This document shows positions 1 through 64,000 of a stretch of DNA of 64,000 nucleotides, in pieces. The notes under the pieces were generated by a model. That model saw nothing but the letters and a program-made list of their open reading frames with translations, was not told the origin of the DNA and made no database searches. Source of the stretch: Actinoallomurus purpureus (GTDB taxonomy: Bacteria; Actinomycetota; Actinomycetes; Streptosporangiales; Streptosporangiaceae); NCBI RefSeq assembly GCF_024055795.1, contig NZ_JAMXMY010000007.1:1-64000 (forward strand), given 5' to 3'. Position 1 is the stretch's first letter, and each line of letters begins with the position of its first letter. The position numbers and the translations under genes were made by a program.

Positions 1-15
1 GGGATACCCGCCTCG

Positions 16-89
<74 letters not shown>

Positions 90-131
90 GGGGTAGCGAG
101 CATCAAGCCCCACTACCTTGCCTGCCCACAG

Positions 132-171
132 ACGCCCGCGCAACTCGGACACAGCCGAGGTGCGCGGGCGT
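132..171. terminator. hairpin terminator downstream of dctA
   Basis: A 17-nt stem (ACGCCCGCGCAACTCGG pairing with CCGAGGTGCGCGGGCGT, one mismatch) closes a 6-nt loop. It lies 17 nt past the dctA stop codon on the minus strand and before the tRNA. There is no U-tract, which is usual for GC-rich actinomycete hairpins. Confidence 0.7.
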
Positions 172-187
172 TCCACGGGGTGCGCGC

Positions 188-1582
188 TCAGACCTTCGCG
201 GGGGCGGACGCCGCCGTGTCTCCTGCCGGCGCGGGCGGGGGCACGGTGCCGGGTTCGGCGGGGGGCGCGTCGTCCAGGAGGGTGGTCTCGTCGAAGGGGA
301 GCCGTCCAGCGAGGACCTCGCGGGCGCGGTCGCGGTCGAACTCCTTGGTCCACGTGCCGATGACCACGGTGGCGACGGCGTTGCCGGCGAAGTTGGTGAC
401 GGCGCGGGCCTCCGACATGAAGCGGTCGATGCCGACGATGAGGCCGACGCCGTCGACGAGGTCGGGCCGGTGGGCCTGCAGACCGCCGGCGAGAGTGGCC
501 AGGCCGGCGCCGGTCACCCCGGCCGCGCCCTTGGAGGCGACGACCATGAAGAGGAGCAGTCCGACCTGCTGCCCGATCGACATCGGGGCCCCGGTGGCCG
601 AGGCGATGAACAGCGAGGCCATCGTGAGGTAGATGGCGGTGCCGTCGAGGTTGAAGGAGTATCCGGTCGGCACGGTGATGCCGACGACGGACCGGTCGAC
701 CCCGAAGTGCTCCATCTTCGCGATCAGGCGCGGCAGCGCGGTGTCCGAAGAGGACGTGGAGAAGATCAGCAGGAATTCGCGGGCGAGGTAGCGCAGCAGG
801 GCGAAGATGTTGACGCGTGCCACGAGCCACAAGGTCGCGCCGAGAACGACGAAGACGAACAGCGCGCACGTCACGTAGAAGGCGATCATGACTTCCGCGA
901 GGCTCTTCAGCGCGTCGATTCCGGTGGCCCCGACCACTGCCGCGATCGCTCCGAACGCCCCGACCGGAGCGGCCCACAGAACGATCGAGAGGATACGGAA
1001 GATCAGTCGCTGGAGGTGCTCGACGCCGCGGAGGATCGGCGCGCCGACCGGGCCCATGGACTGCAGCGCGAAGCCGGTCAGCAGGGCGACCAGGAGCGTC
1101 TGCAGCACCTGGCCCGCAGTGAACGCCGAGAGCAGGGTGTCGGGGATGCTGCCGGTCAGGAAGTCGGCCGTGCCTTCGGCCTTGCCCGTCGCCGCCTGCG
1201 CGTGGCCGGCCTGGCGGAGCGCGGCGGTCAGGTGCATGCCCGAGCCGGGGTGCAGCACGTTGCCGACGACGAGCCCGATCGCCAGGGCGATGGTGGACAT
1301 GACCAGGAAGTAGCCGAGCGCGAGGCCGCCCACCGCACCGACCTTGGCGGCCTTGGCCACCGAGCCCACTCCGAGCACGATGGTGCAGAAGATGATCGGC
1401 GTGATCATCATCTTGATGAGGTTGATGAAGCCGGTGCCCACGGGTTTCAGCTCGACGGCGAACTTCGGCGCGGCGAAGCCGACGACGATGCCGGCGGCGA
1501 CCGCTGCGATCACCATCAGGTAGAGCAGGTGAGTACGGTCCCGGCGTCGTCCGGGCGTCCGGCGCACAGCCTCGGCAGACAT
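188..1582 (-). CDS. dctA: C4-dicarboxylate:cation symporter (DctA-like, DAACS family)
   Basis: A 464-residue polytopic membrane protein that takes up dicarboxylates such as succinate, fumarate or malate with cations. It shows the DAACS signatures: the serine-rich re-entrant loop STSSSDTALP, the NLDGTAIY motif of TM7 and NFAGNAVATVVIG in TM8. The start at 1582 is chosen because AAGGAGG precedes it at ideal spacing; an upstream in-frame start at 1708 would have no such site. The gene is divergent from a CitA/CitB-type two-component system, the classic arrangement for dicarboxylate-induced transport. An amino-acid (glutamate/aspartate) specificity is possible within this family, but the regulator type favours C4-dicarboxylates. 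Confidence 0.9.
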   Translation of the reverse strand: MSAEAVRRTPGRRRDRTHLLYLMVIAAVAAGIVVGFAAPKFAVELKPVGTGFINLIKMMITPIIFCTIVLGVGSVAKAAKVGAVGGLALGYFLVMSTIALAIGLVVGNVLHPGSGMHLTAALRQAGHAQAATGKAEGTADFLTGSIPDTLLSAFTAGQVLQTLLVALLTGFALQSMGPVGAPILRGVEHLQRLIFRILSIVLWAAPVGAFGAIAAVVGATGIDALKSLAEVMIAFYVTCALFVFVVLGATLWLVARVNIFALLRYLAREFLLIFSTSSSDTALPRLIAKMEHFGVDRSVVGITVPTGYSFNLDGTAIYLTMASLFIASATGAPMSIGQQVGLLLFMVVASKGAAGVTGAGLATLAGGLQAHRPDLVDGVGLIVGIDRFMSEARAVTNFAGNAVATVVIGTWTKEFDRDRAREVLAGRLPFDETTLLDDAPPAEPGTVPPPAPAGDTAASAPAKV

Positions 1583-1716
1583 GTCCGCCTCCTTCGTAAC
1601 GGGGAGAAATCTGCCTGGACTATGCGCAGGTTTGTGGGCAGAGTCACCTTTACGTTCATTTCGTTCGCGAAAACCGACGTTCACACCACCGAAACCCACA
1701 GTGCACACTTGCGTAC
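1583..1716. promoter_or_regulatory. divergent dctA / sensor-kinase control region
   Basis: 134 bp between two divergent starts. It contains the dctA Shine-Dalgarno site and several TGC/GCA-rich words (TGCGCAGGTTTGTGGG, GTGCACACTTGCGTACATGC) resembling the TGCAT-type repeats behind the regulator gene at 4017-4064. Inference: DctR binding sites lie here. No confident -10/-35 pair could be fixed by eye. Confidence 0.4.
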
Positions 1717-3342
1717 ATGCGATGGGTCTCCCGGCCTGCGGGTCGGCGGCATCGGAGCCTGGCCGGCCGGCTCTTCGTCATGCAGATCATCGTGGTCGCC
1801 ACGGTCGTCGCGGGCGGCGCCGTGCTCGCCTATCTGTACGCGGCGGGGAGGACGGCGGAAACAGCGCGGCGGCAGGTGACGGCCGTCGCGGCGGGGATCG
1901 CCGACGCGCCGACCGTCGCCGCCGCCGTGGAGGGACCGGATCCGTCGCGGGTGCTGCAGCCGTACGCCGAGCAGGTGCGGCGGGACACCGGGGTGGCCTT
2001 CGTGACGATCATGAGCCCGGCCGGCATCCGGTACACGCATCCCAACCCCGAGATGATCGGCCTGCCGTTCCTGGGCCACATCGAGCAGGCGCGGGCCGGT
2101 CACGCCTTCACCGAGACCTTCACCGGGACGCTGGGCCCGTCGGTGCGGAGGGTGGCCCCGGTGTTCGACGGGCGGCACCGCGTCGTCGCGTTGGTCAGTA
2201 CGGGCATCAAGGCGCGAGTCCTCGACCGGCAGGTACGGGACCAGCTGCTGGCGCTGGTGCTGCTCGCCCTGCTCGCGCTGGGCGTCGGCGGCGCGGGCAC
2301 CTATCTCGTCAACGCGCGGCTCCGCCGCCACACCCACGGCATGGACGCGGCGGAGCTCGGCCGCATGTTCGAGTACCACCACGCGATCCTGCACACCGTA
2401 CGGGAGGGGCTGCTGCTGCTCGATCCGCGCGGCCAGGTGGCGCTGGCCAACGGCGCGGCGCGCGAACTGCTCCGGCTGCCCGACGACGTGGAAGGACGGG
2501 AGGTGGACGCGCTTGCCCTGCCGGAGACCCTCCGTACGTCGCTCACCTCCCCGGCGCCGTGCGTCGACGAGATCCACGTGACGCGCGAGCACGTCGTCGT
2601 GGTGAACAAGTCGGCCGTGACGTCGGAGTCGCGCGACCTGGGCAGCGTGGTGACGCTCCGGGACCACACCGAGCTGCAGGCGCTCAGCGGCGAGCTCGAC
2701 TCGGTCCGGGGGTTCGCCGAGTCGCTGCGGTCGCAGGCGCACGAGGCGGCCAACCGGCTGCACACCGTGGTGTCCCTCGTCGAGCTGGGTCGTCCGGACG
2801 ACGCGGTGGAGTTCGCCACCGCCGAGCTGGAGCTGACCCAGCGCCTCACCGACCAGATCGTGGACGCGGTGGCCGAGCCCACCCTGGCCGCGCTGCTGCT
2901 CGGGAAGGCCGCGCAGGCGAACGAGCGCGGTGTCGAGCTGGTCATCACCCCCGACACCCGGATCGACGACACAGTGATCACCGAGACGCTCGGCACGCGC
3001 GACATGGTGACGCTTCTGGGCAACCTGATCGACAATGCCGTCGAGGCGGCCGTGGACGCCGGTGGCGACTCCCCGAAGGTCTTCGTCACCGCCCGTACGG
3101 CGGACGGTGACGTCGTCCTCCGCGTCGCCGACACGGGGCGCGGCGTCGGTCCGGACGCCGTCGAGGACATCTTCAAGCGGGGCTGGTCGACGAAGGACGG
3201 CGACCGTCCGGCCGGGCGTGGCCTCGGGCTGGCGCTCGTCGCCCAGGCCGCCGCGCGGCACGGCGGCCGGATCGAGGTGGGCAGGGAGGTCGGGGCGGTG
3301 TTCACCGTGACCCTGCCACTCGGGCGGAGGGCACCGGCGTGA
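1717..3342 (+). CDS. CitA/DcuS-family sensor histidine kinase
   Basis: 541 residues: a short basic N-terminus, TM1 at about 20-42, an extracytoplasmic PAS-type (CitA/PDC) sensor domain to about 170, TM2 at about 173-194, a cytoplasmic PAS domain (about 220-310), and a kinase core with the family's phospho-acceptor segment (SQAHEAANRLHTVVSLVELG) followed by a HATPase domain (NLIDNAVEAA N-box, ADTGRGVG G1 box, GRGLGLALV G2 box). It should sense an external C4-dicarboxylate or citrate. Its stop overlaps the next start (GTGA), so it is translationally coupled to the response regulator. No Shine-Dalgarno site precedes the ATG at 1717; a leaderless transcript is possible. Confidence 0.88.
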   Translation: MRWVSRPAGRRHRSLAGRLFVMQIIVVATVVAGGAVLAYLYAAGRTAETARRQVTAVAAGIADAPTVAAAVEGPDPSRVLQPYAEQVRRDTGVAFVTIMSPAGIRYTHPNPEMIGLPFLGHIEQARAGHAFTETFTGTLGPSVRRVAPVFDGRHRVVALVSTGIKARVLDRQVRDQLLALVLLALLALGVGGAGTYLVNARLRRHTHGMDAAELGRMFEYHHAILHTVREGLLLLDPRGQVALANGAARELLRLPDDVEGREVDALALPETLRTSLTSPAPCVDEIHVTREHVVVVNKSAVTSESRDLGSVVTLRDHTELQALSGELDSVRGFAESLRSQAHEAANRLHTVVSLVELGRPDDAVEFATAELELTQRLTDQIVDAVAEPTLAALLLGKAAQANERGVELVITPDTRIDDTVITETLGTRDMVTLLGNLIDNAVEAAVDAGGDSPKVFVTARTADGDVVLRVADTGRGVGPDAVEDIFKRGWSTKDGDRPAGRGLGLALVAQAAARHGGRIEVGREVGAVFTVTLPLGRRAPA

Positions 3343-4013
3343 TCGAGGTTCTGGTGGTCGAGGACGATCCCGTCGCGGCGGAGGCGCACCGGATGTACGT
3401 CGAGCGGGTGCCCGGATTCGCGGTGATGGGGGTGGTGCACTCCGGGGCGGAGGCCCTACGGGCCCTGGAACGCCGACCGGCCGACCTCCTGCTCCTGGAC
3501 TTCTTCCTCCCCGACTGCCACGGGCTCCAGCTGTGCCGGCGGCTCCGCGCGGCGGGACACCGGGCCGACGTGATCGCGGTGACCTCGGCCCGCGACCTGA
3601 CCACCGTGCGCTCGGCGGTCTCCGTCGGCGTCGTGCAGTACCTCCTCAAGCCGTTCACCTTCGCGACGCTGCGCGCCAAGCTGGAGCGGTACGCGCGGTT
3701 CCACGCCACGGTCGCCCGGCCCGGAGAGGCGGCCGACCAGCAGGAGGTCGACCGGGCGCTCGCCACGCTGCGCAGCGCGGACCGTCCGGCGCTGCCCAAG
3801 GGGATGAGCGCGTCGACGCTCGAGACGGTGACGGCCACCCTGCGCGGCACCGACGAGGGATTGACGGCCGGGGCGGTGGCGGCGGCCGCCGGAATCTCGC
3901 GGGTCACCGCCCGCCGGTACCTGGAACACCTCGTCGACGGAGGACAGGCCGCCCGTACACCCCAGTACGGCCAGGTCGGCCGTCCGGAACTCCTGTACCA
4001 GTGGTCCCGGTGA
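3339..4013 (+). CDS. CitB/DctR-family response regulator
   Basis: 224 residues. The receiver domain (about 1-120) has the acidic pair EDD, the phosphorylatable Asp in LLLLDFFLPD and the conserved Lys in YLLKPF. A linker leads to a C-terminal winged-helix/HTH of the CitB type (GMSASTLETV, then GISRVTARRYLEHLVDGG). It is partnered with the upstream kinase by a 4-bp overlap. Known biology of the family: it activates the divergent transporter gene when dicarboxylate is present. A four-unit 12-bp-period repeat begins 4 bp after its stop codon. Confidence 0.9.
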   Translation: MIEVLVVEDDPVAAEAHRMYVERVPGFAVMGVVHSGAEALRALERRPADLLLLDFFLPDCHGLQLCRRLRAAGHRADVIAVTSARDLTTVRSAVSVGVVQYLLKPFTFATLRAKLERYARFHATVARPGEAADQQEVDRALATLRSADRPALPKGMSASTLETVTATLRGTDEGLTAGAVAAAAGISRVTARRYLEHLVDGGQAARTPQYGQVGRPELLYQWSR

Positions 4014-4016
4014 CCG

Positions 4017-4064
4017 CGCATTTGCACGTGCATTTGTGTGTGCATCAGTTCTTGCATCGGAACG
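4017..4064. repeat. four 12-bp-period units with TGCAT phase
   Basis: Units start at 4017 (CGCATTTGCACG), 4029 (TGCATTTGTGTG), 4041 (TGCATCAGTTCT) and 4053 (TGCATCGGAACG). The (T/C)GCAT word recurs at an exact 12-bp period, with decay at the right. It sits between the response regulator and the ATP-binding protein gene, in a promoter-like position, which suggests direct-repeat operator sites; this role is inference. Confidence 0.6.
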
Positions 4065-4129
4065 CGCTCCGAGGGAAGATAGCCGATCAAGCCCACTCGG
4101 CCCGCCCGAGTCGTCTGGAGGCAACCCAG

Positions 4130-4669
4130 ATGCCCCTGTATCGCACGAGCTGTACCTCTGCCCGGCACGAGCGCGCCGAGGAGTCACCCTCCCCGGCGAG
4201 CGCGCGCGACAGCGCGCACGTGCTGCCTCAGCTCGCGGCGTACGGACCGGTCTTCGGTCCCTCCCAGGACGCCATGTGCCCCTTGCGGGCGAGCGGCGCC
4301 TCTCCCGGCATCGCACGCGAGTTCACCATCGCGACCCTGCGGGCCTGGGGGCTGGCCGACCTCGCGGACGACGCGACCGTCGTCGTCTCCGAACTGGTCA
4401 CCAACGCCCTGCGCTACGGCCTGCCCCCGCTCTTCGGGACCGCCGACGACCGGCCGATCAGGCTGACCCTGATCCGCCACGGCGGCCTCGTCGTCTGCGT
4501 CGTCGCGGACGCCAGCCGCGAGGAGCCCCTCGTACGCGACCCCTGCGAGATCAGCGAGAACGGCCGCGGCCTGCACGTGATCGAGGCCCTCAGCCGCACG
4601 TGGGGCTGGACGCCCCTGCCCGCGGCCGGCAAGGCGGTATGGGCCGCCCTCGCCGTCCCCCGCGCCTGA
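4130..4669 (+). CDS. HATPase_c anti-sigma-factor-like ATP-binding protein
   Basis: 179 residues with a single GHKL ATPase fold: N-box VVSELVTNALRYG at about 85-97, a degenerate D-box VVADASREEP and a G2-like ENGRGLHVIE. This is the actinomycete RsbW/SpoIIAB-like serine-kinase family that binds sigma or anti-anti-sigma partners. TGGAGG lies 8 nt before the chosen ATG. The N-terminal 45 residues are unrelated to the fold and rich in Ser/Ala. No cognate sigma factor or anti-anti-sigma gene is adjacent, so its partner is unknown. It follows the dct regulator by 116 bp but need not be co-transcribed. Confidence 0.85.
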   Translation: MPLYRTSCTSARHERAEESPSPASARDSAHVLPQLAAYGPVFGPSQDAMCPLRASGASPGIAREFTIATLRAWGLADLADDATVVVSELVTNALRYGLPPLFGTADDRPIRLTLIRHGGLVVCVVADASREEPLVRDPCEISENGRGLHVIEALSRTWGWTPLPAAGKAVWAALAVPRA

Positions 4670-5077
4670 CCTCCGATCGACCGCGCCCGCCCCGGCCGGC
4701 ACCTGCCGGAGGGGCCGCCCTCACCGTGACGCCCCCGGTCGCTCTCACCGTGACGCCCCCGGTCGCCGTGGCTCCCTCGGTCGCCCTCATCGCGCCCGAC
4801 GAATTCGGTCGGCCTCGCCGTAGGCCCCGGCCGCCCCTCCCGATGCGCCGCGGTACCCCCGCAGCCCGCGCCCGGCGGCCCATTTCCGGCCTCCGTCGGC
4901 CGCGTCCGAGGGGCTTCCCTGAGTAACAATCTGATTACCTGCCCCGCGACGTGCGGCTGAGCGGGAAGAGCCCGAACCGCCGCCCGCGACGCCGAAAGCC
5001 CTGTCTCGGTAAACTGCCGATTACGACCCCTCGGGTCGCAGCAGGGCCGCGAAGCACCGCCACCCCAAGGAAAAGGT
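4670..5077. other. 408-bp intergenic region with 24-bp tandem repeat
   Basis: No convincing gene. At 4721-4768 a 24-bp unit beginning TCACCGTGACGCCCCCGGTC occurs twice in perfect tandem, with a third, decayed copy (about 4769-4788). The 3' end carries the Shine-Dalgarno site AAGGAAAAGG of the LuxR-type regulator. Confidence 0.6.
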
Positions 5078-7981
5078 ATGGATCGTCGTGTCGGCGGGGC
5101 GACCGGTGCATCGCCGACCGCGGGCATGACGGGAGACGCCGATTCCCCGTTGGTCGGACGCCGCGACGTCCTCGATGGCTTCACCCAGCTCCTCGACACC
5201 GCCACCGCCGGCACCTTCCGGTTCGTGGGCCTGGCCGGCGATCCCGGTGCGGGAAAGACACGGCTGCTCGACGAGCTGGTCGCCGAGGCCACCCGGCGCC
5301 GGCTGCCCACCCTGTCCGGCCGGGCCACCGAGTTCGAGGAGATGCCGTTCAGTGCCGTGCTCGACGCGCTGGACGACCGCCTGGAGACGATCGCGAAGGA
5401 GCTGCCCGACCGGCTCGGCGCACCGGCGACCGGGCTGCTGGCCACGGTCTTCCCCGCGCTCTCCGGCGCCGCGACCGGTGACATCGAGACGCTCGCGCCC
5501 GCCACCGGCCGGTACCACCTGTACCGCGCGGTCCGGCGCCTGCTGGAGGAGCTGGCCGCGCCCGACGGGCTCGTGCTCATCCTCGACGACGTGCACTGGG
5601 CCGACGAGTCGACGGTCGAGCTGCTCGACCACCTGGCACGCCATCCGCCGCGCGGGCGGATGCTGGTGGCGGTGGCCTATCGGCCGGCCCAGGCGTCGCC
5701 CCGGCTCGCCGCGCTGATGGAGATCGCGACGCGGGTCCCGGTGAACCCGCTCAGCGAGGCGGAGGCCGGCGAGCTCCTGGGCCCGGAGGTGAGCAGGGCG
5801 CGTCGCAGGGCGCTGTACGAGACCAGCGGCGGAAACCCCTTCTATCTCGACGCTCTCGCCCGCATGGGGCCCGGCGCCGGGACGCTCGACGGCACCGGCG
5901 AGCCGGCCGAGATCGGCGAACTGCCCCTGGCCGTGCGCGCGGCCCTGGGCATGGAGCTGAGCGGTCTTTCCGCCACCGCGCTGCTCATCGGACAGGCGGC
6001 CGCCGTCGCCGCCGACGAGTTCGAACCCGCCCTCGTCGCGGTGACCGCCGAGACGTCCGAAGACCTCACGCTGCAGGCGATCAACGAGCTGGTCGCGCGT
6101 GACGTCGTACGGCCGGCGGCACCGGGCCGGTTCCGGTTCCGGCATCCGCTCGTCCGGCATGCGGCCTACGAGTCGGCGGCGGCGGGCTGGCGGCATGCCG
6201 TGCACGCCCGGATCGCCGCCCGGCTGGCGGACCTGCTCGCTCCGGCGACGGCACGGGCTCCGCACGTCGAGCGTTCCGCCAGGATCGGTGATCAGACCGC
6301 CATCGCGACGCTCGTCGAGGCGGCCCGTACGGTCGCGGCACAGGCCCCCGCGACCGCCGCGCACTGGCTGCAGGAGGCACTCCGGCTCGTTCCGGACACC
6401 CTCGAGATGAGGCTGGAGCTGCTGCTGGAGCTCGCCCGTGCGCAGGCGGTCAGCGGCCGGATCGCCGAGGGCAAGGACACCGCGCGGGAGTTGCTGCGCC
6501 TGCTCCCGCCCGACGACTTCGCGCGCCGCGCCCGGGCGGCTCGGCTGTGCGGCATCATGGAACGCCAGCTCGACCGCCCGCACGAGGCCCGCGCGCTCCT
6601 CCTCGACGAGCTTCGCCGGATCCCCGACACCCAGGCCCCGGCCGCCGTCGAGCTGCGCGTGCGGCTGGTGACCGAGAGCCTGATGCGCAGCGACTTCCGC
6701 GCCGCCCAGGCCGTACTCGACCTGATGCCGGAGAGCGCCGACGGCTGGGAGCCCAGCCTGGTGCTGGCGGTCGCCGCCGTACGCCCGATGCCCGCCTACG
6801 CCGCCGGTCGCATCGCGGACGCCGCCCGCTACGCGACGGTGGCCGCCGGTCTCATGGCGGTCGCGCCGGGCGACCACCTCGCCGACTGGCTCGACACGGA
6901 CATCTGGCTGGGCTGGCTGGAGCTGATGATGGGCCGGTACGCCGACGCCCTGCAGCACTTCGGTCGTTTCCTGACGGTGGCCCGCACCACCGGGCAGAGC
7001 TCGATGCTGCCGCACATCATGGCCGGTCAGGCTCAGACGCTGACGATGCTCGGGCGACTGGACGAGGCGGCCGCCGCCGCCGAGGAGGCCGCGGAAGTGG
7101 CCCGCCTCCTGCGCTCGAGCGAGTCGCTGGGCTTCGCGATGACGCAGCAGTGCCTGGCGGCGAGCTGGTCCGGTGACCACGAATCCGCCCTGCGGCTCGG
7201 TGAGGAGCTCGTCGGCCTCAGGCTCGGCCGCGGGGAGTGGTGGGCCGCCATGGCCCTGTACGCGCGGGGAATGGCATTAATCCATGTGGGGCGCCTGGAC
7301 GAGGGCGCGGAGGAGCTGCTCGCCGCCTGCGGCGACTTCGCCGACCCCAGACTCGATCCCGGCACGCTGATGGCCTGCTGCGAGACGCTGGCCGACGTGG
7401 ACGCGACGCGGGGGCGGCCCCGGGACGCCACGGGCTGGGCGGACCGCGCCGACGTGCTCGCCCGACCCGGTCTGGAGACGAACGGCGGGTTCGCCATGCT
7501 GGCCCGCGCGCACGCGCTGGCGGCGTCCGATCCGGGCGTGGCGGCCGAGCAGGCCCAGGCCGCGGCCGCCATCCTCGACGAGGGCGGCATGCGGATCCAC
7601 GCCGGGCGGGCCAGGCTCCGCGCCGGGATCTCCTACACGGCGGCCGGCGAACGCCCCCAGGCGCGGGCCGAGCTCGGCGCCGCCGCGGAGACCTTCGCCG
7701 CGTGCGGCGCCCACACCCTCCACGCTCAGGCCGTCCAGGCGCAGCGCAGGGTCGGCGTACGCGTGCCGGGCGCGACCGGCCGGTCGGCCGGCCCGCACGG
7801 ACTGTCCCCGCGGGAGTTCGAGGTGGCGACGCTCGTGGCCGAGGGGTGCACGAACCAGCAGATCGCCGAACGGCTGTTCCTCAGCATCCGGACGGTCGAG
7901 ACGCACCTGTCGCACATCTTCGCCAAGCTCGGAGTGTCGTCCCGGGTCGGTATCGTCAGCGCGCTGAACCAGAACCCGTAG
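5078..7981 (+). CDS. large ATP-binding LuxR-family regulator (LAL type)
   Basis: 967 residues. An N-terminal AAA/STAND ATPase module contains Walker A (GDPGAGKT, about residue 61) and Walker B (LVLILDDVHWAD, about 165-176). The long middle is helical and TPR-like (Ala/Leu/Arg-rich repeats). A C-terminal LuxR HTH has LSPREFEVATLVAEG, then NQQIAERLFLSIRTVETHLSHIFAKLGV. LAL proteins of this layout (MalT relatives) are ligand- and ATP-responsive activators. The 3' neighbour, 91 bp on, starts an alpha/beta hydrolase-GMC oxidoreductase operon that is a natural target. AAGGAAAAGG supports the start at 5078; an internal ATG at 5126 is an alternative. Confidence 0.9.
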   Translation: MDRRVGGATGASPTAGMTGDADSPLVGRRDVLDGFTQLLDTATAGTFRFVGLAGDPGAGKTRLLDELVAEATRRRLPTLSGRATEFEEMPFSAVLDALDDRLETIAKELPDRLGAPATGLLATVFPALSGAATGDIETLAPATGRYHLYRAVRRLLEELAAPDGLVLILDDVHWADESTVELLDHLARHPPRGRMLVAVAYRPAQASPRLAALMEIATRVPVNPLSEAEAGELLGPEVSRARRRALYETSGGNPFYLDALARMGPGAGTLDGTGEPAEIGELPLAVRAALGMELSGLSATALLIGQAAAVAADEFEPALVAVTAETSEDLTLQAINELVARDVVRPAAPGRFRFRHPLVRHAAYESAAAGWRHAVHARIAARLADLLAPATARAPHVERSARIGDQTAIATLVEAARTVAAQAPATAAHWLQEALRLVPDTLEMRLELLLELARAQAVSGRIAEGKDTARELLRLLPPDDFARRARAARLCGIMERQLDRPHEARALLLDELRRIPDTQAPAAVELRVRLVTESLMRSDFRAAQAVLDLMPESADGWEPSLVLAVAAVRPMPAYAAGRIADAARYATVAAGLMAVAPGDHLADWLDTDIWLGWLELMMGRYADALQHFGRFLTVARTTGQSSMLPHIMAGQAQTLTMLGRLDEAAAAAEEAAEVARLLRSSESLGFAMTQQCLAASWSGDHESALRLGEELVGLRLGRGEWWAAMALYARGMALIHVGRLDEGAEELLAACGDFADPRLDPGTLMACCETLADVDATRGRPRDATGWADRADVLARPGLETNGGFAMLARAHALAASDPGVAAEQAQAAAAILDEGGMRIHAGRARLRAGISYTAAGERPQARAELGAAAETFAACGAHTLHAQAVQAQRRVGVRVPGATGRSAGPHGLSPREFEVATLVAEGCTNQQIAERLFLSIRTVETHLSHIFAKLGVSSRVGIVSALNQNP

Positions 7982-8072
7982 TCGCCGCCGGGCGGAATCA
8001 GGGTTTACCACGATGACGCACGCCCTTGTGAGCCTGCCATTGTGGGGCCCGGAGACAGGGAGGTGAAAAGTC

Positions 8073-9170
8073 GTGCAACATCGTGTCCCGGCGCGATACA
8101 CCCTCGAGGGCGTGTCCGATGCCGAAGTGTCCGTGCATCCGTTCGCGACGGACGACGGTCTCGGGCTCAACCTGACGCGCTTCCGGCGCGGCGACTGTGA
8201 CGACGTCGTGCTGCTGCTGCACGGCCTCACGGCCTCCATCGACATGTTCATCATGCCCGAGCACCAGAACCTGGTGAGCGCCCTGCTGGACAACGGGTTC
8301 GCCGACGTCTGGGCGCTCGACTTCCGCATGAGCTCCCGGCTGCCGTACGACACCGAGACGCACCGCTACACGCTGGACGACATCGCGGCCTGGGACCACC
8401 CGGCCGCCCTGCGCGAGATGCGCCGGCACATCGGCGACCGGCGGGTGCACGTGGTCGCGCACTGCCTCGGGTCGATGTCGTTCTCCATGAGCCTGTTCGG
8501 CGGCGCCCTCGACGGCGTCGCGAGCTTCGTGAGCAACAGCGTCTCGCTGACGCCCCGCGTGCCCACCTGGTCGCGGCTGAAGCTCGCGGCGGGCCCCGGT
8601 CTGTCGGAGTACCTCATCGGCCTGTCGTTCATGGACTCACGCTTCGGCGAGGCTCCGCCGCTCACTCGCGGCTGGATGGTCTCCCGTCTGGTCTCGCTCT
8701 TCCACCGGGAGTGCGACGTGCGCGACTGCCACATGATCAGCTTCATGTGGGGCAGCGGTCATCCGGCCCTGTACGAGCACGACAACCTGCTGCCGGTCAC
8801 CCACCAGCGGATCGCGGACCTGCTCGGCCCGACAGGCGTGCACTACTTCCGGCACATCCGCAAGATGGTGTCGGCCGGTCAGGCCGTCAAATACGACCCG
8901 GGCGACCCGCGTCACGCCGCTCTGCCCGACGCCTACCTGACACGTGCGAACGAGGTCACCACACCGGTCCTCCTGTTGTCGGGTGATCGCAACCATGTCT
9001 TCCCCGGCGCGAACGCGGCCTGTCACGAGGCGCTCGAGCGGGCCCGGCCCGGGCGGCAGGAGTTCGCCTCCCTCCCCGGCTACGGCCACATCGATCCCTT
9101 TATCGGCGAGAACGCCCACATCGACGTCTTCCCGAAGATCCTTGATTTCCTGAAGCGGCAGGCCTCATGA
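8073..9170 (+). CDS. alpha/beta hydrolase with an AHCLG nucleophile elbow
   Basis: 365 residues with an alpha/beta hydrolase fold: oxyanion segment VLLLHGLTAS (about 46-55), nucleophile elbow VVAHCLGSMSF, acid region LLLSGDRNHVFPG and catalytic-His region YGHIDPFIGENAH. The usual GxSxG serine is replaced by cysteine (A-H-C-L-G). GTG at 8073 is preceded by GGGAGGTG at good spacing. Its last codons overlap the following GMC oxidoreductase (ATGA), so the two are translationally coupled. In other bacteria this family is found next to, or fused with, cholesterol-oxidase-like GMC enzymes; substrate unknown, probably a lipid or sterol ester. Confidence 0.85.
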   Translation: MQHRVPARYTLEGVSDAEVSVHPFATDDGLGLNLTRFRRGDCDDVVLLLHGLTASIDMFIMPEHQNLVSALLDNGFADVWALDFRMSSRLPYDTETHRYTLDDIAAWDHPAALREMRRHIGDRRVHVVAHCLGSMSFSMSLFGGALDGVASFVSNSVSLTPRVPTWSRLKLAAGPGLSEYLIGLSFMDSRFGEAPPLTRGWMVSRLVSLFHRECDVRDCHMISFMWGSGHPALYEHDNLLPVTHQRIADLLGPTGVHYFRHIRKMVSAGQAVKYDPGDPRHAALPDAYLTRANEVTTPVLLLSGDRNHVFPGANAACHEALERARPGRQEFASLPGYGHIDPFIGENAHIDVFPKILDFLKRQAS

Positions 9171-11593
9171 GCAGCGAACACTCCGACGTCGTGGTGGTCG
9201 GCTCCGGTTTCGGCGGGGCCGTCGCCGCCTACCGGCTGGCCGAGGCGGGCCTGTCGGTCGTCGTGCTGGAGCGCGGCCAGGACTACCCTCCCGGCACCTT
9301 CGCCCGTACGCCGGCACAGATGAGCCGCGCCTTCTGGGACCCGGCGGACGGCCTGTACGGGCTGTTCGACGTCTGGGGGTTCCGGGGATTCGACTCGGTC
9401 GTCTCCAGCGGCCTGGGCGGCGGCTCGCTGATCTACGCCAACGTCCTGCTGCGCAAGGACGAGGAGTGGTTCGTCAAGGATCAGGCGCTGCCCGGGGGCG
9501 GGTACGAGACCTGGCCGGTGAGCCGCGAAGAGCTGGATCCGCACTACGACGCGGTCGAGGGCATGCTCGGGGGCACGCCCTACCCGCTCGACCATCCGGC
9601 CTTCGCGGCCACCGCCAAGGCCCACGCGATGCAGGACGCGGCGGCCGAGCTCGGGCTCGACTGGCAGCTGCCGTCACTGGCGGTCAGCTTCGCGCCGAGA
9701 CCGGGGGCCGAGCCCGGGCTCGGGCTGCCGATCGCCGACCCCCCGTACGGCAACGTGCACGGCGTGGAGCGCCGCAGCTGCCGGCTGTGCGGTGAGTGCT
9801 ACCTGGGCTGCAACGACGGGGCGAAGAACAGCCTGGACCACACCTACCTCTCCGCGGCCCGGCGCCATGGCGCGGACCTGCGCACCCTGCACGAGGTGCG
9901 CGGGATCCGGCCCCGCCCGGAAGGCGGCTACGAGGTCGACTACGTCCGGCACGACCCTCTGGAGAAGGCCCGCAAGCCGACGCCGCGGACCATCTCGTGC
10001 GATCGCCTGGTGCTGGGAGCGGGCGCGTACGGCACGACCTACCTGCTGCTACGGGACCAGGCGCGCTTCCCGGGCCTGAGCGACGCACTCGGCACGCGCT
10101 TCTCCGGCAACGGCGACCTGCTCACCTTCCTCATGCGGGCCAAGGACCGCGACCGGATCCGTCCGCTCGACGCCAGCCGTGGCCCCACGATCACCAGCGC
10201 CATCCGGCTCCCCGACGAGGTCGACGGCGTGCCGGGCGCCGGGCGCGGAGCCTACATCGAGGACGGCGGCTACCCGACCTTCGTCGACTGGATGGTCGAG
10301 GAGGCCGACGTCAGCCGCGAGGTCTCGCGGGTCGTCCGCCTGATGTTCGAGCGGTTCGTCGCGTTCATCTCCCGCGCACCGGACACCAATCTGTCCAGTG
10401 AGTTGTCGGAGCTGATCGGCGACGGGGCGCTGTCGGTGAGCTCGCTGCCGCTGCTCGGCATGGGCCGCGACGTCCCGGACGGCGTGCTTCGCCTGCGGGG
10501 CGGCAAGCTGCACGCCGACTGGACGACGAAGACGAGCGAGGAGTACTTCGCGCGGCTGCGCTCCACGATGAAGCGGATCGCCGCCGTGCTCGGTGCGACC
10601 TACGCCGACAACCCGATCTGGTTCCGCAAGCGCATCATCACGGTGCACCCCGGGGGCGGCGCACCGATGGGGCGCCACCCCGGTGAGGGGGTCTGCGACC
10701 CGTTCGGGGAGGTGCACGGGTTCCCCGGCCTGTACATCGCGGACGGGGCGGCACTGCCCGGCGCGGTCGGGCCGAACCCGTCACTGACGATCGCGGCACT
10801 GTCCGACCGGATGTGCACGCGGTTGCTGGAGAGCGCCGGGCGCGCAAACGGGGAGCGACGCCCGGTCGGAGGGGCGGTGAACGGCACGGCGCGTGCTCCG
10901 GAGGTCCGCAGGGGTGCCTCCGAGCGCACGTCGCTGTCGTTCACCGAGGAGATGAAGGGGTTCTACGCCGATGGTGTGCACGCTCCCGGGGCGGGAGAGC
11001 GGGCTGGGCGGGAGCACGGGCACGCGCTCGGGTTCCGGCTCACGATCACCGTCGACGACGTGGACCGCTTCCTGGAGGAGCCCGAGCACACGGCACGGGC
11101 CGAGGGATGGATCGACGCCGCTGTCTGCGGGGGCCGGTGTCAGATCCAGCGGGGCTGGTTCAACCTGTTCTGTCCGGGAGGTGCGCCGGACCGCAAGCTC
11201 ATGCGGTATCGCCTGCACTTCACCGACGATAAGGACCGGCCCCGCACCCTCTCCGGGTGGAAGGACATCCGGCACCGGACGGCAACGCACGTCTGGCCGG
11301 ACACCACGACACTGTTCTTCCGCATCTTCGAGGGACACGTGCCCGAGGGCGGGGACGACGACGCGGCCATCGCCGGCGCGGGCATCCTCCATATCAGCCT
11401 GGACGATTTCGCCCGGCAGCTCACCACGTTCCGCACGGAGGGGCCGGGCGGCCTGGCCGCCCTGGAGCGCTTCGGCGGGTTCTTCCTCAGCGAGCTCTGG
11501 GACACCTATCGCCCGAAGATATTCGGCGGACGCGCACCGGACAACGAAGACCCCCAGCCCGCAGCCGCCGGCAGCGAACCCAGCCCGACGTAG
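9167..11593 (+). CDS. GMC oxidoreductase (cholesterol-oxidase-like) with C-terminal extension domain
   Basis: 808 residues. The N-terminal FAD site is VVVGSGFGGAVAAYRLAEAG with the ribose-binding ER, and the C-terminal GMC part (about 470-565) has HPGGGAPMGRHPGEGVCD and the FAD motif GLYIADGAALPGAVGPNPSLTIAALSDR. At about 204-216 there is a cysteine cluster C-x2-C-x2-C-x3-C (SCRLCGECYLGCNDGAKNS), typical of this COG2303 subgroup. Residues about 600-790 form a second domain, unlike classic GMC proteins, with its own Cys pair and a Trp-rich core. It overlaps the hydrolase by 4 bp. Inference: the pair oxidises and hydrolyses a sterol-like or other hydrophobic alcohol. No signal peptide, so cytoplasmic. 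Confidence 0.85.
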   Translation: MSSEHSDVVVVGSGFGGAVAAYRLAEAGLSVVVLERGQDYPPGTFARTPAQMSRAFWDPADGLYGLFDVWGFRGFDSVVSSGLGGGSLIYANVLLRKDEEWFVKDQALPGGGYETWPVSREELDPHYDAVEGMLGGTPYPLDHPAFAATAKAHAMQDAAAELGLDWQLPSLAVSFAPRPGAEPGLGLPIADPPYGNVHGVERRSCRLCGECYLGCNDGAKNSLDHTYLSAARRHGADLRTLHEVRGIRPRPEGGYEVDYVRHDPLEKARKPTPRTISCDRLVLGAGAYGTTYLLLRDQARFPGLSDALGTRFSGNGDLLTFLMRAKDRDRIRPLDASRGPTITSAIRLPDEVDGVPGAGRGAYIEDGGYPTFVDWMVEEADVSREVSRVVRLMFERFVAFISRAPDTNLSSELSELIGDGALSVSSLPLLGMGRDVPDGVLRLRGGKLHADWTTKTSEEYFARLRSTMKRIAAVLGATYADNPIWFRKRIITVHPGGGAPMGRHPGEGVCDPFGEVHGFPGLYIADGAALPGAVGPNPSLTIAALSDRMCTRLLESAGRANGERRPVGGAVNGTARAPEVRRGASERTSLSFTEEMKGFYADGVHAPGAGERAGREHGHALGFRLTITVDDVDRFLEEPEHTARAEGWIDAAVCGGRCQIQRGWFNLFCPGGAPDRKLMRYRLHFTDDKDRPRTLSGWKDIRHRTATHVWPDTTTLFFRIFEGHVPEGGDDDAAIAGAGILHISLDDFARQLTTFRTEGPGGLAALERFGGFFLSELWDTYRPKIFGGRAPDNEDPQPAAAGSEPSPT

Positions 11594-11620
11594 GCGAACC
11601 GGCGCTCTGACGGGGGCATA

Positions 11621-12217
11621 GTGAGCACGACGATCTTCGCCGTCCGGCACGGCGAGACGGTCTGGCACGGTGAGAGCCGCTACGCGGGAAGCAGCGACGT
11701 CGAGCTGACCGAGAACGGCCGTGCGCAGGCCGAGCGCCTCGGCGCCTGGGCGGCCGGAGCCGGGATCGACGCGATCCGGGTCTCACCGCTGAGCCGAGCC
11801 CGGCTCACCGCCGCCCCCGCCGCCGACGCCCTCGGCCTGACACCCACCATCGAGCCTCGCCTGCGGGAAATGCACTTCGGCGTCGCCGAGGGCCGGCGGC
11901 TCGCCGAGCTACCGGTCCGGCAGGCCGTCGCGTTCCGCGCGGACCCGGTCGCCGGGGCGTTCCCGGGCGCCGAGGATCCGCGTGCCGCCGCCGCACGCGG
12001 CGTGGCGGCCCTGCGGGCGGCGGCCGAGCGCCACGACGGGCGGCGCATCCTCGTCGTGTCCCACAGCACGCTCCTGCGCCTGGCCCTGTGCGAGCTGCTC
12101 GGCATCCCGCTGTCCCGGTACCGCGTGGTCTTCCCGACCCTGCCCAACTGCGCGCCCGCCGAACTCCGCCTCGACGGCCCCGACACCGCCCTGCTCACCT
12201 ACAACGTGCCGATCTGA
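11621..12217 (+). CDS. histidine phosphatase (phosphoglycerate mutase superfamily)
   Basis: 198 residues. The phospho-acceptor motif FAVRHGETVWHGE is at the N-terminus, the second catalytic His is in VVSHSTLLRL, and SPLSRARLTA supplies the phosphate-pocket Arg. The family includes fructose-bisphosphatases, alpha-ribazole phosphatases and broad-specificity phosphatases; the substrate cannot be assigned. GTG start 27 bp after the GMC gene, so probably the last gene of that transcript. Confidence 0.85.
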   Translation: MSTTIFAVRHGETVWHGESRYAGSSDVELTENGRAQAERLGAWAAGAGIDAIRVSPLSRARLTAAPAADALGLTPTIEPRLREMHFGVAEGRRLAELPVRQAVAFRADPVAGAFPGAEDPRAAAARGVAALRAAAERHDGRRILVVSHSTLLRLALCELLGIPLSRYRVVFPTLPNCAPAELRLDGPDTALLTYNVPI

Positions 12218-12248
12218 ATGTCCTACCGCGCGCGCTCCGCGCCGGAAC

Positions 12249-13253
12249 TCAGTGCGGGATACCACTGATGATCTTCTGAGCGCCCTTGCGGTTCAGCAGC
12301 GCGCCGACGTACGCGCCGAGTTCGAAGGCGCGGTCGGGGGTGTCCCACTCCTGGGCGTAGACGAACTGGCCGCCGTCTCGGCTGAACACCATGCCGAGCA
12401 GGGACAGCTGCCCATCGGCTGTCGTCGAGCAGTGCCCGGCGATCGGTGAGTTGCAGTGTCCCTGCAGGGCGTGCAGCATCGTCCGCTCGGCGGTGATGTG
12501 CACGCGAGTCTCCTCGTGGTCGATCATTCGCAGCAGCTCGCGGATCCCCTCGTCCGTCTCGCGACACTGCACACCGATGACGCCCGCGCCGACGGCGGGG
12601 CACATCTGATCCATTTCCAGGATCTGGCCGACGCGGTCGGCGACTCCGCCGCAAACCAGTCCGATACGGGCCAGGACGAGCGCCTCGATCCGGTCGTTCT
12701 CGTCGAGCTTGGCGAGGCGGGGAATGACGTTGCCTCGGAAGCGCTCTACTTGGAGGTCGGGTCGAACGCGCAGGATCTGCGCCTTGCGCCTCACGGCCGA
12801 AGTGCCGATCACGGTCCCGGGCGGGAGGTCGTCCAGGCACGCGTAGGGCGATCCCGCACGCCACACGACGCAGTCTCGAACGTCCTCGCGCGGCAGGTAG
12901 GCCCCGAACATGAGGCCTTGCGGGAGAGGGACGTCTCCGGGGACGTCCTTCATCGCGTGCATGGCCATGTCGATCTGGCCGGTGACCAACGCCGCGTCGA
13001 GCTCCTTCATGAAGGCGCCCTTGCCGCCGAGTTGGGCGAGGTCACCTTTCCAGGCGTCGCCGGAGGTCTTGATCGGGACGATCTCGATCTGCAGATCGGG
13101 CAGAACTCCACGGATCGCGTCGACGACCCTGCCCGCGTAGGCCATCGCCAGCTGGGAAGTGCGGCTACCCAGGCGCAGTTTGCGAGGAGGGAGGGACCGG
13201 GCGAAGTAGGTCGCGGCGACGGCGGCCTGGGATTCGGTCGAGACGATCGTCAT
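12249..13253 (-). CDS. hemC: hydroxymethylbilane synthase (porphobilinogen deaminase), stand-alone copy
   Basis: 334 residues. It polymerises four porphobilinogens into hydroxymethylbilane in the tetrapyrrole pathway. Visible hallmarks: LRLGSRTSQLAMAYA, the catalytic-Asp segment AMHAMKDVPGDVPLPQGL, GTSAVRRKAQ, FRGNVIPRLAKL, and the dipyrromethane-cofactor Cys in ALQGHCNSPIAGHC. The start at 13253 is conventional but lacks a strong ribosome site; about 20 residues precede the usual family start. No other heme genes (hemA, hemB, hemD) lie nearby, whereas the housekeeping actinobacterial hemC sits in a hemA-hemC-hemD operon, so this is probably a second, divergent copy. Divergent from the phosphotransferase-fold gene. 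Confidence 0.9.
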   Translation of the reverse strand: MTIVSTESQAAVAATYFARSLPPRKLRLGSRTSQLAMAYAGRVVDAIRGVLPDLQIEIVPIKTSGDAWKGDLAQLGGKGAFMKELDAALVTGQIDMAMHAMKDVPGDVPLPQGLMFGAYLPREDVRDCVVWRAGSPYACLDDLPPGTVIGTSAVRRKAQILRVRPDLQVERFRGNVIPRLAKLDENDRIEALVLARIGLVCGGVADRVGQILEMDQMCPAVGAGVIGVQCRETDEGIRELLRMIDHEETRVHITAERTMLHALQGHCNSPIAGHCSTTADGQLSLLGMVFSRDGGQFVYAQEWDTPDRAFELGAYVGALLNRKGAQKIISGIPH

Positions 13254-13358
13254 CGTGGTGCGGCGTTCCTGTTCGTGGACGAGAGAGCTGACGGAGATTC
13301 TGGCGCTCCCGCCCGGCTGGATGTGACACTCCGGCCGTCGCTGCGCCAACCTTGCGAC

Positions 13359-14255
13359 ATGACGCCCCTCCCCGGCGGCTATTCAGCGCCCGAGATGCAG
13401 CATGTCCTCGAAGTCGCCTGTGTAAGAGCCGGCCTCGACTGCACGGACGCGGTCCTGCTCCGCGGTCACACTAACGCGGTGATCCGGCTGATCCGCGATC
13501 CGGTGGTGGTAAAAATCGCCCGCCGAGGCACACGGCCTTCTGAGGTCGCCAGGACGGTGCAGTTCGTTCGGTGGCTCATGGAGCAAGACTTCCCGACCGT
13601 ACCGCTGTATCCGGTCTCTGATCAGCCAGTCGTTGTCGACGGTCATGCGGTGACGTTCTGGACGTTTCTGCCGCAACCCGATCACCCGGTCTCAGCTGCG
13701 CAGATCGCGGCACCGCTACACGCTCTGCATTCGCTGCCAACGCCGCCGTTTCCGATCCGGCGCGTGGACAACGTTGCCGTGATACGAAGGTCTCTGGCCG
13801 CGACCCAGTCACTTCCCTCTCATGCACTCCGGTACCTGGCCAATCGACTTGATCGGCTCGAGGCCGCCCTCGCAACCGTACGGTTCAACTTGCCGGAAGG
13901 GATCTTGCAGGGAGATCCGCAGCACCGGAACGCACTGCATCTCGGCGACCGCGCCGTTCTGTGCGACTGGGACACCTTCGTGTGGGGGCATCCGGAATGG
14001 GATCTCGTGACGATCGAGATCCATTGCCGGAGGTTCGGCTACGGCAGGCAGCACTACCAGGCTTTTTCTGACGCCTACGGCTATGACGTCACCGCCTGGG
14101 ACGGCTATCCCGTCTTGCGTGATCTACGAGAGATTCGGATGATCGCCACCAATGCCCGCAAGGTCATACACGCACCGCAGACCGCCCCTGAAGTGACTCG
14201 GCGCATCGAAGGGCTGGCGTCCGAGAACACCGCGCTGGAGTGGCAGATCCTGTGA
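13359..14255 (+). CDS. phosphotransferase-fold protein (APH/choline kinase family)
   Basis: 298 residues of the aminoglycoside-phosphotransferase/kinase fold: ATP-anchoring Lys in PVVVKIAR, hinge segment FWTFLPQ, the catalytic loop QGDPQHRNAL (HGD variant with Gln for His) and the metal-binding Asp in VLCDWDTFVWG followed by PEWDLVTIE. The family phosphorylates small molecules (aminoglycosides, choline, homoserine, macrolides); a resistance role cannot be inferred from sequence. Its 3' end overlaps the antisense Nudix reading frame. Codon use is slightly less GC-rich than the neighbours. Confidence 0.8.
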   Translation: MTPLPGGYSAPEMQHVLEVACVRAGLDCTDAVLLRGHTNAVIRLIRDPVVVKIARRGTRPSEVARTVQFVRWLMEQDFPTVPLYPVSDQPVVVDGHAVTFWTFLPQPDHPVSAAQIAAPLHALHSLPTPPFPIRRVDNVAVIRRSLAATQSLPSHALRYLANRLDRLEAALATVRFNLPEGILQGDPQHRNALHLGDRAVLCDWDTFVWGHPEWDLVTIEIHCRRFGYGRQHYQAFSDAYGYDVTAWDGYPVLRDLREIRMIATNARKVIHAPQTAPEVTRRIEGLASENTALEWQIL

Positions 14256-14824
14256 TGCCGCGATACCCCCGCGGATAAGGGCGCCTGCGGCGTACGAGCA
14301 CGTATCCAGGCGACGTACGACGATGCCCGGACCGATCCGCGGCAGCGGCGGTCGAGAGCATGATCGAGCAGATCCGGGCGGCGTTCCGCCTCGTCAAGCT
14401 CAGGCTCGCCGACGTGGTCAGCGCCGTGCGCGACGTAGACGTCTTGTGGAGCATCGGCCGAGCCGATCATCGGCTGGTATGAGAGCAGGAACTTGACGTT
14501 CCGGGGACGCCAGCCGGTCTCCTCCTCCGCCTCCCTGGCCGCCGCAGCCGTACCATCCTCGCCGGGGTCGACATAACCGCCGGGGACTTCCCAATCCCAT
14601 CGGTTGACGATGAATCGGTGCCGCCAGATCAGAAGGATGTTCTCCCCAGCGTCGTCGAGCACGATCGTCATCGCGCATCGCGGCATCCGGAACACGTACT
14701 GGTCGAACGTGATCCCGTCGGGTAGCTCCACGCTGGCAATCGACAGACGAATGTGCGGGTTATCGTCGACCAGGCGCTCACCGTGGATCGTCCAGCGGGT
14801 CCGCTCGGAGGAGGACGCAGTCAC
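14105..14824 (-). CDS. Nudix hydrolase, C-terminus doubtful
   Basis: The Nudix box is intact (GGYVDPGEDGTAAAAREAEEETGW, shown here by its ends G...E...REAEEETGW) at about residues 79-102, with the upstream beta-strands ILLIWRHRFIVNRWDWEVPGG typical of ADP-ribose/NDP-sugar pyrophosphatases. After GEPELDEAERR (about residue 147) the frame no longer looks like the family: the expected tail is replaced by Arg/Ser-rich sequence that runs 151 bp antisense into the phosphotransferase gene. Probably a frameshift or decayed 3' end near 14370-14390; all three minus frames stay open there, so the true end is uncertain. GTG start. Confidence 0.7.
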   Translation of the reverse strand: MTASSSERTRWTIHGERLVDDNPHIRLSIASVELPDGITFDQYVFRMPRCAMTIVLDDAGENILLIWRHRFIVNRWDWEVPGGYVDPGEDGTAAAAREAEEETGWRPRNVKFLLSYQPMIGSADAPQDVYVAHGADHVGEPELDEAERRPDLLDHALDRRCRGSVRASSYVAWIRARTPQAPLSAGVSRHHRICHSSAVFSDASPSMRRVTSGAVCGACMTLRALVAIIRISRRSRKTG

Positions 14825-15048
14825 AGGGCGACGCTACCCGGCGCCCGGGGCGAGAGCCGCTTGCGGCGATCCTCACGACGGGGGCACGACTGTTCGCACG
14901 TGGTCTGGCCGGTTCGCCGCCCGAAGCGCCTCGTATTCGTCAACGGCGCCAGAGGTAGGCAGGATCTTCAGCGATCTTCACCTGTTCAGGCGCGTTCCGG
15001 GGGAAGGCCCAGACACGGCCTGCGGTGCTGGTGGCCGTCACGGTGGTC

Positions 15049-15978
15049 TCATCCAGAGCGACCTCGGCGAACGGAGTCATCATCGGCTGGTGAGTCGGTG
15101 GAAGCGATGCTGTCTGACGGGATGGCGCGGCCGGTCAACTTGGCCGAGTACCGCCACAGCCGTTCAGCCTCGACATCGTCGTGTGGATACGGCTCGCTTT
15201 CGCGGCAGTCGGTGCAGTAGGCGCCGCCCTGGGTGGCTGCGGTAGCGGCCCATAGTGGCGTCGCGGCGCCTTGTTCCGGAGTGCGGAACAGGCCCGGCGC
15301 TGGTTCACCGTCGGTGCCCAGCCATCCGGCTTCGGTCATCTCAGCGATCGTCAGATGCCGCTGCAGTGGCGTACGGATATAGCCCGGGCTCGCGGAGAAT
15401 GCCCGCACGCCGTGCGCCGCCCCGAGCCGGTCGAGATGGTGGGCGAACAGAATGTTGGCCAGTTTGGACTGCCCGTACGCGGCCCACTTGTGGTAGCCGT
15501 CGGTGAAGTGGACGTCGTGCCAGCGGATCCGATCCTCGGGCGAGCGTCCCGAGGCCACCGCGACGACCCTTGCGGCCGACGCCCGCGTCAGCGCCGGCCA
15601 CAGGCCGCAGGTCAAAGCGAAATGACCGAGGTGGTTGACGGCGAACTGCGCCTCCCAGCCAGGCCCCACACGCGTCTTGGGGCACGCCATGATCGCGGCA
15701 CTGGTGATGAGGAAGTCGAGGGCGCGATGACGCCGCAGGTAGCTCGTGGCGAAATCGTCGACCGAGCTGAGATCGCCCAGATCCATCTCGACGGTCTCGG
15801 CCGTCGCGCCGAGGTTGCGGCGCGCGACGTCCGGCCGGCGAGCCGGCACGATTACTTGTGCACCGGCGCGGTTGAGCGCCCGGGTGATGGCCAGACCCAC
15901 CCCCGAATAGCCGCCGGTAACGACGGCAGTGTGGTCGGTCAGATCGATTCCGTGGAGGACTTCGTCGGCGGTGTACAT
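15049..15978 (-). CDS. short-chain dehydrogenase/reductase
   Basis: 309 residues of classical/extended SDR fold: NAD(P)-binding TGGYSGVG (about 22-29), Asp in MDLGDLSS, the strand-4 segment ITSAAIM in place of NNAG, catalytic Ser in VAVASG, and the YxxxK motif YGQSK. Resembles oxidoreductases of the WW-domain/retinol-dehydrogenase-like group. It is expressed from the MerR-type promoter at 15986-16016, with the -10 only 7 bp from the ATG, so the message is probably leaderless or nearly so. The C-terminal ~40 residues are less conserved. Confidence 0.85.
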   Translation of the reverse strand: MYTADEVLHGIDLTDHTAVVTGGYSGVGLAITRALNRAGAQVIVPARRPDVARRNLGATAETVEMDLGDLSSVDDFATSYLRRHRALDFLITSAAIMACPKTRVGPGWEAQFAVNHLGHFALTCGLWPALTRASAARVVAVASGRSPEDRIRWHDVHFTDGYHKWAAYGQSKLANILFAHHLDRLGAAHGVRAFSASPGYIRTPLQRHLTIAEMTEAGWLGTDGEPAPGLFRTPEQGAATPLWAATAATQGGAYCTDCRESEPYPHDDVEAERLWRYSAKLTGRAIPSDSIASTDSPADDDSVRRGRSG

Positions 15979-15985
15979 GACGGGA

Positions 15986-16016
15986 ACGCTAGGAGCTCGA
16001 CCGAGGTCTAGGTCAA
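15986..16016 (-). promoter_or_regulatory. MerR-type promoter/operator of the SDR gene
   Basis: On the minus strand: -35 TTGACC (16016-16011), a 19-bp spacer, then -10 TAGCGT (15991-15986). A dyad GACC-TC-GGTC sits in the spacer. Long 19-bp spacers with a central dyad are the hallmark of MerR-activated promoters, and the divergent gene encodes a MerR protein. Confidence 0.75.
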
Positions 16017-16033
16017 ATGGCTATCGTCGGCGC

Positions 16034-16444
16034 ATGAGACCCACGGGTGTCGGTATCGGCGAAGTCGCACGGAGAACCGGCCTGAGCGTGCACACGCTGC
16101 GCCTCTACGAGCGCGTCGGGATATTCGCCGGTCCGGTACAGCGCGACGCGGCGGGGCGGCGGGTATACAGCGAATGGGACATCGCCTGGCTCGGCAACTG
16201 CGTACTCTTCCGTGCCTCGGGCATGCCACTGGCCGCCCTCGCCGAACTGGCCCGGCTTGTCAGCGAAGGCCCGGGCAACGAGGCTGACCGCCTTGACCTG
16301 CTCCGTGCTCACCGGCAACGAGTCCGCGAGCAGATGACTCAGCTCACCGACTGTCTCATGCTGATCGACGCAAAGGTCGCCGGCTACGAGAAACACCTAG
16401 CCGCAGGCGCAGGTGGCGACCCCTGGCAGCCCAATCGTCCCTGA
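16034..16444 (+). CDS. MerR-family transcriptional regulator
   Basis: 136 residues. The N-terminal winged HTH reads IGEVARRTGLSVHTLRLYERVGIF, followed by the wing (RDAAGRRVYSEWDIAWL) and a dimerisation helix up to about 125. No SoxR-type four-Cys cluster is present, so an Fe-S sensor is excluded; the effector is probably a small organic molecule. It is divergent from the SDR gene it most likely controls, and its own promoter overlaps the same 55-bp control region. Confidence 0.9.
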   Translation: MRPTGVGIGEVARRTGLSVHTLRLYERVGIFAGPVQRDAAGRRVYSEWDIAWLGNCVLFRASGMPLAALAELARLVSEGPGNEADRLDLLRAHRQRVREQMTQLTDCLMLIDAKVAGYEKHLAAGAGGDPWQPNRP

Positions 16445-16455
16445 GGTAAGCCAAC

Positions 16456-17487
16456 GGTGTTCTCGGTGTCCGGCCGCTGGCGGATGATGTCGTCGGCGTG
16501 TCGGTGATCGATACGTGGCGAGCTCTCCGGTAGATGGTTCAGCGACCAAGGAGAACCTGAACACCGGAGACCTCGTGGACACCATAGCGGTGACGAGGCG
16601 GTTCGACCTGACCGACGCTGCGTGGTCCAGGTTGTAGCCGCTGCTGCCCAAGGCGAAGAAGTCGGGTCGGCCGTCGAAGTGGAGCAAGCGGCAGCTCATC
16701 GACGGGATCCGGTGGCGGGTACGGGTGGGTGCGCCGTGGCGGGACGTGCCGGACTGCCACGGCTCCTGGCAGGCGGTGTACGTGCTGTTTCGCCGGTGGC
16801 AGCAGGCCGGGATCTGGCAGCAGATCGTGACCGGGCTACAGACCCGTGCTGATGTTGCCGCGTTGATTACCTGGGACGTGAGTGTGGACTCCACCATCGC
16901 TCGCGCTCATCAGCACGCCGCCGGTGCCCGGCGGGGCCCAGCCCGGCAGAAGGAACCGGCAGGCGGGACGATGCTGGAACCGGCCGACCACGCGCTCGGG
17001 CGCTCTCGTGGTGGACTGACTACGAAGGTGCACCTGGCATGCGAGCAGGGTCAGAAGCCGTTGTCGCTGCTGCTGACCGCCGGGCAGCGTGGCGACAGCC
17101 CGCATTTCGTCGCGGTGCTCGAAGGCATCCGGGTGCCCCGGCCCGGGGGCGGCCAGCCACGCATCACCCCTGACCGGGTCTTGGCCGATAAGGCGTACAC
17201 GTCCAAGGCCAACCGGGCCTACCTGCGCCGGCGTGGGAGCAAGGCCACTATCCCGAGCAAGGCAGACCAGGACGCAAACCGGCGCGCCAAGGGATCAGCG
17301 GGCGGACGACCGCCGACCTTCGACCCGCACATCTACCGGCAGCGCCATGCCGTCGAGTGCGGCATCAACCGACTCAAACGCAACCGGGCCGTGGCCACCC
17401 GCTACGACAAGCTCGCCGTCCGATACGAAGCCACCCTGCACATCACCGCGATCAATGAGTGGCTGTAACCGACTTCGAGACAGACCC
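16456..17487 (+). mobile_element. IS5-like insertion sequence, degraded
   Basis: About 1.0 kb containing an IS5/IS4-type DDE transposase. The right end (reverse complement GGGTCTGTCTCGAAGTCGG, 17487-17469) looks like a real IS terminus. A weak match, GGTGTTCTCGGTGTCCGG at 16456-16473, may be the left inverted repeat. The left boundary is therefore uncertain, and no target duplication was seen. Confidence 0.6.
16575..17468 (+). pseudogene. IS5-like transposase interrupted by an amber codon
   Basis: Reading from GTG 16575 gives the usual transposase N-terminus (RRFDLTDAAWSRL), then TAG at 16635-16637, where the family has a Glu codon before PLLP, and then an open frame to 17468. Downstream are the DUF4096-like segment ([14 protein letters not shown]), [18 protein letters not shown] (first Asp), VLADKAYTS (second Asp) and [23 protein letters not shown] (Glu). 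Only the N-terminal stop disables it. An internal GTG at 16725 could still yield a truncated protein of 247 residues. Confidence 0.8.
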
Positions 17488-18872
17488 TAGGCGAAGACCT
17501 TGCCGGGGTTGAAGATGCCGGCGGGGTCCAGGGCCTCCTTGATCGCGCGGTGCATGCCGAGCACGACCGGTCCGACCTCCTCGGCCATGCCCCGGCGCTT
17601 GAGCAGGCCGACGCCGTGCTCTCCGGTCACGGTGCCGCCGATGCCGATCGCCTCGTCGACGATCCGCTCGAACGCCACCTGGGCCCGCTCCCGCGCCGCG
17701 TCGTCGTCCGGGTTCGTGATCATCAGTGGATGAAGGTTGCCGTCTCCGGCGTGCGCGACGTTCGCGATCAGGATGTCGTGTTCGGCGGCGATCCGCTCGA
17801 TCCGGCCCAGCATCTCCGGCACCAGCATGCGGGGCACGCAGACGTCCTCGGTCAGGACCGGGCCGAGCCGTTCGACCGCCGGGTACGCGAGGCGGCGCGC
17901 GGCGAAAAGCGCCTCCGCCTCCTCGGGGTCGGTCGAGCGCGCGCTCCAGGTCGCCCCGGCGGCCTCGAAGCAACCCAGGATGGCGTCGGCCTCCTCCTCG
18001 CCCGCCTGGCCGGGCGCGTCGCTACGGCCGAGCAGCAGGACGTTGCCCTCGTCGGCCAGCCCCATGTGCTTCCACTCGTCGACGGCGCGCAGGCAGTGCC
18101 GGTCGATCAGTTCGAGCGCGCTGGGCACCACCCCGGCGGCGGCCACCGCGCTGACCGCCTCCCCCGCCGCCACGAGCGTGTCGAAGTAGCCCACGATCGT
18201 GCGCTCGGCCGCGCGGGCGCCCCGGAGCCGTACGGTGATCTCGGTGATGACCCCGAGCGTGCCCTCCGAGCCGACCATCAGGCCGGTCAGGTCGTACCCG
18301 ACCACGCCCTTGGCGGTGCGCCGGCCCAGCCGTACGACGTCGCCGCGTCCGACGACGGCCTCCAGGCCGAGCACGTAGTCCCGCGTCACCCCGTACTTCA
18401 CGCAGCACAGCCCGCCCGCGTTGGTCGCGACGTTGCCGCCGATGGTCGACCACGGCGCGCTCGCGGGGTCCGGCGGATACCAGAGGCCGTGCTCGGCGCA
18501 GGCCCTTCGCAGGTCTTCGTTGACGACGCCGGGCTGCACGACCGCGATGCGCTCGTCCGGGTCGATCGTGAGGATCGCGTTCATCGCCTCGAACGACAGC
18601 ATCACGCAGCCGTCGATCGCGTTGGCCCCGCCGGACAGGCCGGTGCCCGCTCCACGTGGGACGACCGGCACCCCGCGCCGCGCGCAGCGGGCGACGACCT
18701 CCCGGACCTCCGCCGTCTCCCGGGGGCGTACCACCGCTGCCGGCTTGCCGTACGGCGCCCACTCCGCCTCGTCGCGCGCGTAGGACGCCATCACGTCCGG
18801 GTCGCGGACCACCCTGCCGTCGGGGAGAACCCGTTCCAGCTCCGCCGCCAGGTCCTCCGGCACCACCGTCAT
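17487..18872 (-). CDS. FAD-linked oxidase, GlcD type (glycolate/D-lactate dehydrogenase subunit)
   Basis: 461 residues of the VAO/PCMH flavoprotein family: GTGLSGGANAIDG, TIGGNVATNAGGLCCVKYG and GSEGTLGVITEITVRL form the FAD cradle; the FAD-oxidase C-terminal domain has AHAGDGNLHPLM and GGTVTGEHGVG. It oxidises a short 2-hydroxyacid such as glycolate or D-lactate, passing electrons to an unknown acceptor. ATG at 18872 is the natural start (MTVVPEDLAAELERVLP). Its stop codon lies at the very edge of the IS terminus, so its 3' UTR was replaced by the insertion. A lactate permease lies 18 kb away, not linked. Confidence 0.88.
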   Translation of the reverse strand: MTVVPEDLAAELERVLPDGRVVRDPDVMASYARDEAEWAPYGKPAAVVRPRETAEVREVVARCARRGVPVVPRGAGTGLSGGANAIDGCVMLSFEAMNAILTIDPDERIAVVQPGVVNEDLRRACAEHGLWYPPDPASAPWSTIGGNVATNAGGLCCVKYGVTRDYVLGLEAVVGRGDVVRLGRRTAKGVVGYDLTGLMVGSEGTLGVITEITVRLRGARAAERTIVGYFDTLVAAGEAVSAVAAAGVVPSALELIDRHCLRAVDEWKHMGLADEGNVLLLGRSDAPGQAGEEEADAILGCFEAAGATWSARSTDPEEAEALFAARRLAYPAVERLGPVLTEDVCVPRMLVPEMLGRIERIAAEHDILIANVAHAGDGNLHPLMITNPDDDAARERAQVAFERIVDEAIGIGGTVTGEHGVGLLKRRGMAEEVGPVVLGMHRAIKEALDPAGIFNPGKVFA

Positions 18873-18974
18873 ACGCCGCACCTTACGCCCGCCGGGCGGG
18901 ACCCCGGATGCGGCGGCCGGGACGGAGATCGGCAGACTCGTGGGGGAATGTCGTTGAACGCCGAAGGACGTGCG

Positions 18975-20138
18975 ATGCCCGCGAATCCCCTCACCGCGTA
19001 CGAGCTGACCGACCTGCGCCAACGGCGGAGTGTGAAGTGGTCCGAGTACCCGCCGGACGTGCTGCCGATGTGGGTCGCGGAGATGGACACCCCGCTCGCC
19101 GAGCCCATCGCCGAGGCGCTGACCGGCGCCCTCGGCCGGGGCGACACCGGGTACGCGGCCGCCGGCCGGCTTCCGGAGGCGTTCGCGGACTTCGCCGCCG
19201 AGCACTACGGCTGGCGTCCGGCGGCGGACGGCATGCGGCTGGTCCCCGACGTCATGTACGGCATCAGGGAGGTCCTGGAGACCATCACCGAGCCCGGCGA
19301 TAGCGTCGTGGTCAACACGCCCGGCTATCCGCCGTTCTTCTACTGGCTCGAACGGATCGGCCGCACGGTCGTCCACAATCCCCTGGCGTCCGGACCGGAC
19401 GGATACCGCCTCGACCTCGACCGGCTCGAGCGTGACTTCGCCGCCGGGGCACGGGCGTACCTGCTGTGCAGCCCGCACAATCCCACCGGCCGGGTCTTCA
19501 CCCGCGACGAGCTCCTGGCCGTCGCCGCCCTCGCCGACCGGTACGACGTCCGCGTCGTCGCCGACGAGATCCACGCGCCCCTGACCCATTCCGGCGCGCG
19601 GCACATCCCGTTCGCGTCGTTGGACGCGCCGGCCGCGGCTCGCTCGATCGTCCTCGCCTCGGCGTCCAAGGCGTGGAACCTCGCCGGTCTCAAGGCCGCC
19701 TTGGCCGTGCCGGGGCCCGACGCCCGCGCCGACGTCGCCGCGATCCACGCGGAGGTCAGCGAGAGCGCCGGCCTGTTCGGCGTGATCGCCTCCGAGGCCG
19801 CCTTCACCCACGGCCGTCCGTGGCTGGCCGACCTGCTCACCTCGCTGGAGGCGAGCCGCCGGCTCCTGGGCGACCTCCTCGCCGCCCACCTGCCCGGCAT
19901 CGGCTACCACCCGCCCCAGGCGACGTACCTGGCCTGGCTCGACTGCCGTCCGCTCGGCCTCGGGGACGACCCCGCACAGACCTTCCTGCGGGACGGCAAG
20001 GTCGCGCTCTCTCCGGGCCCGACATTCGGCCGAGTGGGGCACGGCTTCGCCCGATTCAACTTCGCCACGGCGCCGGACCGCGTCACCGAGGCCGTGCACC
20101 GCATGGCGGCCGCCCTCGACGGGGCCGGCGCGCGATGA
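18975..20138 (+). CDS. PLP-dependent aminotransferase / C-S lyase (MalY-PatB family)
   Basis: 387 residues, fold-type I. Family marks: KWSEYPPDVLPMWVAEMD at the N-terminus, PGYPPFFYW, LLCSPHNPTGRVF, DEIHAPLTH, the PLP Lys in ASASKAWNLAGLKAA, and the C-terminal Arg in HGFARFNFAT. MalY/PatB proteins cleave cystathionine or related thioethers and some act as aminotransferases. AAGGA 7 nt before 18975 decides the start over an in-frame ATG at 18948. Divergent from the GlcD gene with 102 bp between. Confidence 0.88.
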   Translation: MPANPLTAYELTDLRQRRSVKWSEYPPDVLPMWVAEMDTPLAEPIAEALTGALGRGDTGYAAAGRLPEAFADFAAEHYGWRPAADGMRLVPDVMYGIREVLETITEPGDSVVVNTPGYPPFFYWLERIGRTVVHNPLASGPDGYRLDLDRLERDFAAGARAYLLCSPHNPTGRVFTRDELLAVAALADRYDVRVVADEIHAPLTHSGARHIPFASLDAPAAARSIVLASASKAWNLAGLKAALAVPGPDARADVAAIHAEVSESAGLFGVIASEAAFTHGRPWLADLLTSLEASRRLLGDLLAAHLPGIGYHPPQATYLAWLDCRPLGLGDDPAQTFLRDGKVALSPGPTFGRVGHGFARFNFATAPDRVTEAVHRMAAALDGAGAR

Positions 20139-20430
20139 GGCAGGAGCACGCCTTCCTGGCGACCGTACGCAAGGGGGTCACCGACTGGGCGTGCGCAGGG
20201 TCGTCGCCCAGACCATGGCGGTGCGCCGGACGGAACGCTCGGTGACCGTGACCACGAACCGGATCAGATGCCCCGAATCGGCGTCTGGCTCGCGCCTTCA
20301 CCGAGCCTTGTGCCGCGACGCACCAGGAGTGCCGACGCGACCTGCCGGGCGAATCCGCCGGACCGCCCCCACGGACATGGGCTAATATCCTTACTATATT
20401 GGTCGGAAAACTCTCCAAGGGGAGTCGCAC
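20139..20430. other. 292-bp intergenic region upstream of the molybdoenzyme
   Basis: No gene visible. An AT-rich stretch at 20381-20403 (TAATATCCTTACTATATTGG) is exceptional for this DNA and contains -10-like hexamers; the ribosome site AAGGGGAG (20416-20423) follows 8 nt before the GTG start. Confidence 0.5.
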
Positions 20431-21644
20431 GTGGGTGTCACCGAAGAAGGCGACTGTCGGCTGTCACGACGCACGATCCTCCGTATGTCCGCCGGGCTCG
20501 GCCTGGGCTCGGCGGTGGCCGCCACGGCCTCCGCGCCGGCCCGCGCGGCCGACGGCCCGATCGTCAAACCGCTGCCGCCTGAGCTGTTCGTCGTGTACGG
20601 CACGAACGCGGAGATGCGCTGGGAGGCGATGCGCGGGCAGGGGTACCGCACACCGACGGATCGCTTCTTCGTCCGTAACCACACCCGCACGCCGCTGATC
20701 GACGCACGCACGTGGCGGCTGCGCCTGTTCGGGCGCGGCCTGCACGGCTCCCCCACCCTCGACCGGCCGGTCGAGTTCTCCTACGAGGACCTGCTCGGCA
20801 TGCCGGCCCGGACCATCGACGCGTTCATCGAGTGCACCGGCAACGGCCGCAGCTTCTACGCGACGCAGCAGAACCAGTCCGTCACGGGCACCCCGTGGAG
20901 GCTGGGCGGCGTGGGCGTCGCCCGCTGGCGCGGCGTCCCGCTGGCCCACGTCCTCGAACGCGCCGGGCTCACGCACCAGGCGGTCGACCTCATGCCGCGC
21001 GGGCTCGACCCCGACTTCATCGACGCGGGGCGGAACCTCGGGCGGGTACGCCGGCCGCTGCCGGTCGCCAAGGCGCTCGACGACGTCCTGCTGGCCAACG
21101 AGATGAACGGCCGCCCGCTGCCACCGGACCACGGGTTCCCCGTACGCCTCGTGGTGCCCGGCTGGGTGGGCATCGCCTCGATCAAATGGGTCGGCGACAT
21201 CGAGGTCTCCGACGCGCCGTTGTCCTCTCCGTGGAACACCACGTACTACCGCATGTTCGGCCCCGGGTACCCCCGGAGGGCAGCGTCCCGCTGACCCGGC
21301 AGGTGCTCAAGAGCGCGTTCGAGCTGCCGTGGAACGCCCGGTTCGACGCGAGCCGAGCCATCGTGCTGCACGGCCGTTCCTGGACCGGCGGCGCCGCGGT
21401 GAGACACGTCGAGGTGAGCACCGACGGCGGCCGCACGTGGCGGCGCGCTGGCGTGCGCGGGCCACGCGACCCTCTCGGCTGGGTCCGCTGGGAGCTTCCC
21501 TGGCGTCCCCCGGGGCCGGGGTCGTACGAACTGCTGGCACGGGCCGTGGACCGTACGGGGGCCGCGCAGCCGGACGTCGCGCCGTACAACACGCTGGGCT
21601 ACCTGTTCGGCGCCGTCGTACGGCACCCGGTCACGGTGACCTGA
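20431..21644 (+). pseudogene. Tat-exported sulfite-oxidase-type molybdopterin enzyme, frameshifted
   Basis: The first frame (20431-21294, 287 residues) has a twin-arginine signal (SRRTILRMSAGLG ... APARA) and the sulfite oxidase Moco domain with the molybdenum-ligand Cys in FIECTGNGRSF. It stops early after FGPGYPRRAASR. The next frame continues exactly as expected from FGPGYPPEGSVPLTRQ through the dimerisation domain (SWTGGAAVRHVEVSTDGGRTW) to 21644. Restoring one C in the five-C run at 21270-21274 repairs the gene to about 404 residues. Either a real -1 mutation, which would remove the dimerisation domain, or a homopolymer sequencing error. Confidence 0.85.
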
Positions 21645-21661
21645 CCGCCGGGTAGCGGGCG

Positions 21662-22279
21662 CTACGGAGTCGTCCAGGCCGGGTTGGTGCGGACGCGGCT
21701 CGCGGAGCGGCGCGGCTTGCGCCGGGACGCGCTCTCCTCGGCCGCGGCGCGTTCGGGAGCCCGGTGCGCCAGCGCGTCACGGAGCTGGGCGCGGCCGCGG
21801 TGGATGCGGCTGCGCACGGTGCCCATCTTCACGCCGAGCGTCGCGGCGATCTCCTCGTAGGACAGGCCCTCGATATCGCACAGCACCACCGCGGCGCGGT
21901 ACTCCGGCGCCAGCGCGTCCAGGGCCGTCTGGATGTCATCGTCGAAATGACGGTCCTCGTACACCTGGGCGGGGCTCGGCTCGCGGCCCCGCAGCCGCTC
22001 GGCCGCGTCGTCGGCAAGACCCTCGAACCGGATGCGCTGCCTACGGCGGACCATGTCGAGGAAGAGGTTGGTGGTGATCCGGTGCAGCCACCCCTCGAAC
22101 GTTCCCGGCGTGTAGTTCGACAGCGAACGGAACACGCGCACGAACACCTCTTGCGTGAGGTCCTCGGCGTCGTGCTGGTTCCCGGTCAGCCGGTAGGCGA
22201 GGCGGTAGACACGCGCGGAGTGCTCACGCACGATCTCATCCCAACTGGGCGGCGTCCACGCCTCCGTGTCACCCTTCAC
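21662..22279 (-). CDS. sigE: ECF RNA polymerase sigma factor, SigE-like
   Basis: 205 residues. Region 2 ([34 protein letters not shown]) and region 4 ([32 protein letters not shown]) closely match mycobacterial and actinomycete SigE, which responds to envelope stress. The conserved partner genes (anti-sigma RseA, HtrA-like protease, TatB) are not downstream here: the gene converges on the molybdoenzyme instead. The C-terminal ~35 residues are basic and variable. Separated by a 325-bp control region from the divergent AfsR-like gene. Confidence 0.88.
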
Positions 22280-22604
22280 CCGTCACCCCCGATAGCACTG
22301 TTCTTCGCCAAAGTCTGTCCGGCCGGGGGTAAGAGCGGTGTAAGGGATCCTCACCGCGGGCGGCGCCTTCCGGTGACGTTCCGGCCGGGCCCTTTCCTCC
22401 GACGGTGTCCAGCATGGCAGGCGGGTGCCCTCCCGACGTCGCCCGACAGGTGGGTGTTGCCCGATCCGCTGTCGGCCGAGCGACGGAGGACGGGACGTCG
22501 CCCTCATCCTCAGGGGGGAGAAACGGGCCGGCCACACTTGATCGTCTTCGCCGTTCTCGGCATTCTGGGCGCGGGCGTCCCCCGCCAGCCGCCCGGGAGC
22601 CGCG
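22280..22604. promoter_or_regulatory. 325-bp divergent region between sigE and the AfsR-like gene
   Basis: No gene. It must hold both divergent promoters; the sigE ribosome site (GGGTGA-type) is weak and I could not place -10/-35 elements with confidence. Confidence 0.4.
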
Positions 22605-25568
22605 ATGGAGATTCGCATTCTCGGCCCGTTCGAGCTCATCGATCGTGAGCGCCGGATTCCGATCGACGCGCCCAAACAGCGCGCTCTGCTGACCGCACTC
22701 GTCCTGCGCGCCAACCAGGTGGTGCCGGCCGACGAACTCGCCGAACGCGTCTGGGGGGACGACCCGCCGGCGAGCGCGCGGCTCACCCTCCAGGGGTATG
22801 TCCTGCGGATCCGCCGGGCCCTGGCCGCCGTCCCCGACGTGGCGCTCCTCACCGAGCCCACGGGATATCTGCTGCGCGTCGACCCCGAGCGGATCGACGC
22901 GCACCGGTTCACGCGGTTGATCGACGACGCGGCCCGAGCGGCGGCGGGCGGTGACACCGGCGCCGAGGCCGAGCTGCTCCACGAGGCCCTCGCGCTGTGG
23001 CGCGGGGAGCCGCTGGCGGACGTCGGCTCCGACGCCCTGCGGCGCGAGGAGGCCGGGCGGCTGGCCGAGATGCGGGCGCGCGCGATCGAGCGGCGCGTCG
23101 ACGCCGACCTCCGCCTCGGACGGCACCGGGAACTGATCGGTGAGCTGACCGCGCTGGTGGCGGCCCATCCCTTCCGGGAGGAGTTCCGCGCCCAGCTGAT
23201 GCTCGCCCTGTACCGGGCCGGGCGCCGGGCCGAGGCCCTCGAGGCGTACCGGGACGCGCGGGCCGTCCTCATCCGGGAGCTCGGGGTCGAGCCGGGGAAG
23301 CGGCTTCGCCGGCTCGAACACGCCGTCCTGACCGCCGACCCCGCCCTGGATCCGGCGCCACGCGAGGAGCACAGTCCGTTCGCGCTGCCGCCCGACGTGC
23401 CCCACTTCGTCGGCCGGGAGACCGAGCTGGCGCGGCTGCTCGCGGCCCCACGGACGGGCGCCGGCCCCGCCGTGCGCGCCGTGGCGGGCATGGCCGGAGT
23501 GGGCAAGACGGCGCTCGTCGTGCACGCCGCCCACCGGCTGGCCGAGCGGTACCCCGACGGGCGGATCCACGTCGACCTCGGCGGCGCCACCGGGCATCCG
23601 ATGGACCCGGCGGCGGCGCTGGACCGGTTCCTGCGCCTGCTCGGCGTGTGGGGCGGCCGGATCAGAGGCGGCGTCGACGACCGCGCGGCCCTGCTGCGCG
23701 ACCGGCTGGCGGGCCGCCGCGTCCTCCTCGTCCTCGACAACGCCGTCGACGAGGCCCAGGTACGGCCCCTGATCCCCGGGACGCCGGGCTGTGCGGCGTT
23801 CATCACCAGCCGGTCACGGCTCATCGGGCTGGAGTACGCCGACCTGATCGACCTGGACGTCCTCGACCCGGACGACGCCGTCGACCTGCTGGCCGGGGTC
23901 ATCGGCCGGCGGCGGGCCCTCGCCGAGGAGGACCGCGCCCGTACCCTCGTCGCCCAGTGCGGCCACCTGCCCCTGGCCGTACGGATCGCGGCGGCGCGCC
24001 TGGCCGGGCGTCCCGAGTGGACCCTGGACCGGCTCGCCGGCCAGCTGGCGGACGAACACCGGCGGCTCGACCGTCTGTCCGCCGGAGACCTGGAGGTCCG
24101 GTCGAGTATCGCGCTGAGCCATGACGCTCTCCCCCTCGCGCACCGGCGGCCGTTCCGCCTGATCGGGCTGCTCGACCTGCCCGACGTCACGCCCTGGATG
24201 ATCGCCGCCCTCCTCGACCGGCCGGTCGCCGAGGCCGAGGACGTCATCGACGCCCTCGTCGACGCCCGCCTCCTGGAACCCGGCCGCGCGGACGCCCCGG
24301 ACGGGCCCCGTTACCGCTGCCACGACCTGGTGCGGCTGTTCGCCCGCGAGCAGGCCATGGACTCCGAACCACCGGAGGTACGGGCCGCGGCCGTCGTCCG
24401 GGTGCTGCGGGCGCTGCTGGAGCTCGCCGAAGAGGCCGACGACGCCCTGCCGAGCCGGCGGCTGCGGCTGCCGGGTCCGCACGCGCACCGGTCCTCGCGC
24501 ACCGGCGTGACGGCCGCGCCGCTCTCCTGGTTCGAGGCCGACCGCCAGGTCCTCACCGTCGCCGTCCACCAGGCGGCGTCCGCCGGAGCGGCCGAGCTGT
24601 CGTGGCGGCTGGCCGCCTCGTTACTGAGCTTCCATGACCTGCGCGGGCACTGGGACGACTGGCGCCGCACCCACGAGGTCGCCCTGGCGGCCGCACACGC
24701 GGGCGGCGACCCGTGGGGAGAGACCACGATGCGCTACGGACTCGGCCTGCTCGCCACCGCCCAGGACCGGTACAAGGACGCGACCGGGCACCTGACCGCC
24801 GCGGTCACCGGGAGCCGGGAGCTCGGCGCGCCCGTCCGCGCCGCCCGAGCCCTGAACGCGCTCGGCGACGTCCACCACATCTGCGACCGGCTGGACGACG
24901 CGTTCGCCTGCTTCCAGGAGGCGCTGGAGATCGCCGAACGGCACGGCGACCTGACGGGCCGGGCCAACGGCCTGCTCAATCTGGGTCTGGTCCACCGCGA
25001 CCGGGGTGACCCGGTCGCCTCCCTCGCCCACCTGGACCGGGCGCTGGCGACCTTCCGCTCGGCGGGCGACGAGTACGGGGAGGCGCACGTCCTGCGCTTC
25101 CTCGCCGCGACCCACTACCACTCCCGCACGGACCTGGCGGCCGCGCACCGGCACGCGACGCGCGCCATCGGGCTGTTCCGGCGGTTCGGGGACGGTCTCG
25201 CCGAGACCCGGTCACTCCGCCTGCTGGCCATGGTCCTCACGGCCGAGGGCCGGCCACGGTCCGGGGTGGACCTCCTCGACCGCTGCCTCACGGCCTTCCG
25301 GGAACAGGGCGACCTCTTCGGCGAGGCGTCCACGCTGTGGGCCCTCGGCGGGGCCGCCCACGACGACGGCGACACCGTACGGGCCGTCGCATGCCTGGAG
25401 CAGGCCCTGGCCCTCTTCCACCGCCTCGACGTCCCGCTCTGGGAGGCGCGCACCCGGGCGCGGCTGGCGGCAGTGCGCGGGGAGGGAACCGCCCCCGCGG
25501 ACGGCACCCTCCCCGTCATCGTCACCGGTGGGGAACCGCCGCCGCCGTCCAGCCGAGGTAGTGGCTGA
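22605..25568 (+). CDS. AfsR/SARP-family regulator (BTAD, NB-ARC, TPR)
   Basis: 987 residues. Domain order: OmpR-like winged helix (MEIRILGPFELID ... QRALLTALVLRANQVV), bacterial transcriptional activation domain to about 245, NB-ARC ATPase with Walker A GMAGVGKTALV (about 297-307) and VLLVLDNA, then winged-helix and TPR repeats (RYGLGLLATAQDRYKDA..., NLGLVHRDRGDPVASLAHLDRAL). AfsR-type proteins activate secondary-metabolite or developmental genes and some are Ser/Thr-phosphorylated. No biosynthetic cluster adjoins, so it is probably a global or orphan regulator. Its 3' end overlaps the convergent secreted-protein gene by 47 bp. Confidence 0.9.
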   Translation: MEIRILGPFELIDRERRIPIDAPKQRALLTALVLRANQVVPADELAERVWGDDPPASARLTLQGYVLRIRRALAAVPDVALLTEPTGYLLRVDPERIDAHRFTRLIDDAARAAAGGDTGAEAELLHEALALWRGEPLADVGSDALRREEAGRLAEMRARAIERRVDADLRLGRHRELIGELTALVAAHPFREEFRAQLMLALYRAGRRAEALEAYRDARAVLIRELGVEPGKRLRRLEHAVLTADPALDPAPREEHSPFALPPDVPHFVGRETELARLLAAPRTGAGPAVRAVAGMAGVGKTALVVHAAHRLAERYPDGRIHVDLGGATGHPMDPAAALDRFLRLLGVWGGRIRGGVDDRAALLRDRLAGRRVLLVLDNAVDEAQVRPLIPGTPGCAAFITSRSRLIGLEYADLIDLDVLDPDDAVDLLAGVIGRRRALAEEDRARTLVAQCGHLPLAVRIAAARLAGRPEWTLDRLAGQLADEHRRLDRLSAGDLEVRSSIALSHDALPLAHRRPFRLIGLLDLPDVTPWMIAALLDRPVAEAEDVIDALVDARLLEPGRADAPDGPRYRCHDLVRLFAREQAMDSEPPEVRAAAVVRVLRALLELAEEADDALPSRRLRLPGPHAHRSSRTGVTAAPLSWFEADRQVLTVAVHQAASAGAAELSWRLAASLLSFHDLRGHWDDWRRTHEVALAAAHAGGDPWGETTMRYGLGLLATAQDRYKDATGHLTAAVTGSRELGAPVRAARALNALGDVHHICDRLDDAFACFQEALEIAERHGDLTGRANGLLNLGLVHRDRGDPVASLAHLDRALATFRSAGDEYGEAHVLRFLAATHYHSRTDLAAAHRHATRAIGLFRRFGDGLAETRSLRLLAMVLTAEGRPRSGVDLLDRCLTAFREQGDLFGEASTLWALGGAAHDDGDTVRAVACLEQALALFHRLDVPLWEARTRARLAAVRGEGTAPADGTLPVIVTGGEPPPPSSRGSG

Positions 25569-26031
25569 AATGGCTCACGCTCGACGCGTGCCCGAGCTTG
25601 CCGCTGATGCTGGTCGAGTAGAAACCGCCCTTGCCGTCGGCGATGCCGACGTGCCCGTACGAGCTGATCTTCCAGTACACGAACGACCCGGCCGGCGGCT
25701 TGGTGCCGCTGTGGTGGGTGGCGCCGTTCCAGTGGGCGATCGCCGACGCCCAGACTCCGGTCGTGCCGTAGGCGTTCTCGACCGCCTTCTCGCAGTAGTG
25801 CTCCCAGCCGGTGCTGCCGACGTGGTTCTTCATCCACTGCACCGCTCCGGCGGCCGTGCCGTCGCCGGCGCTCAGCGGCGACACCTGCCCGGCCGTGGAG
25901 ACGGTCACCGGCGCGGACGCCGTACGGGCGGGCGCCGCGTGCGCGGTCGCGGGAATGCCGGCGGCGACGAGCACCGCGGCGGGAACGAGTGCGGCTCCGG
26001 CACACAGCCGGCGCCAGGAAGGACGACGCAT
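25522..26031 (-). CDS. secreted CHAP/NlpC-like cysteine-histidine protein
   Basis: 169 residues with a clear signal peptide (RRLCAGAALVPAAVLVAAGIP, cut near AHA/AP). The mature part has a Cys early (WEHYCEKAVENAYG) and a His later (YGHVGIADGKGGFYSTS), the order and spacing of CHAP/NlpC-P60 amidases, so a peptidoglycan amidase or endopeptidase role is likely. It has no cell-wall-binding domain. GGAGG lies 8 nt before the ATG. I looked for a ydaO (c-di-AMP) riboswitch, common before such genes in actinomycetes, and saw none. Confidence 0.75.
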   Translation of the reverse strand: MRRPSWRRLCAGAALVPAAVLVAAGIPATAHAAPARTASAPVTVSTAGQVSPLSAGDGTAAGAVQWMKNHVGSTGWEHYCEKAVENAYGTTGVWASAIAHWNGATHHSGTKPPAGSFVYWKISSYGHVGIADGKGGFYSTSISGKLGHASSVSHFSHYLGWTAAAVPHR

Positions 26032-26132
26032 CTGTCAACCTCCGGGGGGTGAGGGGGACATGCGTCGCAAACGTCGCAACCGCCGCTTGTTCATCGCTTG
26101 TGCGGCCGCGCGGGAAGGCCCCCGGAGCACGA

Positions 26133-26164
26133 CGAAGGGCCGGGCTCACCGAGCCCGGCCCTTC
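26133..26164. terminator. strong hairpin after tRNA-Asn
   Basis: A 14-bp perfect stem (GAAGGGCCGGGCTC / GAGCCCGGCCCTTC) with a 3-nt loop, about 125 nt downstream of the tRNA on the minus strand and about 100 bp upstream of the CHAP-like gene. It insulates the two units. Confidence 0.75.
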
Positions 26165-26286
26165 GATCAACGCACCTGGCGGGGCGAAGTCCCGCATCGG
26201 GGGTTCCAGGGGGTCGCCCCCCTGGGAGATATGGCGGGCCCCGGCGAAGCCGACCAACGGTCGGCGAGCAGCATGAGCCTGCCTCG

Positions 26287-26359
26287 CTCCCCCGACTGGA
26301 CTCGAACCAGTAACCTGCCGGTTAACAGCCGGACGCTCTGCCAATTGAGCTACGGGGGA
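26287..26359 (-). tRNA. tRNA-Asn (GUU)
   Basis: 73-nt cloverleaf on the minus strand: acceptor TCCCCCG/CGGGGGA, D-arm AGCTCAATTGGCAGAGC, anticodon loop CTGTTAA (anticodon GUU), T-loop TTCGAGT, discriminator G. CCA is not encoded. Confidence 0.95.
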
Positions 26360-26496
26360 TCACAGGCGTGAGGCCGCCCTGACCGCTGGCCGCCCCAACG
26401 GGCACAAGGTTAGCGCATTTCGCACGTGCTCGTTTCCTCGACTGGCCCGCACTCTTCGGGGTATGTGTCCTACGGCGACTCAGCAGAGGAGTGACC

Positions 26497-26832
26497 ATGA
26501 AATACCGCGCTGTGTTCCTCGCCGGAGCGGCGGCCGGGTACGTCCTGGGAACGCGCGCCGGCCAGGAGCGCTACGAGCAGATCAAACGGCTGTCCCGGCG
26601 CGTCGCCGAGAACCCCACCGTGCAGGAGGCCGCGGGCGTGCTGCGCGCCCAGGCCGGTGAGTTCGCCGGGACCGCCCGGCAGAAGGTCGGCGACAAGGTC
26701 CAGACGGTCAGCGGCAAGGTCCAGGAGAAGGTCCCCGGAATCCGCAGGACCGACCACTCCACCCCCGCCGGCACGGCCGACCGATCCGGGCACGCCGCCC
26801 ACCCCGGCGACGAGCCCGCCGACATCACCTGA
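26497..26832 (+). CDS. YtxH-like small membrane-associated protein
   Basis: 111 residues. A single N-terminal hydrophobic helix (AVFLAGAAAGYVLGTRAGQERYEQI) carries the YtxH-type GYVLGTRAG motif, followed by an amphipathic charged region that could form a coiled coil (VQTVSGKVQEKV) and a polar tail. General role unknown; YtxH proteins are stress-associated. AGAGGAG six nt before ATG 26497 selects this start over GTG 26491. Confidence 0.75.
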   Translation: MKYRAVFLAGAAAGYVLGTRAGQERYEQIKRLSRRVAENPTVQEAAGVLRAQAGEFAGTARQKVGDKVQTVSGKVQEKVPGIRRTDHSTPAGTADRSGHAAHPGDEPADIT

Positions 26833-26862
26833 CCCGAGCGGGCGTGTGTCGTCTGGACTGAG

Positions 26863-26907
26863 GAGCGCAGGGAGCGGAGCGACCGTAGCGACCGGAGCGA
26901 CGAGGGA
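26863..26907. repeat. five 9-bp GAGCGnnGC-type units
   Basis: Consecutive 9-mers GAGCGCAGG, GAGCGGAGC, GACCGTAGC, GACCGGAGC, GACGAGGGA lie in the 192-bp gap between the convergent YtxH and 154-residue-protein genes. It is a simple-sequence array of a kind frequent in actinomycete intergenic DNA. Confidence 0.7.
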
Positions 26908-27024
26908 AGACGGCACATTGGGCGCCCGCGAACCGCGCTCGCGCCGGCGAACGCGATCAGGCAGGCCTCGTTCTGCGCCCGGACCCAGCGGGTCCGGGCG
27001 CGCTCGTCTCCCCGGACGCCGGTC

Positions 27025-27489
27025 CTACAGCCCCGTCTGGCGGCGGATCTCCTCGAGGGCCTGCTCGGCCTGGGCCAGCAATCCCGGGTCGGCGGGGTCG
27101 AGGCCGCGGTCGAAGACGAACGTCCAGCGCAGGTCACCGCCGGCCGTGGGTGGTCGGCGGCCGACGATCCGCACTCCTCCCGCGGGGAGCTTGGCGTGGG
27201 TGCTGACGACGACGGTGGCGGTGACGCGCTCGCGGACGGCCTCGGGCACCGACCCGGGCTCCGGCAGCCGCACGGTGTGCCGCCGGCCGCCGACCTCCCG
27301 TACGACGAGGACGCCGTCCTGCCAGGTGGCCTGCTCCACACGCTCCCATGGCAGCCGGATGCTCTCGTCGGCTCCGGGGAGGTAGAGGGCGGCGTCGGTC
27401 GCGACCGTCTCACCGCCGACCGCCAGCACCCGCTCTCCCCGCTGGAGGACCACGCCGTCCGGCACGTTCTTCCGCCACGTCAGTCGCAT
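27025..27489 (-). CDS. conserved actinobacterial hypothetical protein
   Basis: 154 residues, mostly beta-strand prediction: RGERVLAVGGETVATDAALYLPG, ESIRLPWERVEQATW and GVLVVREV resemble a PH-like domain, and the end is a helical tail (LLAQAEQALEEIRRQTGL). No signal peptide or membrane segment. Proteins of this length and pattern occur widely in actinomycetes without known function. ATG start; the glycosidase gene follows 25 bp away in the opposite transcriptional order on the same strand, so the two may be transcribed together with the glycosidase second. Confidence 0.75.
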   Translation of the reverse strand: MRLTWRKNVPDGVVLQRGERVLAVGGETVATDAALYLPGADESIRLPWERVEQATWQDGVLVVREVGGRRHTVRLPEPGSVPEAVRERVTATVVVSTHAKLPAGGVRIVGRRPPTAGGDLRWTFVFDRGLDPADPGLLAQAEQALEEIRRQTGL

Positions 27490-27514
27490 GACAGATCACG
27501 CTACAACGGCCCGG

Positions 27515-28792
27515 TCAGGAGCCGCGGCGCGCGGTCAGCAGATCGAGCACGAGCGCCGCCGAGGAGCTGAAGTCGTGGCTGCCACGGCCGCTGCCGTCGA
27601 ACGGGTCGAAGTACTCCCGGAATCCGGACTGGCGCACCAGCCGGACCGTGGAGCCGAACAGCAGGTCCGCGACCGTGCCCAGGCCGTGTGCGCAGGCGCC
27701 GAACCACAGCAGCCAGTTGGTGTTGACCCAGGTCGGCCCGCGCCAGTACGCCCCGCGGTCGAAGGCCTCCGACTGGATGTCACAGGTCGGAACCGGGTAG
27801 CCGGTCGCGCCCGCGAAGCGCGCCGACAGCAGCAGGTCTGCCAGGGGGCGCACGACCGCGGCGGGCAGTTCCGGGTCCAGGAGCGGCGCGAAGCCGGCCA
27901 CGGTCGTCTCCGGAATGAGGCACCCGGTCCGTACGTCGCGGGCCCGGAAGCAGCCCGCCGATTCGTCCCACAGCCGTTCCAGGAGCGCGCCGTGGATACG
28001 GTCCGCGGCCTCCCGGTGGGGACGCGGATCGGCCCCGGTGAGGTCGGCGAGTTCGGCGAGCGCGTGCGTCGAGGCCAGGTAGACGGCGTTGAACAGCGGA
28101 TCCTCGACGACGAAGGGATGATCGTCCCTGAGGTACTCCGCGCGGTATCCGGCGGCCCGCATCCCGGCCACCAGCGCGACGTACCGGTCGTGGTCACCGC
28201 CGGAGTAGGCCGCGCCGCGCGGGTCCACGGCGGCCAGCGGTGAATCCCACACCGGGCTGTCGTCCAGTCCCGACTCCCACGGGTGGCACAGGCTCGCCAG
28301 CCCGCCGCCACCGATGTCACGGTCCCGCGCCAGGTAGGCGTGCTGGGCCACCAGACACGAGTACAGCGGGGTGAGGAACGCCCGGTCGGCGGTGCCACCG
28401 GACGCCTGCACCATCCGCAGGGCCGCGAGGGCGTGCAGGGGCGGCTGGGTGAGCCCGGAGGTGTCCACGCCGCGCGGTGCGGCGGGCTGCGCGGCGCTGC
28501 GCCAGACCTCGGGGCCGGGGAAGTAGGCGTCGCGCGCCTCGGTGGGGTTGAAGACGATGTGCGGCAGCAGGCCCGTCGCCCACTGTCCTCGGAACAACGA
28601 CAGGAACTCCGTCCGGGCGCGCTCAGGGAGATGGTGGGCGAGGCCGATGCCGATGAAGGCGGAGTCCCAGCTCCACTGGTGCGGGTACAGCCCCGGGGAG
28701 GGGACCGTGGCCGCACCGGTCCAGTTCGCGTCCAGCACGCGGGCGGCGGCCACCCAGAGGGCCGTCTCGTCGCCGGTGAGCCGTGGGCCCAT
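27515..28792 (-). CDS. trehalase-like (alpha/alpha)6 glycosidase, GH63/MGH1-like
   Basis: 425 residues. Family segments: LYPHQWSWDSAFIGIGLAHH near the N-terminus, LLPHIVFNP, LCHPWESGLDDSP, and YWRGPTWVNTNWLLWFGA before the C-terminus. This six-hairpin barrel family includes mannosylglycerate/glucosylglycerate hydrolases and other inverting glycosidases. It lacks a signal peptide, so it acts in the cytoplasm, perhaps on a compatible solute. Its start ATG has no strong ribosome site. Confidence 0.8.
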   Translation of the reverse strand: MGPRLTGDETALWVAAARVLDANWTGAATVPSPGLYPHQWSWDSAFIGIGLAHHLPERARTEFLSLFRGQWATGLLPHIVFNPTEARDAYFPGPEVWRSAAQPAAPRGVDTSGLTQPPLHALAALRMVQASGGTADRAFLTPLYSCLVAQHAYLARDRDIGGGGLASLCHPWESGLDDSPVWDSPLAAVDPRGAAYSGGDHDRYVALVAGMRAAGYRAEYLRDDHPFVVEDPLFNAVYLASTHALAELADLTGADPRPHREAADRIHGALLERLWDESAGCFRARDVRTGCLIPETTVAGFAPLLDPELPAAVVRPLADLLLSARFAGATGYPVPTCDIQSEAFDRGAYWRGPTWVNTNWLLWFGACAHGLGTVADLLFGSTVRLVRQSGFREYFDPFDGSGRGSHDFSSSAALVLDLLTARRGS

Positions 28793-29012
28793 TGAAACAG
28801 CGTACGGCCCCGCGCCGCTCCCGGCGATGCCCGGCCTCGGCCGGCCGGAGCGCCGGGATCGGGTGCGGCCCGTCGACGGGGGCGCCCCTCACGCTCGACC
28901 GGCCCGCGACTCGGCCCGCCCGCGACTCCGCCGACCTTGTCGACCGGCCCATCTCGCCGGCCGGCCCGCCGTACCGACCGGCGCGCTTCCCACCCTCGGG
29001 GACCCGACGGGC

Positions 29013-30236
29013 TCAGCCGAAGAGGCCGTCGCCCCAGTAACCGCCCTTGCGGACTCCGGGCGGGCAGGCCCAGATGCCCGATCCGACGTGCTGGACGTAC
29101 TCGTTCATGTGGTCGGAGGCCGCCAGCCTGTTCTGGAGGGGGACGAACTGCTTGCGCGGGTCCCGCTGGTAGGCGATGAAGAACAGGCCGGCGTCGAGGC
29201 GGCCGAGCCCGTCGGTGCCGTCGGTGAAGGAGTAGCCGCGCCGTAGGATGCGCAGGCCGCCGTTACTGTCCGGGTGGGCGAGGCGGACGTGCGAGTCGGC
29301 GGGCAGTTTGTCGAGCGGCACCGGGTCGTGCTCACGCTTGGCGCCGTACGCGTTGCCCTCCCCCTTGGTGCGGCCGAAGGTGTCCTGCTGCTCCTGCAGG
29401 GACGTGCGGTCCCAGGTCTCGATGTGCATGCGGATGCGCCGGGCGACGACGTACGAGCCGCCGGCCATCCAGGAGGGCCCGTCCGAACCGGACGCCCAGA
29501 CGTCATCGTTCAGGGCCTTGCCCTCGCTGCCCGCGATGTTGCGGGTGCCGTCCTTGAAGCCGAACATGTTCCGCGGCGTCTGCTTGTCCGGGGTGGTCGA
29601 GGACGTCTTGCCGAAGCCGAGCTGGGACCAGCGGACGGCGACCACGCCGAAGCCGATGCGGGCGAGGTTGCGGATGGCGTGCACGGCGATCTGCGGGTCG
29701 TCGGCGCACGCCTGGACGCAGATGTCGCCGCCGCTGCGGGCCGGGTCCAGGTTGTCACCCGGGAAGTGCGGCAGGTCGATGAGGGCGGCCGGCCGCTTGG
29801 CCTTGAGGCCAAAGCGGTCCTTGCCGTCCTTCTCGAACAGCGTCGGCCCGAACCCGATCGTCAGGGTCAGCCGCGCCGGGGGCAGGCCGAGCGCCTCACC
29901 GGTGTCGTCGGGCGGCGACTCGCCCAGGCCGCCGGCGGCCGAGCCGTAAGGGTGCCCGCCGGTGAACGCGGCAGCGGCCGCCGTCCACTCCTTGAGCATC
30001 CGAATCAGACGCCGACGGTCGTCGGTGACGACGTCGAAGGCGGCGAAGTGGAGGCGGTCCTGGACGGGAGTGGCGATCCCGGCCTGGTGCGCGCCGTAGA
30101 ACGGGACGGCCTCCTCGTCGACGGGCCCGTTGCCCTCGGTCGCCTGGGCGACGCTGACCAGCCCCGCGCCCGCGGCGGCGCCCGCCGCGAGCGTCACGCC
30201 GGAGTAGCCGAAGAGCCTGCGCCTGCTGACCTCCAT
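29013..30236 (-). CDS. efeB: deferrochelatase/Dyp-type peroxidase EfeB
   Basis: 407 residues with a twin-arginine signal (SRRRLFGYSGVTLAAGAAAGAGL). The Dyp peroxidase fold shows NMFGFKDGTRN (the catalytic GxxDG Asp) and the proximal heme His in the C-terminal RDPRKQFV... region. EfeB is the periplasmic/extracytoplasmic heme peroxidase of the EfeUOB iron-uptake system and is secreted by Tat. It overlaps efeO by one base (TAATG). No efeU permease gene is present in the window. Confidence 0.92.
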   Translation of the reverse strand: MEVSRRRLFGYSGVTLAAGAAAGAGLVSVAQATEGNGPVDEEAVPFYGAHQAGIATPVQDRLHFAAFDVVTDDRRRLIRMLKEWTAAAAAFTGGHPYGSAAGGLGESPPDDTGEALGLPPARLTLTIGFGPTLFEKDGKDRFGLKAKRPAALIDLPHFPGDNLDPARSGGDICVQACADDPQIAVHAIRNLARIGFGVVAVRWSQLGFGKTSSTTPDKQTPRNMFGFKDGTRNIAGSEGKALNDDVWASGSDGPSWMAGGSYVVARRIRMHIETWDRTSLQEQQDTFGRTKGEGNAYGAKREHDPVPLDKLPADSHVRLAHPDSNGGLRILRRGYSFTDGTDGLGRLDAGLFFIAYQRDPRKQFVPLQNRLAASDHMNEYVQHVGSGIWACPPGVRKGGYWGDGLFG

Positions 30237-31363
30237 TATCGGGCCACCACCCCTGCGAGCTTCGACAGCGGCTCTCCGAGCGCGTTGACCTCGTTGGAGA
30301 GGTCCTTGCGGTCCTTCGCGCCGACCGTGTCGTAGGCGACGTAGCCGTCGCCCTTCTGGTACTTGGTGAGCAGCTTCTGCACCTTGGCGAACTCATCGTC
30401 GAGGGTCGCGGCGAGGTCGGCGTTCCTCTCCTGAACGACGGGCTTGAGCAGCTCGTACACCTTCTGGGCGCCGTCGACGTTGGCCTTGAAGTCGACCAGG
30501 TCGGTGTGGGAGAACGTCTCCTCCTCACCGGTCACCTTCCCGGTCGCGACCTCGTCGAGAAGCTCCTTGGCGCCGTTGGCCATCGAGGTGGCGGTGATCG
30601 AGGCGGTGCCGACCTTGGCCTTGAGCGTCTGCAGGTCCTTGACCAGCTGGTCGGCGTACGGCCCCTCATCCTTGATCGAGCCGGTCTTCCACAGCGCCTT
30701 CTCGATCCGGTGCCAGCCGGTCCACTTGTCGCCCGGCTTGAGGTCCGCCTCGCGCAGGTCGACCTTCGGGTCGATGTCCCCGAACGACTCGGCGACCGGC
30801 TCGATGCTCTCCCACCCGACGCGGGACGGGGCGTACAGCGCCTTGGCCTGCTCGACGTCGCCCGCCTTCACGGCGGCGGCGAACTTCGTGGCCTTGTCGA
30901 GCGTGTCGGCGACCTGGTCGGCGACGTAGGTCCGGTAGGCGGCGACGGCCTGGTCCAGGCGCGGATCGGTCGCCTTGCCCTGGCCGGTGACCGTGAGCGC
31001 CTGCGAGGGCCCCTTGCCCGTCATCCCGGCACTGCACATGACCTTGTACGTGCCGGCGGAGAGCTGGACGGTGACCTCCGCGCCGGTGCCGGGGCCGATG
31101 TTCTCCCGCTCCGAGACGATCTTGCCGTCCGGCGCGAGGATCTCCAGCTCGTTCACCTGGGAGCCCTTGTTGGTGACCTTGAAGGTCACGGCCCCCGCCG
31201 ACGTGCTCTTGGTGCCGAGGTCGCAGGAGGAGTCGGTGGCCGTGACCTCGATCGCCCCGGCGCCGCCCTTCGCACCCGCCTTGTCGTCCTTCCCGCACGC
31301 CGACAACGCGGAAACCGAGACGAGGGCGGCACTCGCGGCGGCGAGCAGGTGGACAGGACGCAT
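30236..31363 (-). CDS. efeO: iron-uptake lipoprotein EfeO (cupredoxin + M75)
   Basis: 375 residues. A lipobox (LSAC, Cys at about 24) anchors it to the membrane. The N-terminal cupredoxin-like domain has the Cys pair SSCDLG and VMCSAGM; the C-terminal M75/imelysin domain has the metal motif GWHRIEKALW (HxxE). EfeO captures ferrous or ferric iron for EfeU. The start at 31363 (MRPVHLL) fits the signal peptide; longer in-frame starts would bury it. An IdeR/DmdR-like box lies 78 bp upstream. First gene of an efeOB operon. Confidence 0.9.
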   Translation of the reverse strand: MRPVHLLAAASAALVSVSALSACGKDDKAGAKGGAGAIEVTATDSSCDLGTKSTSAGAVTFKVTNKGSQVNELEILAPDGKIVSERENIGPGTGAEVTVQLSAGTYKVMCSAGMTGKGPSQALTVTGQGKATDPRLDQAVAAYRTYVADQVADTLDKATKFAAAVKAGDVEQAKALYAPSRVGWESIEPVAESFGDIDPKVDLREADLKPGDKWTGWHRIEKALWKTGSIKDEGPYADQLVKDLQTLKAKVGTASITATSMANGAKELLDEVATGKVTGEEETFSHTDLVDFKANVDGAQKVYELLKPVVQERNADLAATLDDEFAKVQKLLTKYQKGDGYVAYDTVGAKDRKDLSNEVNALGEPLSKLAGVVAR

Positions 31364-31440
31364 GCGGTCTCCAACGAGGCGAAGGACGATCAGGCGCCCC
31401 GTTGGGAGGGCAGGGGTCGGGCACGCCTGATAAGGCATAC

Positions 31441-31459
31441 CTAACTTAGCTTTACCTAA
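31441..31459 (-). promoter_or_regulatory. IdeR/DmdR-like iron box before efeO
   Basis: Minus strand reads TTAGGTAAAGCTAAGTTAG; against the IdeR consensus TTAGGTTAGGCTAACCTAA I count 14 of 19 matches. A second TTAGGT half-site begins 15 bp further on, toward efeO. Consistent with iron repression of efeOB. Confidence 0.75.
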
Positions 31460-31477
31460 CCTCGGTTCGTCAAGCAG

Positions 31478-31522
31478 GAACGGGGCCGACGTGATGTGAA
31501 TATCACCACGCCGGCCCCGTTC
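31478..31522. terminator. hairpin terminator after the sigma/dnaG pair
   Basis: An inverted repeat GAACGGGGCCG...CGGCCCCGTTC with additional inner pairing (CGTGAT/ATCACCACG) lies 52 bp past the sigma factor stop codon, between it and the efeO promoter. Confidence 0.7.
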
Positions 31523-31573
31523 GGGACCGCTGGGACCGCTCGTCCGCCGGGGGACCGTGCGGAGAGCCGCCAC

Positions 31574-32787
<1,214 letters not shown>

Positions 32788-32791
<4 letters not shown>

Positions 32792-34668
32792 AGAGAACTG
32801 ATGGCTCGCTCGCGCAACACCTTTCGCTGCAGCTCAAGGGCCATGAGGTCTCCGAAAAGGCGGTTGTACTCGTCTTGGTGCCCGACCGGATTCAGCCGCC
32901 CGAGTTTGGACTGCAGTTTGGTGATCTCTCTCGTGACCTGGATCTCCTGCAATCGGGACAGCATCGCGGCGGCATATCGGTCATCCGGATCTCCGCTGGA
33001 CCGCAACGGATCAACGGCGAGGCCGGTGATCAGGTCCCTGACCTCGTCATTCGGCGCGGCGGCACGCAGTCGCCCGGCCCACTCCGGGCCGCTCTCCGCC
33101 GTCGCGACGCCTCCGAGCTCCGCGATCAACGACCGCACCGCGGCATGGCCCGGGGCGATCAGCGCCTCGGTCGGCATGGCGTCGAAGGCCGGTCCGAGCA
33201 ACGCGGGCCGCTGCACCGCGAGCTTCAGGGTCTCCCGCTCGACCTGGACGACCGGGTCGCTCGGGTCGTAGGAGGGACGCCGCGGGGCCGGCGCCGCCTC
33301 GTGCCGCCGCCCGCGCGCGTCGCCCCGCCGGGTCTCGCCCGGACGGCCGGAGGCGTGCTCGCGGACCCGCCGGAGGACGAACTGCTCGTCGAGGAAGCCG
33401 GTCCACTTGTCCAGGTCGATGGCGTAGCGCTCGCGCATGCCCCGGTCCCTGATCCCCGCGATGATCGGCGCGGCGGCGTCGATCGCGGCGAGCCGGCCCT
33501 CGGTGGTGTCGAGGTCGTACTTGGCGATGGTCGCCTGGATGGCGAAGCGGAACAGCGGCACGCGGGAGGCGACCAGGTCGCGCACGGCGGCGTCGCCGTG
33601 CTTCATCCGCAGGTCGCACGGGTCCAGGCCGTCCGGTTGCACGGCGACGAACGTCTGGGCGGCGAACTTGTGCTCCGACTCGAACGCCCGCAGCGCGGCC
33701 TTCTGCCCCGCAGCGTCACCGTCGAAGGTGAAGATGATCTCACCGCTGGCCTCGTCCTGGTCCATCAGCAGCCGGCGCAGGATCTTGATGTGCTCGTCGC
33801 CGAAGGAGGTGCCGGAGGTGGCGATGGCGGTGCCCACGCCCGCCAGGTGGCAGGCCATGACGTCGGTGTAGCCCTCGACGACGACCGCCTGCCGCCGCCG
33901 GGCGATCTCCTTCTTCGCCAGGTCGGCGCCGTACAGCACCGAGCCCTTCTTGAACAGCGGCGTCTCCGGGGTGTTGAGGTACTTCGGGCCGTCGTCGCGC
34001 TCCTCCAGGCGGCGCGCGCCGAACCCGATGACGTCGCCGGTGATGTCGCGGATCGGCCAGATCAGCCGGCCGCGGAACCGGTCGATCGGCCCGCGCCGGC
34101 CCTGGCTGGCCAGCCCGCCGGTGACGAGCTCCTTGTCGGTGAAGCCCCGTCCGCGCAGGTGGCGCACGAGGGCCTCCCACTCGTTCGGCGCGTAGCCGAC
34201 GCCGAACCGCTCGGCGTCCTCCCGGCCGAAACCGCGCTCGGCCAGGAACCGGCGGCCGAGCTCGGCCGCCGGGGTCAGCAGGTGCTCGGCGTAGAACTCC
34301 GCCGCGGCGCGGTGCGCCTCCACCAGGCGGGTGCGCTCGCCCTTCTGCTTACCCGGGACGTAGCCGCCCTCGCTGTAGCGCAGTTGAACGCCGGCCTTCG
34401 CGGCGAGCCGCTCGACCGCATCGGCGAACGACAGCTGCTCGATCTTCTGGACGAAGCCGATCGCGTCGCCGCCCTCACCGCAGCCGAAGCAGTAGAACAT
34501 TCCGTTCGAAACGTTGAACGATGGCGACTTCTCGTCGTGAAACGGGCAGAGTCCCTTGAGCGCGCCGCCCCCCGCGTTGCGGAGCTGGACGTACTCCCCC
34601 ACCACCCCGTCGATCGGCGACCGTTCACGTACGAGGGCGATGTCTTCATCGCGGATCCGGCCTGCCAC
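32788..34668 (-). CDS. dnaG: DNA primase DnaG
   Basis: 626 residues. The zinc-binding CHC2 domain shows [11 protein letters not shown]...[11 protein letters not shown] at about 41-68, then the catalytic core with the Toprim segment [16 protein letters not shown] and the metal Asp residues in [13 protein letters not shown]. The C-terminal helicase-binding region (about 450-626) is variable as expected. It synthesises RNA primers at the replication fork. ATG at 34668. Transcribed with the sigma factor gene. Confidence 0.95.
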
Positions 34669-34920
34669 GTCGGCAGTCTAGTCCCGCCCCCGGACAGCGC
34701 GGGCCGTACCGGACACGCGCCCAGGCCCTCGAGAACCCCTCGCCGAAAGCCGTACAACACTCTGGACAAATCACGGAAAGGCGCGGTGTACTTACTCAAC
34801 TTCGACGGCCCTGGCGGTGCTGCCGTCACTCGGCATCGAGTGGTTCGGGGTCCGCGATCGGAGCACACGCGAGCGACGGCGGGCACGCCATGGGTCGTCC
34901 CTGCGACACAAGGCGGAGCG

Positions 34921-36189
34921 ATGACCGAAGTCGTCCTCGACGCGGTGAACAAGGTGTACCCGGACGGTTTCCACGCCGTACGGGACGTGAGCCTGCGGAT
35001 TCCCGACGGCGAGCTGTTCGTGCTCCTGGGCCCGTCCGGCTGCGGGAAGTCGACGCTGCTGCGCATGGTCGCCGGCCTGGAGGAGATCACCTCCGGTGAC
35101 CTGTGGCTGGGCGGCAAGTACGCCAACAACCTCGCGCCGCGCGAACGCGACCTCGCGATGGTGTTCCAGAGTGGGGCGCTGTACCCGCACCGCGACGTCC
35201 GGGGCAACATCGCGTTCCCGCTGGAGATCGCCGGCGACGACTCCCCTGCCGCCCAGGAGCGCATCGTCGAGCTGTCGCGGGCGCTCGGCATCGAGGAGAC
35301 GCTGCACCGCTCGCCCTCGACGCTGTCCGGCGGCCAGCGGCAGCGCGTCGCGATGGGCCGGGCGCTCATCCGCGAGCCCGGCATCTTCCTGATGGACGAG
35401 CCCCTGTCCAATCTGGACGCCGGCCTGCGCACCGAACTGCGCATGGAGATCGGCTCGCTCGTCCGCTCCCTCGGCGTGACCACGCTCTACGTCACGCACG
35501 ACCAGACCGAGGCCCTCACACTGGCCGACCGAGTGGGCATCATGCGGCAGGGGGTCCTGCAGGACGTCGGCACGCCCCAGCAGGTGTACGACGACCCGGC
35601 CACCATGTTCGTGGGGGCGTTCCTGAGCACACCGCCGCTCAACCTGGTCCGCGCCTACGTCTGGGCCGACCAGGAGCCCGGGATCGTCCTGGGCCTCGGG
35701 AACCAGCGGCTGGTCCTGCCCTGGACCGATCCCCGGTCGCCCGCGCTCGTGTCCCGCCACGGCTCGTACGTGACGATCGGCTTCCGCGCCGACGCCCTGC
35801 GCCCGGCGGCGGACGGCGTGCTCTCGGGCCGGGTCCGGGCGCTGGAGTTCCACGGCTCCGAGTGGCTCGCCTACGCCGAGGCAGGCCTGCCGCACGTGGA
35901 CGCCGAGGCCCCGTACGAGAACGCGCCGCCGCCCGTCCACGAGCAGGAGCCGGACAGGAACGGCGAGGGCATGCTGCGCCGCATCCTGCGGACCACCGGC
36001 ATCATCGCCGAGGAGGCCGCGGCCGAGCGGGTGGCGCACGACGGCACGCATCGGCGCTCGGACGTGGTGTTCCGGCTCCAGTCGCGGTCCGGCGTCACGG
36101 TGGGCGACGTCGTCCGCCTGGCCGTCGACACCGACCGCATCCTGCTGTTCGGCGAGGACGGCCGTCGCGTCGACCCCGTACGCCGGTGA
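34921..36189 (+). CDS. ABC transporter ATPase, MsmK/UgpC-like sugar class
   Basis: 422 residues: Walker A GPSGCGKST (about 37-45), Q-loop MVFQSGALYP, signature LSGGQRQRVAMGRAL, Walker B IFLMDEPLSNLD, H-loop THDQTEAL, and a C-terminal regulatory OB/TOBE domain (about 240-422) that carries an insertion of roughly 50 residues (about 325-375) relative to the family norm. ATPases of this class energise oligosaccharide or glycerol-phosphate importers and may serve several permeases. No permease or binding-protein gene adjoins, so it is an orphan. GGAGCG precedes ATG 34921. Confidence 0.88.
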   Translation: MTEVVLDAVNKVYPDGFHAVRDVSLRIPDGELFVLLGPSGCGKSTLLRMVAGLEEITSGDLWLGGKYANNLAPRERDLAMVFQSGALYPHRDVRGNIAFPLEIAGDDSPAAQERIVELSRALGIEETLHRSPSTLSGGQRQRVAMGRALIREPGIFLMDEPLSNLDAGLRTELRMEIGSLVRSLGVTTLYVTHDQTEALTLADRVGIMRQGVLQDVGTPQQVYDDPATMFVGAFLSTPPLNLVRAYVWADQEPGIVLGLGNQRLVLPWTDPRSPALVSRHGSYVTIGFRADALRPAADGVLSGRVRALEFHGSEWLAYAEAGLPHVDAEAPYENAPPPVHEQEPDRNGEGMLRRILRTTGIIAEEAAAERVAHDGTHRRSDVVFRLQSRSGVTVGDVVRLAVDTDRILLFGEDGRRVDPVRR

Positions 36190-36191
36190 GC

Positions 36192-36214
36192 CTCCCGCCG
36201 ACTCTCGGCGGGAG
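36192..36214. terminator. bidirectional terminator between the ABC ATPase and lactate permease genes
   Basis: A perfect 10-bp stem CTCCCGCCGA/TCGGCGGGAG with a 3-nt loop lies between two convergent stop codons. Confidence 0.8.
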
Positions 36215-36223
36215 ACGGCCCGG

Positions 36224-37906
36224 TCAGGGCACCATCCAGCCGAGCACCGGCGTGGACTGGAGCCACACGAGAACGCACATCAGCAGGAGCAGCAGCACGC
36301 TCCAGCCGAACACCCGCCGGAACAGCGTGCCCTCCGCGCCGACGATCCCGACGGCGGCGGTGCCGACCGCCAGGTTCTGCGGCGAGATCATCTTGGCCAT
36401 GACGCCGCCGGAGGTGTTCGCCGCGCCGAAGAGCACCGGGGACACGTTCAACTGGTGCGCGGCGGTCACCTGGAGGTTGCCGAACAGCGCGTTGGAACCG
36501 GCGTCGGTGCCGGTGATCGTCACGCCGAACCAGCCGACGACGGGCGACAGGAACGCGAAGAACCCGCCGGCCTTGGCGAGCCAGACCCCGAGCGTGGAGA
36601 TCTGCCCGGACAGGTTCATCACGTACGACAGCGCGAAGACGCACAGGATCGTGAAGATCGCCCAGCCGAACTGGCGGATCGTCTCGGCGTACGCCTTGAG
36701 CCCGGCGAGGGGGCCGATCCGCAGGGCGACGAGCGTCAGCAGCCCGGAGACGAACAGCAGGGTCCCGGTCGCGCCCATCCAGTTCAGCACGTACGCCGCT
36801 GCGACCGGCTTACTCGTCGGGCCGGTGATGTGCTGCAGGCCGGGCCACGTGAACACGTGCCCGACCGGCACGCCGAGGACGGTGCCGACCGGCTTGCCCG
36901 GGGCGACGGCGAGCCGCTCCTTGACGGCGTCGATCTGCGCCAGGGAGAACAGCGCGATGACGATGGTGTACGGGGCGAACGCCCGCAGCACGTCGACCTT
37001 CGAGTCGCCGTCCGGCGGGCCGATCCGGCGCTCGAACGCGGGGTCGTCGACCGAGCCGCCCGCGATCACCGGGGCGCCGACCGGCGTCTCGCTCTCCCCC
37101 GGCCGCCACACGCGGTTCAGCAGGATGATGGCTCCGGCCGAGACCAGCGCGGCGAAGATGTCGCAGAGCCGGTAGGACCAGTAGTTGGAGAACGCGAACT
37201 GACAGGCGCCGAACGTCACGCCGGCGGTGAGGGCGGCGGGCCAGACCTGCCGCAGTCCCTTCCGGCCGTCGGCGACGCCCACGAGGATGAAGGGCACGAA
37301 CACCGCGAGGATCGCCGTCTGGCGGCCCGCCATCGCGCCGAAGTCCTCCGGCTTCAGCCCGGTCGCGGTGCCGAGGATGGTGATCGGGTTGCCCAGCCCG
37401 CCGAAGGCGACCGGCGCGGTGTCGGCGATCAGCGCGAGCGCGGCCGCCTTGATCGGATCGAAGCCGATGGCGATGAGCATGACGGAGCAGATCGCGACCG
37501 GGCCGCCGCCCCCGGCCAGGGCCTCGAGCAGCGCTCCGAACGAGAAGGCGATCACGATGGCCTGCACCCGGCGGTCGTCGCTGACCGTGGCGAACGCCCG
37601 CCGCAGCACCGCGAAGTGCCCCGACCGGACCGTGAGGTTGTAGATCCAGATGGCGTTGAACGTGATCCAGAGGATGCTCAGGACGCTGAGGGCCGCCCCG
37701 AACAGCCCGGCGTCGAGCGTCTGGGCGAGCGGCATGGAGAAGATGAACAGCGCCACCCCGATGGCGAGGAGGAGGGCGACGAGGCTCGCCCAGTGGGCCT
37801 TCCAGCGGAGGCCGCCGAGGAGCACGAGGAGGGCGATGAGAGGAAGAAGGGCCAGCAGGGCGCTGAGCGTGAGGGAACCGGTCGGATTGAGGTCCTGGCG
37901 GAACAA
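36224..37906 (-). CDS. lldP: L-lactate permease LldP
   Basis: 560 residues with about 12 or more membrane spans. Family segments include SLTLSALLALLPLIALLVLLGG, GALLEALAGGGGPVAICSVMLIAIGF, ADTAPVAFGGLGNPI, and TGTDAGSNALFGNLQVTAA near the C-terminus. It imports lactate (and glycolate) by proton symport. I place the start at TTG 37906 because GGGAGG stands 6 nt ahead and the resulting MFRQDLNPTGSLTLSA matches the family; ATG 37927, 7 codons upstream, has only a distant ribosome site. No lutABC or lldD genes adjoin. Confidence 0.9.
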   Translation of the reverse strand: MFRQDLNPTGSLTLSALLALLPLIALLVLLGGLRWKAHWASLVALLLAIGVALFIFSMPLAQTLDAGLFGAALSVLSILWITFNAIWIYNLTVRSGHFAVLRRAFATVSDDRRVQAIVIAFSFGALLEALAGGGGPVAICSVMLIAIGFDPIKAAALALIADTAPVAFGGLGNPITILGTATGLKPEDFGAMAGRQTAILAVFVPFILVGVADGRKGLRQVWPAALTAGVTFGACQFAFSNYWSYRLCDIFAALVSAGAIILLNRVWRPGESETPVGAPVIAGGSVDDPAFERRIGPPDGDSKVDVLRAFAPYTIVIALFSLAQIDAVKERLAVAPGKPVGTVLGVPVGHVFTWPGLQHITGPTSKPVAAAYVLNWMGATGTLLFVSGLLTLVALRIGPLAGLKAYAETIRQFGWAIFTILCVFALSYVMNLSGQISTLGVWLAKAGGFFAFLSPVVGWFGVTITGTDAGSNALFGNLQVTAAHQLNVSPVLFGAANTSGGVMAKMISPQNLAVGTAAVGIVGAEGTLFRRVFGWSVLLLLLMCVLVWLQSTPVLGWMVP

Positions 37907-38125
37907 CGGCCACCTCCCGGGAGACATGGGCGCGCGCTATTCCCCCACGTGTTCCGCCGAACGGAACACCATCCTGTGGGGTCGGTTCATAGTGCCATCA
38001 CGTCCCGGCCAACGGAACCCAGAGATCCGAGCAATGCGTGACCGTTTCCCGCCAGGATGCCCTCGCTTCGGACCCAACTCGCTTATTGGTCGGAGGTATC
38101 CCCACCAGGCGGTGGCAGCGAAGGC

Positions 38126-38158
38126 AACGGCGCGTCGCCACGAGGGCGACGCGCCGTT
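38126..38158. terminator. hairpin terminator after the decarboxylase gene
   Basis: A perfect 14-bp stem AACGGCGCGTCGCC/GGCGACGCGCCGTT with a 5-nt loop, 14 bp beyond the carboxymuconolactone decarboxylase stop on the minus strand. Confidence 0.8.
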
Positions 38159-38172
38159 CACGCGGCGAGACC

Positions 38173-38613
38173 TCAGTCCCTCTTGGGGGGGTGGGCGTGC
38201 ATCGGCGCGGCGACGCGGTTCCACATGTTGATCTGCGCGACCTGGGCGACGAGGAAGGCGGCCTCCTCCGGCTTGAACGCGTCGGTCACCGTGTCCCAGA
38301 CCTCGTCCGACACGCCGTCGGGCTGCCTCGTGACCGCCTCGGTGTAGGCCAGCGCGGCCCGCTCCGCCTCGGTGTACAACTGCGACTCCCGCCACGCGGG
38401 GAGCTGGAAGATGCGGTCCGGCTTCTCGCCGAGTTCAAGCGCCTCGTGAACGTGCATGTCGATGCAGAAGAGGCAGCCGTTGATCTGCGACCCGCGGATC
38501 TTGACGAGCTCGCGGACCGTGGCGGCCAGCGGCCCCTTGCGAATCGCCTGCTCCGCTTGGAGGAACGCCTTGTAGACCTCCGGCGCCAGTTCGCCGACGT
38601 TCAAGCGCGACAT
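38173..38613 (-). CDS. carboxymuconolactone decarboxylase family protein (AhpD-like)
   Basis: 146 residues of the alkylhydroperoxidase D fold. The redox motif is GCLFCIDMHVHEA (CxxC with the downstream His). This family acts as a peroxidase or decarboxylase; members with CxxCxxxH are usually disulfide reductases in antioxidant defence. It is the last gene of the ECF41 cluster and the regulated target that gives the cluster its name in other bacteria. AGAAGGG precedes ATG 38613. An ECF41-like promoter stands 45-71 bp upstream. Confidence 0.88.
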   Translation of the reverse strand: MSRLNVGELAPEVYKAFLQAEQAIRKGPLAATVRELVKIRGSQINGCLFCIDMHVHEALELGEKPDRIFQLPAWRESQLYTEAERAALAYTEAVTRQPDGVSDEVWDTVTDAFKPEEAAFLVAQVAQINMWNRVAAPMHAHPPKRD

Positions 38614-38657
38614 CACGTGAACCCTTCTCGATGGTGAATCTGTACCGTCGCCAGGGA

Positions 38658-38684
38658 GACGAGACGGCACCCGCCGATGTGACG
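38658..38684 (-). promoter_or_regulatory. ECF41-type promoter for the decarboxylase gene
   Basis: Minus strand: CGTCACA (38684-38678), 16-bp spacer, CGTC (38661-38658). The published ECF41 consensus I recall is TGTCACA-N16-CGTC, so six of seven -35 bases and the full -10 match at the expected spacing. It sits between the ECF41 gene and its expected target. Confidence 0.8.
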
Positions 38685-38701
38685 GGATTCCTCGAAGAAG
38701 A

Positions 38702-39586
38702 TCAGCGAGCCAGCCTGACGTGCGCCAGCTTGTCCGGATTGAGTACGCGCTGGACGGCCAGGATCCGGCCGTCGGCCGCGATGTCGAAGGTGTCGATCAG
38801 CGACAGCTCGCCGTCCCGGAAGACCGCGAGCGCGGGCTCGCCCCCCACCTCGCAGGGGGCGACTCCGGCGAGCGCCCATCGCCGGCGCACGCGGTTCAGC
38901 ACCTCGGCGACCCGCTCGCCGCCGACGATCAGCTTGCGCGCCGCCGAGATCTTGCCGCCGCCGTCGGTGACGTACACGGCGTCGGGGTGCAGGAGCTTCA
39001 CGAGCTGCTCCAGGTCACCGGCCTCGTACGCGGCACGGAACACGGTGAGGACCCGTTCCCGCTCCGGCCTGGTCGCCCGCGGCCGTTCCCTGGAGGCCGC
39101 CACGCGCCGGCGCGCCCGCGAGGCGAGCTGACGGCTGGCCGCGGGGGTGTTACCGAGCACGCCGGCGACCTCGTCGAAGGGCACCCCGAAGACGTCGTGC
39201 AGGACGAACGCGACCCGCTCGGGTGGCGTCAGCTCCTCCATCACCAGGAGCATCGCCGTACTCACCGACTCGTCGACCAGCACCGGCTCGGCGGCGTCCG
39301 GCCCGGTCAGTAGCGGCTCGGGCAGCCAGGGGCCGACGTAGGTCTCCCGGCGCACCCGCGCGGACCGGAGGATGTCGTACGACCTGCGGGCCGCGACCGT
39401 CACCAGCCACGCGCGCCGGTCCTCCACCCCCGACATGTCGGCGCCCGCGGCGCGCAGCCACACGTCCTGGACGACGTCCTCCGCGTCGGTGACGGTTCCG
39501 AGCAGCCGGTACGCCACCCCGAAGACCGCCGGCCGGTGCTCGGCCCACTCCTCGTCGGTCGCCGCGAAGGTCCCCGGCGCGCTCAC
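38702..39586 (-). CDS. ECF41 sigma factor with SnoaL-like C-terminal domain (SigJ-like)
   Basis: 294 residues. Sigma region 2 (FGVAYRLLGTVTDAEDVVQDVWLRA) and region 4 (FDEVAGVLGNTPAASRQLASRARRRV) are followed, from about residue 175, by a C-terminal extension of about 120 residues with a SnoaL/NTF2-like fold (VLTVFRAAYEAGDLEQLVKLLHPDAVYVTDGGG). This layout defines ECF41, in which the extension acts as a built-in inhibitor and no separate anti-sigma gene is needed. GTG start overlaps the reductase stop (GTGA). Confidence 0.9.
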   Translation of the reverse strand: MSAPGTFAATDEEWAEHRPAVFGVAYRLLGTVTDAEDVVQDVWLRAAGADMSGVEDRRAWLVTVAARRSYDILRSARVRRETYVGPWLPEPLLTGPDAAEPVLVDESVSTAMLLVMEELTPPERVAFVLHDVFGVPFDEVAGVLGNTPAASRQLASRARRRVAASRERPRATRPERERVLTVFRAAYEAGDLEQLVKLLHPDAVYVTDGGGKISAARKLIVGGERVAEVLNRVRRRWALAGVAPCEVGGEPALAVFRDGELSLIDTFDIAADGRILAVQRVLNPDKLAHVRLAR

Positions 39587-40818
39587 AGCAGATCCGCGAG
39601 GGGCACCCCCGGGTCGGCCAGCCGCGCGGTGTCCACCGGCTCACCCGACCGGATCAGCGCCTGCACGTCCCCGGCGACGTCCCAGATATTGACGTTCATG
39701 CCGCCCACGACCCTGCCGCCCGACAGCCAGAACGCGATGAACTCCAGGTCGTCGGTGTCGCCCGAGACGTACGCGGCCGGGTCCGACCCGCGGTACACGA
39801 TCTGGTCGTAGCCGCCGGCCCAGGCGCCGGACGCCTCCATGCCGAGCTCGTACTGGTCGGTGTAGAAGTACGGGACGCGGTCGTACACGACCGGCTGCCC
39901 CAGCATCGAGCGCGCCGCCGCCGGGCCGCCGTTGAGGGCGTTCGCCCAGTGCTCGACCCGGATCCGCCGGCCCAGCAGCGGGTTGTCGGCCCTGGCGACG
40001 TCGCCGGCGGCGTAGACGTCCGGGTCGGAGGTGCGCAGCGACGCGTCGACGACGATGCCGTCGTCGACCTCCAGTCCCGCCTCCTCCGCCAGCACGGTGT
40101 TCGGCGCCGCGCCGATGCCCACGATCACCACGTCGGCGGGCACCTCCGCGCCCTCGGTGGTGAACACGGACGGGTCCGTTATCTTCGCGACGCCGCCCGG
40201 GACGAACGCCACGCCGTGCCTGCGGTGCAGCGCCGCGAAGACCTCCCCGAGCTCGGTGCCCAGGGAACGGCGCAGCGGCGTGCCCCGTGCGATCACCCGC
40301 ACCTCGTTGCCGTACCCCCGGGCGGCGGCGGCCGCCTCCAGCCCGATCCAGCCGGCGCCGACGACCGCCACGCGCCGGTCGCCGGACTCCAGCGCCGCGC
40401 GCAGCCGCTCGGAGTCGGGCACGGTCCGCACGTAGTGGACGTGGTCGAGGTCGGCTCCGGGCACGTCCGGCCGCCGGACCGACGCCCCCGTGGCGAGGAG
40501 CAGCTTGGTGTAGCCGACGCGTTCTCCGTCGGCGAGCCGCACCTCCCGCGCCGCGCGGTCCAGCCCGGTCGCCCGGACTCCGAGCCGCAGCTCCACGTCG
40601 TTGTCGGCATACCAGGACTCCTCGTGGACGTACGCCTTCTCCAGGGGATCCTTGCCCGACAGGAAGCCCTTGGTCAGCGGCGGCCGTTCGTACGGCCGCA
40701 GCGGCTCCTCTCCGACCAGGACCACGCGCCCGGTGAAGCCCTCCTCCCGCAACGTCTGCGCTGCCTTCGCGCCGGCCAGGCTGGCTCCGACGATGACGTG
40801 CGTCTCGGGGACGGGCAT
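39583..40818 (-). CDS. FAD/NAD(P)-dependent ferredoxin-reductase-like oxidoreductase
   Basis: 411 residues of the rubredoxin/ferredoxin reductase family: FAD site VIVGASLAGAKAAQTLREEG, the RPYERPPLTKGFL motif, NAD site VAVVGAGWIGLEAAA, and the second FAD site VYAAGDVA, ending in a reductase C-domain. ATG 40818 is chosen because GGAGG ends 5 nt before it (an upstream GTG 40824 overlaps the site). No ferredoxin or P450 gene is nearby; it heads the ECF41 operon. Confidence 0.85.
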   Translation of the reverse strand: MPVPETHVIVGASLAGAKAAQTLREEGFTGRVVLVGEEPLRPYERPPLTKGFLSGKDPLEKAYVHEESWYADNDVELRLGVRATGLDRAAREVRLADGERVGYTKLLLATGASVRRPDVPGADLDHVHYVRTVPDSERLRAALESGDRRVAVVGAGWIGLEAAAAARGYGNEVRVIARGTPLRRSLGTELGEVFAALHRRHGVAFVPGGVAKITDPSVFTTEGAEVPADVVIVGIGAAPNTVLAEEAGLEVDDGIVVDASLRTSDPDVYAAGDVARADNPLLGRRIRVEHWANALNGGPAAARSMLGQPVVYDRVPYFYTDQYELGMEASGAWAGGYDQIVYRGSDPAAYVSGDTDDLEFIAFWLSGGRVVGGMNVNIWDVAGDVQALIRSGEPVDTARLADPGVPLADLL

Positions 40819-40936
40819 GTGCACCTCCGCTTTCGGCTCCGCGTCAGCCCAAGTATCCTCCGGCGCGGCCGGCTCCCGTGGGCGGTACCGCCCGGCCGAG
40901 GACCTGCAGCCGCCCGGCCGCGGGCCTCACGTCGCA

Positions 40937-42175
40937 TCAGCCGAGGAGCTCGTGGTGCCAGGCCAGCGCGGAGGTGTCGGTCAGCGAGGCGATCTGGTCG
41001 ACGACGACGCGCAGCCGCGCGCCGTCGTCGGCGGCCTCCGCGTAGAAGCCGCGGAACACCGGGTCGAGCACCGCCGGGGCCTTCCGCCCGACCGCGTCGG
41101 CCAGCTCGGCCACGAGCTCGCGCTGCCGGGCCTGCAGCGCACCGTGGTCGGCGCGGCCCATCACGTAGCGCGCCGCGACGCCCTTCAGCAGGGCGCACTC
41201 CAGCCGCTGCGCCCGCGGCACGACCAGGTCGCCCGCGTAGCGGGTGAGCGCGCCGGTGCCGTACGCCTCGTGCGTGGCCCGCTCGGTGGCCCGGCAGAAC
41301 CTGCCGATCAGCTCGCTCGTGAGGTTCTTCAGCGCGGCGGCGGCGCGCAGGGTGCCGTCGTAGGCGCGCGGCCAGTACGGCTCGGCGAGCAGCGCCGCGA
41401 ACCGCTCCTCCAGTTCGGCGACCTCCGCGTCGCAGTACATCAGGGCGGTCAGTTCGCAGACGGCCCGCCGCTCGCCGGGATCGGCCAGCCGCTCCAGCCG
41501 GATGTGCCCGGCGTGCAGCCCGTCCTCCAGATCGTGCACGGAGTAGGCGACGTCGTCGGCCCAGTCCATGACCTGCGCCTCGAAGCAGAGCCGCTCGTCC
41601 GGCGCGCCCTCCCGGATCCACGCGAAGACCGGAACGTCGTCCTGGTACACGCCGTACTTCACCCCGTCGCCGGGACCTCGCTTCGGCCAGGGGTACTTCA
41701 TGGCCGCGTCGAGCGTCGCGCGGGTGAGGTTGAGGCCGACGCTGCGCCCGTCGGGCGCGAACGACTTGGCCTCCAGGCGGGTCAGCAGGCGCAGGCTCTG
41801 CGCGTTGCCCTCGAACCCGCCGCACGCGGCCGCCACCTCGTCGAGCACCGCCTCGCCGTTGTGGCCGAACGGCGGGTGGCCGAGGTCGTGGGACAGACAG
41901 GCGACCTCCACCAAGTCGGGGTCGCAACCGAACGCCTTGCCGAGCTCCCGGCCGATTTGGGCGCACTCAAGGGAGTGGGTGAGCCGGGTCCGGGGGCTGT
42001 GCTGGCCGCGCTGGTCGCCCGCCGCGGGCTCGACGACCTGTGTCTTGGCGGCGAGCCGGCGCAGCGCCGCGCTGTGCAGCACGCGGGCACGATCGCGTTC
42101 GAACGGCGTGCGGCCGCGCCGCTTCGGCGGCTCGGGCGCCCAGCGCGTCGTGTCCTGCTCGCTGTAATCGGTCAT
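40937..42175 (-). CDS. dgt: deoxyguanosinetriphosphate triphosphohydrolase-like protein (HD domain)
   Basis: 412 residues. The HD phosphohydrolase core shows [17 protein letters not shown] and [21 protein letters not shown], and [13 protein letters not shown] supplies the metal Asp. Hydrolyses dNTPs to deoxynucleosides plus triphosphate, lowering dNTP pools. In many actinomycetes dgt lies directly upstream of dnaG; here about 6 kb of ABC, lactate and ECF41 genes separate them. ATG 42175 lacks a visible ribosome site. Confidence 0.9.
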
Positions 42176-42196
42176 CGGAGTCCGAGCGTATCCATC

Positions 42197-42217
42197 TAGG
42201 GCCTGAGACAGGCCCTA
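42197..42217. promoter_or_regulatory. perfect palindrome between divergent dgt and Nudix genes
   Basis: TAGGGCCTG-AGA-CAGGCCCTA, 9-bp arms and a 3-nt centre, ending 12 bp before the Nudix ATG and starting 22 bp before the dgt ATG. Position and symmetry suggest a shared operator or a 5'-leader hairpin. Confidence 0.55.
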
Positions 42218-42228
42218 AGGTGCGGCAC

Positions 42229-42732
42229 ATGCCCGACGAACCGTACCGGCGCCGCAGCGCCCGCGTGATCCTCCTGGACCGCGCCGACCGCATCCTCCTG
42301 CTCCGCCTCTACCACGACCACCGCAAACCCCGGCGCGGTCACTACTGGCTCACGCCCGGCGGGGGCGTCGACGACGGGGAGGCGCTCCCCGAGGCGGCAG
42401 CGCGTGAGCTGCGCGAGGAGATCGGGCTGGTCGTCGCGCCGGAGGACCTCGGGGCGCCGGTCGCGACGACCTCCGGGTACGCGGAGTTCAGCTGGGCCAA
42501 GGGCCGGTTCCGCGACGACTTCTTCGCCCACCGTGTCACCGCGCACGACGTCGACACCAGCGGCCTCGAACCGCACGAGCTCAAGCAGGTCACCGGGCAC
42601 CGCTGGTGGACTGTGGACGAACTGGCCGCCACCACGGAGGTCGTCTACCCCTTCGGCCTCGTGCCGTTGCTGCGGGACCTGATCGCCGACCGGCGGGCGC
42701 CCGAACCCGTCCTGCTGCCCTGGCATCACTGA
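42229..42732 (+). CDS. Nudix hydrolase
   Basis: 167 residues with a complete Nudix box (GGGVDDGEALPEAAARELREEIGL at about 45-68; catalytic REL-REE). The substrate is unknown; the early strand ARVILLDRADRILLLRLYHD is typical of nucleotide-diphosphate pyrophosphatases. Divergent from dgt, which suggests linked nucleotide-pool housekeeping. No clear ribosome site before ATG 42229. Confidence 0.88.
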   Translation: MPDEPYRRRSARVILLDRADRILLLRLYHDHRKPRRGHYWLTPGGGVDDGEALPEAAARELREEIGLVVAPEDLGAPVATTSGYAEFSWAKGRFRDDFFAHRVTAHDVDTSGLEPHELKQVTGHRWWTVDELAATTEVVYPFGLVPLLRDLIADRRAPEPVLLPWHH

Positions 42733-42823
42733 GCCGGCGCCGTTCGGCGAAACGCGAGGGCGAGATTCGGAGATCCTCAGTTAAGGTCCTCTTCATCCCT
42801 GTTCGTACGTCTCGAGGGCGCCC

Positions 42824-44344
42824 ATGCTCACCACGTTCCGCGCTGCGGTCGCCGTCGTCCTGCTCGCCGGTTTCTATGTACTCGTGGCCGCCATCACGGC
42901 CGGAACGGTCGTCTTCGACTTCTACGCCGTGAAGTACGGCCACGCGGGCGGCTTCAAGGTCGCGGCGCTCGCCACCTTCGGCGTGCTGGCGATGCTGCGC
43001 GGCGTCTTCGTCGTCGGCCGGCGCACGGCCGACGACCAGCCCGGCGTCGCGGTGACGCCCCGCGACGAGCCCGAGCTGTGGCGCACGGTCGCCGAGCTCG
43101 CCCACCAGGTCAAGACCCGGGTGCCCGACGAGATCCGCCTCGTCCCCGAGGTGAACGCCGCCGTCAGCGAGAACACCCGGCTGCTCGGCCTCGTCCCGGG
43201 GCGCCGGTACATGTACATCGGCGTCCCGCTCATGCTCAGTCTCACCGCCGACGAGATGCGTGCGGTGCTCTGCCATGAGCTCGGGCACTACAGCGGATCG
43301 CACACCCGCCTCGGCGGCATCACCTACCGGGGTCGCACCGCGCTGATCCGGACGATCGAACGTCTACGGTCCCACGCCGTCATCCGTACGATCTTCCTGG
43401 TGTACGCCAGGATCTACCTGCGGGTGTCGCAAGCGGTGTCCCGGCGGCAGGAGCTGGAGGCCGACGCCTCGGCCGTCGCGATCGCCGGGCGGCGGCCGAT
43501 GGGCGACGCGCTCCGGAAGGTCCGCGCGAGCGCGGCGGCCTGGGACTTCTACCTCGCCTCGTACTGCTCGCTGATCGGGCCCGCCCAGGCCCGCCCCGCG
43601 GACCTGTTCGCCGGGTTCTCCACGCTGCTGCGGGAGCCGAGCCGGCAGGAGGAGCTCGCCAAGGTCGTGAACGCACCCGAGGAACGCTCGCCGTACGACT
43701 CGCACCCGAGCCTGGCCGAGCGCCTCGCCGCGATCGCGGCACTGCCGGAACCCGCCGCGCGTCCCGACCCCCGTCCGGCCCTCGCCCTGCTCGCCGACCC
43801 GCGGCGCGCCGCGCTGGCCACCCAGGCGTCGATGCTCACCGACGAGGCGCTGCGCCTGCCCGTGCTGGAGTGGCCGCAGATCGTCGAGCGCGGCCTGTAC
43901 GCCGGGGCCAACGCCGAGGCGATGAAGGACGTCTTCACGGCGGCGGCCCAGATGGCGAACACGCCGCAGCCGACGGTCGACACGGTCCTGCGGATCCTCG
44001 CGGGCGGCGGCGCCGGCGACCTCGGCGTCCGCCTGCGGGCGGCCGGCTGGCAGGGGAACGACACTCCCGCCCTGGTGGCGCGCATCGTCGCCCGCGCCTT
44101 CGAGGGCCTGCTCATCCAGGCGGGCCGCGCCCGCTACACCTTCTCCTGGTCCGACGTCGCCCGCCTGGTCGACGGCAACGGCACCGAGGTCGACCTGACC
44201 GATCTCGTGCGGAGCGCCGTGGACGATCCCCGCCAGGTCAACACCCTGTACGAGGGCCTGCTGCGCCTCGGCATCACCCCGGCGGCCGCTCCGGCCCCTG
44301 CCCCTGCCAGCCCGGTGCCGCCACCCGCGGGAGTGGGAGCCTGA
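42824..44344 (+). CDS. M48-family membrane metalloprotease (HtpX-like)
   Basis: 506 residues. Two N-terminal membrane helices (about 5-30 and 45-65), then the zinc motif LCHELGHYSG (HExxH) with the third ligand Glu in RRQELEADASAVAIAG. The roughly 270-residue C-terminal region (Ala/Leu-rich) is longer than in HtpX and ends in a Pro-rich tail. Likely a membrane-quality-control protease facing the cytoplasm. ATG 42824. Confidence 0.88.
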   Translation: MLTTFRAAVAVVLLAGFYVLVAAITAGTVVFDFYAVKYGHAGGFKVAALATFGVLAMLRGVFVVGRRTADDQPGVAVTPRDEPELWRTVAELAHQVKTRVPDEIRLVPEVNAAVSENTRLLGLVPGRRYMYIGVPLMLSLTADEMRAVLCHELGHYSGSHTRLGGITYRGRTALIRTIERLRSHAVIRTIFLVYARIYLRVSQAVSRRQELEADASAVAIAGRRPMGDALRKVRASAAAWDFYLASYCSLIGPAQARPADLFAGFSTLLREPSRQEELAKVVNAPEERSPYDSHPSLAERLAAIAALPEPAARPDPRPALALLADPRRAALATQASMLTDEALRLPVLEWPQIVERGLYAGANAEAMKDVFTAAAQMANTPQPTVDTVLRILAGGGAGDLGVRLRAAGWQGNDTPALVARIVARAFEGLLIQAGRARYTFSWSDVARLVDGNGTEVDLTDLVRSAVDDPRQVNTLYEGLLRLGITPAAAPAPAPASPVPPPAGVGA

Positions 44345-44346
44345 TC

Positions 44347-44386
44347 GCCGAGGGTGTCCGGCGTCATGACCCCGGGCACCCTCGGC
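44347..44386. terminator. bidirectional terminator between protease and cupin genes
   Basis: Stem GCCGAGGGTGTCC pairs with GGGCACCCTCGGC (one G-U pair) around a 14-nt loop between convergent stops. Confidence 0.75.
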
Positions 44387-44396
44387 GGACCCGCGC

Positions 44397-44891
44397 TCAG
44401 GGCCTGACATCGTTCCAGGCGGGGCTGGAAAGAAAGTAGGTGTCGTAGAGCTCCTGGACCTCCAGGAGGCTCTCGGGCGGCACCTTCCCGTAGGCGATGC
44501 GCTCCAGGTGCCGGAAGTACTCGAACCGCTCGACGCCGGGCGTGAGGACGATGAGGATGTCGGCGTTCTCCCCCGGTGCGGCGGCGAAGGCGTGCGGGGC
44601 GCCGGGCGGCACGACCACCAGGTCCCCGCGTTCGGCGGTCACGACCTGGTCGCCGGAGAGCAGCTGGGCGGTTCCGTCCAGCATGTAGAACAGCTCGGCC
44701 GACCTGCCGTGGCTGTGCGGCTTGGCGCCGTCGGCGCCGTCGACCAGGGTGACCCGCTGCGTGGACAGCGCACCCCCGGTCGAGCTGCTGTCGGCCAGCA
44801 GCCGGATGGTGGTGGGTGCCCGGCCGATCACCTCCGCCTCGGCGGAACGGACGATGACGGCCTCGTTGAAGTCCGGCGTGATCAGGGACAT
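44397..44891 (-). CDS. cupin-domain protein
   Basis: 164 residues: a single cupin barrel with metal ligands in KPHSHGRSAELFYMLDG (HxHxxxxE) and the second motif PGAPHAF (His). The family includes dioxygenases, isomerases and small-molecule sensors; the reaction is unknown. AAGGAG lies before ATG 44891. Lies downstream of the DUF4267 gene on the same strand (43-bp gap), so both are controlled from the TetR operator region. Confidence 0.82.
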   Translation of the reverse strand: MSLITPDFNEAVIVRSAEAEVIGRAPTTIRLLADSSSTGGALSTQRVTLVDGADGAKPHSHGRSAELFYMLDGTAQLLSGDQVVTAERGDLVVVPPGAPHAFAAAPGENADILIVLTPGVERFEYFRHLERIAYGKVPPESLLEVQELYDTYFLSSPAWNDVRP

Positions 44892-44934
44892 GGAACTGAC
44901 TCCTTGACGTGAGTTCGAAGGGGGGCGGTCGGTC

Positions 44935-45306
44935 TCAGACGGCGAAGAGCAGGGCGGCGCTGATGAGCACGGCCACGGCGGTGGCGAAGTGAATGCCGAA
45001 CGCCACGGCCTTGGTGCCACCGTTGCGAAGGACGATGAGGGTGTCGCCCAGGGGGATGATCGCGACGACGAGCATGTACCAGGCGACGGCGTGCGCGCTC
45101 GCGAAGGCAAGCAGGGCCGCGCCGAGGATGCCGTAGGTGAGGTCGCGCAGGCCCTTGATGGTCAGGTACGCGGGGTCGCCGTCCTCCTTCGCCGGCACTC
45201 CGTAGCCGGCGGCCGCCGCCTGGGGCACCAGCAGGAATCGCAGGCCGATGATCAGGACGAGAACGACGAGGACGATGGCGAGGCCGTAGGCGATGGGGGT
45301 GAGCAT
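44935..45306 (-). CDS. DUF4267-like small integral membrane protein
   Basis: 123 residues with four predicted membrane helices (AYGLAIVLVVLVLIIGLRFLL; GILGAALLAFASAHAVAWYMLVVAI; IHFATAVAVLISAALLF) and the DUF4267-type segment YGVPAKEDGDPAYLTIKGLRDLTYG. Function unknown. It is first in a two-gene unit with the cupin and starts 16 bp from the left operator copy of the TetR region. Confidence 0.75.
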   Translation of the reverse strand: MLTPIAYGLAIVLVVLVLIIGLRFLLVPQAAAAGYGVPAKEDGDPAYLTIKGLRDLTYGILGAALLAFASAHAVAWYMLVVAIIPLGDTLIVLRNGGTKAVAFGIHFATAVAVLISAALLFAV

Positions 45307-45322
45307 GGCGATCTCCGATTTA

Positions 45323-45385
45323 CTAGCAGCGCTAGGAACGAGATCGACACTAGCAGAGCATTGGCAGGTTTGCTAGCAGTGCTAG
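45323..45385. promoter_or_regulatory. repeated CTAGCAGyGCTAG operators (TetR sites)
   Basis: Palindromes CTAGCAGCGCTAG (45323-45335) and CTAGCAGTGCTAG (45373-45385) with centres 50 bp apart, plus a degraded third copy CTAGCAGAGC starting at 45350. The right copy overlaps the -10 region of the TetR gene (-35 TTGGCA at 45361-45366); the left copy is next to the DUF4267 start. Autoregulated, divergent control is the natural reading. Confidence 0.8.
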
Positions 45386-45395
45386 GATAAAGAGC

Positions 45396-45968
45396 ATGTC
45401 GATCCAGGCGCGCCGAGTGCGCGAGCGGGCAGAGCGGGAACGATTGATCGTCACGACGGCCCGAGAGCTGGCCGAGTCCGAAGGATGGGACGCGGTGACC
45501 ACTCGCCGGCTGGCCGCCGAGATCGAGTACAGCCAGCCGGTCCTCTACAGCCACTTCAAGGGCAAGGACGCCATCATGGCCGCCGTCGTGGTCGAGGGCT
45601 GCGCCGACATGGCCGCCGAGCTGCGCGCGGCCCGTACGGCGGCGCCCGATCCGCAGCGGGCCCTGGCGGCCGTCGGCGCGGCGTACGCGGCCTTCGCCGA
45701 GCGGCGGCCCGCGCTGTACGACGCGATGTTCACACACGCCGTGGACCTGCCGTTCGCCACCCCGGAGGCTCCGCCGGCCCTCAAGGAGGCCTTCGGCGAG
45801 CTGCGCGAAGCCGTCCTGCCCCTCGCCGGCGACGACAACCTCGAGACGCTCACCGAGACGTTCTGGAGCGGCCTGCACGGGCTCATGACACTGATGCGCA
45901 ACGGCCGCCTCCGCCGCGAGGACCACGACGAACGCCTGGCGCTCCTCATCAGCCGCTTCTCGGGTTGA
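45396..45968 (+). CDS. TetR-family transcriptional regulator
   Basis: 190 residues. The N-terminal HTH (LIVTTARELAESEGWDAVTTRRLAAEIEYSQPVLYSHFKGKDAIM) is classical TetR; the C-terminal ligand domain (TetR_C_33-like; FAERRPALYDAMFTHAVDLPFA) is typical of regulators near membrane or redox genes. Divergent from the DUF4267-cupin unit with the shared operator array. ATG 45396 has no ribosome site, so the message may be leaderless. Confidence 0.88.
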   Translation: MSIQARRVRERAERERLIVTTARELAESEGWDAVTTRRLAAEIEYSQPVLYSHFKGKDAIMAAVVVEGCADMAAELRAARTAAPDPQRALAAVGAAYAAFAERRPALYDAMFTHAVDLPFATPEAPPALKEAFGELREAVLPLAGDDNLETLTETFWSGLHGLMTLMRNGRLRREDHDERLALLISRFSG

Positions 45969-46070
45969 GTGTCTACCGGGCGGGCAACGGAGCGATCCGG
46001 CCGTGAGCGCGGTGGTCGCAGATCCGCATCACGGATCTCGAGATCCCGGAGAAGGCCGACTCGTTCTGAC

Positions 46071-46117
46071 GCCCCGGGTGCGACCGGGCGGCGGTGCCGC
46101 CCGGTCGCACCCGGGGC
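46071..46117. terminator. 22-bp perfect hairpin between tetR and the small secreted gene
   Basis: Left arm GCCCCGGGTGCGACCGGGCG followed by GC, a GGT loop, then the exact inverse to 46117: a 22-bp perfect stem, the longest in the window. It lies between two convergent genes and should stop transcription from both sides. Confidence 0.85.
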
Positions 46118-46154
46118 TCACGAACACCAGGACGTCTCGTCAGGTGTCGCTCGC

Positions 46155-46373
46155 TTACTTGAGCGAGAGTATCCAGGGCGGGTAGATGCCGCGTTCCGTG
46201 CACTTGTAAGCGTTGAAACCCTCACGCACATACTGCTGACCGGCATCAACGCACTGGGACTTAGTGACGTAGTGGCCGTAGACCTTCCAATCGGCCGCCT
46301 GAGCAGGTGTGCTCAGACCGGCGACCGCCACAATGGCGATCCCGGCACTCACGGCTGCCGTACGTAGGCGCAT
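46155..46373 (-). CDS. small secreted protein with two cysteines
   Basis: 72 residues: a signal peptide (RTAAVSAGIAIVAVAGLSTPAQA, cut after AQA), then a 46-residue mature peptide starting ADWKVYGHYV, with Cys residues in KSQCVDAG and AYKCTERG that could form one disulfide. No family recognised; small secreted actinomycete proteins of this form are common. Its upstream 200 bp hold no other gene. Confidence 0.75.
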   Translation of the reverse strand: MRLRTAAVSAGIAIVAVAGLSTPAQAADWKVYGHYVTKSQCVDAGQQYVREGFNAYKCTERGIYPPWILSLK

Positions 46374-46582
46374 CTACGTCTCCTCCCGTTGGGGATCTCG
46401 GACTCCGGTCACCGATCATTCCGTCCCGGCAGTGATCACCCGGCTCTCTGTGGCGTGCTCGAAGACCGCCCCAGAGGTAGGCGAGCAAGGCCGGTCCGCC
46501 AAAATGATCTTGACGCGATGGGTACACAATGCCCGCAGGAAACCCCTGTTCGCAAGGGATTCGACTGCCCCGGATTCCGGGC

Positions 46583-46612
46583 GCGTTCCCGCCTTGCTGC
46601 CGGCGGGAACGC
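46583..46612. terminator. hairpin terminator after the first chitinase gene
   Basis: Stem GCGTTCCCGCC/GGCGGGAACGC (11 bp perfect) with an 8-nt loop, 36 bp beyond the chitinase stop on the minus strand. Confidence 0.75.
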
Positions 46613-46648
46613 CCCAGACTCCCCTCCCTGTCCGCTACACCCCCGGCG

Positions 46649-48214
46649 TCAGCCCGTGAAGGCCTTGAAGATGTTGGTGAACTCGTACGTGCTCTGGCTG
46701 ATGCCGCTGCAGGTCGGCGAGACGGAGCCGTTCGGGCAGCCGCCGTTGTCGCGGCCGACGGACCAGAAGCCGATGGAGCCGACGTGGTTGCTCTGGGCGT
46801 AGCTCAGCAGCTGGCCGGCGACGGCCTGGGTGGTGGTCGGACCGGTGTCGTTCTTTCCGATCATCGGGGTCAGGCCCAGCATCCGCTTGAGCTCGGCGTC
46901 GCTCTTGCCGGTCCAGATCTGCTTCATCTGGCCGAGCGTCGCGTTGGCCGCCGAGATCAGGGCGTCACCCCACGAGCCGGAGTAGCCGAAGTCCATGAGC
47001 ATCGGGTTGACGGTGACGTTCAGGCCGCGGGAGGCGGCGTCCTGAAGGATCTGGACCGAGAACGGGTCGACGCCGTAGTCCTGGGCCTGCACCCGGAGCG
47101 TGTACGTGACCGTGGTCCCGCGCTCGCTCTGGAGCTGCTTGAGCGCGGTGTTGACCTGCGCCACCGGGATCGACGCCTCCACGTCCACGTCGATGTGGTT
47201 GCTGCCGACCGCGTCGAGCGCCTTCTTGTAGGCGGCGAGCAGCGCGGACGAGCTTCCGCAGCTGTTCTCCAGGTACGGCCCGAGCGCGCCGCCGGTCGCC
47301 ACGGTGACGTCGCCGCCGACGCCCTTGAGGTCATTGACCTCCCCGATGACACGGGAGTCGCCCAGCGCGATCGTGCCGCCCCACGACGGGTTGCAGCCGG
47401 TGCTGTCCCCGAGGGCGAAGGCCAGCGTGAAGTGCTTCTGGCCGGTGGCCGTGGCAACGTCCTTCAGCGTGGGGGTGGCCATCGTGATGTCGACGTAGGG
47501 CGAGAACACGCCGCTGCCCCCGCCGCCGCTGCTGCTGTCGGTGGTGGCGCTGACCGAGGCGCTGAAGGCCGAGAGATTCCCGGCGGCGTCCTTGGCCCGG
47601 ACCTTGAAGGTGTACGACGTCGAGGCGCTCAGCCCGGAGACCGTGGCGCTCGTCCCCGAGACCGTCGTGGCCAGGGACGAACCCTGGTACACCTCATACC
47701 CGGTCACGCCGACGTTGTCGGTGGAGGCCGTCCACGACAACGACACGCTCGACGACGTGTGACCCGTCACCGCCAGGCCGGCGGGCGTGCTCGGCGCCTG
47801 GGTGTCGGAGCCGCCCCCGCCGCCCCCGCACGCGGCCCCGTTCAGCGTGCAGCCGGTCGGCGTGCCGCTCCCCGAGGCCACGAACCCGAACGTCACCGAG
47901 GCTCCCGCCGCGATCGAGGCGTTGTAGTCCCGGTTCTTGAACGTGTAGTGCGACCCCGACTGCGTCAGCAACGCGTCCCAGTACGTGCCCACCGACGACC
48001 CCGACGGCAGGTCGAACGCCACCGTCCACCCGCTGATCGCCGACGAGCCGTTGTTCGTGACCGTGAACTGCGCCTGATAGCCGCTCCCCCAATCCGACGT
48101 CTTGGCGAACGTCGCGGTGTTCGCCGCCGCGTACGCCGATACCGCGGGCAGTACGACGGCCAGGGGAAGTAGCAGCATCCCGACGATCAGGGACGCGATC
48201 CTGGATCTCTTCAA
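46649..48214 (-). CDS. secreted GH18 chitinase with CBM2 and FN3 modules
   Basis: 521 residues. Signal peptide (RIASLIVGMLLLPLAVVLPAVSAYAA); cellulose/chitin-binding CBM2 domain (about 33-125); Gly linker; fibronectin type III (about 140-225); Gly/Ser linker; GH18 catalytic domain (about 235-521) with HIDVDVEASIPV matching the DxDxE catalytic motif. TTG 48214 is chosen because GAGAGG precedes it and the signal peptide begins there. The second chitinase gene is directly upstream on the same strand (71-bp gap), so they probably share a transcript. Confidence 0.88.
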   Translation of the reverse strand: MKRSRIASLIVGMLLLPLAVVLPAVSAYAAANTATFAKTSDWGSGYQAQFTVTNNGSSAISGWTVAFDLPSGSSVGTYWDALLTQSGSHYTFKNRDYNASIAAGASVTFGFVASGSGTPTGCTLNGAACGGGGGGSDTQAPSTPAGLAVTGHTSSSVSLSWTASTDNVGVTGYEVYQGSSLATTVSGTSATVSGLSASTSYTFKVRAKDAAGNLSAFSASVSATTDSSSGGGGSGVFSPYVDITMATPTLKDVATATGQKHFTLAFALGDSTGCNPSWGGTIALGDSRVIGEVNDLKGVGGDVTVATGGALGPYLENSCGSSSALLAAYKKALDAVGSNHIDVDVEASIPVAQVNTALKQLQSERGTTVTYTLRVQAQDYGVDPFSVQILQDAASRGLNVTVNPMLMDFGYSGSWGDALISAANATLGQMKQIWTGKSDAELKRMLGLTPMIGKNDTGPTTTQAVAGQLLSYAQSNHVGSIGFWSVGRDNGGCPNGSVSPTCSGISQSTYEFTNIFKAFTG

Positions 48215-48285
48215 GGCGGGGACCTCTCTCGTGGTGGCCGGCCCCCGGCCACGCCGGCGGGGGGACCGCGGCCGGGAGCCGGTGC

Positions 48286-49902
48286 TCAACCGGTGAACTG
48301 GCCGATGATCTTGGCGAAGTCGTACGGCTGCTGGGTGACGCTGCTGCACTTGCCGTCCGCCCAGCCGGTGGTGCCGGTGCACTGCCGGTCCCGGTTCAGC
48401 GACCAGAACGACAGCCGGCCGAGGTGGTGCTGCTGCGCGTAGCCGAGCAGGGTGCGGAAGGTGTCCTGCGTGAACAGCTCGCTCGGCTGGTCGGTGTGGC
48501 CGTTCATCAGGATCAGGCCCGTCCGGGCGTACACGGTGGCGGCGGACAGGTCGGGGCGCAGCGTGACGAGCTGGCCGTGTGCGGCCTCCATGACCTTCTG
48601 CACGTCGGCGGCCATGGACGCGGCCGGACCCCCGTAGTCGAACGCCATCACGGCGTACAGGTCGATGTCGGCGCCGTTGTCCTTGGCCCGCTGGATCTCG
48701 GCCTTGTCCAGGTCGCTGAGGCCGACGGTCGTGACCGGCATCGTGAGGGAGACCTCGAGCCTCCGCCCGGCCGCGGCCGCGTTCTGCTTGAGGATCTTGA
48801 TGGCCTGGAAGCGTCGCGTCTCGCCCGAGGCATCGCCGAGGTCGTCGCCTTCGATGTCGAAGTCGACGTGGGTGAGCGTGTACTTGTCGATCACCTGCTG
48901 GTACGCCTGCGCCAGTGAGGAGGCGTCGGAGCAGGCCGCGCCGAGTTCGACCCCGTTGTAGCCGCCGAAGGAGACCGCGACGTCGCCGCCCGCCCCCCGT
49001 ACCGCGTCGACCTGCGCCTTGGCGGCCGTGTCCGCGGACACCTTCTGCGCGGCGTCGCCGTCCCAGGTCGGGGTGCAGCCTCCGCCGTTCGGCGCGAGCA
49101 CGAAGGCGAGGACCAGCGAGTTCACGCCGCTCCCGGAGACGATCGCGGAGATCGGCTGGGGGTCGTTGTCGAGCGGCATGAAGTACGGCGCCGCCCGCAG
49201 GCCCCCGGACGGCGTGGTTCCGCCGCCGTCGGTGGTGGCGCTCACCGAGGCGCTGAAGGCCGACGAATTCCCGGCCGCGTCCTTGGCCCGCACCGTGAAG
49301 GAGTACGACGTCGAGGCGGCCAGACCCGAGACCGTGGCGCTCGTCCCCGAGACCGTCGTGGCCAGGGACGAACCTTGATACACCTCATAGCCGGTCACGC
49401 CGACGTTGTCGGTGGAGGCCGTCCACGACAACGACACGCTCGACGACGTGTGACCCGTCACCGTCAACCCGGTCGGCGTGCTCGGCGCCTGCGTGTCCGA
49501 GCCGCCGCCCCCGCCGTCGCAGGACCCACCGTTCAGCGTGCAGCCGGTCGGCGTGCCGCTCCCCGAGGCCACGAACCCGAAGACCACCGAGGCGCCCGCC
49601 GCGATCGAGCCGTTGTAGTCCCGGTTCTTGAACACGTAATGCGACCCCGACTGGGTCTCCAGCGCGTCCCAGTACGTACCGACCGACGATCCCGACGGCA
49701 GGTCGAACGCCACCGTCCAGCCGTTGACCGCCGACGAGCCGTCATTCTTGATCGTGAACTGTCCCTGATAGCCGCTCCCCCAATCCGACGTCTTCGCGAA
49801 CGTCGCGGTGAGGGAGCCGGCGGCGTGGGCGGGTCCGGTCAGGACGCCGAGCAGGAGGAGGCAGGTGGCGAGGATGGTCAGGGCACGCGGGCGAACACGC
49901 AC
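48286..49902 (-). CDS. secreted GH18 chitinase with CBM2 and FN3 modules (paralogue)
   Basis: 538 residues. Signal peptide (PRALTILATCLLLLGVLTGPAHA); CBM2 and FN3 modules nearly identical to those of the downstream chitinase; catalytic GH18 domain with LTHVDFDIEGDDLG (DxDxE intact). GTG 49902 sits 4 nt from AAGGAGG. Its catalytic domain is otherwise quite different from the neighbour's, so the modules spread more recently than the catalytic halves diverged. A 15-bp perfect AT-rich palindrome lies 168 bp upstream. Confidence 0.88.
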   Translation of the reverse strand: MRVRPRALTILATCLLLLGVLTGPAHAAGSLTATFAKTSDWGSGYQGQFTIKNDGSSAVNGWTVAFDLPSGSSVGTYWDALETQSGSHYVFKNRDYNGSIAAGASVVFGFVASGSGTPTGCTLNGGSCDGGGGGSDTQAPSTPTGLTVTGHTSSSVSLSWTASTDNVGVTGYEVYQGSSLATTVSGTSATVSGLAASTSYSFTVRAKDAAGNSSAFSASVSATTDGGGTTPSGGLRAAPYFMPLDNDPQPISAIVSGSGVNSLVLAFVLAPNGGGCTPTWDGDAAQKVSADTAAKAQVDAVRGAGGDVAVSFGGYNGVELGAACSDASSLAQAYQQVIDKYTLTHVDFDIEGDDLGDASGETRRFQAIKILKQNAAAAGRRLEVSLTMPVTTVGLSDLDKAEIQRAKDNGADIDLYAVMAFDYGGPAASMAADVQKVMEAAHGQLVTLRPDLSAATVYARTGLILMNGHTDQPSELFTQDTFRTLLGYAQQHHLGRLSFWSLNRDRQCTGTTGWADGKCSSVTQQPYDFAKIIGQFTG

Positions 49903-50069
49903 GGGTCCTCCTTGGCGGCACCCGCGCACAGGCGCGGGCGGGGTCGCGTCCGGCGGTCAGAACCCTGTCGCTGTCGTCGGGCGAGCCCCCGGAGGCTTCC
50001 GCCTGCGCCGTACCTGAAGCGGCAGTCGCTCCGAGTGGACCCGATATGAACCCGAGCCGTCAATATCCT

Positions 50070-50084
50070 TAAGAAAGTTTCTTA
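50070..50084. promoter_or_regulatory. 15-bp palindrome upstream of the chitinases
   Basis: TAAGAAAGTTTCTTA, a perfect inverted repeat around one G in an AT-rich stretch, between the chitinase gene and the divergent-side PPOX gene. Similar AAA/TTT-armed palindromes (TTAGGAAAC...) lie before carbohydrate-hydrolase genes in actinomycetes and are bound by sugar-responsive ROK-type repressors; assignment here is inference. Confidence 0.55.
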
Positions 50085-50193
50085 TCAGATAGAAACGCCT
50101 CCCGGCGGGCCGCTCGTCAGTGCCTAGACCAGGCGATCACCCTCATGTCCGGAACACCGGATCGAGCAGCCCGAAATCCGGTCGCCTCGCGGA

Positions 50194-50613
50194 TCAGTCG
50201 ACGTTCCGGGAGAGCAGGTCCGGATGGTCCGGGTCGATGTGCCAGCTGTTGACGCGCCGCGGCTGGATCCGGATGACCTCATTGCTGAAGAAGCCCGGCG
50301 CCAGCGGAGGCTCCTCGACGATCATCGTCTCGGCGCGGCCCCGGATCTCGACGCCGCGGCCCCAGCCGGGCCTGACCTCCCCCGGCTCGTCGGGCGTCAT
50401 GTCGTCGACCACGAACGCCACCACCGGATTGGCCCGGGCGTTGCGGTACTTCTGGCTGGCGCTCATGTTCGGGCCGCCGATGTCGATCGTGTCGTCCGCG
50501 TTGAGCCGGAAGCCGACCGGCCGTACCTGGACGGTCCCGTCGGGGGCGACGGTCGCCAGGCGGCCGAGGTTCTGTCCGGTCAAATACGCGCGTTCCCTGT
50601 CGGTGAAGACCAT
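50194..50613 (-). CDS. PPOX-class flavin/F420 oxidoreductase
   Basis: 139 residues with the pyridoxamine-phosphate-oxidase split-barrel: LGRLATVAPDGTVQVRPVGF at the N-terminus and the cofactor-binding KYRNARANPVVAFVVDD, ending RVNSWHIDPDHPDLLSRNV. This is the F420-dependent PPOX subgroup. Substrate unknown. Confidence 0.85.
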   Translation of the reverse strand: MVFTDRERAYLTGQNLGRLATVAPDGTVQVRPVGFRLNADDTIDIGGPNMSASQKYRNARANPVVAFVVDDMTPDEPGEVRPGWGRGVEIRGRAETMIVEEPPLAPGFFSNEVIRIQPRRVNSWHIDPDHPDLLSRNVD

Positions 50614-50650
50614 GCGCCGACGTTAGGACCTCGACCGCGCTTGAGGTCAA

Positions 50651-51628
50651 TCAGGAGTCGCCGCGCCAGCGGCCGATGAAGACGTAGTACAGGTAGCCGC
50701 CGGTCTCGCGGACGATGTAGTGGAACTGGGTGTCGCGGCTGCCGACGGTGGGGCCGCTGCGGGTCGGCGAGGTCACCGCCTTGATGCCGTTGTCGCCGGC
50801 CATCGTCCGGGACCGGAGCGCGTGCCAGGGGTCGGTGACGATGACGGCGGTGTGCCAGCCCTGCCGCTTGTACTCCCTGCCCACGTCGATCATGCTCTGC
50901 AGGGTGTCGCTTCCGCTGCGCACGGCCACGATCCGGTTGCTCGGCACGCCGTGCTTCGTGAGCCACGCCTTGCCGGTGCCGGCCTCGGTGTAGTTGTCGC
51001 CGGGCCGGTTGCCGCCGACGGTCACGATGTGCGGGGCCACGCCCTCGCGGTAGAGCTTCAGGACGTGCAGCAGCCGCCACTCGAGGACGGGCGAGGGCAC
51101 GCCGTTGTACTGCGCCGCCCCCAGCACGATGATCGCGTCGGAGCGCCGGTGGTCGTCCTGCCGCGCGACCCACCAGACACGGAACCCGGCGAACAGCGGC
51201 GTCCCGATGACCAGGACGAGGAGCAGGACGAAGACCCGCCGCACCCACCGCCCCCGCGAACGGCGGCGGGGCCGCGCCCCTCCGCCCTTCGAACCGCCGC
51301 CGTAAGAGTCGTCATCGACCGTACGGCCGTCGTAGGGGTCGTCGTCGGCCGTGCCGACGTCCGCGCGGCCCCGTGGACGTTCGAGAACGCTCGTCTCGTC
51401 GTCACGAGAATCACCGCGCGGGCGGCCGGGCAGGACACTCGTCTCGTCGTCGCGGGAATCCTCGCGCGGGCGGCCGGGCAGGTCCTGCCGGGTGGGGTCC
51501 GGCCGCCACTGCGGCAGGTCGCCTCGGGTGCGCGCCTGCTCGGCCGGGACCCCGGTGGCGTCCCGGCCGAACTCGACCGTGGGCTCGGCGCCGTCAGACC
51601 GTTCGGTGATCGTTCCTCCGTCTCGCAC
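50651..51628 (-). CDS. DUF218/YdcF-family membrane protein
   Basis: 325 residues. N-terminal 125 residues are disordered, acidic and repeat-bearing (two 16-residue copies of LPGRPR-DSRDDETSV); one membrane helix follows (VFVLLLVLVIGTPLFAGFRVWW), then the DUF218 domain: DAIIVLGAAQYNG, VTVGGNRPGDNYTEA, VIVTDPWHALRSRTM. DUF218 proteins (SanA, ElyC, YdcF) act in envelope integrity. GTG start 51628; the ATG-like start is doubtful. Confidence 0.8.
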   Translation of the reverse strand: MRDGGTITERSDGAEPTVEFGRDATGVPAEQARTRGDLPQWRPDPTRQDLPGRPREDSRDDETSVLPGRPRGDSRDDETSVLERPRGRADVGTADDDPYDGRTVDDDSYGGGSKGGGARPRRRSRGRWVRRVFVLLLVLVIGTPLFAGFRVWWVARQDDHRRSDAIIVLGAAQYNGVPSPVLEWRLLHVLKLYREGVAPHIVTVGGNRPGDNYTEAGTGKAWLTKHGVPSNRIVAVRSGSDTLQSMIDVGREYKRQGWHTAVIVTDPWHALRSRTMAGDNGIKAVTSPTRSGPTVGSRDTQFHYIVRETGGYLYYVFIGRWRGDS

Positions 51629-51660
51629 GACCCTTTAGACGCCGTCGGCGGGGCCGGTGT

Positions 51661-54321
<2,661 letters not shown>

Positions 54322-54547
54322 GGGAGACTCTTTTCCCTCCGGTTCACGCTGAATGCGGCGACTGTACCCAGCGAACGGTGAGATCATCGTCACTGTCAGC
54401 GCCCGTCGGCCTTTGTGCAGGTCAGCGCCGGTACAGTGGTCTATTCCAATACCGACATTCCCCCCATGGGGCCCTAATAGCCCTAAGTCGGGCGGGTCTC
54501 GCCCTCCGGATGTGCGTACCCCGCCGCCGCTGCGGGATGATGTGCCG

Positions 54548-56431
54548 ATGAGGCCGGTGACCAATCATGGGGCGGGTGAGGCGTTCGCGCCGATCGCCGA
54601 TTACGGGTTCCTGTCGGACACGGAGACCACCGCGCTGGTGGCCCCGAGCGGCAACATCGAGTGGATGTGCCTGCCGCGCGTGGACTCCCCGAGCGTGTTC
54701 GGCTCGCTACTCGATCGCGACGCCGGGTACTTCCGCGTCGGGCCCGCCGGCGTCGAGGTGCCCGCCGCCCGCCGCTACATCCCCGGCACGATGGTGCTGG
54801 AGACCACTTGGTGGACCCCCGGCGGCTGGCTCGTCGTCCTCGACGCCCTGCTCATGGGCCCCTGGCATCACGAGGACCAGCGGTCGCACACCCACCGCCG
54901 CGCTCCGACCGACTACGACGCCGACCACGTGCTGCTCCGGATGATCCGCTGCGTGAACGGCCAGTCGCAGGTGCGCCTCGACTGCATGCCGATCTTCGAC
55001 TACGGCCGGGATGCCGCCCGGTGGGAGCACACCGGCGCCGGCTACCACGAGGCCGTTGCCAGCGGAAACGGCCTAGAGTTGCGCCTCACCAGCGACCTGA
55101 ACATCGGGTTCGAGGGCTCCCTCGCCACCGCCCGTACGCTCCTCAAGGAGGGCGAGACCCGGTTCGTCGCCCTGTCCTGGAGCGAGCACCGGCCGCCGCA
55201 GTCGCACGACGAGGCCCACGAGCGGCTGACCTGGACCGTCCACCACTGGCAGCACTGGCTCGACCGCGGCCGCTTCCCCGACCACCCCTGGCGGGCGCAC
55301 CTGCAGCGCAGCGCCCTCACCCTCAAAGGCCTGACGTACGCGCCGACGGGCGCGGTCGCGGCGGCGGCGACCACCTCCCTGCCCGAGACACCGGGCGGCG
55401 ACCGCAACTGGGACTACCGCTACACCTGGATCCGCGACTCGACGATGGCCCTGTGGGCCTTCTACACGCTCGGGTTCGACTGGGAGGCCAACGACTTCTT
55501 CCACTTCATCACCGACGTGGCCGAGGCCGCCGGCGGCCACCTGCAGATCATGTACGGCGTCGACGGCCGCGCCGAACTGGAGGAGTCCACGCTCGACCAC
55601 CTCCACGGATACGACGGGGCACGTCCCGTGCGCATCGGCAACGGCGCGTACGTCCAGGAGCAGCACGACGTCTGGGGCGCGATCATCGGCTCCATCTACC
55701 TGTACGTCCGCAAGCGCGACCGGCTCGACGACCGGCTCTGGGCGATAATCGTCAAGCAGGTCGAGGCCGCCCTCGCCAACTGGCGCAGCCCCGACCGCGG
55801 CATGTGGGAGGTGCGCGGCGAGCCGCAGCACTTCACCTCGTCGAAGCTCTTCTGCTGGATCGCGGCGCACCGCGGCGCCCAGCTCGCCCACATCCGCGGC
55901 GACGCCGAGCGGGCGGAGCGCTGGCAGCAGGCCGCCGACGAGATCCACGCCGACGTCCTCGAGAACGCCGTCGACGAGCGCGGAGTCTTCGTGCAGCACT
56001 ACGGCACCAAGGCGCTCGACGCGTCGGTGCTGCTGATCCCCATGCTCGGCTTCCTCCCGCCGGACGACAAACGGGTCCGCGAGACGGTCTTCGCCATCGC
56101 CGACGAGCTCACCCAGGACGACCTCGTGCTGCGCTACCGCGCCTCGGAGACGGACGACGGCTTCGAGTCGGAGGAGGGGACCTTCACGATCTGCTCGTTC
56201 TGGCTGGTCTCCTCACTGGTCATGATCGGTGAACTGGACCGTGCCAAAGCACTGTGCGAGAAACTGCTCTCCTACGCCAGCTCCCTGCAGCTGTACGCCG
56301 AGGAGATCGATGCGCACAACGGCCGGCACCTGGGCAACTTCCCGCAGGCGTTCACCCACCTGGCCCTGATCAACGCGGTGATGCACGTCATCCGTGCCGA
56401 GCAGCAGGAGCGCGAGACGCCGCTCATCTGA
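54548..56431 (+). CDS. GH15-family trehalase
   Basis: 627 residues of GH15 glucoamylase/trehalase fold: N-terminal beta-sandwich ([40 protein letters not shown]), then the (alpha/alpha)6 barrel with the general-acid region [19 protein letters not shown] and the second acid in [13 protein letters not shown]. Closest to actinobacterial trehalases (Rv2402-like), which hydrolyse trehalose. ATG 54548; an in-frame GTG two codons upstream is possible. No signal peptide. Confidence 0.85.
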
Positions 56432-56444
56432 TCCTTCCCACCAC

Positions 56445-56474
56445 GCCCGCCGGCGAGCAAACCCGTCGGCGGGC
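56445..56474. terminator. hairpin terminator after GH15 trehalase
   Basis: Stem GCCCGCCGGCG/CGTCGGCGGGC (11 bp, one G-U pair) with an 8-nt loop, 13 bp past the stop. Confidence 0.7.
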
Positions 56475-56610
56475 ACGCCCGCCGGTCGCGGCCGCCGCCA
56501 GTGACGCCCGTCCGCGGCGAGCGGAACCGGCACGGATTCGATCGGACCCGAATTCTCGAACATAACAAGCGGAGCAAACATTTAGAAAGGGTGTAGTTGC
56601 GGCCAGAAGC

Positions 56611-56712
56611 GGGCATTGACCCCAGGCCACTGCAAAACCTACGTTTCGTTTCCCGGCCCCGCCAGGCCCCGGGAGAACCCCGGTGTCGGTTTCCCCGGCA
56701 CCGGGCCTCACC
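56611..56712. repeat. imperfect ~100-bp direct repeat, copy 1
   Basis: Starts with GGGCATTGACC and keeps collinear words AACCT-CG, TTCGT, TTCCCGG, CGCC, CCGG, CCCGGTG, CCGGG with copy 2 (58468-58571), about 70% identical by hand alignment. It ends 5 bp before the stop codon of the PrnB-like gene (on the minus strand). Both copies could fold into two short stem-loops. Confidence 0.65.
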
Positions 56713-56717
56713 CTGGA

Positions 56718-57851
56718 TCAGCCAGATGCCCCGAGCGGGCGCCGCGTCTGTTTCCGCGGATTCTCGCGCTCAGACAACGACCCGGCGAACAGATCGATGT
56801 TGTGCCGGGTGAGGTCGAGGATCTCTCGGAGAAGATCGACGGTGCCGCCGCCGCTTCCGGCCTCATAGAGGCCTACCGCGCCGTTGTAGGCCTTACGGGC
56901 GTAGGTCAGGTGCTTGCCCCGGAAGAGCACCAGAGTGCGCAGTGTCGCCGCCAGCGCCCCTGCGGAGTCACGCAGTACGGTGGGCGTGGTCTCGATGGAG
57001 CGGTACCCGGCCAGAGCTCTGCTGACCTTCGTCACCGCCGAGGGCGCCCGCTCCCAGGCGGGCAGATGTACCCGCAGGTGCGGGAGCGCGTACGGTGCCG
57101 CGTCCCGGCGGAACTCGTCGAACTCCTCCGAGCCGTGGTCGGACGCCCAGACCACGAGGTCCACCAGGAACAGCGGAACCTGTGAGCCGGCGGGCCCCGC
57201 ATAGGTGGCGCCACCGACCTGGATGTCCTCGAAATACGGGCGCAGCTCCCTTCCGAAGAAGCTCGGGTCGATCTTCCGCGCGACGTCCCTCATCGCCACG
57301 TCGAACGAACCGATCTTCTCCGCCAGTTCTGTGAGCAGCACCGGAAACTCGGCCTGTCCGGGATCGGAGACCGACAGCCGCCGGCACACCTCCACCGCGC
57401 CGGACAACTGGGTAAGGGAGACCTGGGTGACGCCGATCAGGCAGTCCTCCTGCGGATCGCCGGTGTACATACGCCGGCGAGGCCCGCTCGGATTGAACTC
57501 GCTGTAGTGGTGCACGGTGTCGCGCGGGACCATCCGCGTCCGCCGACCCAGCTCGACGAGGACCTCCTCGAGCCCGGGCACGGCGTCCACCGGTTGGACG
57601 GCATGGCGTTTCAGTGAGCCGAGGAACCCACCGAGGTCCCGCATCGCAGCGACGCAGTCCTCCTCAGAGAACGCGGAGACGCCGCCGGAAGGAAGAATTC
57701 CGGCCAGAGCCCGGGTGATCGCCCCGACGTCCTTACGGGCGTTCATCTCGGGCAGTCGCAGGCAGACGCCGTCGGCGGACAATGGATCCAAGGCTCTGAT
57801 CCGGGCGGGATCGCATATCACTTCACCGTGAACAACCTGCACAGAAGGCAT
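56718..57851 (-). CDS. PrnB-family (monodechloroaminopyrrolnitrin synthase-like) heme enzyme
   Basis: 377 residues resembling PrnB along most of its length: DPLSADGVCLRLPEMNARKDV, MRDLGGFLGSLKRHAVQPVDAVPGLEEVLVELG, MYTGDPQEDCLIGVTQVS, FFGRELRPYFEDIQVGG and FRGKHLTYARKAYN with YEAGSGGG. PrnB is a heme protein of the indoleamine/tryptophan dioxygenase superfamily that rearranges (7-chloro)tryptophan into an aminophenylpyrrole. The His in GKHLTYARK is the likely axial heme ligand. No halogenase, PrnD-like oxygenase or flavin reductase gene adjoins. ATG 57851. No signal peptide. The comparison uses a remembered PrnB sequence. Confidence 0.8.
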   Translation of the reverse strand: MPSVQVVHGEVICDPARIRALDPLSADGVCLRLPEMNARKDVGAITRALAGILPSGGVSAFSEEDCVAAMRDLGGFLGSLKRHAVQPVDAVPGLEEVLVELGRRTRMVPRDTVHHYSEFNPSGPRRRMYTGDPQEDCLIGVTQVSLTQLSGAVEVCRRLSVSDPGQAEFPVLLTELAEKIGSFDVAMRDVARKIDPSFFGRELRPYFEDIQVGGATYAGPAGSQVPLFLVDLVVWASDHGSEEFDEFRRDAAPYALPHLRVHLPAWERAPSAVTKVSRALAGYRSIETTPTVLRDSAGALAATLRTLVLFRGKHLTYARKAYNGAVGLYEAGSGGGTVDLLREILDLTRHNIDLFAGSLSERENPRKQTRRPLGASG

Positions 57852-58565
57852 GGGGGAACTTCTCCTCAGTGCGTCACCAGCCGGGACACGTTTACTAAGG
57901 CACCGTCTCGCTCACACCTTCCGCCCTCTCCGCGGCGTATGACTTACCAGCGAAATGGACGGAATCCACATGCTCAAACGGACACCGAAAGCCTTTTCTC
58001 AGGCATGAACCAGCCCGAGTAATCACGCAGCGTCAACATCCGCCAGAGTGCACAATACTGCTATTTCGGACTATGGTAGAGGGGGCGAACGAAGATCGTC
58101 AAGACGTGTAGATCACGGAACCCCCGCTCGCCTACGGACGCCACACGGGCACATTTACGCAGGTCAACGCGGAAATTTCAGCGGATCGGTCGCAGCCGCA
58201 CCGAAGCGGCGCCGCCGGCGTTCCTCGTGTGCTCCGTGTGACCGCGGGGACCGAATCGACGGTTCGCTCATGCCCCGGCGCCCTGGTCGGCCGCGCCGAC
58301 CAGGGCGAAGCGTGCTTACTCCACCGATGCCCGAGCCGGCGGCCCGTACAAATACGGCGGGGAATCTCGAACCGGCCGCCCGACCTCTCCGTTCATCGCT
58401 GTTCGCGGCCCGCCGGAGGCACACCGTGAATACGTCCTCATGGCGGCGGAACACGCGACCCTGACGTGGGCATTGACCGCAGACCGCGACACAACCTGCG
58501 TTCGTCTTCCCGGTCTCGCCGAGCTCCGGAGCGAAACCCGGTGCCCGCTCATTCCGGTACCGGGT
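57852..58565. other. 714-bp low-coding region upstream of the PrnB-like gene
   Basis: No convincing gene on either strand: short Arg-rich ORFs only. The stretch at 57870-58080 is clearly lower in GC than the chromosome average. It contains the hairpin at 58279-58307 and the second direct repeat at its right end. Confidence 0.6.
58279..58307. terminator. 12-bp perfect hairpin in the PrnB-SecDF gap
   Basis: CGCCCTGGTCGG / CCGACCAGGGCG with a 5-nt loop. It could stop secDF transcripts running past 58566 on the minus strand. Confidence 0.6.
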
Positions 58566-58571
58566 TCACAC
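58468..58571. repeat. imperfect ~100-bp direct repeat, copy 2
   Basis: Collinear with 56611-56712 (see copy 1). It overlaps the last codon and stop of secDF, so both copies sit at the 3' end of a minus-strand gene. Confidence 0.65.
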
Positions 58572-60761
58572 CTCGTACGGCTCGGGCCGAGGCGTGCCCG
58601 CCGGTCTCCGGCCCTCCAGTGCGAGGGTGATCGGCGTCGCCGTGAAGACGCTCGACCAGGTGCCGACGAGGATCCCCGCCAGAAGCGCCACCGCGAAGTC
58701 GGTCAGCGAGTCGCCGCCGAGCAGGGCCAGCGCCGCCAGAATGAAGATCGCTCCCATTCCCGTGTTGACCGTACGCGGCACGGTCTGCAGCGCCGCGCGG
58801 TTCGCGATCCCGGCGAGCGGGGCCTTCGGGTCCTCCCTCCACAGCTCCCGTACGCGGTCGAACACCACCACCGAGTCGTTCACGGAGTAGCCGATGATCG
58901 TCAGCAGCGCCGCGAGGAACACCCCGTCGACGGACCTGCCCGACCAGGCGAACAGACCGGTGACGATGACGACGTCGTGCAGCATCGCCAGCACGGCGCC
59001 CGCGCCGAACGTCCAGCGGAACCGGATCGCCAGGTAGACCAGCTGCCCGCCGAGGGCGGCGCCCAGCGCGATCACCGCCTTGTCCCGCAGCTCACTGCCG
59101 AGACTCGGCCCGACCCTCTCGTCGCGCTGCTTGGTGACGGTACCGCCGTGGCGCTGAAGGGCTTCGTGGATCCGGTGCTCCTGGTCGTCGGTGAGGTCGC
59201 CGGTACGCACGGAGACGTCGTTCCCGCCGGACGCCTGGACGACGGCGTGCGGGAACCCCGCGTTCGACACCGCCCGGCGCGCGGTGTCCGCGTCGACGGA
59301 CCTGCTCGTGGAGTACTCGACGAGCCGGCCGCCGGTGAACTCCACCCCTAGGTTCAGGCCGCGTACGGCGATCCCGGTGACCGCCAGCAGCACCGCGACG
59401 GCGGAGACCGACAGCCAGATACGGCGGCGTCCCATCACGTCCGGATCGCGCCGCTCGATCCAGCGCCGTACCCGCCCGCTCCCGGCCAGCCCCGTCAGCG
59501 ACGGCCGGGCGGCGACCGCCCGGCGGCCGAGCGCCCACTCGGCGAGCACCCGCGTCACCAGCAGCGCCGACACGAACGAGGCCAGCACACCGATCGACAG
59601 GGTGATGCCGAAACCGCGGACCGACCCCGAGGCCAGGAAGAACAGCAGCCCCGCGGCGAGCAGGGTGGTCATGTTCGAATCCGCGATCGCCGACCAGGCC
59701 TTACGGAAGCCCCGGGTCAGCGCGGACCGCACCCCCTGGCGCGGCATCGCGGCGTGCTCCTCGCGCGCCCGCTCGAACACCAGCACGTTCGCGTCGACCG
59801 CCATGCCGATGGCCAGCACGAACCCGGCCAGCCCCGGCAGGGTGAGGGTGGCGCCCATGGCGCTCAGCGCCGCATAGGAGATCAGCGCGTACGAGCCGAG
59901 CGCCAGGGCGGCCACCACGCCCGCCAAGCGGTACATCCAGATCACGAACAGCGCGGTGAGCACGACCCCGATCACCGCGGCCCGGGCACTGGCGTCGATC
60001 GCCTCCGCCCCGAGGGTCGGCCCGACCGTACGCTGCTCGACGACGTCGACCGGCACCGGCAAAGCACCGCCCTGGATCAGCGCGGCGAGGTTCTTGGCGT
60101 CCTTCTCGCCGAAGTCACCGGTGATCTGCGTCGATCCGCCGGTGATGCCGGTACCACAACCGACGCCCGGGTCCACCTGCGGCGCCGAGATCACCCTGTC
60201 GTCGAGGAGGATGGCGACCCTGCGCGCCGGGTCGCCGGGCGCGGCGCAGGCCGCCTTCGCGGTCAGCCGCTGCCATGCCGCGTCATGATGGAAGTCGACC
60301 GAGACGAACCAGCCGCGCAGGCTCTGCGGGTCGAACCCGGCCTGCGCCGTGCCGACGTCCTTCCCGGTCAGCGCGACGGGGCCTACCTGGAGCGGCTGTC
60401 CCTTCTCGTCGGGCATGGCGCGGCCGCCGGTGGGGACCACGGAATGGAAGGACAACTGCGCGGTACGGCCGATGACCCCGGTGGCCTGCCGGGCGTCCTG
60501 CACGCCGGGCAGTTCGACGATGATCCGCTTGTCGCCGGAGCGGGTGAGCGCCGGCTCGGAGACCCCGAGGGCGTCGATCCGCCTGCGCAGCACTTCGACG
60601 GCGCGGTCGGTGGACCGCCGATCGGCCTTCGCGTACGGGGAGTCGTGGGTCTGCAGCACGATCTGAGTGCCTCCGCGCAGGTCGAGCCCCAGGCGCGGAG
60701 ACGTGAACAGGGTGATGAACAGTGAGGCGGCGATCACGGCGAACGCCAGAAGCGCTCGCAC
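58566..60761 (-). CDS. fused SecDF protein-export subunit
   Basis: 731 residues: TM1 and the LGLDLRGGTQIVLQT motif, the P1 periplasmic domain with GVSEPALTRSGDKRIIVELPG, the SecD transmembrane block (VLAIGMAVDANVLVFERAREE), then the SecF half beginning with LGVEFTGGRLVEYSTS and the block SVNDSVVVFDRVRE. SecDF uses the proton-motive force to assist Sec export. Fused SecDF in a genome of this type is probably an addition to separate secD and secF genes. The start is uncertain: GTG 60761 lacks a ribosome site, while GGAGG stands before an in-frame ATT 24 nt upstream. Confidence 0.9.
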   Translation of the reverse strand: MRALLAFAVIAASLFITLFTSPRLGLDLRGGTQIVLQTHDSPYAKADRRSTDRAVEVLRRRIDALGVSEPALTRSGDKRIIVELPGVQDARQATGVIGRTAQLSFHSVVPTGGRAMPDEKGQPLQVGPVALTGKDVGTAQAGFDPQSLRGWFVSVDFHHDAAWQRLTAKAACAAPGDPARRVAILLDDRVISAPQVDPGVGCGTGITGGSTQITGDFGEKDAKNLAALIQGGALPVPVDVVEQRTVGPTLGAEAIDASARAAVIGVVLTALFVIWMYRLAGVVAALALGSYALISYAALSAMGATLTLPGLAGFVLAIGMAVDANVLVFERAREEHAAMPRQGVRSALTRGFRKAWSAIADSNMTTLLAAGLLFFLASGSVRGFGITLSIGVLASFVSALLVTRVLAEWALGRRAVAARPSLTGLAGSGRVRRWIERRDPDVMGRRRIWLSVSAVAVLLAVTGIAVRGLNLGVEFTGGRLVEYSTSRSVDADTARRAVSNAGFPHAVVQASGGNDVSVRTGDLTDDQEHRIHEALQRHGGTVTKQRDERVGPSLGSELRDKAVIALGAALGGQLVYLAIRFRWTFGAGAVLAMLHDVVIVTGLFAWSGRSVDGVFLAALLTIIGYSVNDSVVVFDRVRELWREDPKAPLAGIANRAALQTVPRTVNTGMGAIFILAALALLGGDSLTDFAVALLAGILVGTWSSVFTATPITLALEGRRPAGTPRPEPYEV

Positions 60762-60916
60762 CGCCGTGGCACGAGAAATGGGATGCCTCCATACGGGCCG
60801 GCCCGGCGAACCGGGCCACGGACGAACCCCGCCACGCGCGTCACTCGCGGCCGTGCGGCCGGGGATGCTCGCGCGGTCGGCGGGTCCCGCGACGCGTCAG
60901 GCGTGGCGGGTGATGA

Positions 60917-61312
60917 TCAGGAACCCGTGGTGGAGGGCGGCCCACGGCCGCGCGGAGTGAGTGTCGATGCCCCGTGTGGTACCGCCGGAGCTTCGACGAC
61001 CGGCTCGAGCAGGCGCCGGTCCGCGCCGACCGCCGTACCGCCGCAGACGACCGCCGGCGCGTCCGAGGTCGTGTGCCGCGAAGACGACCTTGACGCATCC
61101 GCGGCGGCCCAGACCCGGAGCGTGCTCTTCTCCGTGACCAGGCCGACGGCGCTCGACACGGTCGCTGCCGTGCCATAGGCCGACGCCGCCGACAGGGACC
61201 TGGCCGACGCGGCGTACGCCGACGTCGTACCGGTCCCTGCGGGAAGGGCGAACCCGATGACCCCGAGAAGCAGGGCCAGGATCCGGAGACGGCGGGCGAT
61301 CCGGTCGTTCAC
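60917..61312 (-). CDS. possible secreted hypothetical protein
   Basis: 131 residues: RIARRLRILALLLGVIGFALPAG is a good signal peptide with TSAYA as the cleavage site, and GGGAGGGCGAC precedes GTG 61312. The rest (ASARSLSAASAYG... to a Pro/Gly tail) has no recognised domain and biased composition, so the gene may be degraded. Confidence 0.45.
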   Translation of the reverse strand: MNDRIARRLRILALLLGVIGFALPAGTGTTSAYAASARSLSAASAYGTAATVSSAVGLVTEKSTLRVWAAADASRSSSRHTTSDAPAVVCGGTAVGADRRLLEPVVEAPAVPHGASTLTPRGRGPPSTTGS

Positions 61313-61393
61313 GTCGCCCTCCCGCCGTCGATGATCTTTCCGCCACCGTATCCGATGAGCACTGCGGTCAGCGCTGGATCTTGGATCCTGATC

Positions 61394-61430
61394 GCACGTT
61401 CGCGTCCACCGCCATGCCGATGGCCAGTAC
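61394..61430. repeat. 37-bp copy of a secD segment
   Basis: GCACGTTCGCGTCCACCGCC and the following 17 bases match 59783-59819 inside secDF at 35 of 37 positions, same orientation. That secD stretch encodes MAVDANV. It fuses directly to the remnant at 61431 onwards. Confidence 0.8.
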
Positions 61431-61686
61431 CACGGGTCAGCCAGCGGAGCCGGGCCCGTACGTCGACCGTGTCGTTCGCGAGCGCGTTGTAGACGAATCC
61501 GTGCAATCGCACGGTGGCGGGCCAGGTCCGTTCATCGTCCTCGAAGATGCCGACCTGGGCGTTGGTGAGGTTCACGACGCCATCAGGTCGTCGGCGAGGC
61601 AGCAGCAACAGCGCCGTGACCCTGCCGCCCTCCAGGTCCAGCGCCTGCCCGGACCCGATCCCAGCACAGACAACCGGGCACAACAC
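61431..61686 (-). pseudogene. fragment of a large actinomycete membrane-associated protein
   Basis: The minus frame RPDGVVNLTNAQVGIFEDDERTWPATVRLHGFVYNALANDTVDVRARLRWLTR matches the pattern (GVVDLSNA-V...W...L-L-GF-Y--L) of the oxidoreductase-like, pentapeptide-flavoured large proteins of actinomycetes, but only about 80 residues remain. It ends abruptly at the secD-derived fragment at 61430, so it is a truncated remnant. Confidence 0.6.
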
Positions 61687-61726
61687 AACTGGCGCTGGCG
61701 CCAGGAAACCGGTAGACAGTCATCCA

Positions 61727-61779
61727 AGGGCTTCTGGTGGGCGAGTGATCTAGACACTCCCTCGACTACCAGAAGCCCT
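61727..61779. repeat. long inverted repeat at the end of the large right-hand ORF
   Basis: AGGGCTTCTGGT (61727-61738) and ACCAGAAGCCCT (61768-61779), 12 bp perfect, with further inner pairing (GAGTG/CACTC) around TCTAGA. It overlaps the last codons (GFW-stop) of the right-hand ORF. Looks like an IS end or terminator. Confidence 0.65.
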
Positions 61780-64000
61780 CTTCCCTCTCCAGAGCCGACA
61801 CGCGATCCCCACCCAAACCGTCTGCTAACAGGCTCTTAAGCTCACGGTGGCCGGAGGGATAACCTGGGCCGTCATCAGCCCGCCCCGGCCTCAGGCCGAC
61901 AACGGCGATCGACACGCACGCCTTCTCACCGTTCTCATCCAGCGTGCTGTAGCTACTCTCCGCCCATTCGGCCCAAATCTGCCAGTCGGCGAACTCGGGA
62001 GGCAGACCATCCGCGGCATTTTGCGGATCGGGCCGGGAGCCGACCGCCGGTTCGCCGGCTGCGGTGGGATCACCCGCATGCTGGTCCGAGCGGTGTCCCG
62101 ATGGCGCGTCGGGGCGCACACGGCCCGGCGCCGGATCCGCGAAGCCGTGTCGGCCGGTGTCGTGTTCGATGGGGGTGTTCGTGTCGGGGGCTGTTATGCG
62201 GGCCTCGATCCGGACCCGGCCACGGCCGATGCTTGGATCGGCACGGATGTCGACGGGGACCTGTGTGCCGACGATCTGTGCCGCTGCGGGAAGATCGAAG
62301 TCAGCGAGCTTGGAGCGGACCTTGTCCAGGAAGACGTCCCGCACCACCTTGGCGATCCGGTGCTGCGGCGTCGCCCAGTTCGCAGCTGTGCCTGGACCGG
62401 CGCTGATGCGAAGGGCCGGTGCGGGGCGCCCGGCCCGCAAATCCCTTATGAGGGCCTCGGCGTACTGGCCGGCGAGGGATGGCACGTCGGTGCGAACTCC
62501 GTTGAACCGGACCTCCGCCACGTGGTCGGGTTCGAAATCCATCACGGCCGGAGCCGGGGGCGCCACCCGGTTTCCGGGGATCGGCAAGGGCACCTTCTCC
62601 GACCGGTAGCGGAACGGGCCGAGATCGCCCAGCACCGCCGAGTGCATCTCGGCAGCGAACGTCACACAGTTGTTGAGGAGCCACTGGTAAGGCTGGTTCT
62701 GCTTCGAGCGGGCGAAGTCGACGCCGCTCTGCATCTGCTCCACCGTTACCTGCTTCGGTGCCTCGATCCGTGGCACACTTTGGAAGTCCGGGCTGAACAC
62801 CGCGCCTGCTGAGGAACCGAACCACGGTACGTCTGCGGCGTTCGCCGCGCCGAACCCCATGGTGAAGACCCGGCCTCGATACCGGGCCGCTCCGCGCCCC
62901 GGCGTGCCCAGCGGAAGCCGGACACTCACCCACACATGGCCCTGGTCACTCATCCCGGCAAGAGGCCGGACCGTGATGGCGAACTCCACAACGGCGCCCT
63001 GGCGGTCCTGTATCCCCGACAGCGCGCGTTCCAGCTGCGCGATATCGTAACTCGCATCCGCCGGCACATTGAGCGGACGTGCGTCGGGCTCGCGACGGTC
63101 CATCACCCTCCGCACCGCGTCGGCCAACGCCGGCACATCGGTGAACACATCCCGCCCATGCCTGATCCGGTAAACATCCGCCAAGGTCAGCAACGACAGG
63201 GTGTCGTGCTCGATCCCAGACATCGGCTCGAATGCGTCAGTCCGCCCATCGCTCACGCGCTCAGCGACATCGTCCGCCAGCGCCGCCACGTCAGGGAAGT
63301 TCACGCCCATCAGCTGCTGGAACCCGACCGGCTCCGCGGACCATGCCGAAATGATCCCCGACAGGGCCTCTGGCCGGTCACGCACCTCATCCACCGACTC
63401 CGTCACCCGGCCCCCCTCACTGACCCGGGCCCGCAGCCTCCGGACGAGGTCCTTCACTTGCGCCGGTGACAGCGGCTGACGCCCCGGGCGTACACCACTG
63501 AGGTCCTGGCCTGACAGCAGAGCTGCGCGGGGCGGCACGTCGGTCGGCGGGACGGCACCCGCAGGCGACGTCGCCGTCGCGTTGGAGCTCGAAGTGCTCG
63601 GCGAAATCTGTTCCTGCGCATGTGGATCGTCTTCGTTCAGCACTACCACCGGCTGCGGTGGCATCGGCTCGATCTCAGCCGCCTGGTGCCGTTGGTCGGC
63701 CGCTTTGGCGAGCTCTTGTATAACGCGACCCTGGAGACGATAGATCGCCGCGCTTCGGTTGGATGGGCGGTCTTTAGAATCCAACCAGCGATCGATTGCG
63801 GCCAGGATGTTTTGTAGTCCCCGTTCGCTTCGGTGGAATCCGTCGGTGTCGCGGAGGCCGCCGTTCTTCCACAGGTCAAGCGCGAGGTCGACTTCCTTCA
63901 GCGCAGGTGAGCGCCCTCGGGTCGGCGACTGAAGAAACGGCAGGCGAGAAAGGGTTTCCCAGTCGTCGATGATGTCACCGTCGAACTCGCCGGCGCCACC
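61766..64000 (-). CDS. C-terminal part of a very large protein with permuted papain-like (His-Cys) domain
   Basis: Open in one frame from the window edge (64000) to TAG at 61766: more than 744 residues, 5' end outside. A mostly disordered Pro/Ser linker (about 120-180 in this part) precedes a helical region with TLSLLTLADVYRIRHGRDVF, then a domain with His first (GHVWVSVRLPLG, GRVFTMGFG) and Cys later (YQWLLNNCVTFAAEMHSAVLG), the order of circularly permuted NlpC/LRAT-like hydrolases. The end (EFADWQIWAEWAESSYSTLDENGEK) is acidic. Matches the style of giant actinomycete 'lonely Cys' and polymorphic-toxin proteins; toxin role is inference. Confidence 0.7.
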   Translation of the reverse strand, partial: GGAGEFDGDIIDDWETLSRLPFLQSPTRGRSPALKEVDLALDLWKNGGLRDTDGFHRSERGLQNILAAIDRWLDSKDRPSNRSAAIYRLQGRVIQELAKAADQRHQAAEIEPMPPQPVVVLNEDDPHAQEQISPSTSSSNATATSPAGAVPPTDVPPRAALLSGQDLSGVRPGRQPLSPAQVKDLVRRLRARVSEGGRVTESVDEVRDRPEALSGIISAWSAEPVGFQQLMGVNFPDVAALADDVAERVSDGRTDAFEPMSGIEHDTLSLLTLADVYRIRHGRDVFTDVPALADAVRRVMDRREPDARPLNVPADASYDIAQLERALSGIQDRQGAVVEFAITVRPLAGMSDQGHVWVSVRLPLGTPGRGAARYRGRVFTMGFGAANAADVPWFGSSAGAVFSPDFQSVPRIEAPKQVTVEQMQSGVDFARSKQNQPYQWLLNNCVTFAAEMHSAVLGDLGPFRYRSEKVPLPIPGNRVAPPAPAVMDFEPDHVAEVRFNGVRTDVPSLAGQYAEALIRDLRAGRPAPALRISAGPGTAANWATPQHRIAKVVRDVFLDKVRSKLADFDLPAAAQIVGTQVPVDIRADPSIGRGRVRIEARITAPDTNTPIEHDTGRHGFADPAPGRVRPDAPSGHRSDQHAGDPTAAGEPAVGSRPDPQNAADGLPPEFADWQIWAEWAESSYSTLDENGEKACVSIAVVGLRPGRADDGPGYPSGHRELKSLLADGLGGDRVSALEREEGFW

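Follow-up and report, generated by a model that had tools for sequence, protein, structure and literature searches.

A gene at 56718..57851 of the window (the whole stretch of 64,000 nucleotides of Actinoallomurus purpureus DNA that was analysed) encodes a functional-looking local orphan of a known kind of enzyme, the heme protein PrnB of pyrrolnitrin synthesis. Its family, fold, conserved residues, lone placement and insertion-like site are established, as is the presence of a tryptophan halogenase elsewhere in the genome. We put the probability that it is a PrnB-type enzyme doing rearrangement chemistry on a tryptophan at about 0.55.

Identification of the PrnB-family gene

The features of the gene are as follows.

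56718..57851, minus strand: PrnB-family heme enzyme (P0001), 377 aa, from the open reading frame and from profile, sequence and fold matches
56910..56912, minus strand: codon of His314, placed opposite His313 of PrnB in the phmmer alignment and invariant in 30 of 30 rows
57862..57867, minus strand: GAGGAG, ribosome-binding-site-like, 10 bases 5′ of the ATG, read from the sequence
58073..58102, minus strand: sigma-70-like promoter match TTGACG-18-TACCAT upstream of the gene, a consensus match only

The sequence-only reading had named this gene as a PrnB homologue from four motifs compared by eye, and the searches agree. All four motifs are present (residues 70-83, 91-101, 198-208 and 313-336); the protein lies inside PF08933 with 97.4 bits (E=1e-27), above the curated cut-off of 27 bits; and phmmer matches it to PrnB of Pseudomonas fluorescens (2v7i) with E=1.1e-55 and to FbPrnB (9dfg) with E=1.3e-46. 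PrnB structures are the top fold matches of the predicted model and place it in the PrnB/IDO fold. The model was built on 8 sequences only (the window protein and proteins of related loci) and has a mean pLDDT of 64, with weak pocket stretches and low confidence at residues 322-336.

The open reading frame is intact, with an ATG start and no internal stops. A simple gene finder put the start further in, at 57644; the full-length ATG start is preferred because the N-terminal D22-P-L-x-A-D27 is invariant in 8 aligned rows. The full gene has a GC3 of 0.825, and only 2 of the window's 44 predicted genes are lower. The promoter pattern search upstream of the gene gave 1 match with 0.2 expected (2301 bases). 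The gene is single-copy in its genome, the sole other match being a 53-residue stretch with E=0.11.

Local context and insertion site

The gene lies between two others and is flanked by a direct repeat.

54548..56431, plus strand: left neighbour, glucoamylase-like (GH15-type) gene, named by eye
56603..56672, plus strand: 70-base direct repeat around the PrnB gene, left copy, running on into a CCGGTG...CACCGG-like hairpin 3′ of the left neighbour
58460..58529, plus strand: right copy of this direct repeat, with 73% identity, adjoining the right neighbour gene
58566..60761, minus strand: right neighbour, SecD/SecF-like gene, named by eye

The glucoamylase-like gene is convergent with the PrnB gene and downstream of it, and the SecD/SecF-like gene is upstream. 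These convergent neighbours are 2134 bp apart in the window genome but only 184 bp apart in the sister species G398, where the left neighbour is 92% identical. Four other congeners (G402, G401, G396 and G397) have other genes following the left neighbour, and gene calling over 10 kb found no SecDF-like gene; the region is thus variable across the genus, and the insertion comparison is one with a single species, G398. The stretch 3′ of the left neighbour, including the hairpin, is present in one copy each in G398 and G402 and in two copies in the window genome, on either side of the PrnB gene. A core motif of the repeat is found at these two sites only in the window; this count alone is not strong, because 9 of 100 shuffles also gave two matches, and the 70-base repeat is the better sign of insertion. 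From this sequence arrangement the PrnB gene looks inserted at its site, and it was apparently acquired horizontally. Gain in the window genome and loss from the sister species are both possible, with gain favoured because none of seven congeners has a match to the window protein.

The earlier statement that no halogenase, PrnC/PrnD oxygenase or flavin reductase lies within 6 kb holds by eye in the lists of open reading frames and genes, and searches at E 0.001 gave no PF04820, PrnC-like or PrnD-like match on the window contig. No remnant of a partner was found by tblastn of 420 proteins (neighbours at related loci and in the same genome) against both intergenic stretches; the best E-value of 8e-4 per query is expected by chance with 420 queries. 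Directly 3′ of the gene there is no monooxygenase; the convergent gene stands there instead, beyond 286 bp without a remnant. An Rfam scan gave one weak match, to a plant microRNA (25.6 bits; cut-off 77.5).

Two other features of the window were recorded. A very large open reading frame (61766-63784, continuing past the window end as L039:3-6197; GC3 0.796 in the window part) adjoins the SecDF-like gene. At 46649-48178 and 48286-49902 are tandem, similar secreted chitinase-like genes with cellulose-binding and fibronectin-like parts, named by eye and falling in one similarity cluster.

Relatives of the window protein

Of 396 genomes sampled from the phylum, two have PF08933: the window genome and G113, whose protein is of a distant branch. 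The window protein was matched in one of eight genomes of the genus (its own), in 9 of 297 genomes of the family at E 1e-3 (its own included, four of them weak) and in 7 of 394 genomes of the class at 1e-20 (its own included); the family and class counts are lower bounds, because few candidates were scored per genome (up to 6 and 4, respectively). The patterns used found no relative in viral contigs. Seven related loci came from named genomes, and further ones from six PLSDB plasmids—two of Streptomyces, three of Burkholderia and one of Azotobacter; the Azotobacter and B. pyrrocinia plasmids carry prn-type clusters.

An alignment of 30 rows was used for the tree and for residue comparison. The tree puts the window protein in a 16-row actinobacterial clade (support 96/96), within which it joins no sub-branch, and the PrnBs of prn clusters form a separate group (97/100). 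Streptomyces, Kitasatospora, Glycomyces and Virgisporangium have relatives within gene clusters, and Actinopolyspora has relatives too; the window protein is not the only one of its kind in actinomycetes, a point on which the sequence-only reading was too strong. One member, on a plasmid of Streptomyces sp. NBC_01717, is annotated 'monodechloroaminopyrrolnitrin synthase PrnB family protein'.

In 11 of the 16 clade loci a flavin monooxygenase gene adjoins the PrnB gene. By our own gene calls eight of the junctions are 4-base overlaps and one is an overlap of 16 bases, and two are gaps of 11 and 48 bases. The one clade monooxygenase tested matches PF01494 and has 2rgj/3c96, presumably PhzS, as its best structures; BLAST and the tree show the others to be related to it. 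At L069 the position holds just an 85-aa monooxygenase-like start, and there is none in L004, L005, L071 or the window locus. L004 and L005, from two Actinopolyspora species, have their PrnB homologue in a shared neighbourhood. The clade proteins beside PhzS-like monooxygenase genes are 41-48% identical to the window protein, which differs from them in having no surrounding cluster and the longest end branch.

A ketosynthase gene is nearby in 8 of the 16 clade loci (L003, L006-L009, L020, L029 and L066; by Pfam on L006, by similarity in the rest). HpaB-like, DsbA-like, NmrA-like, Cupin_6/AraC (Pfam on L008) and MFS-like (by eye) genes recur in part of them, and three Glycomyces clusters additionally have tryptophan halogenase, flavin reductase, antiporter, KAS III and ACP-like genes. 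These clade counts do not represent independent events, because the three Glycomyces, and likewise the Streptomyces-like rows, are closely related. Of the genomes encoding a PrnB homologue, 17 (14 from the clade and 3 from outside it, leaving out the two Streptomyces plasmid hosts and the distant-branch genomes) were searched at 1e-60 for a tryptophan halogenase of this type: 12 gave no match, four gave matches at 64-66%, and Virgisporangium a partial one at 41%.

Marinoquinoline and phenylpyrrole pathways may have been studied before. Among the matches listed, no gene-cluster paper on these that includes PrnB was found, nor, in the open-licence PMC literature, a paper on actinobacterial PrnB clusters.

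Three further arrangements were seen at the related loci. In Glycomyces (L006, L007 and L009, about 6250-16250) a RebH-like halogenase, PrnB homologue, PhzS-like monooxygenase, flavin reductase, DoxX, ketosynthase, KAS III, ACP-like protein and antiporter are encoded together; by gene content this looks like an undescribed pathway of chlorinated phenylpyrrole-polyketide type. In L066-L068, L070 and L008, PrnB homologue and monooxygenase occur with an HpaB-like hydroxylase, MFS-like transporter, Cupin_6/AraC regulator and NmrA-like gene, and no halogenase gene was seen among the cluster genes. In the distant PF08933 branch (L028:7965-10261 and L024:5536-7852) the gene directly adjoins a class V PLP aminotransferase gene. 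The L028 protein scores 525 bits against PF08933, above the 363 of Azotobacter PrnB, and its aminotransferase has a kynureninase C-terminal match just above cut-off, which suggests a tryptophan dioxygenase and kynureninase-like pair, present in two of the five loci fetched.

Active-site residues and divergence

His314, proposed as heme ligand from GKHLTYARK, aligns to His313 of PrnB, which we take to be the heme ligand there. Arg311 and Ser333 are identical in both solved PrnBs, and Tyr322 is the same in PfPrnB only. PrnB is described as a histidine-ligated heme enzyme, and in FbPrnB the substrate carboxylate is held by Ser319 and by Gly210-Gly211 (PMC11791213). The loop serine is kept, Ser333 aligning to Ser319 in the stretch of low model confidence (322-336). 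Gly210-Gly211 align to Gly222 and Ser223, a site that does not decide, because PfPrnB itself has Ala and Val there. Tyr116 is Tyr in FbPrnB and Val117 in PfPrnB; the Tyr at that FbPrnB position narrows the pocket and affects the orientation of tryptophan (PMC11791213).

With PrnB of P. fluorescens (monodechloroaminopyrrolnitrin synthase) the window protein shares 35% identity over 332 aligned residues, the fold, and the residues His314, Arg311, Tyr322 and Ser333. It differs in lying outside any prnABCD cluster and in another tree group, and in having Tyr116 for Val117, Phe119 for Trp and Asp231 for Glu. With FbPrnB, from a Flavobacteriales bacterium, it shares 31% identity over 326 residues, the pocket Tyr that is Val in PfPrnB, and Gly222, which is Ala in the other clade rows; FbPrnB is of another lineage, has an unsure place in the tree and has Leu at position 322.

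The other 24 PrnB-side rows agree at 26 columns, and the window protein matches them at all 26. The other 15 clade rows agree at 75 columns, and it is changed at nine of these: L45I, G84A, W119F, R143Q, V194I, A200G, A222G, Y244F and W259L. Among the other clade rows L071 has 11 of 77, and the remaining 14 have 0-4. Both solved PrnBs retain W119. Three positions beyond His314 the window protein has Tyr317; the other clade rows have Ile, Leu or Val there, and a Tyr is seen in L021 and L022. The terminal branch of the window protein (0.88) is the longest of its clade; together with the nine changed columns, this indicates that its function may have shifted.

A shift to another indole oxidation—tryptophan hydroxylation, 2-oxindole formation or dioxygenation—is possible but unlikely. 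Other histidine-ligated heme aromatic oxygenases do such oxidations, and the long branch and the nine changes are consistent with one here; the heme-ligand and loop residues common to both solved PrnBs argue against it. PdnC of Paenibacillus, which is likened to the window protein by description only, is a PrnB homologue in a non-pyrrolnitrin setting, in its case an NRPS cluster (the paenidepsin cluster), and is predicted, speculatively in the source, to hydroxylate tryptophan (PMC13036774).

The heme tryptophan hydroxylase Luz15/BifE was considered as closest relative because it is an actinomycete tryptophan enzyme. Neither name is among the sequence and fold matches listed. BifE is placed with the tryptophan-2,3-dioxygenases, and Luz15 is named in PMC13036774.

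Pathway genes elsewhere in the genome

The genome (97.9% complete, 52 contigs) has one full-length tryptophan halogenase, at C21:81843-83300 (PF04820, 550 bits), and two further short PF04820 matches barely above cut-off, in a monooxygenase on C13 and on C22. The best matches of the C21 halogenase are RebH (833 bits), 6-halogenases such as Thal (825-831) and then PrnA (716); the site of chlorination is not told by these scores, because RebH, a 7-halogenase, and the 6-halogenases score alike. Antiporter and flavin reductase genes follow it, and from this gene content the organism is probably able to make chlorotryptophan. The best PrnC match is of 58 residues at 34%, and the best PrnD match has E=2.4e-9 over 102 residues at 35%. 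No complete set of prnA, prnC and prnD with prnB was thus found: none is beside the gene, and the genome searches gave neither PrnC nor a full-length PrnD. The view that the gene has no pyrrolnitrin partners stands for its neighbourhood, but not for the genome, where a RebH/PrnA-class halogenase, an antiporter and a flavin reductase are encoded on C21. Likewise, the genome search proposed for halogenase and PrnD turned up no full-length PrnD but did turn up this one full-length halogenase.

A split pathway, in which the PrnB enzyme works in trans with the C21 halogenase, antiporter and flavin reductase to give a chlorinated aminophenylpyrrole, is distinctly unlikely. Similarity argues for it: the C21 halogenase is full-length and shares 64-66% identity with those encoded next to the PrnB homologue of three Glycomyces, and its flavin reductase and antiporter are 52-55% and 32-35% identical to the counterparts in those clusters. 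Actinopolyspora biskrensis has a similar arrangement, its halogenase being about 0.5 Mb from the PrnB homologue, apparently on the same contig. Against it, G398, which has no PrnB match, has an 89% ortholog of the C21 halogenase (and a second one at 65%), so the link of the C21 set to the PrnB gene is weak and the halogenase need not serve the PrnB enzyme. A chlorination set like that of halogenase, reductase and antiporter also serves the biffamycin pathway (PMC13285481), and the ambiguous chlorination site and the missing PrnC and full-length PrnD count against it too.

The C13 flavin monooxygenase is 46-49% identical to the clade-locus enzymes and groups with three Glycomyces ones in the tree (98/98), in a different gene context. 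As a lost partner it was set aside, its match to 2rgj/3c96 (385 bits) exceeding that of the PrnB-linked enzyme tested (320 bits); its neighbours are ABC-transporter-like and TPP-enzyme-like genes (by eye), and it carries little weight as a partner.

Proposed chemistry

In cells PrnB turns 7-chlorotryptophan into monodechloroaminopyrrolnitrin, the substrate amine being a ligand of the heme iron, and it also accepts L- and D-tryptophan (PMC11791213). Binding of the amine shifts the PrnB spectrum to the red. PrnB yields a putative phenylpyrrole product in tryptophan-overproducing Corynebacterium glutamicum (PMC11112847), and 3-(2'-aminophenyl)pyrrole was isolated from the marine gliding bacterium Rapidithrix thailandica (PMC2630848). 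The sequence-only reading had offered unchlorinated tryptophan as a novelty; in substrate and in product alike these reports precede it, so that the enzyme type is known and the unchlorinated substrate is not a new idea. They also lead us to expect an aminophenylpyrrole or its chloro form from the window protein. The chemistry cannot be read off family membership, because purified PrnB is inactive in vitro (PMC11791213).

For the window enzyme we infer heme binding, substrate, product and expression. It would bind heme b via His314, and the substrate amine would be ligated at the heme iron. The loop with Ser333 would close over the substrate carboxylate. The tryptophan would then be oxidatively rearranged and decarboxylated to 3-(2-aminophenyl)pyrrole. 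The cellular substrate is probably plain L-tryptophan, or chlorotryptophan if the C21 halogenase is co-expressed. Against a plain PrnB function stands the lack at the window locus of the flavin monooxygenase seen in 11 of 16 clade loci.

A wider reading, which we regard as quite improbable in its entirety, would make the actinobacterial clade an undescribed phenylpyrrole-forming family, acting mostly on unchlorinated tryptophan and partnered by a PhzS-like, co-translated flavin monooxygenase. The missing cellular partner of purified PrnB may be this enzyme or its reduced flavin, and the window protein would be a stand-alone offshoot using a partner from C13 and possibly chlorotryptophan from C21. 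It is very improbable that the gene is a decaying relict that arrived without its partners and has lost its use: it does stand alone with no partner remnant beside it, is matched in none of the seven congeners and has more conserved-column changes than every clade row except L071, but its reading frame is intact with a start signal, it is unchanged at the 26 PrnB-side columns, and in another lineage that lacks the monooxygenase (L004, L005) the PrnB homologue has been kept within a shared neighbourhood.

The uncharacterised actinobacterial clade is more interesting than the window protein itself. Relatives whose genes overlap those of monooxygenases and those that stand alone are a natural comparison set for what PrnB requires, and the clade points to possible gene clusters of phenylpyrrole type in actinomycetes.
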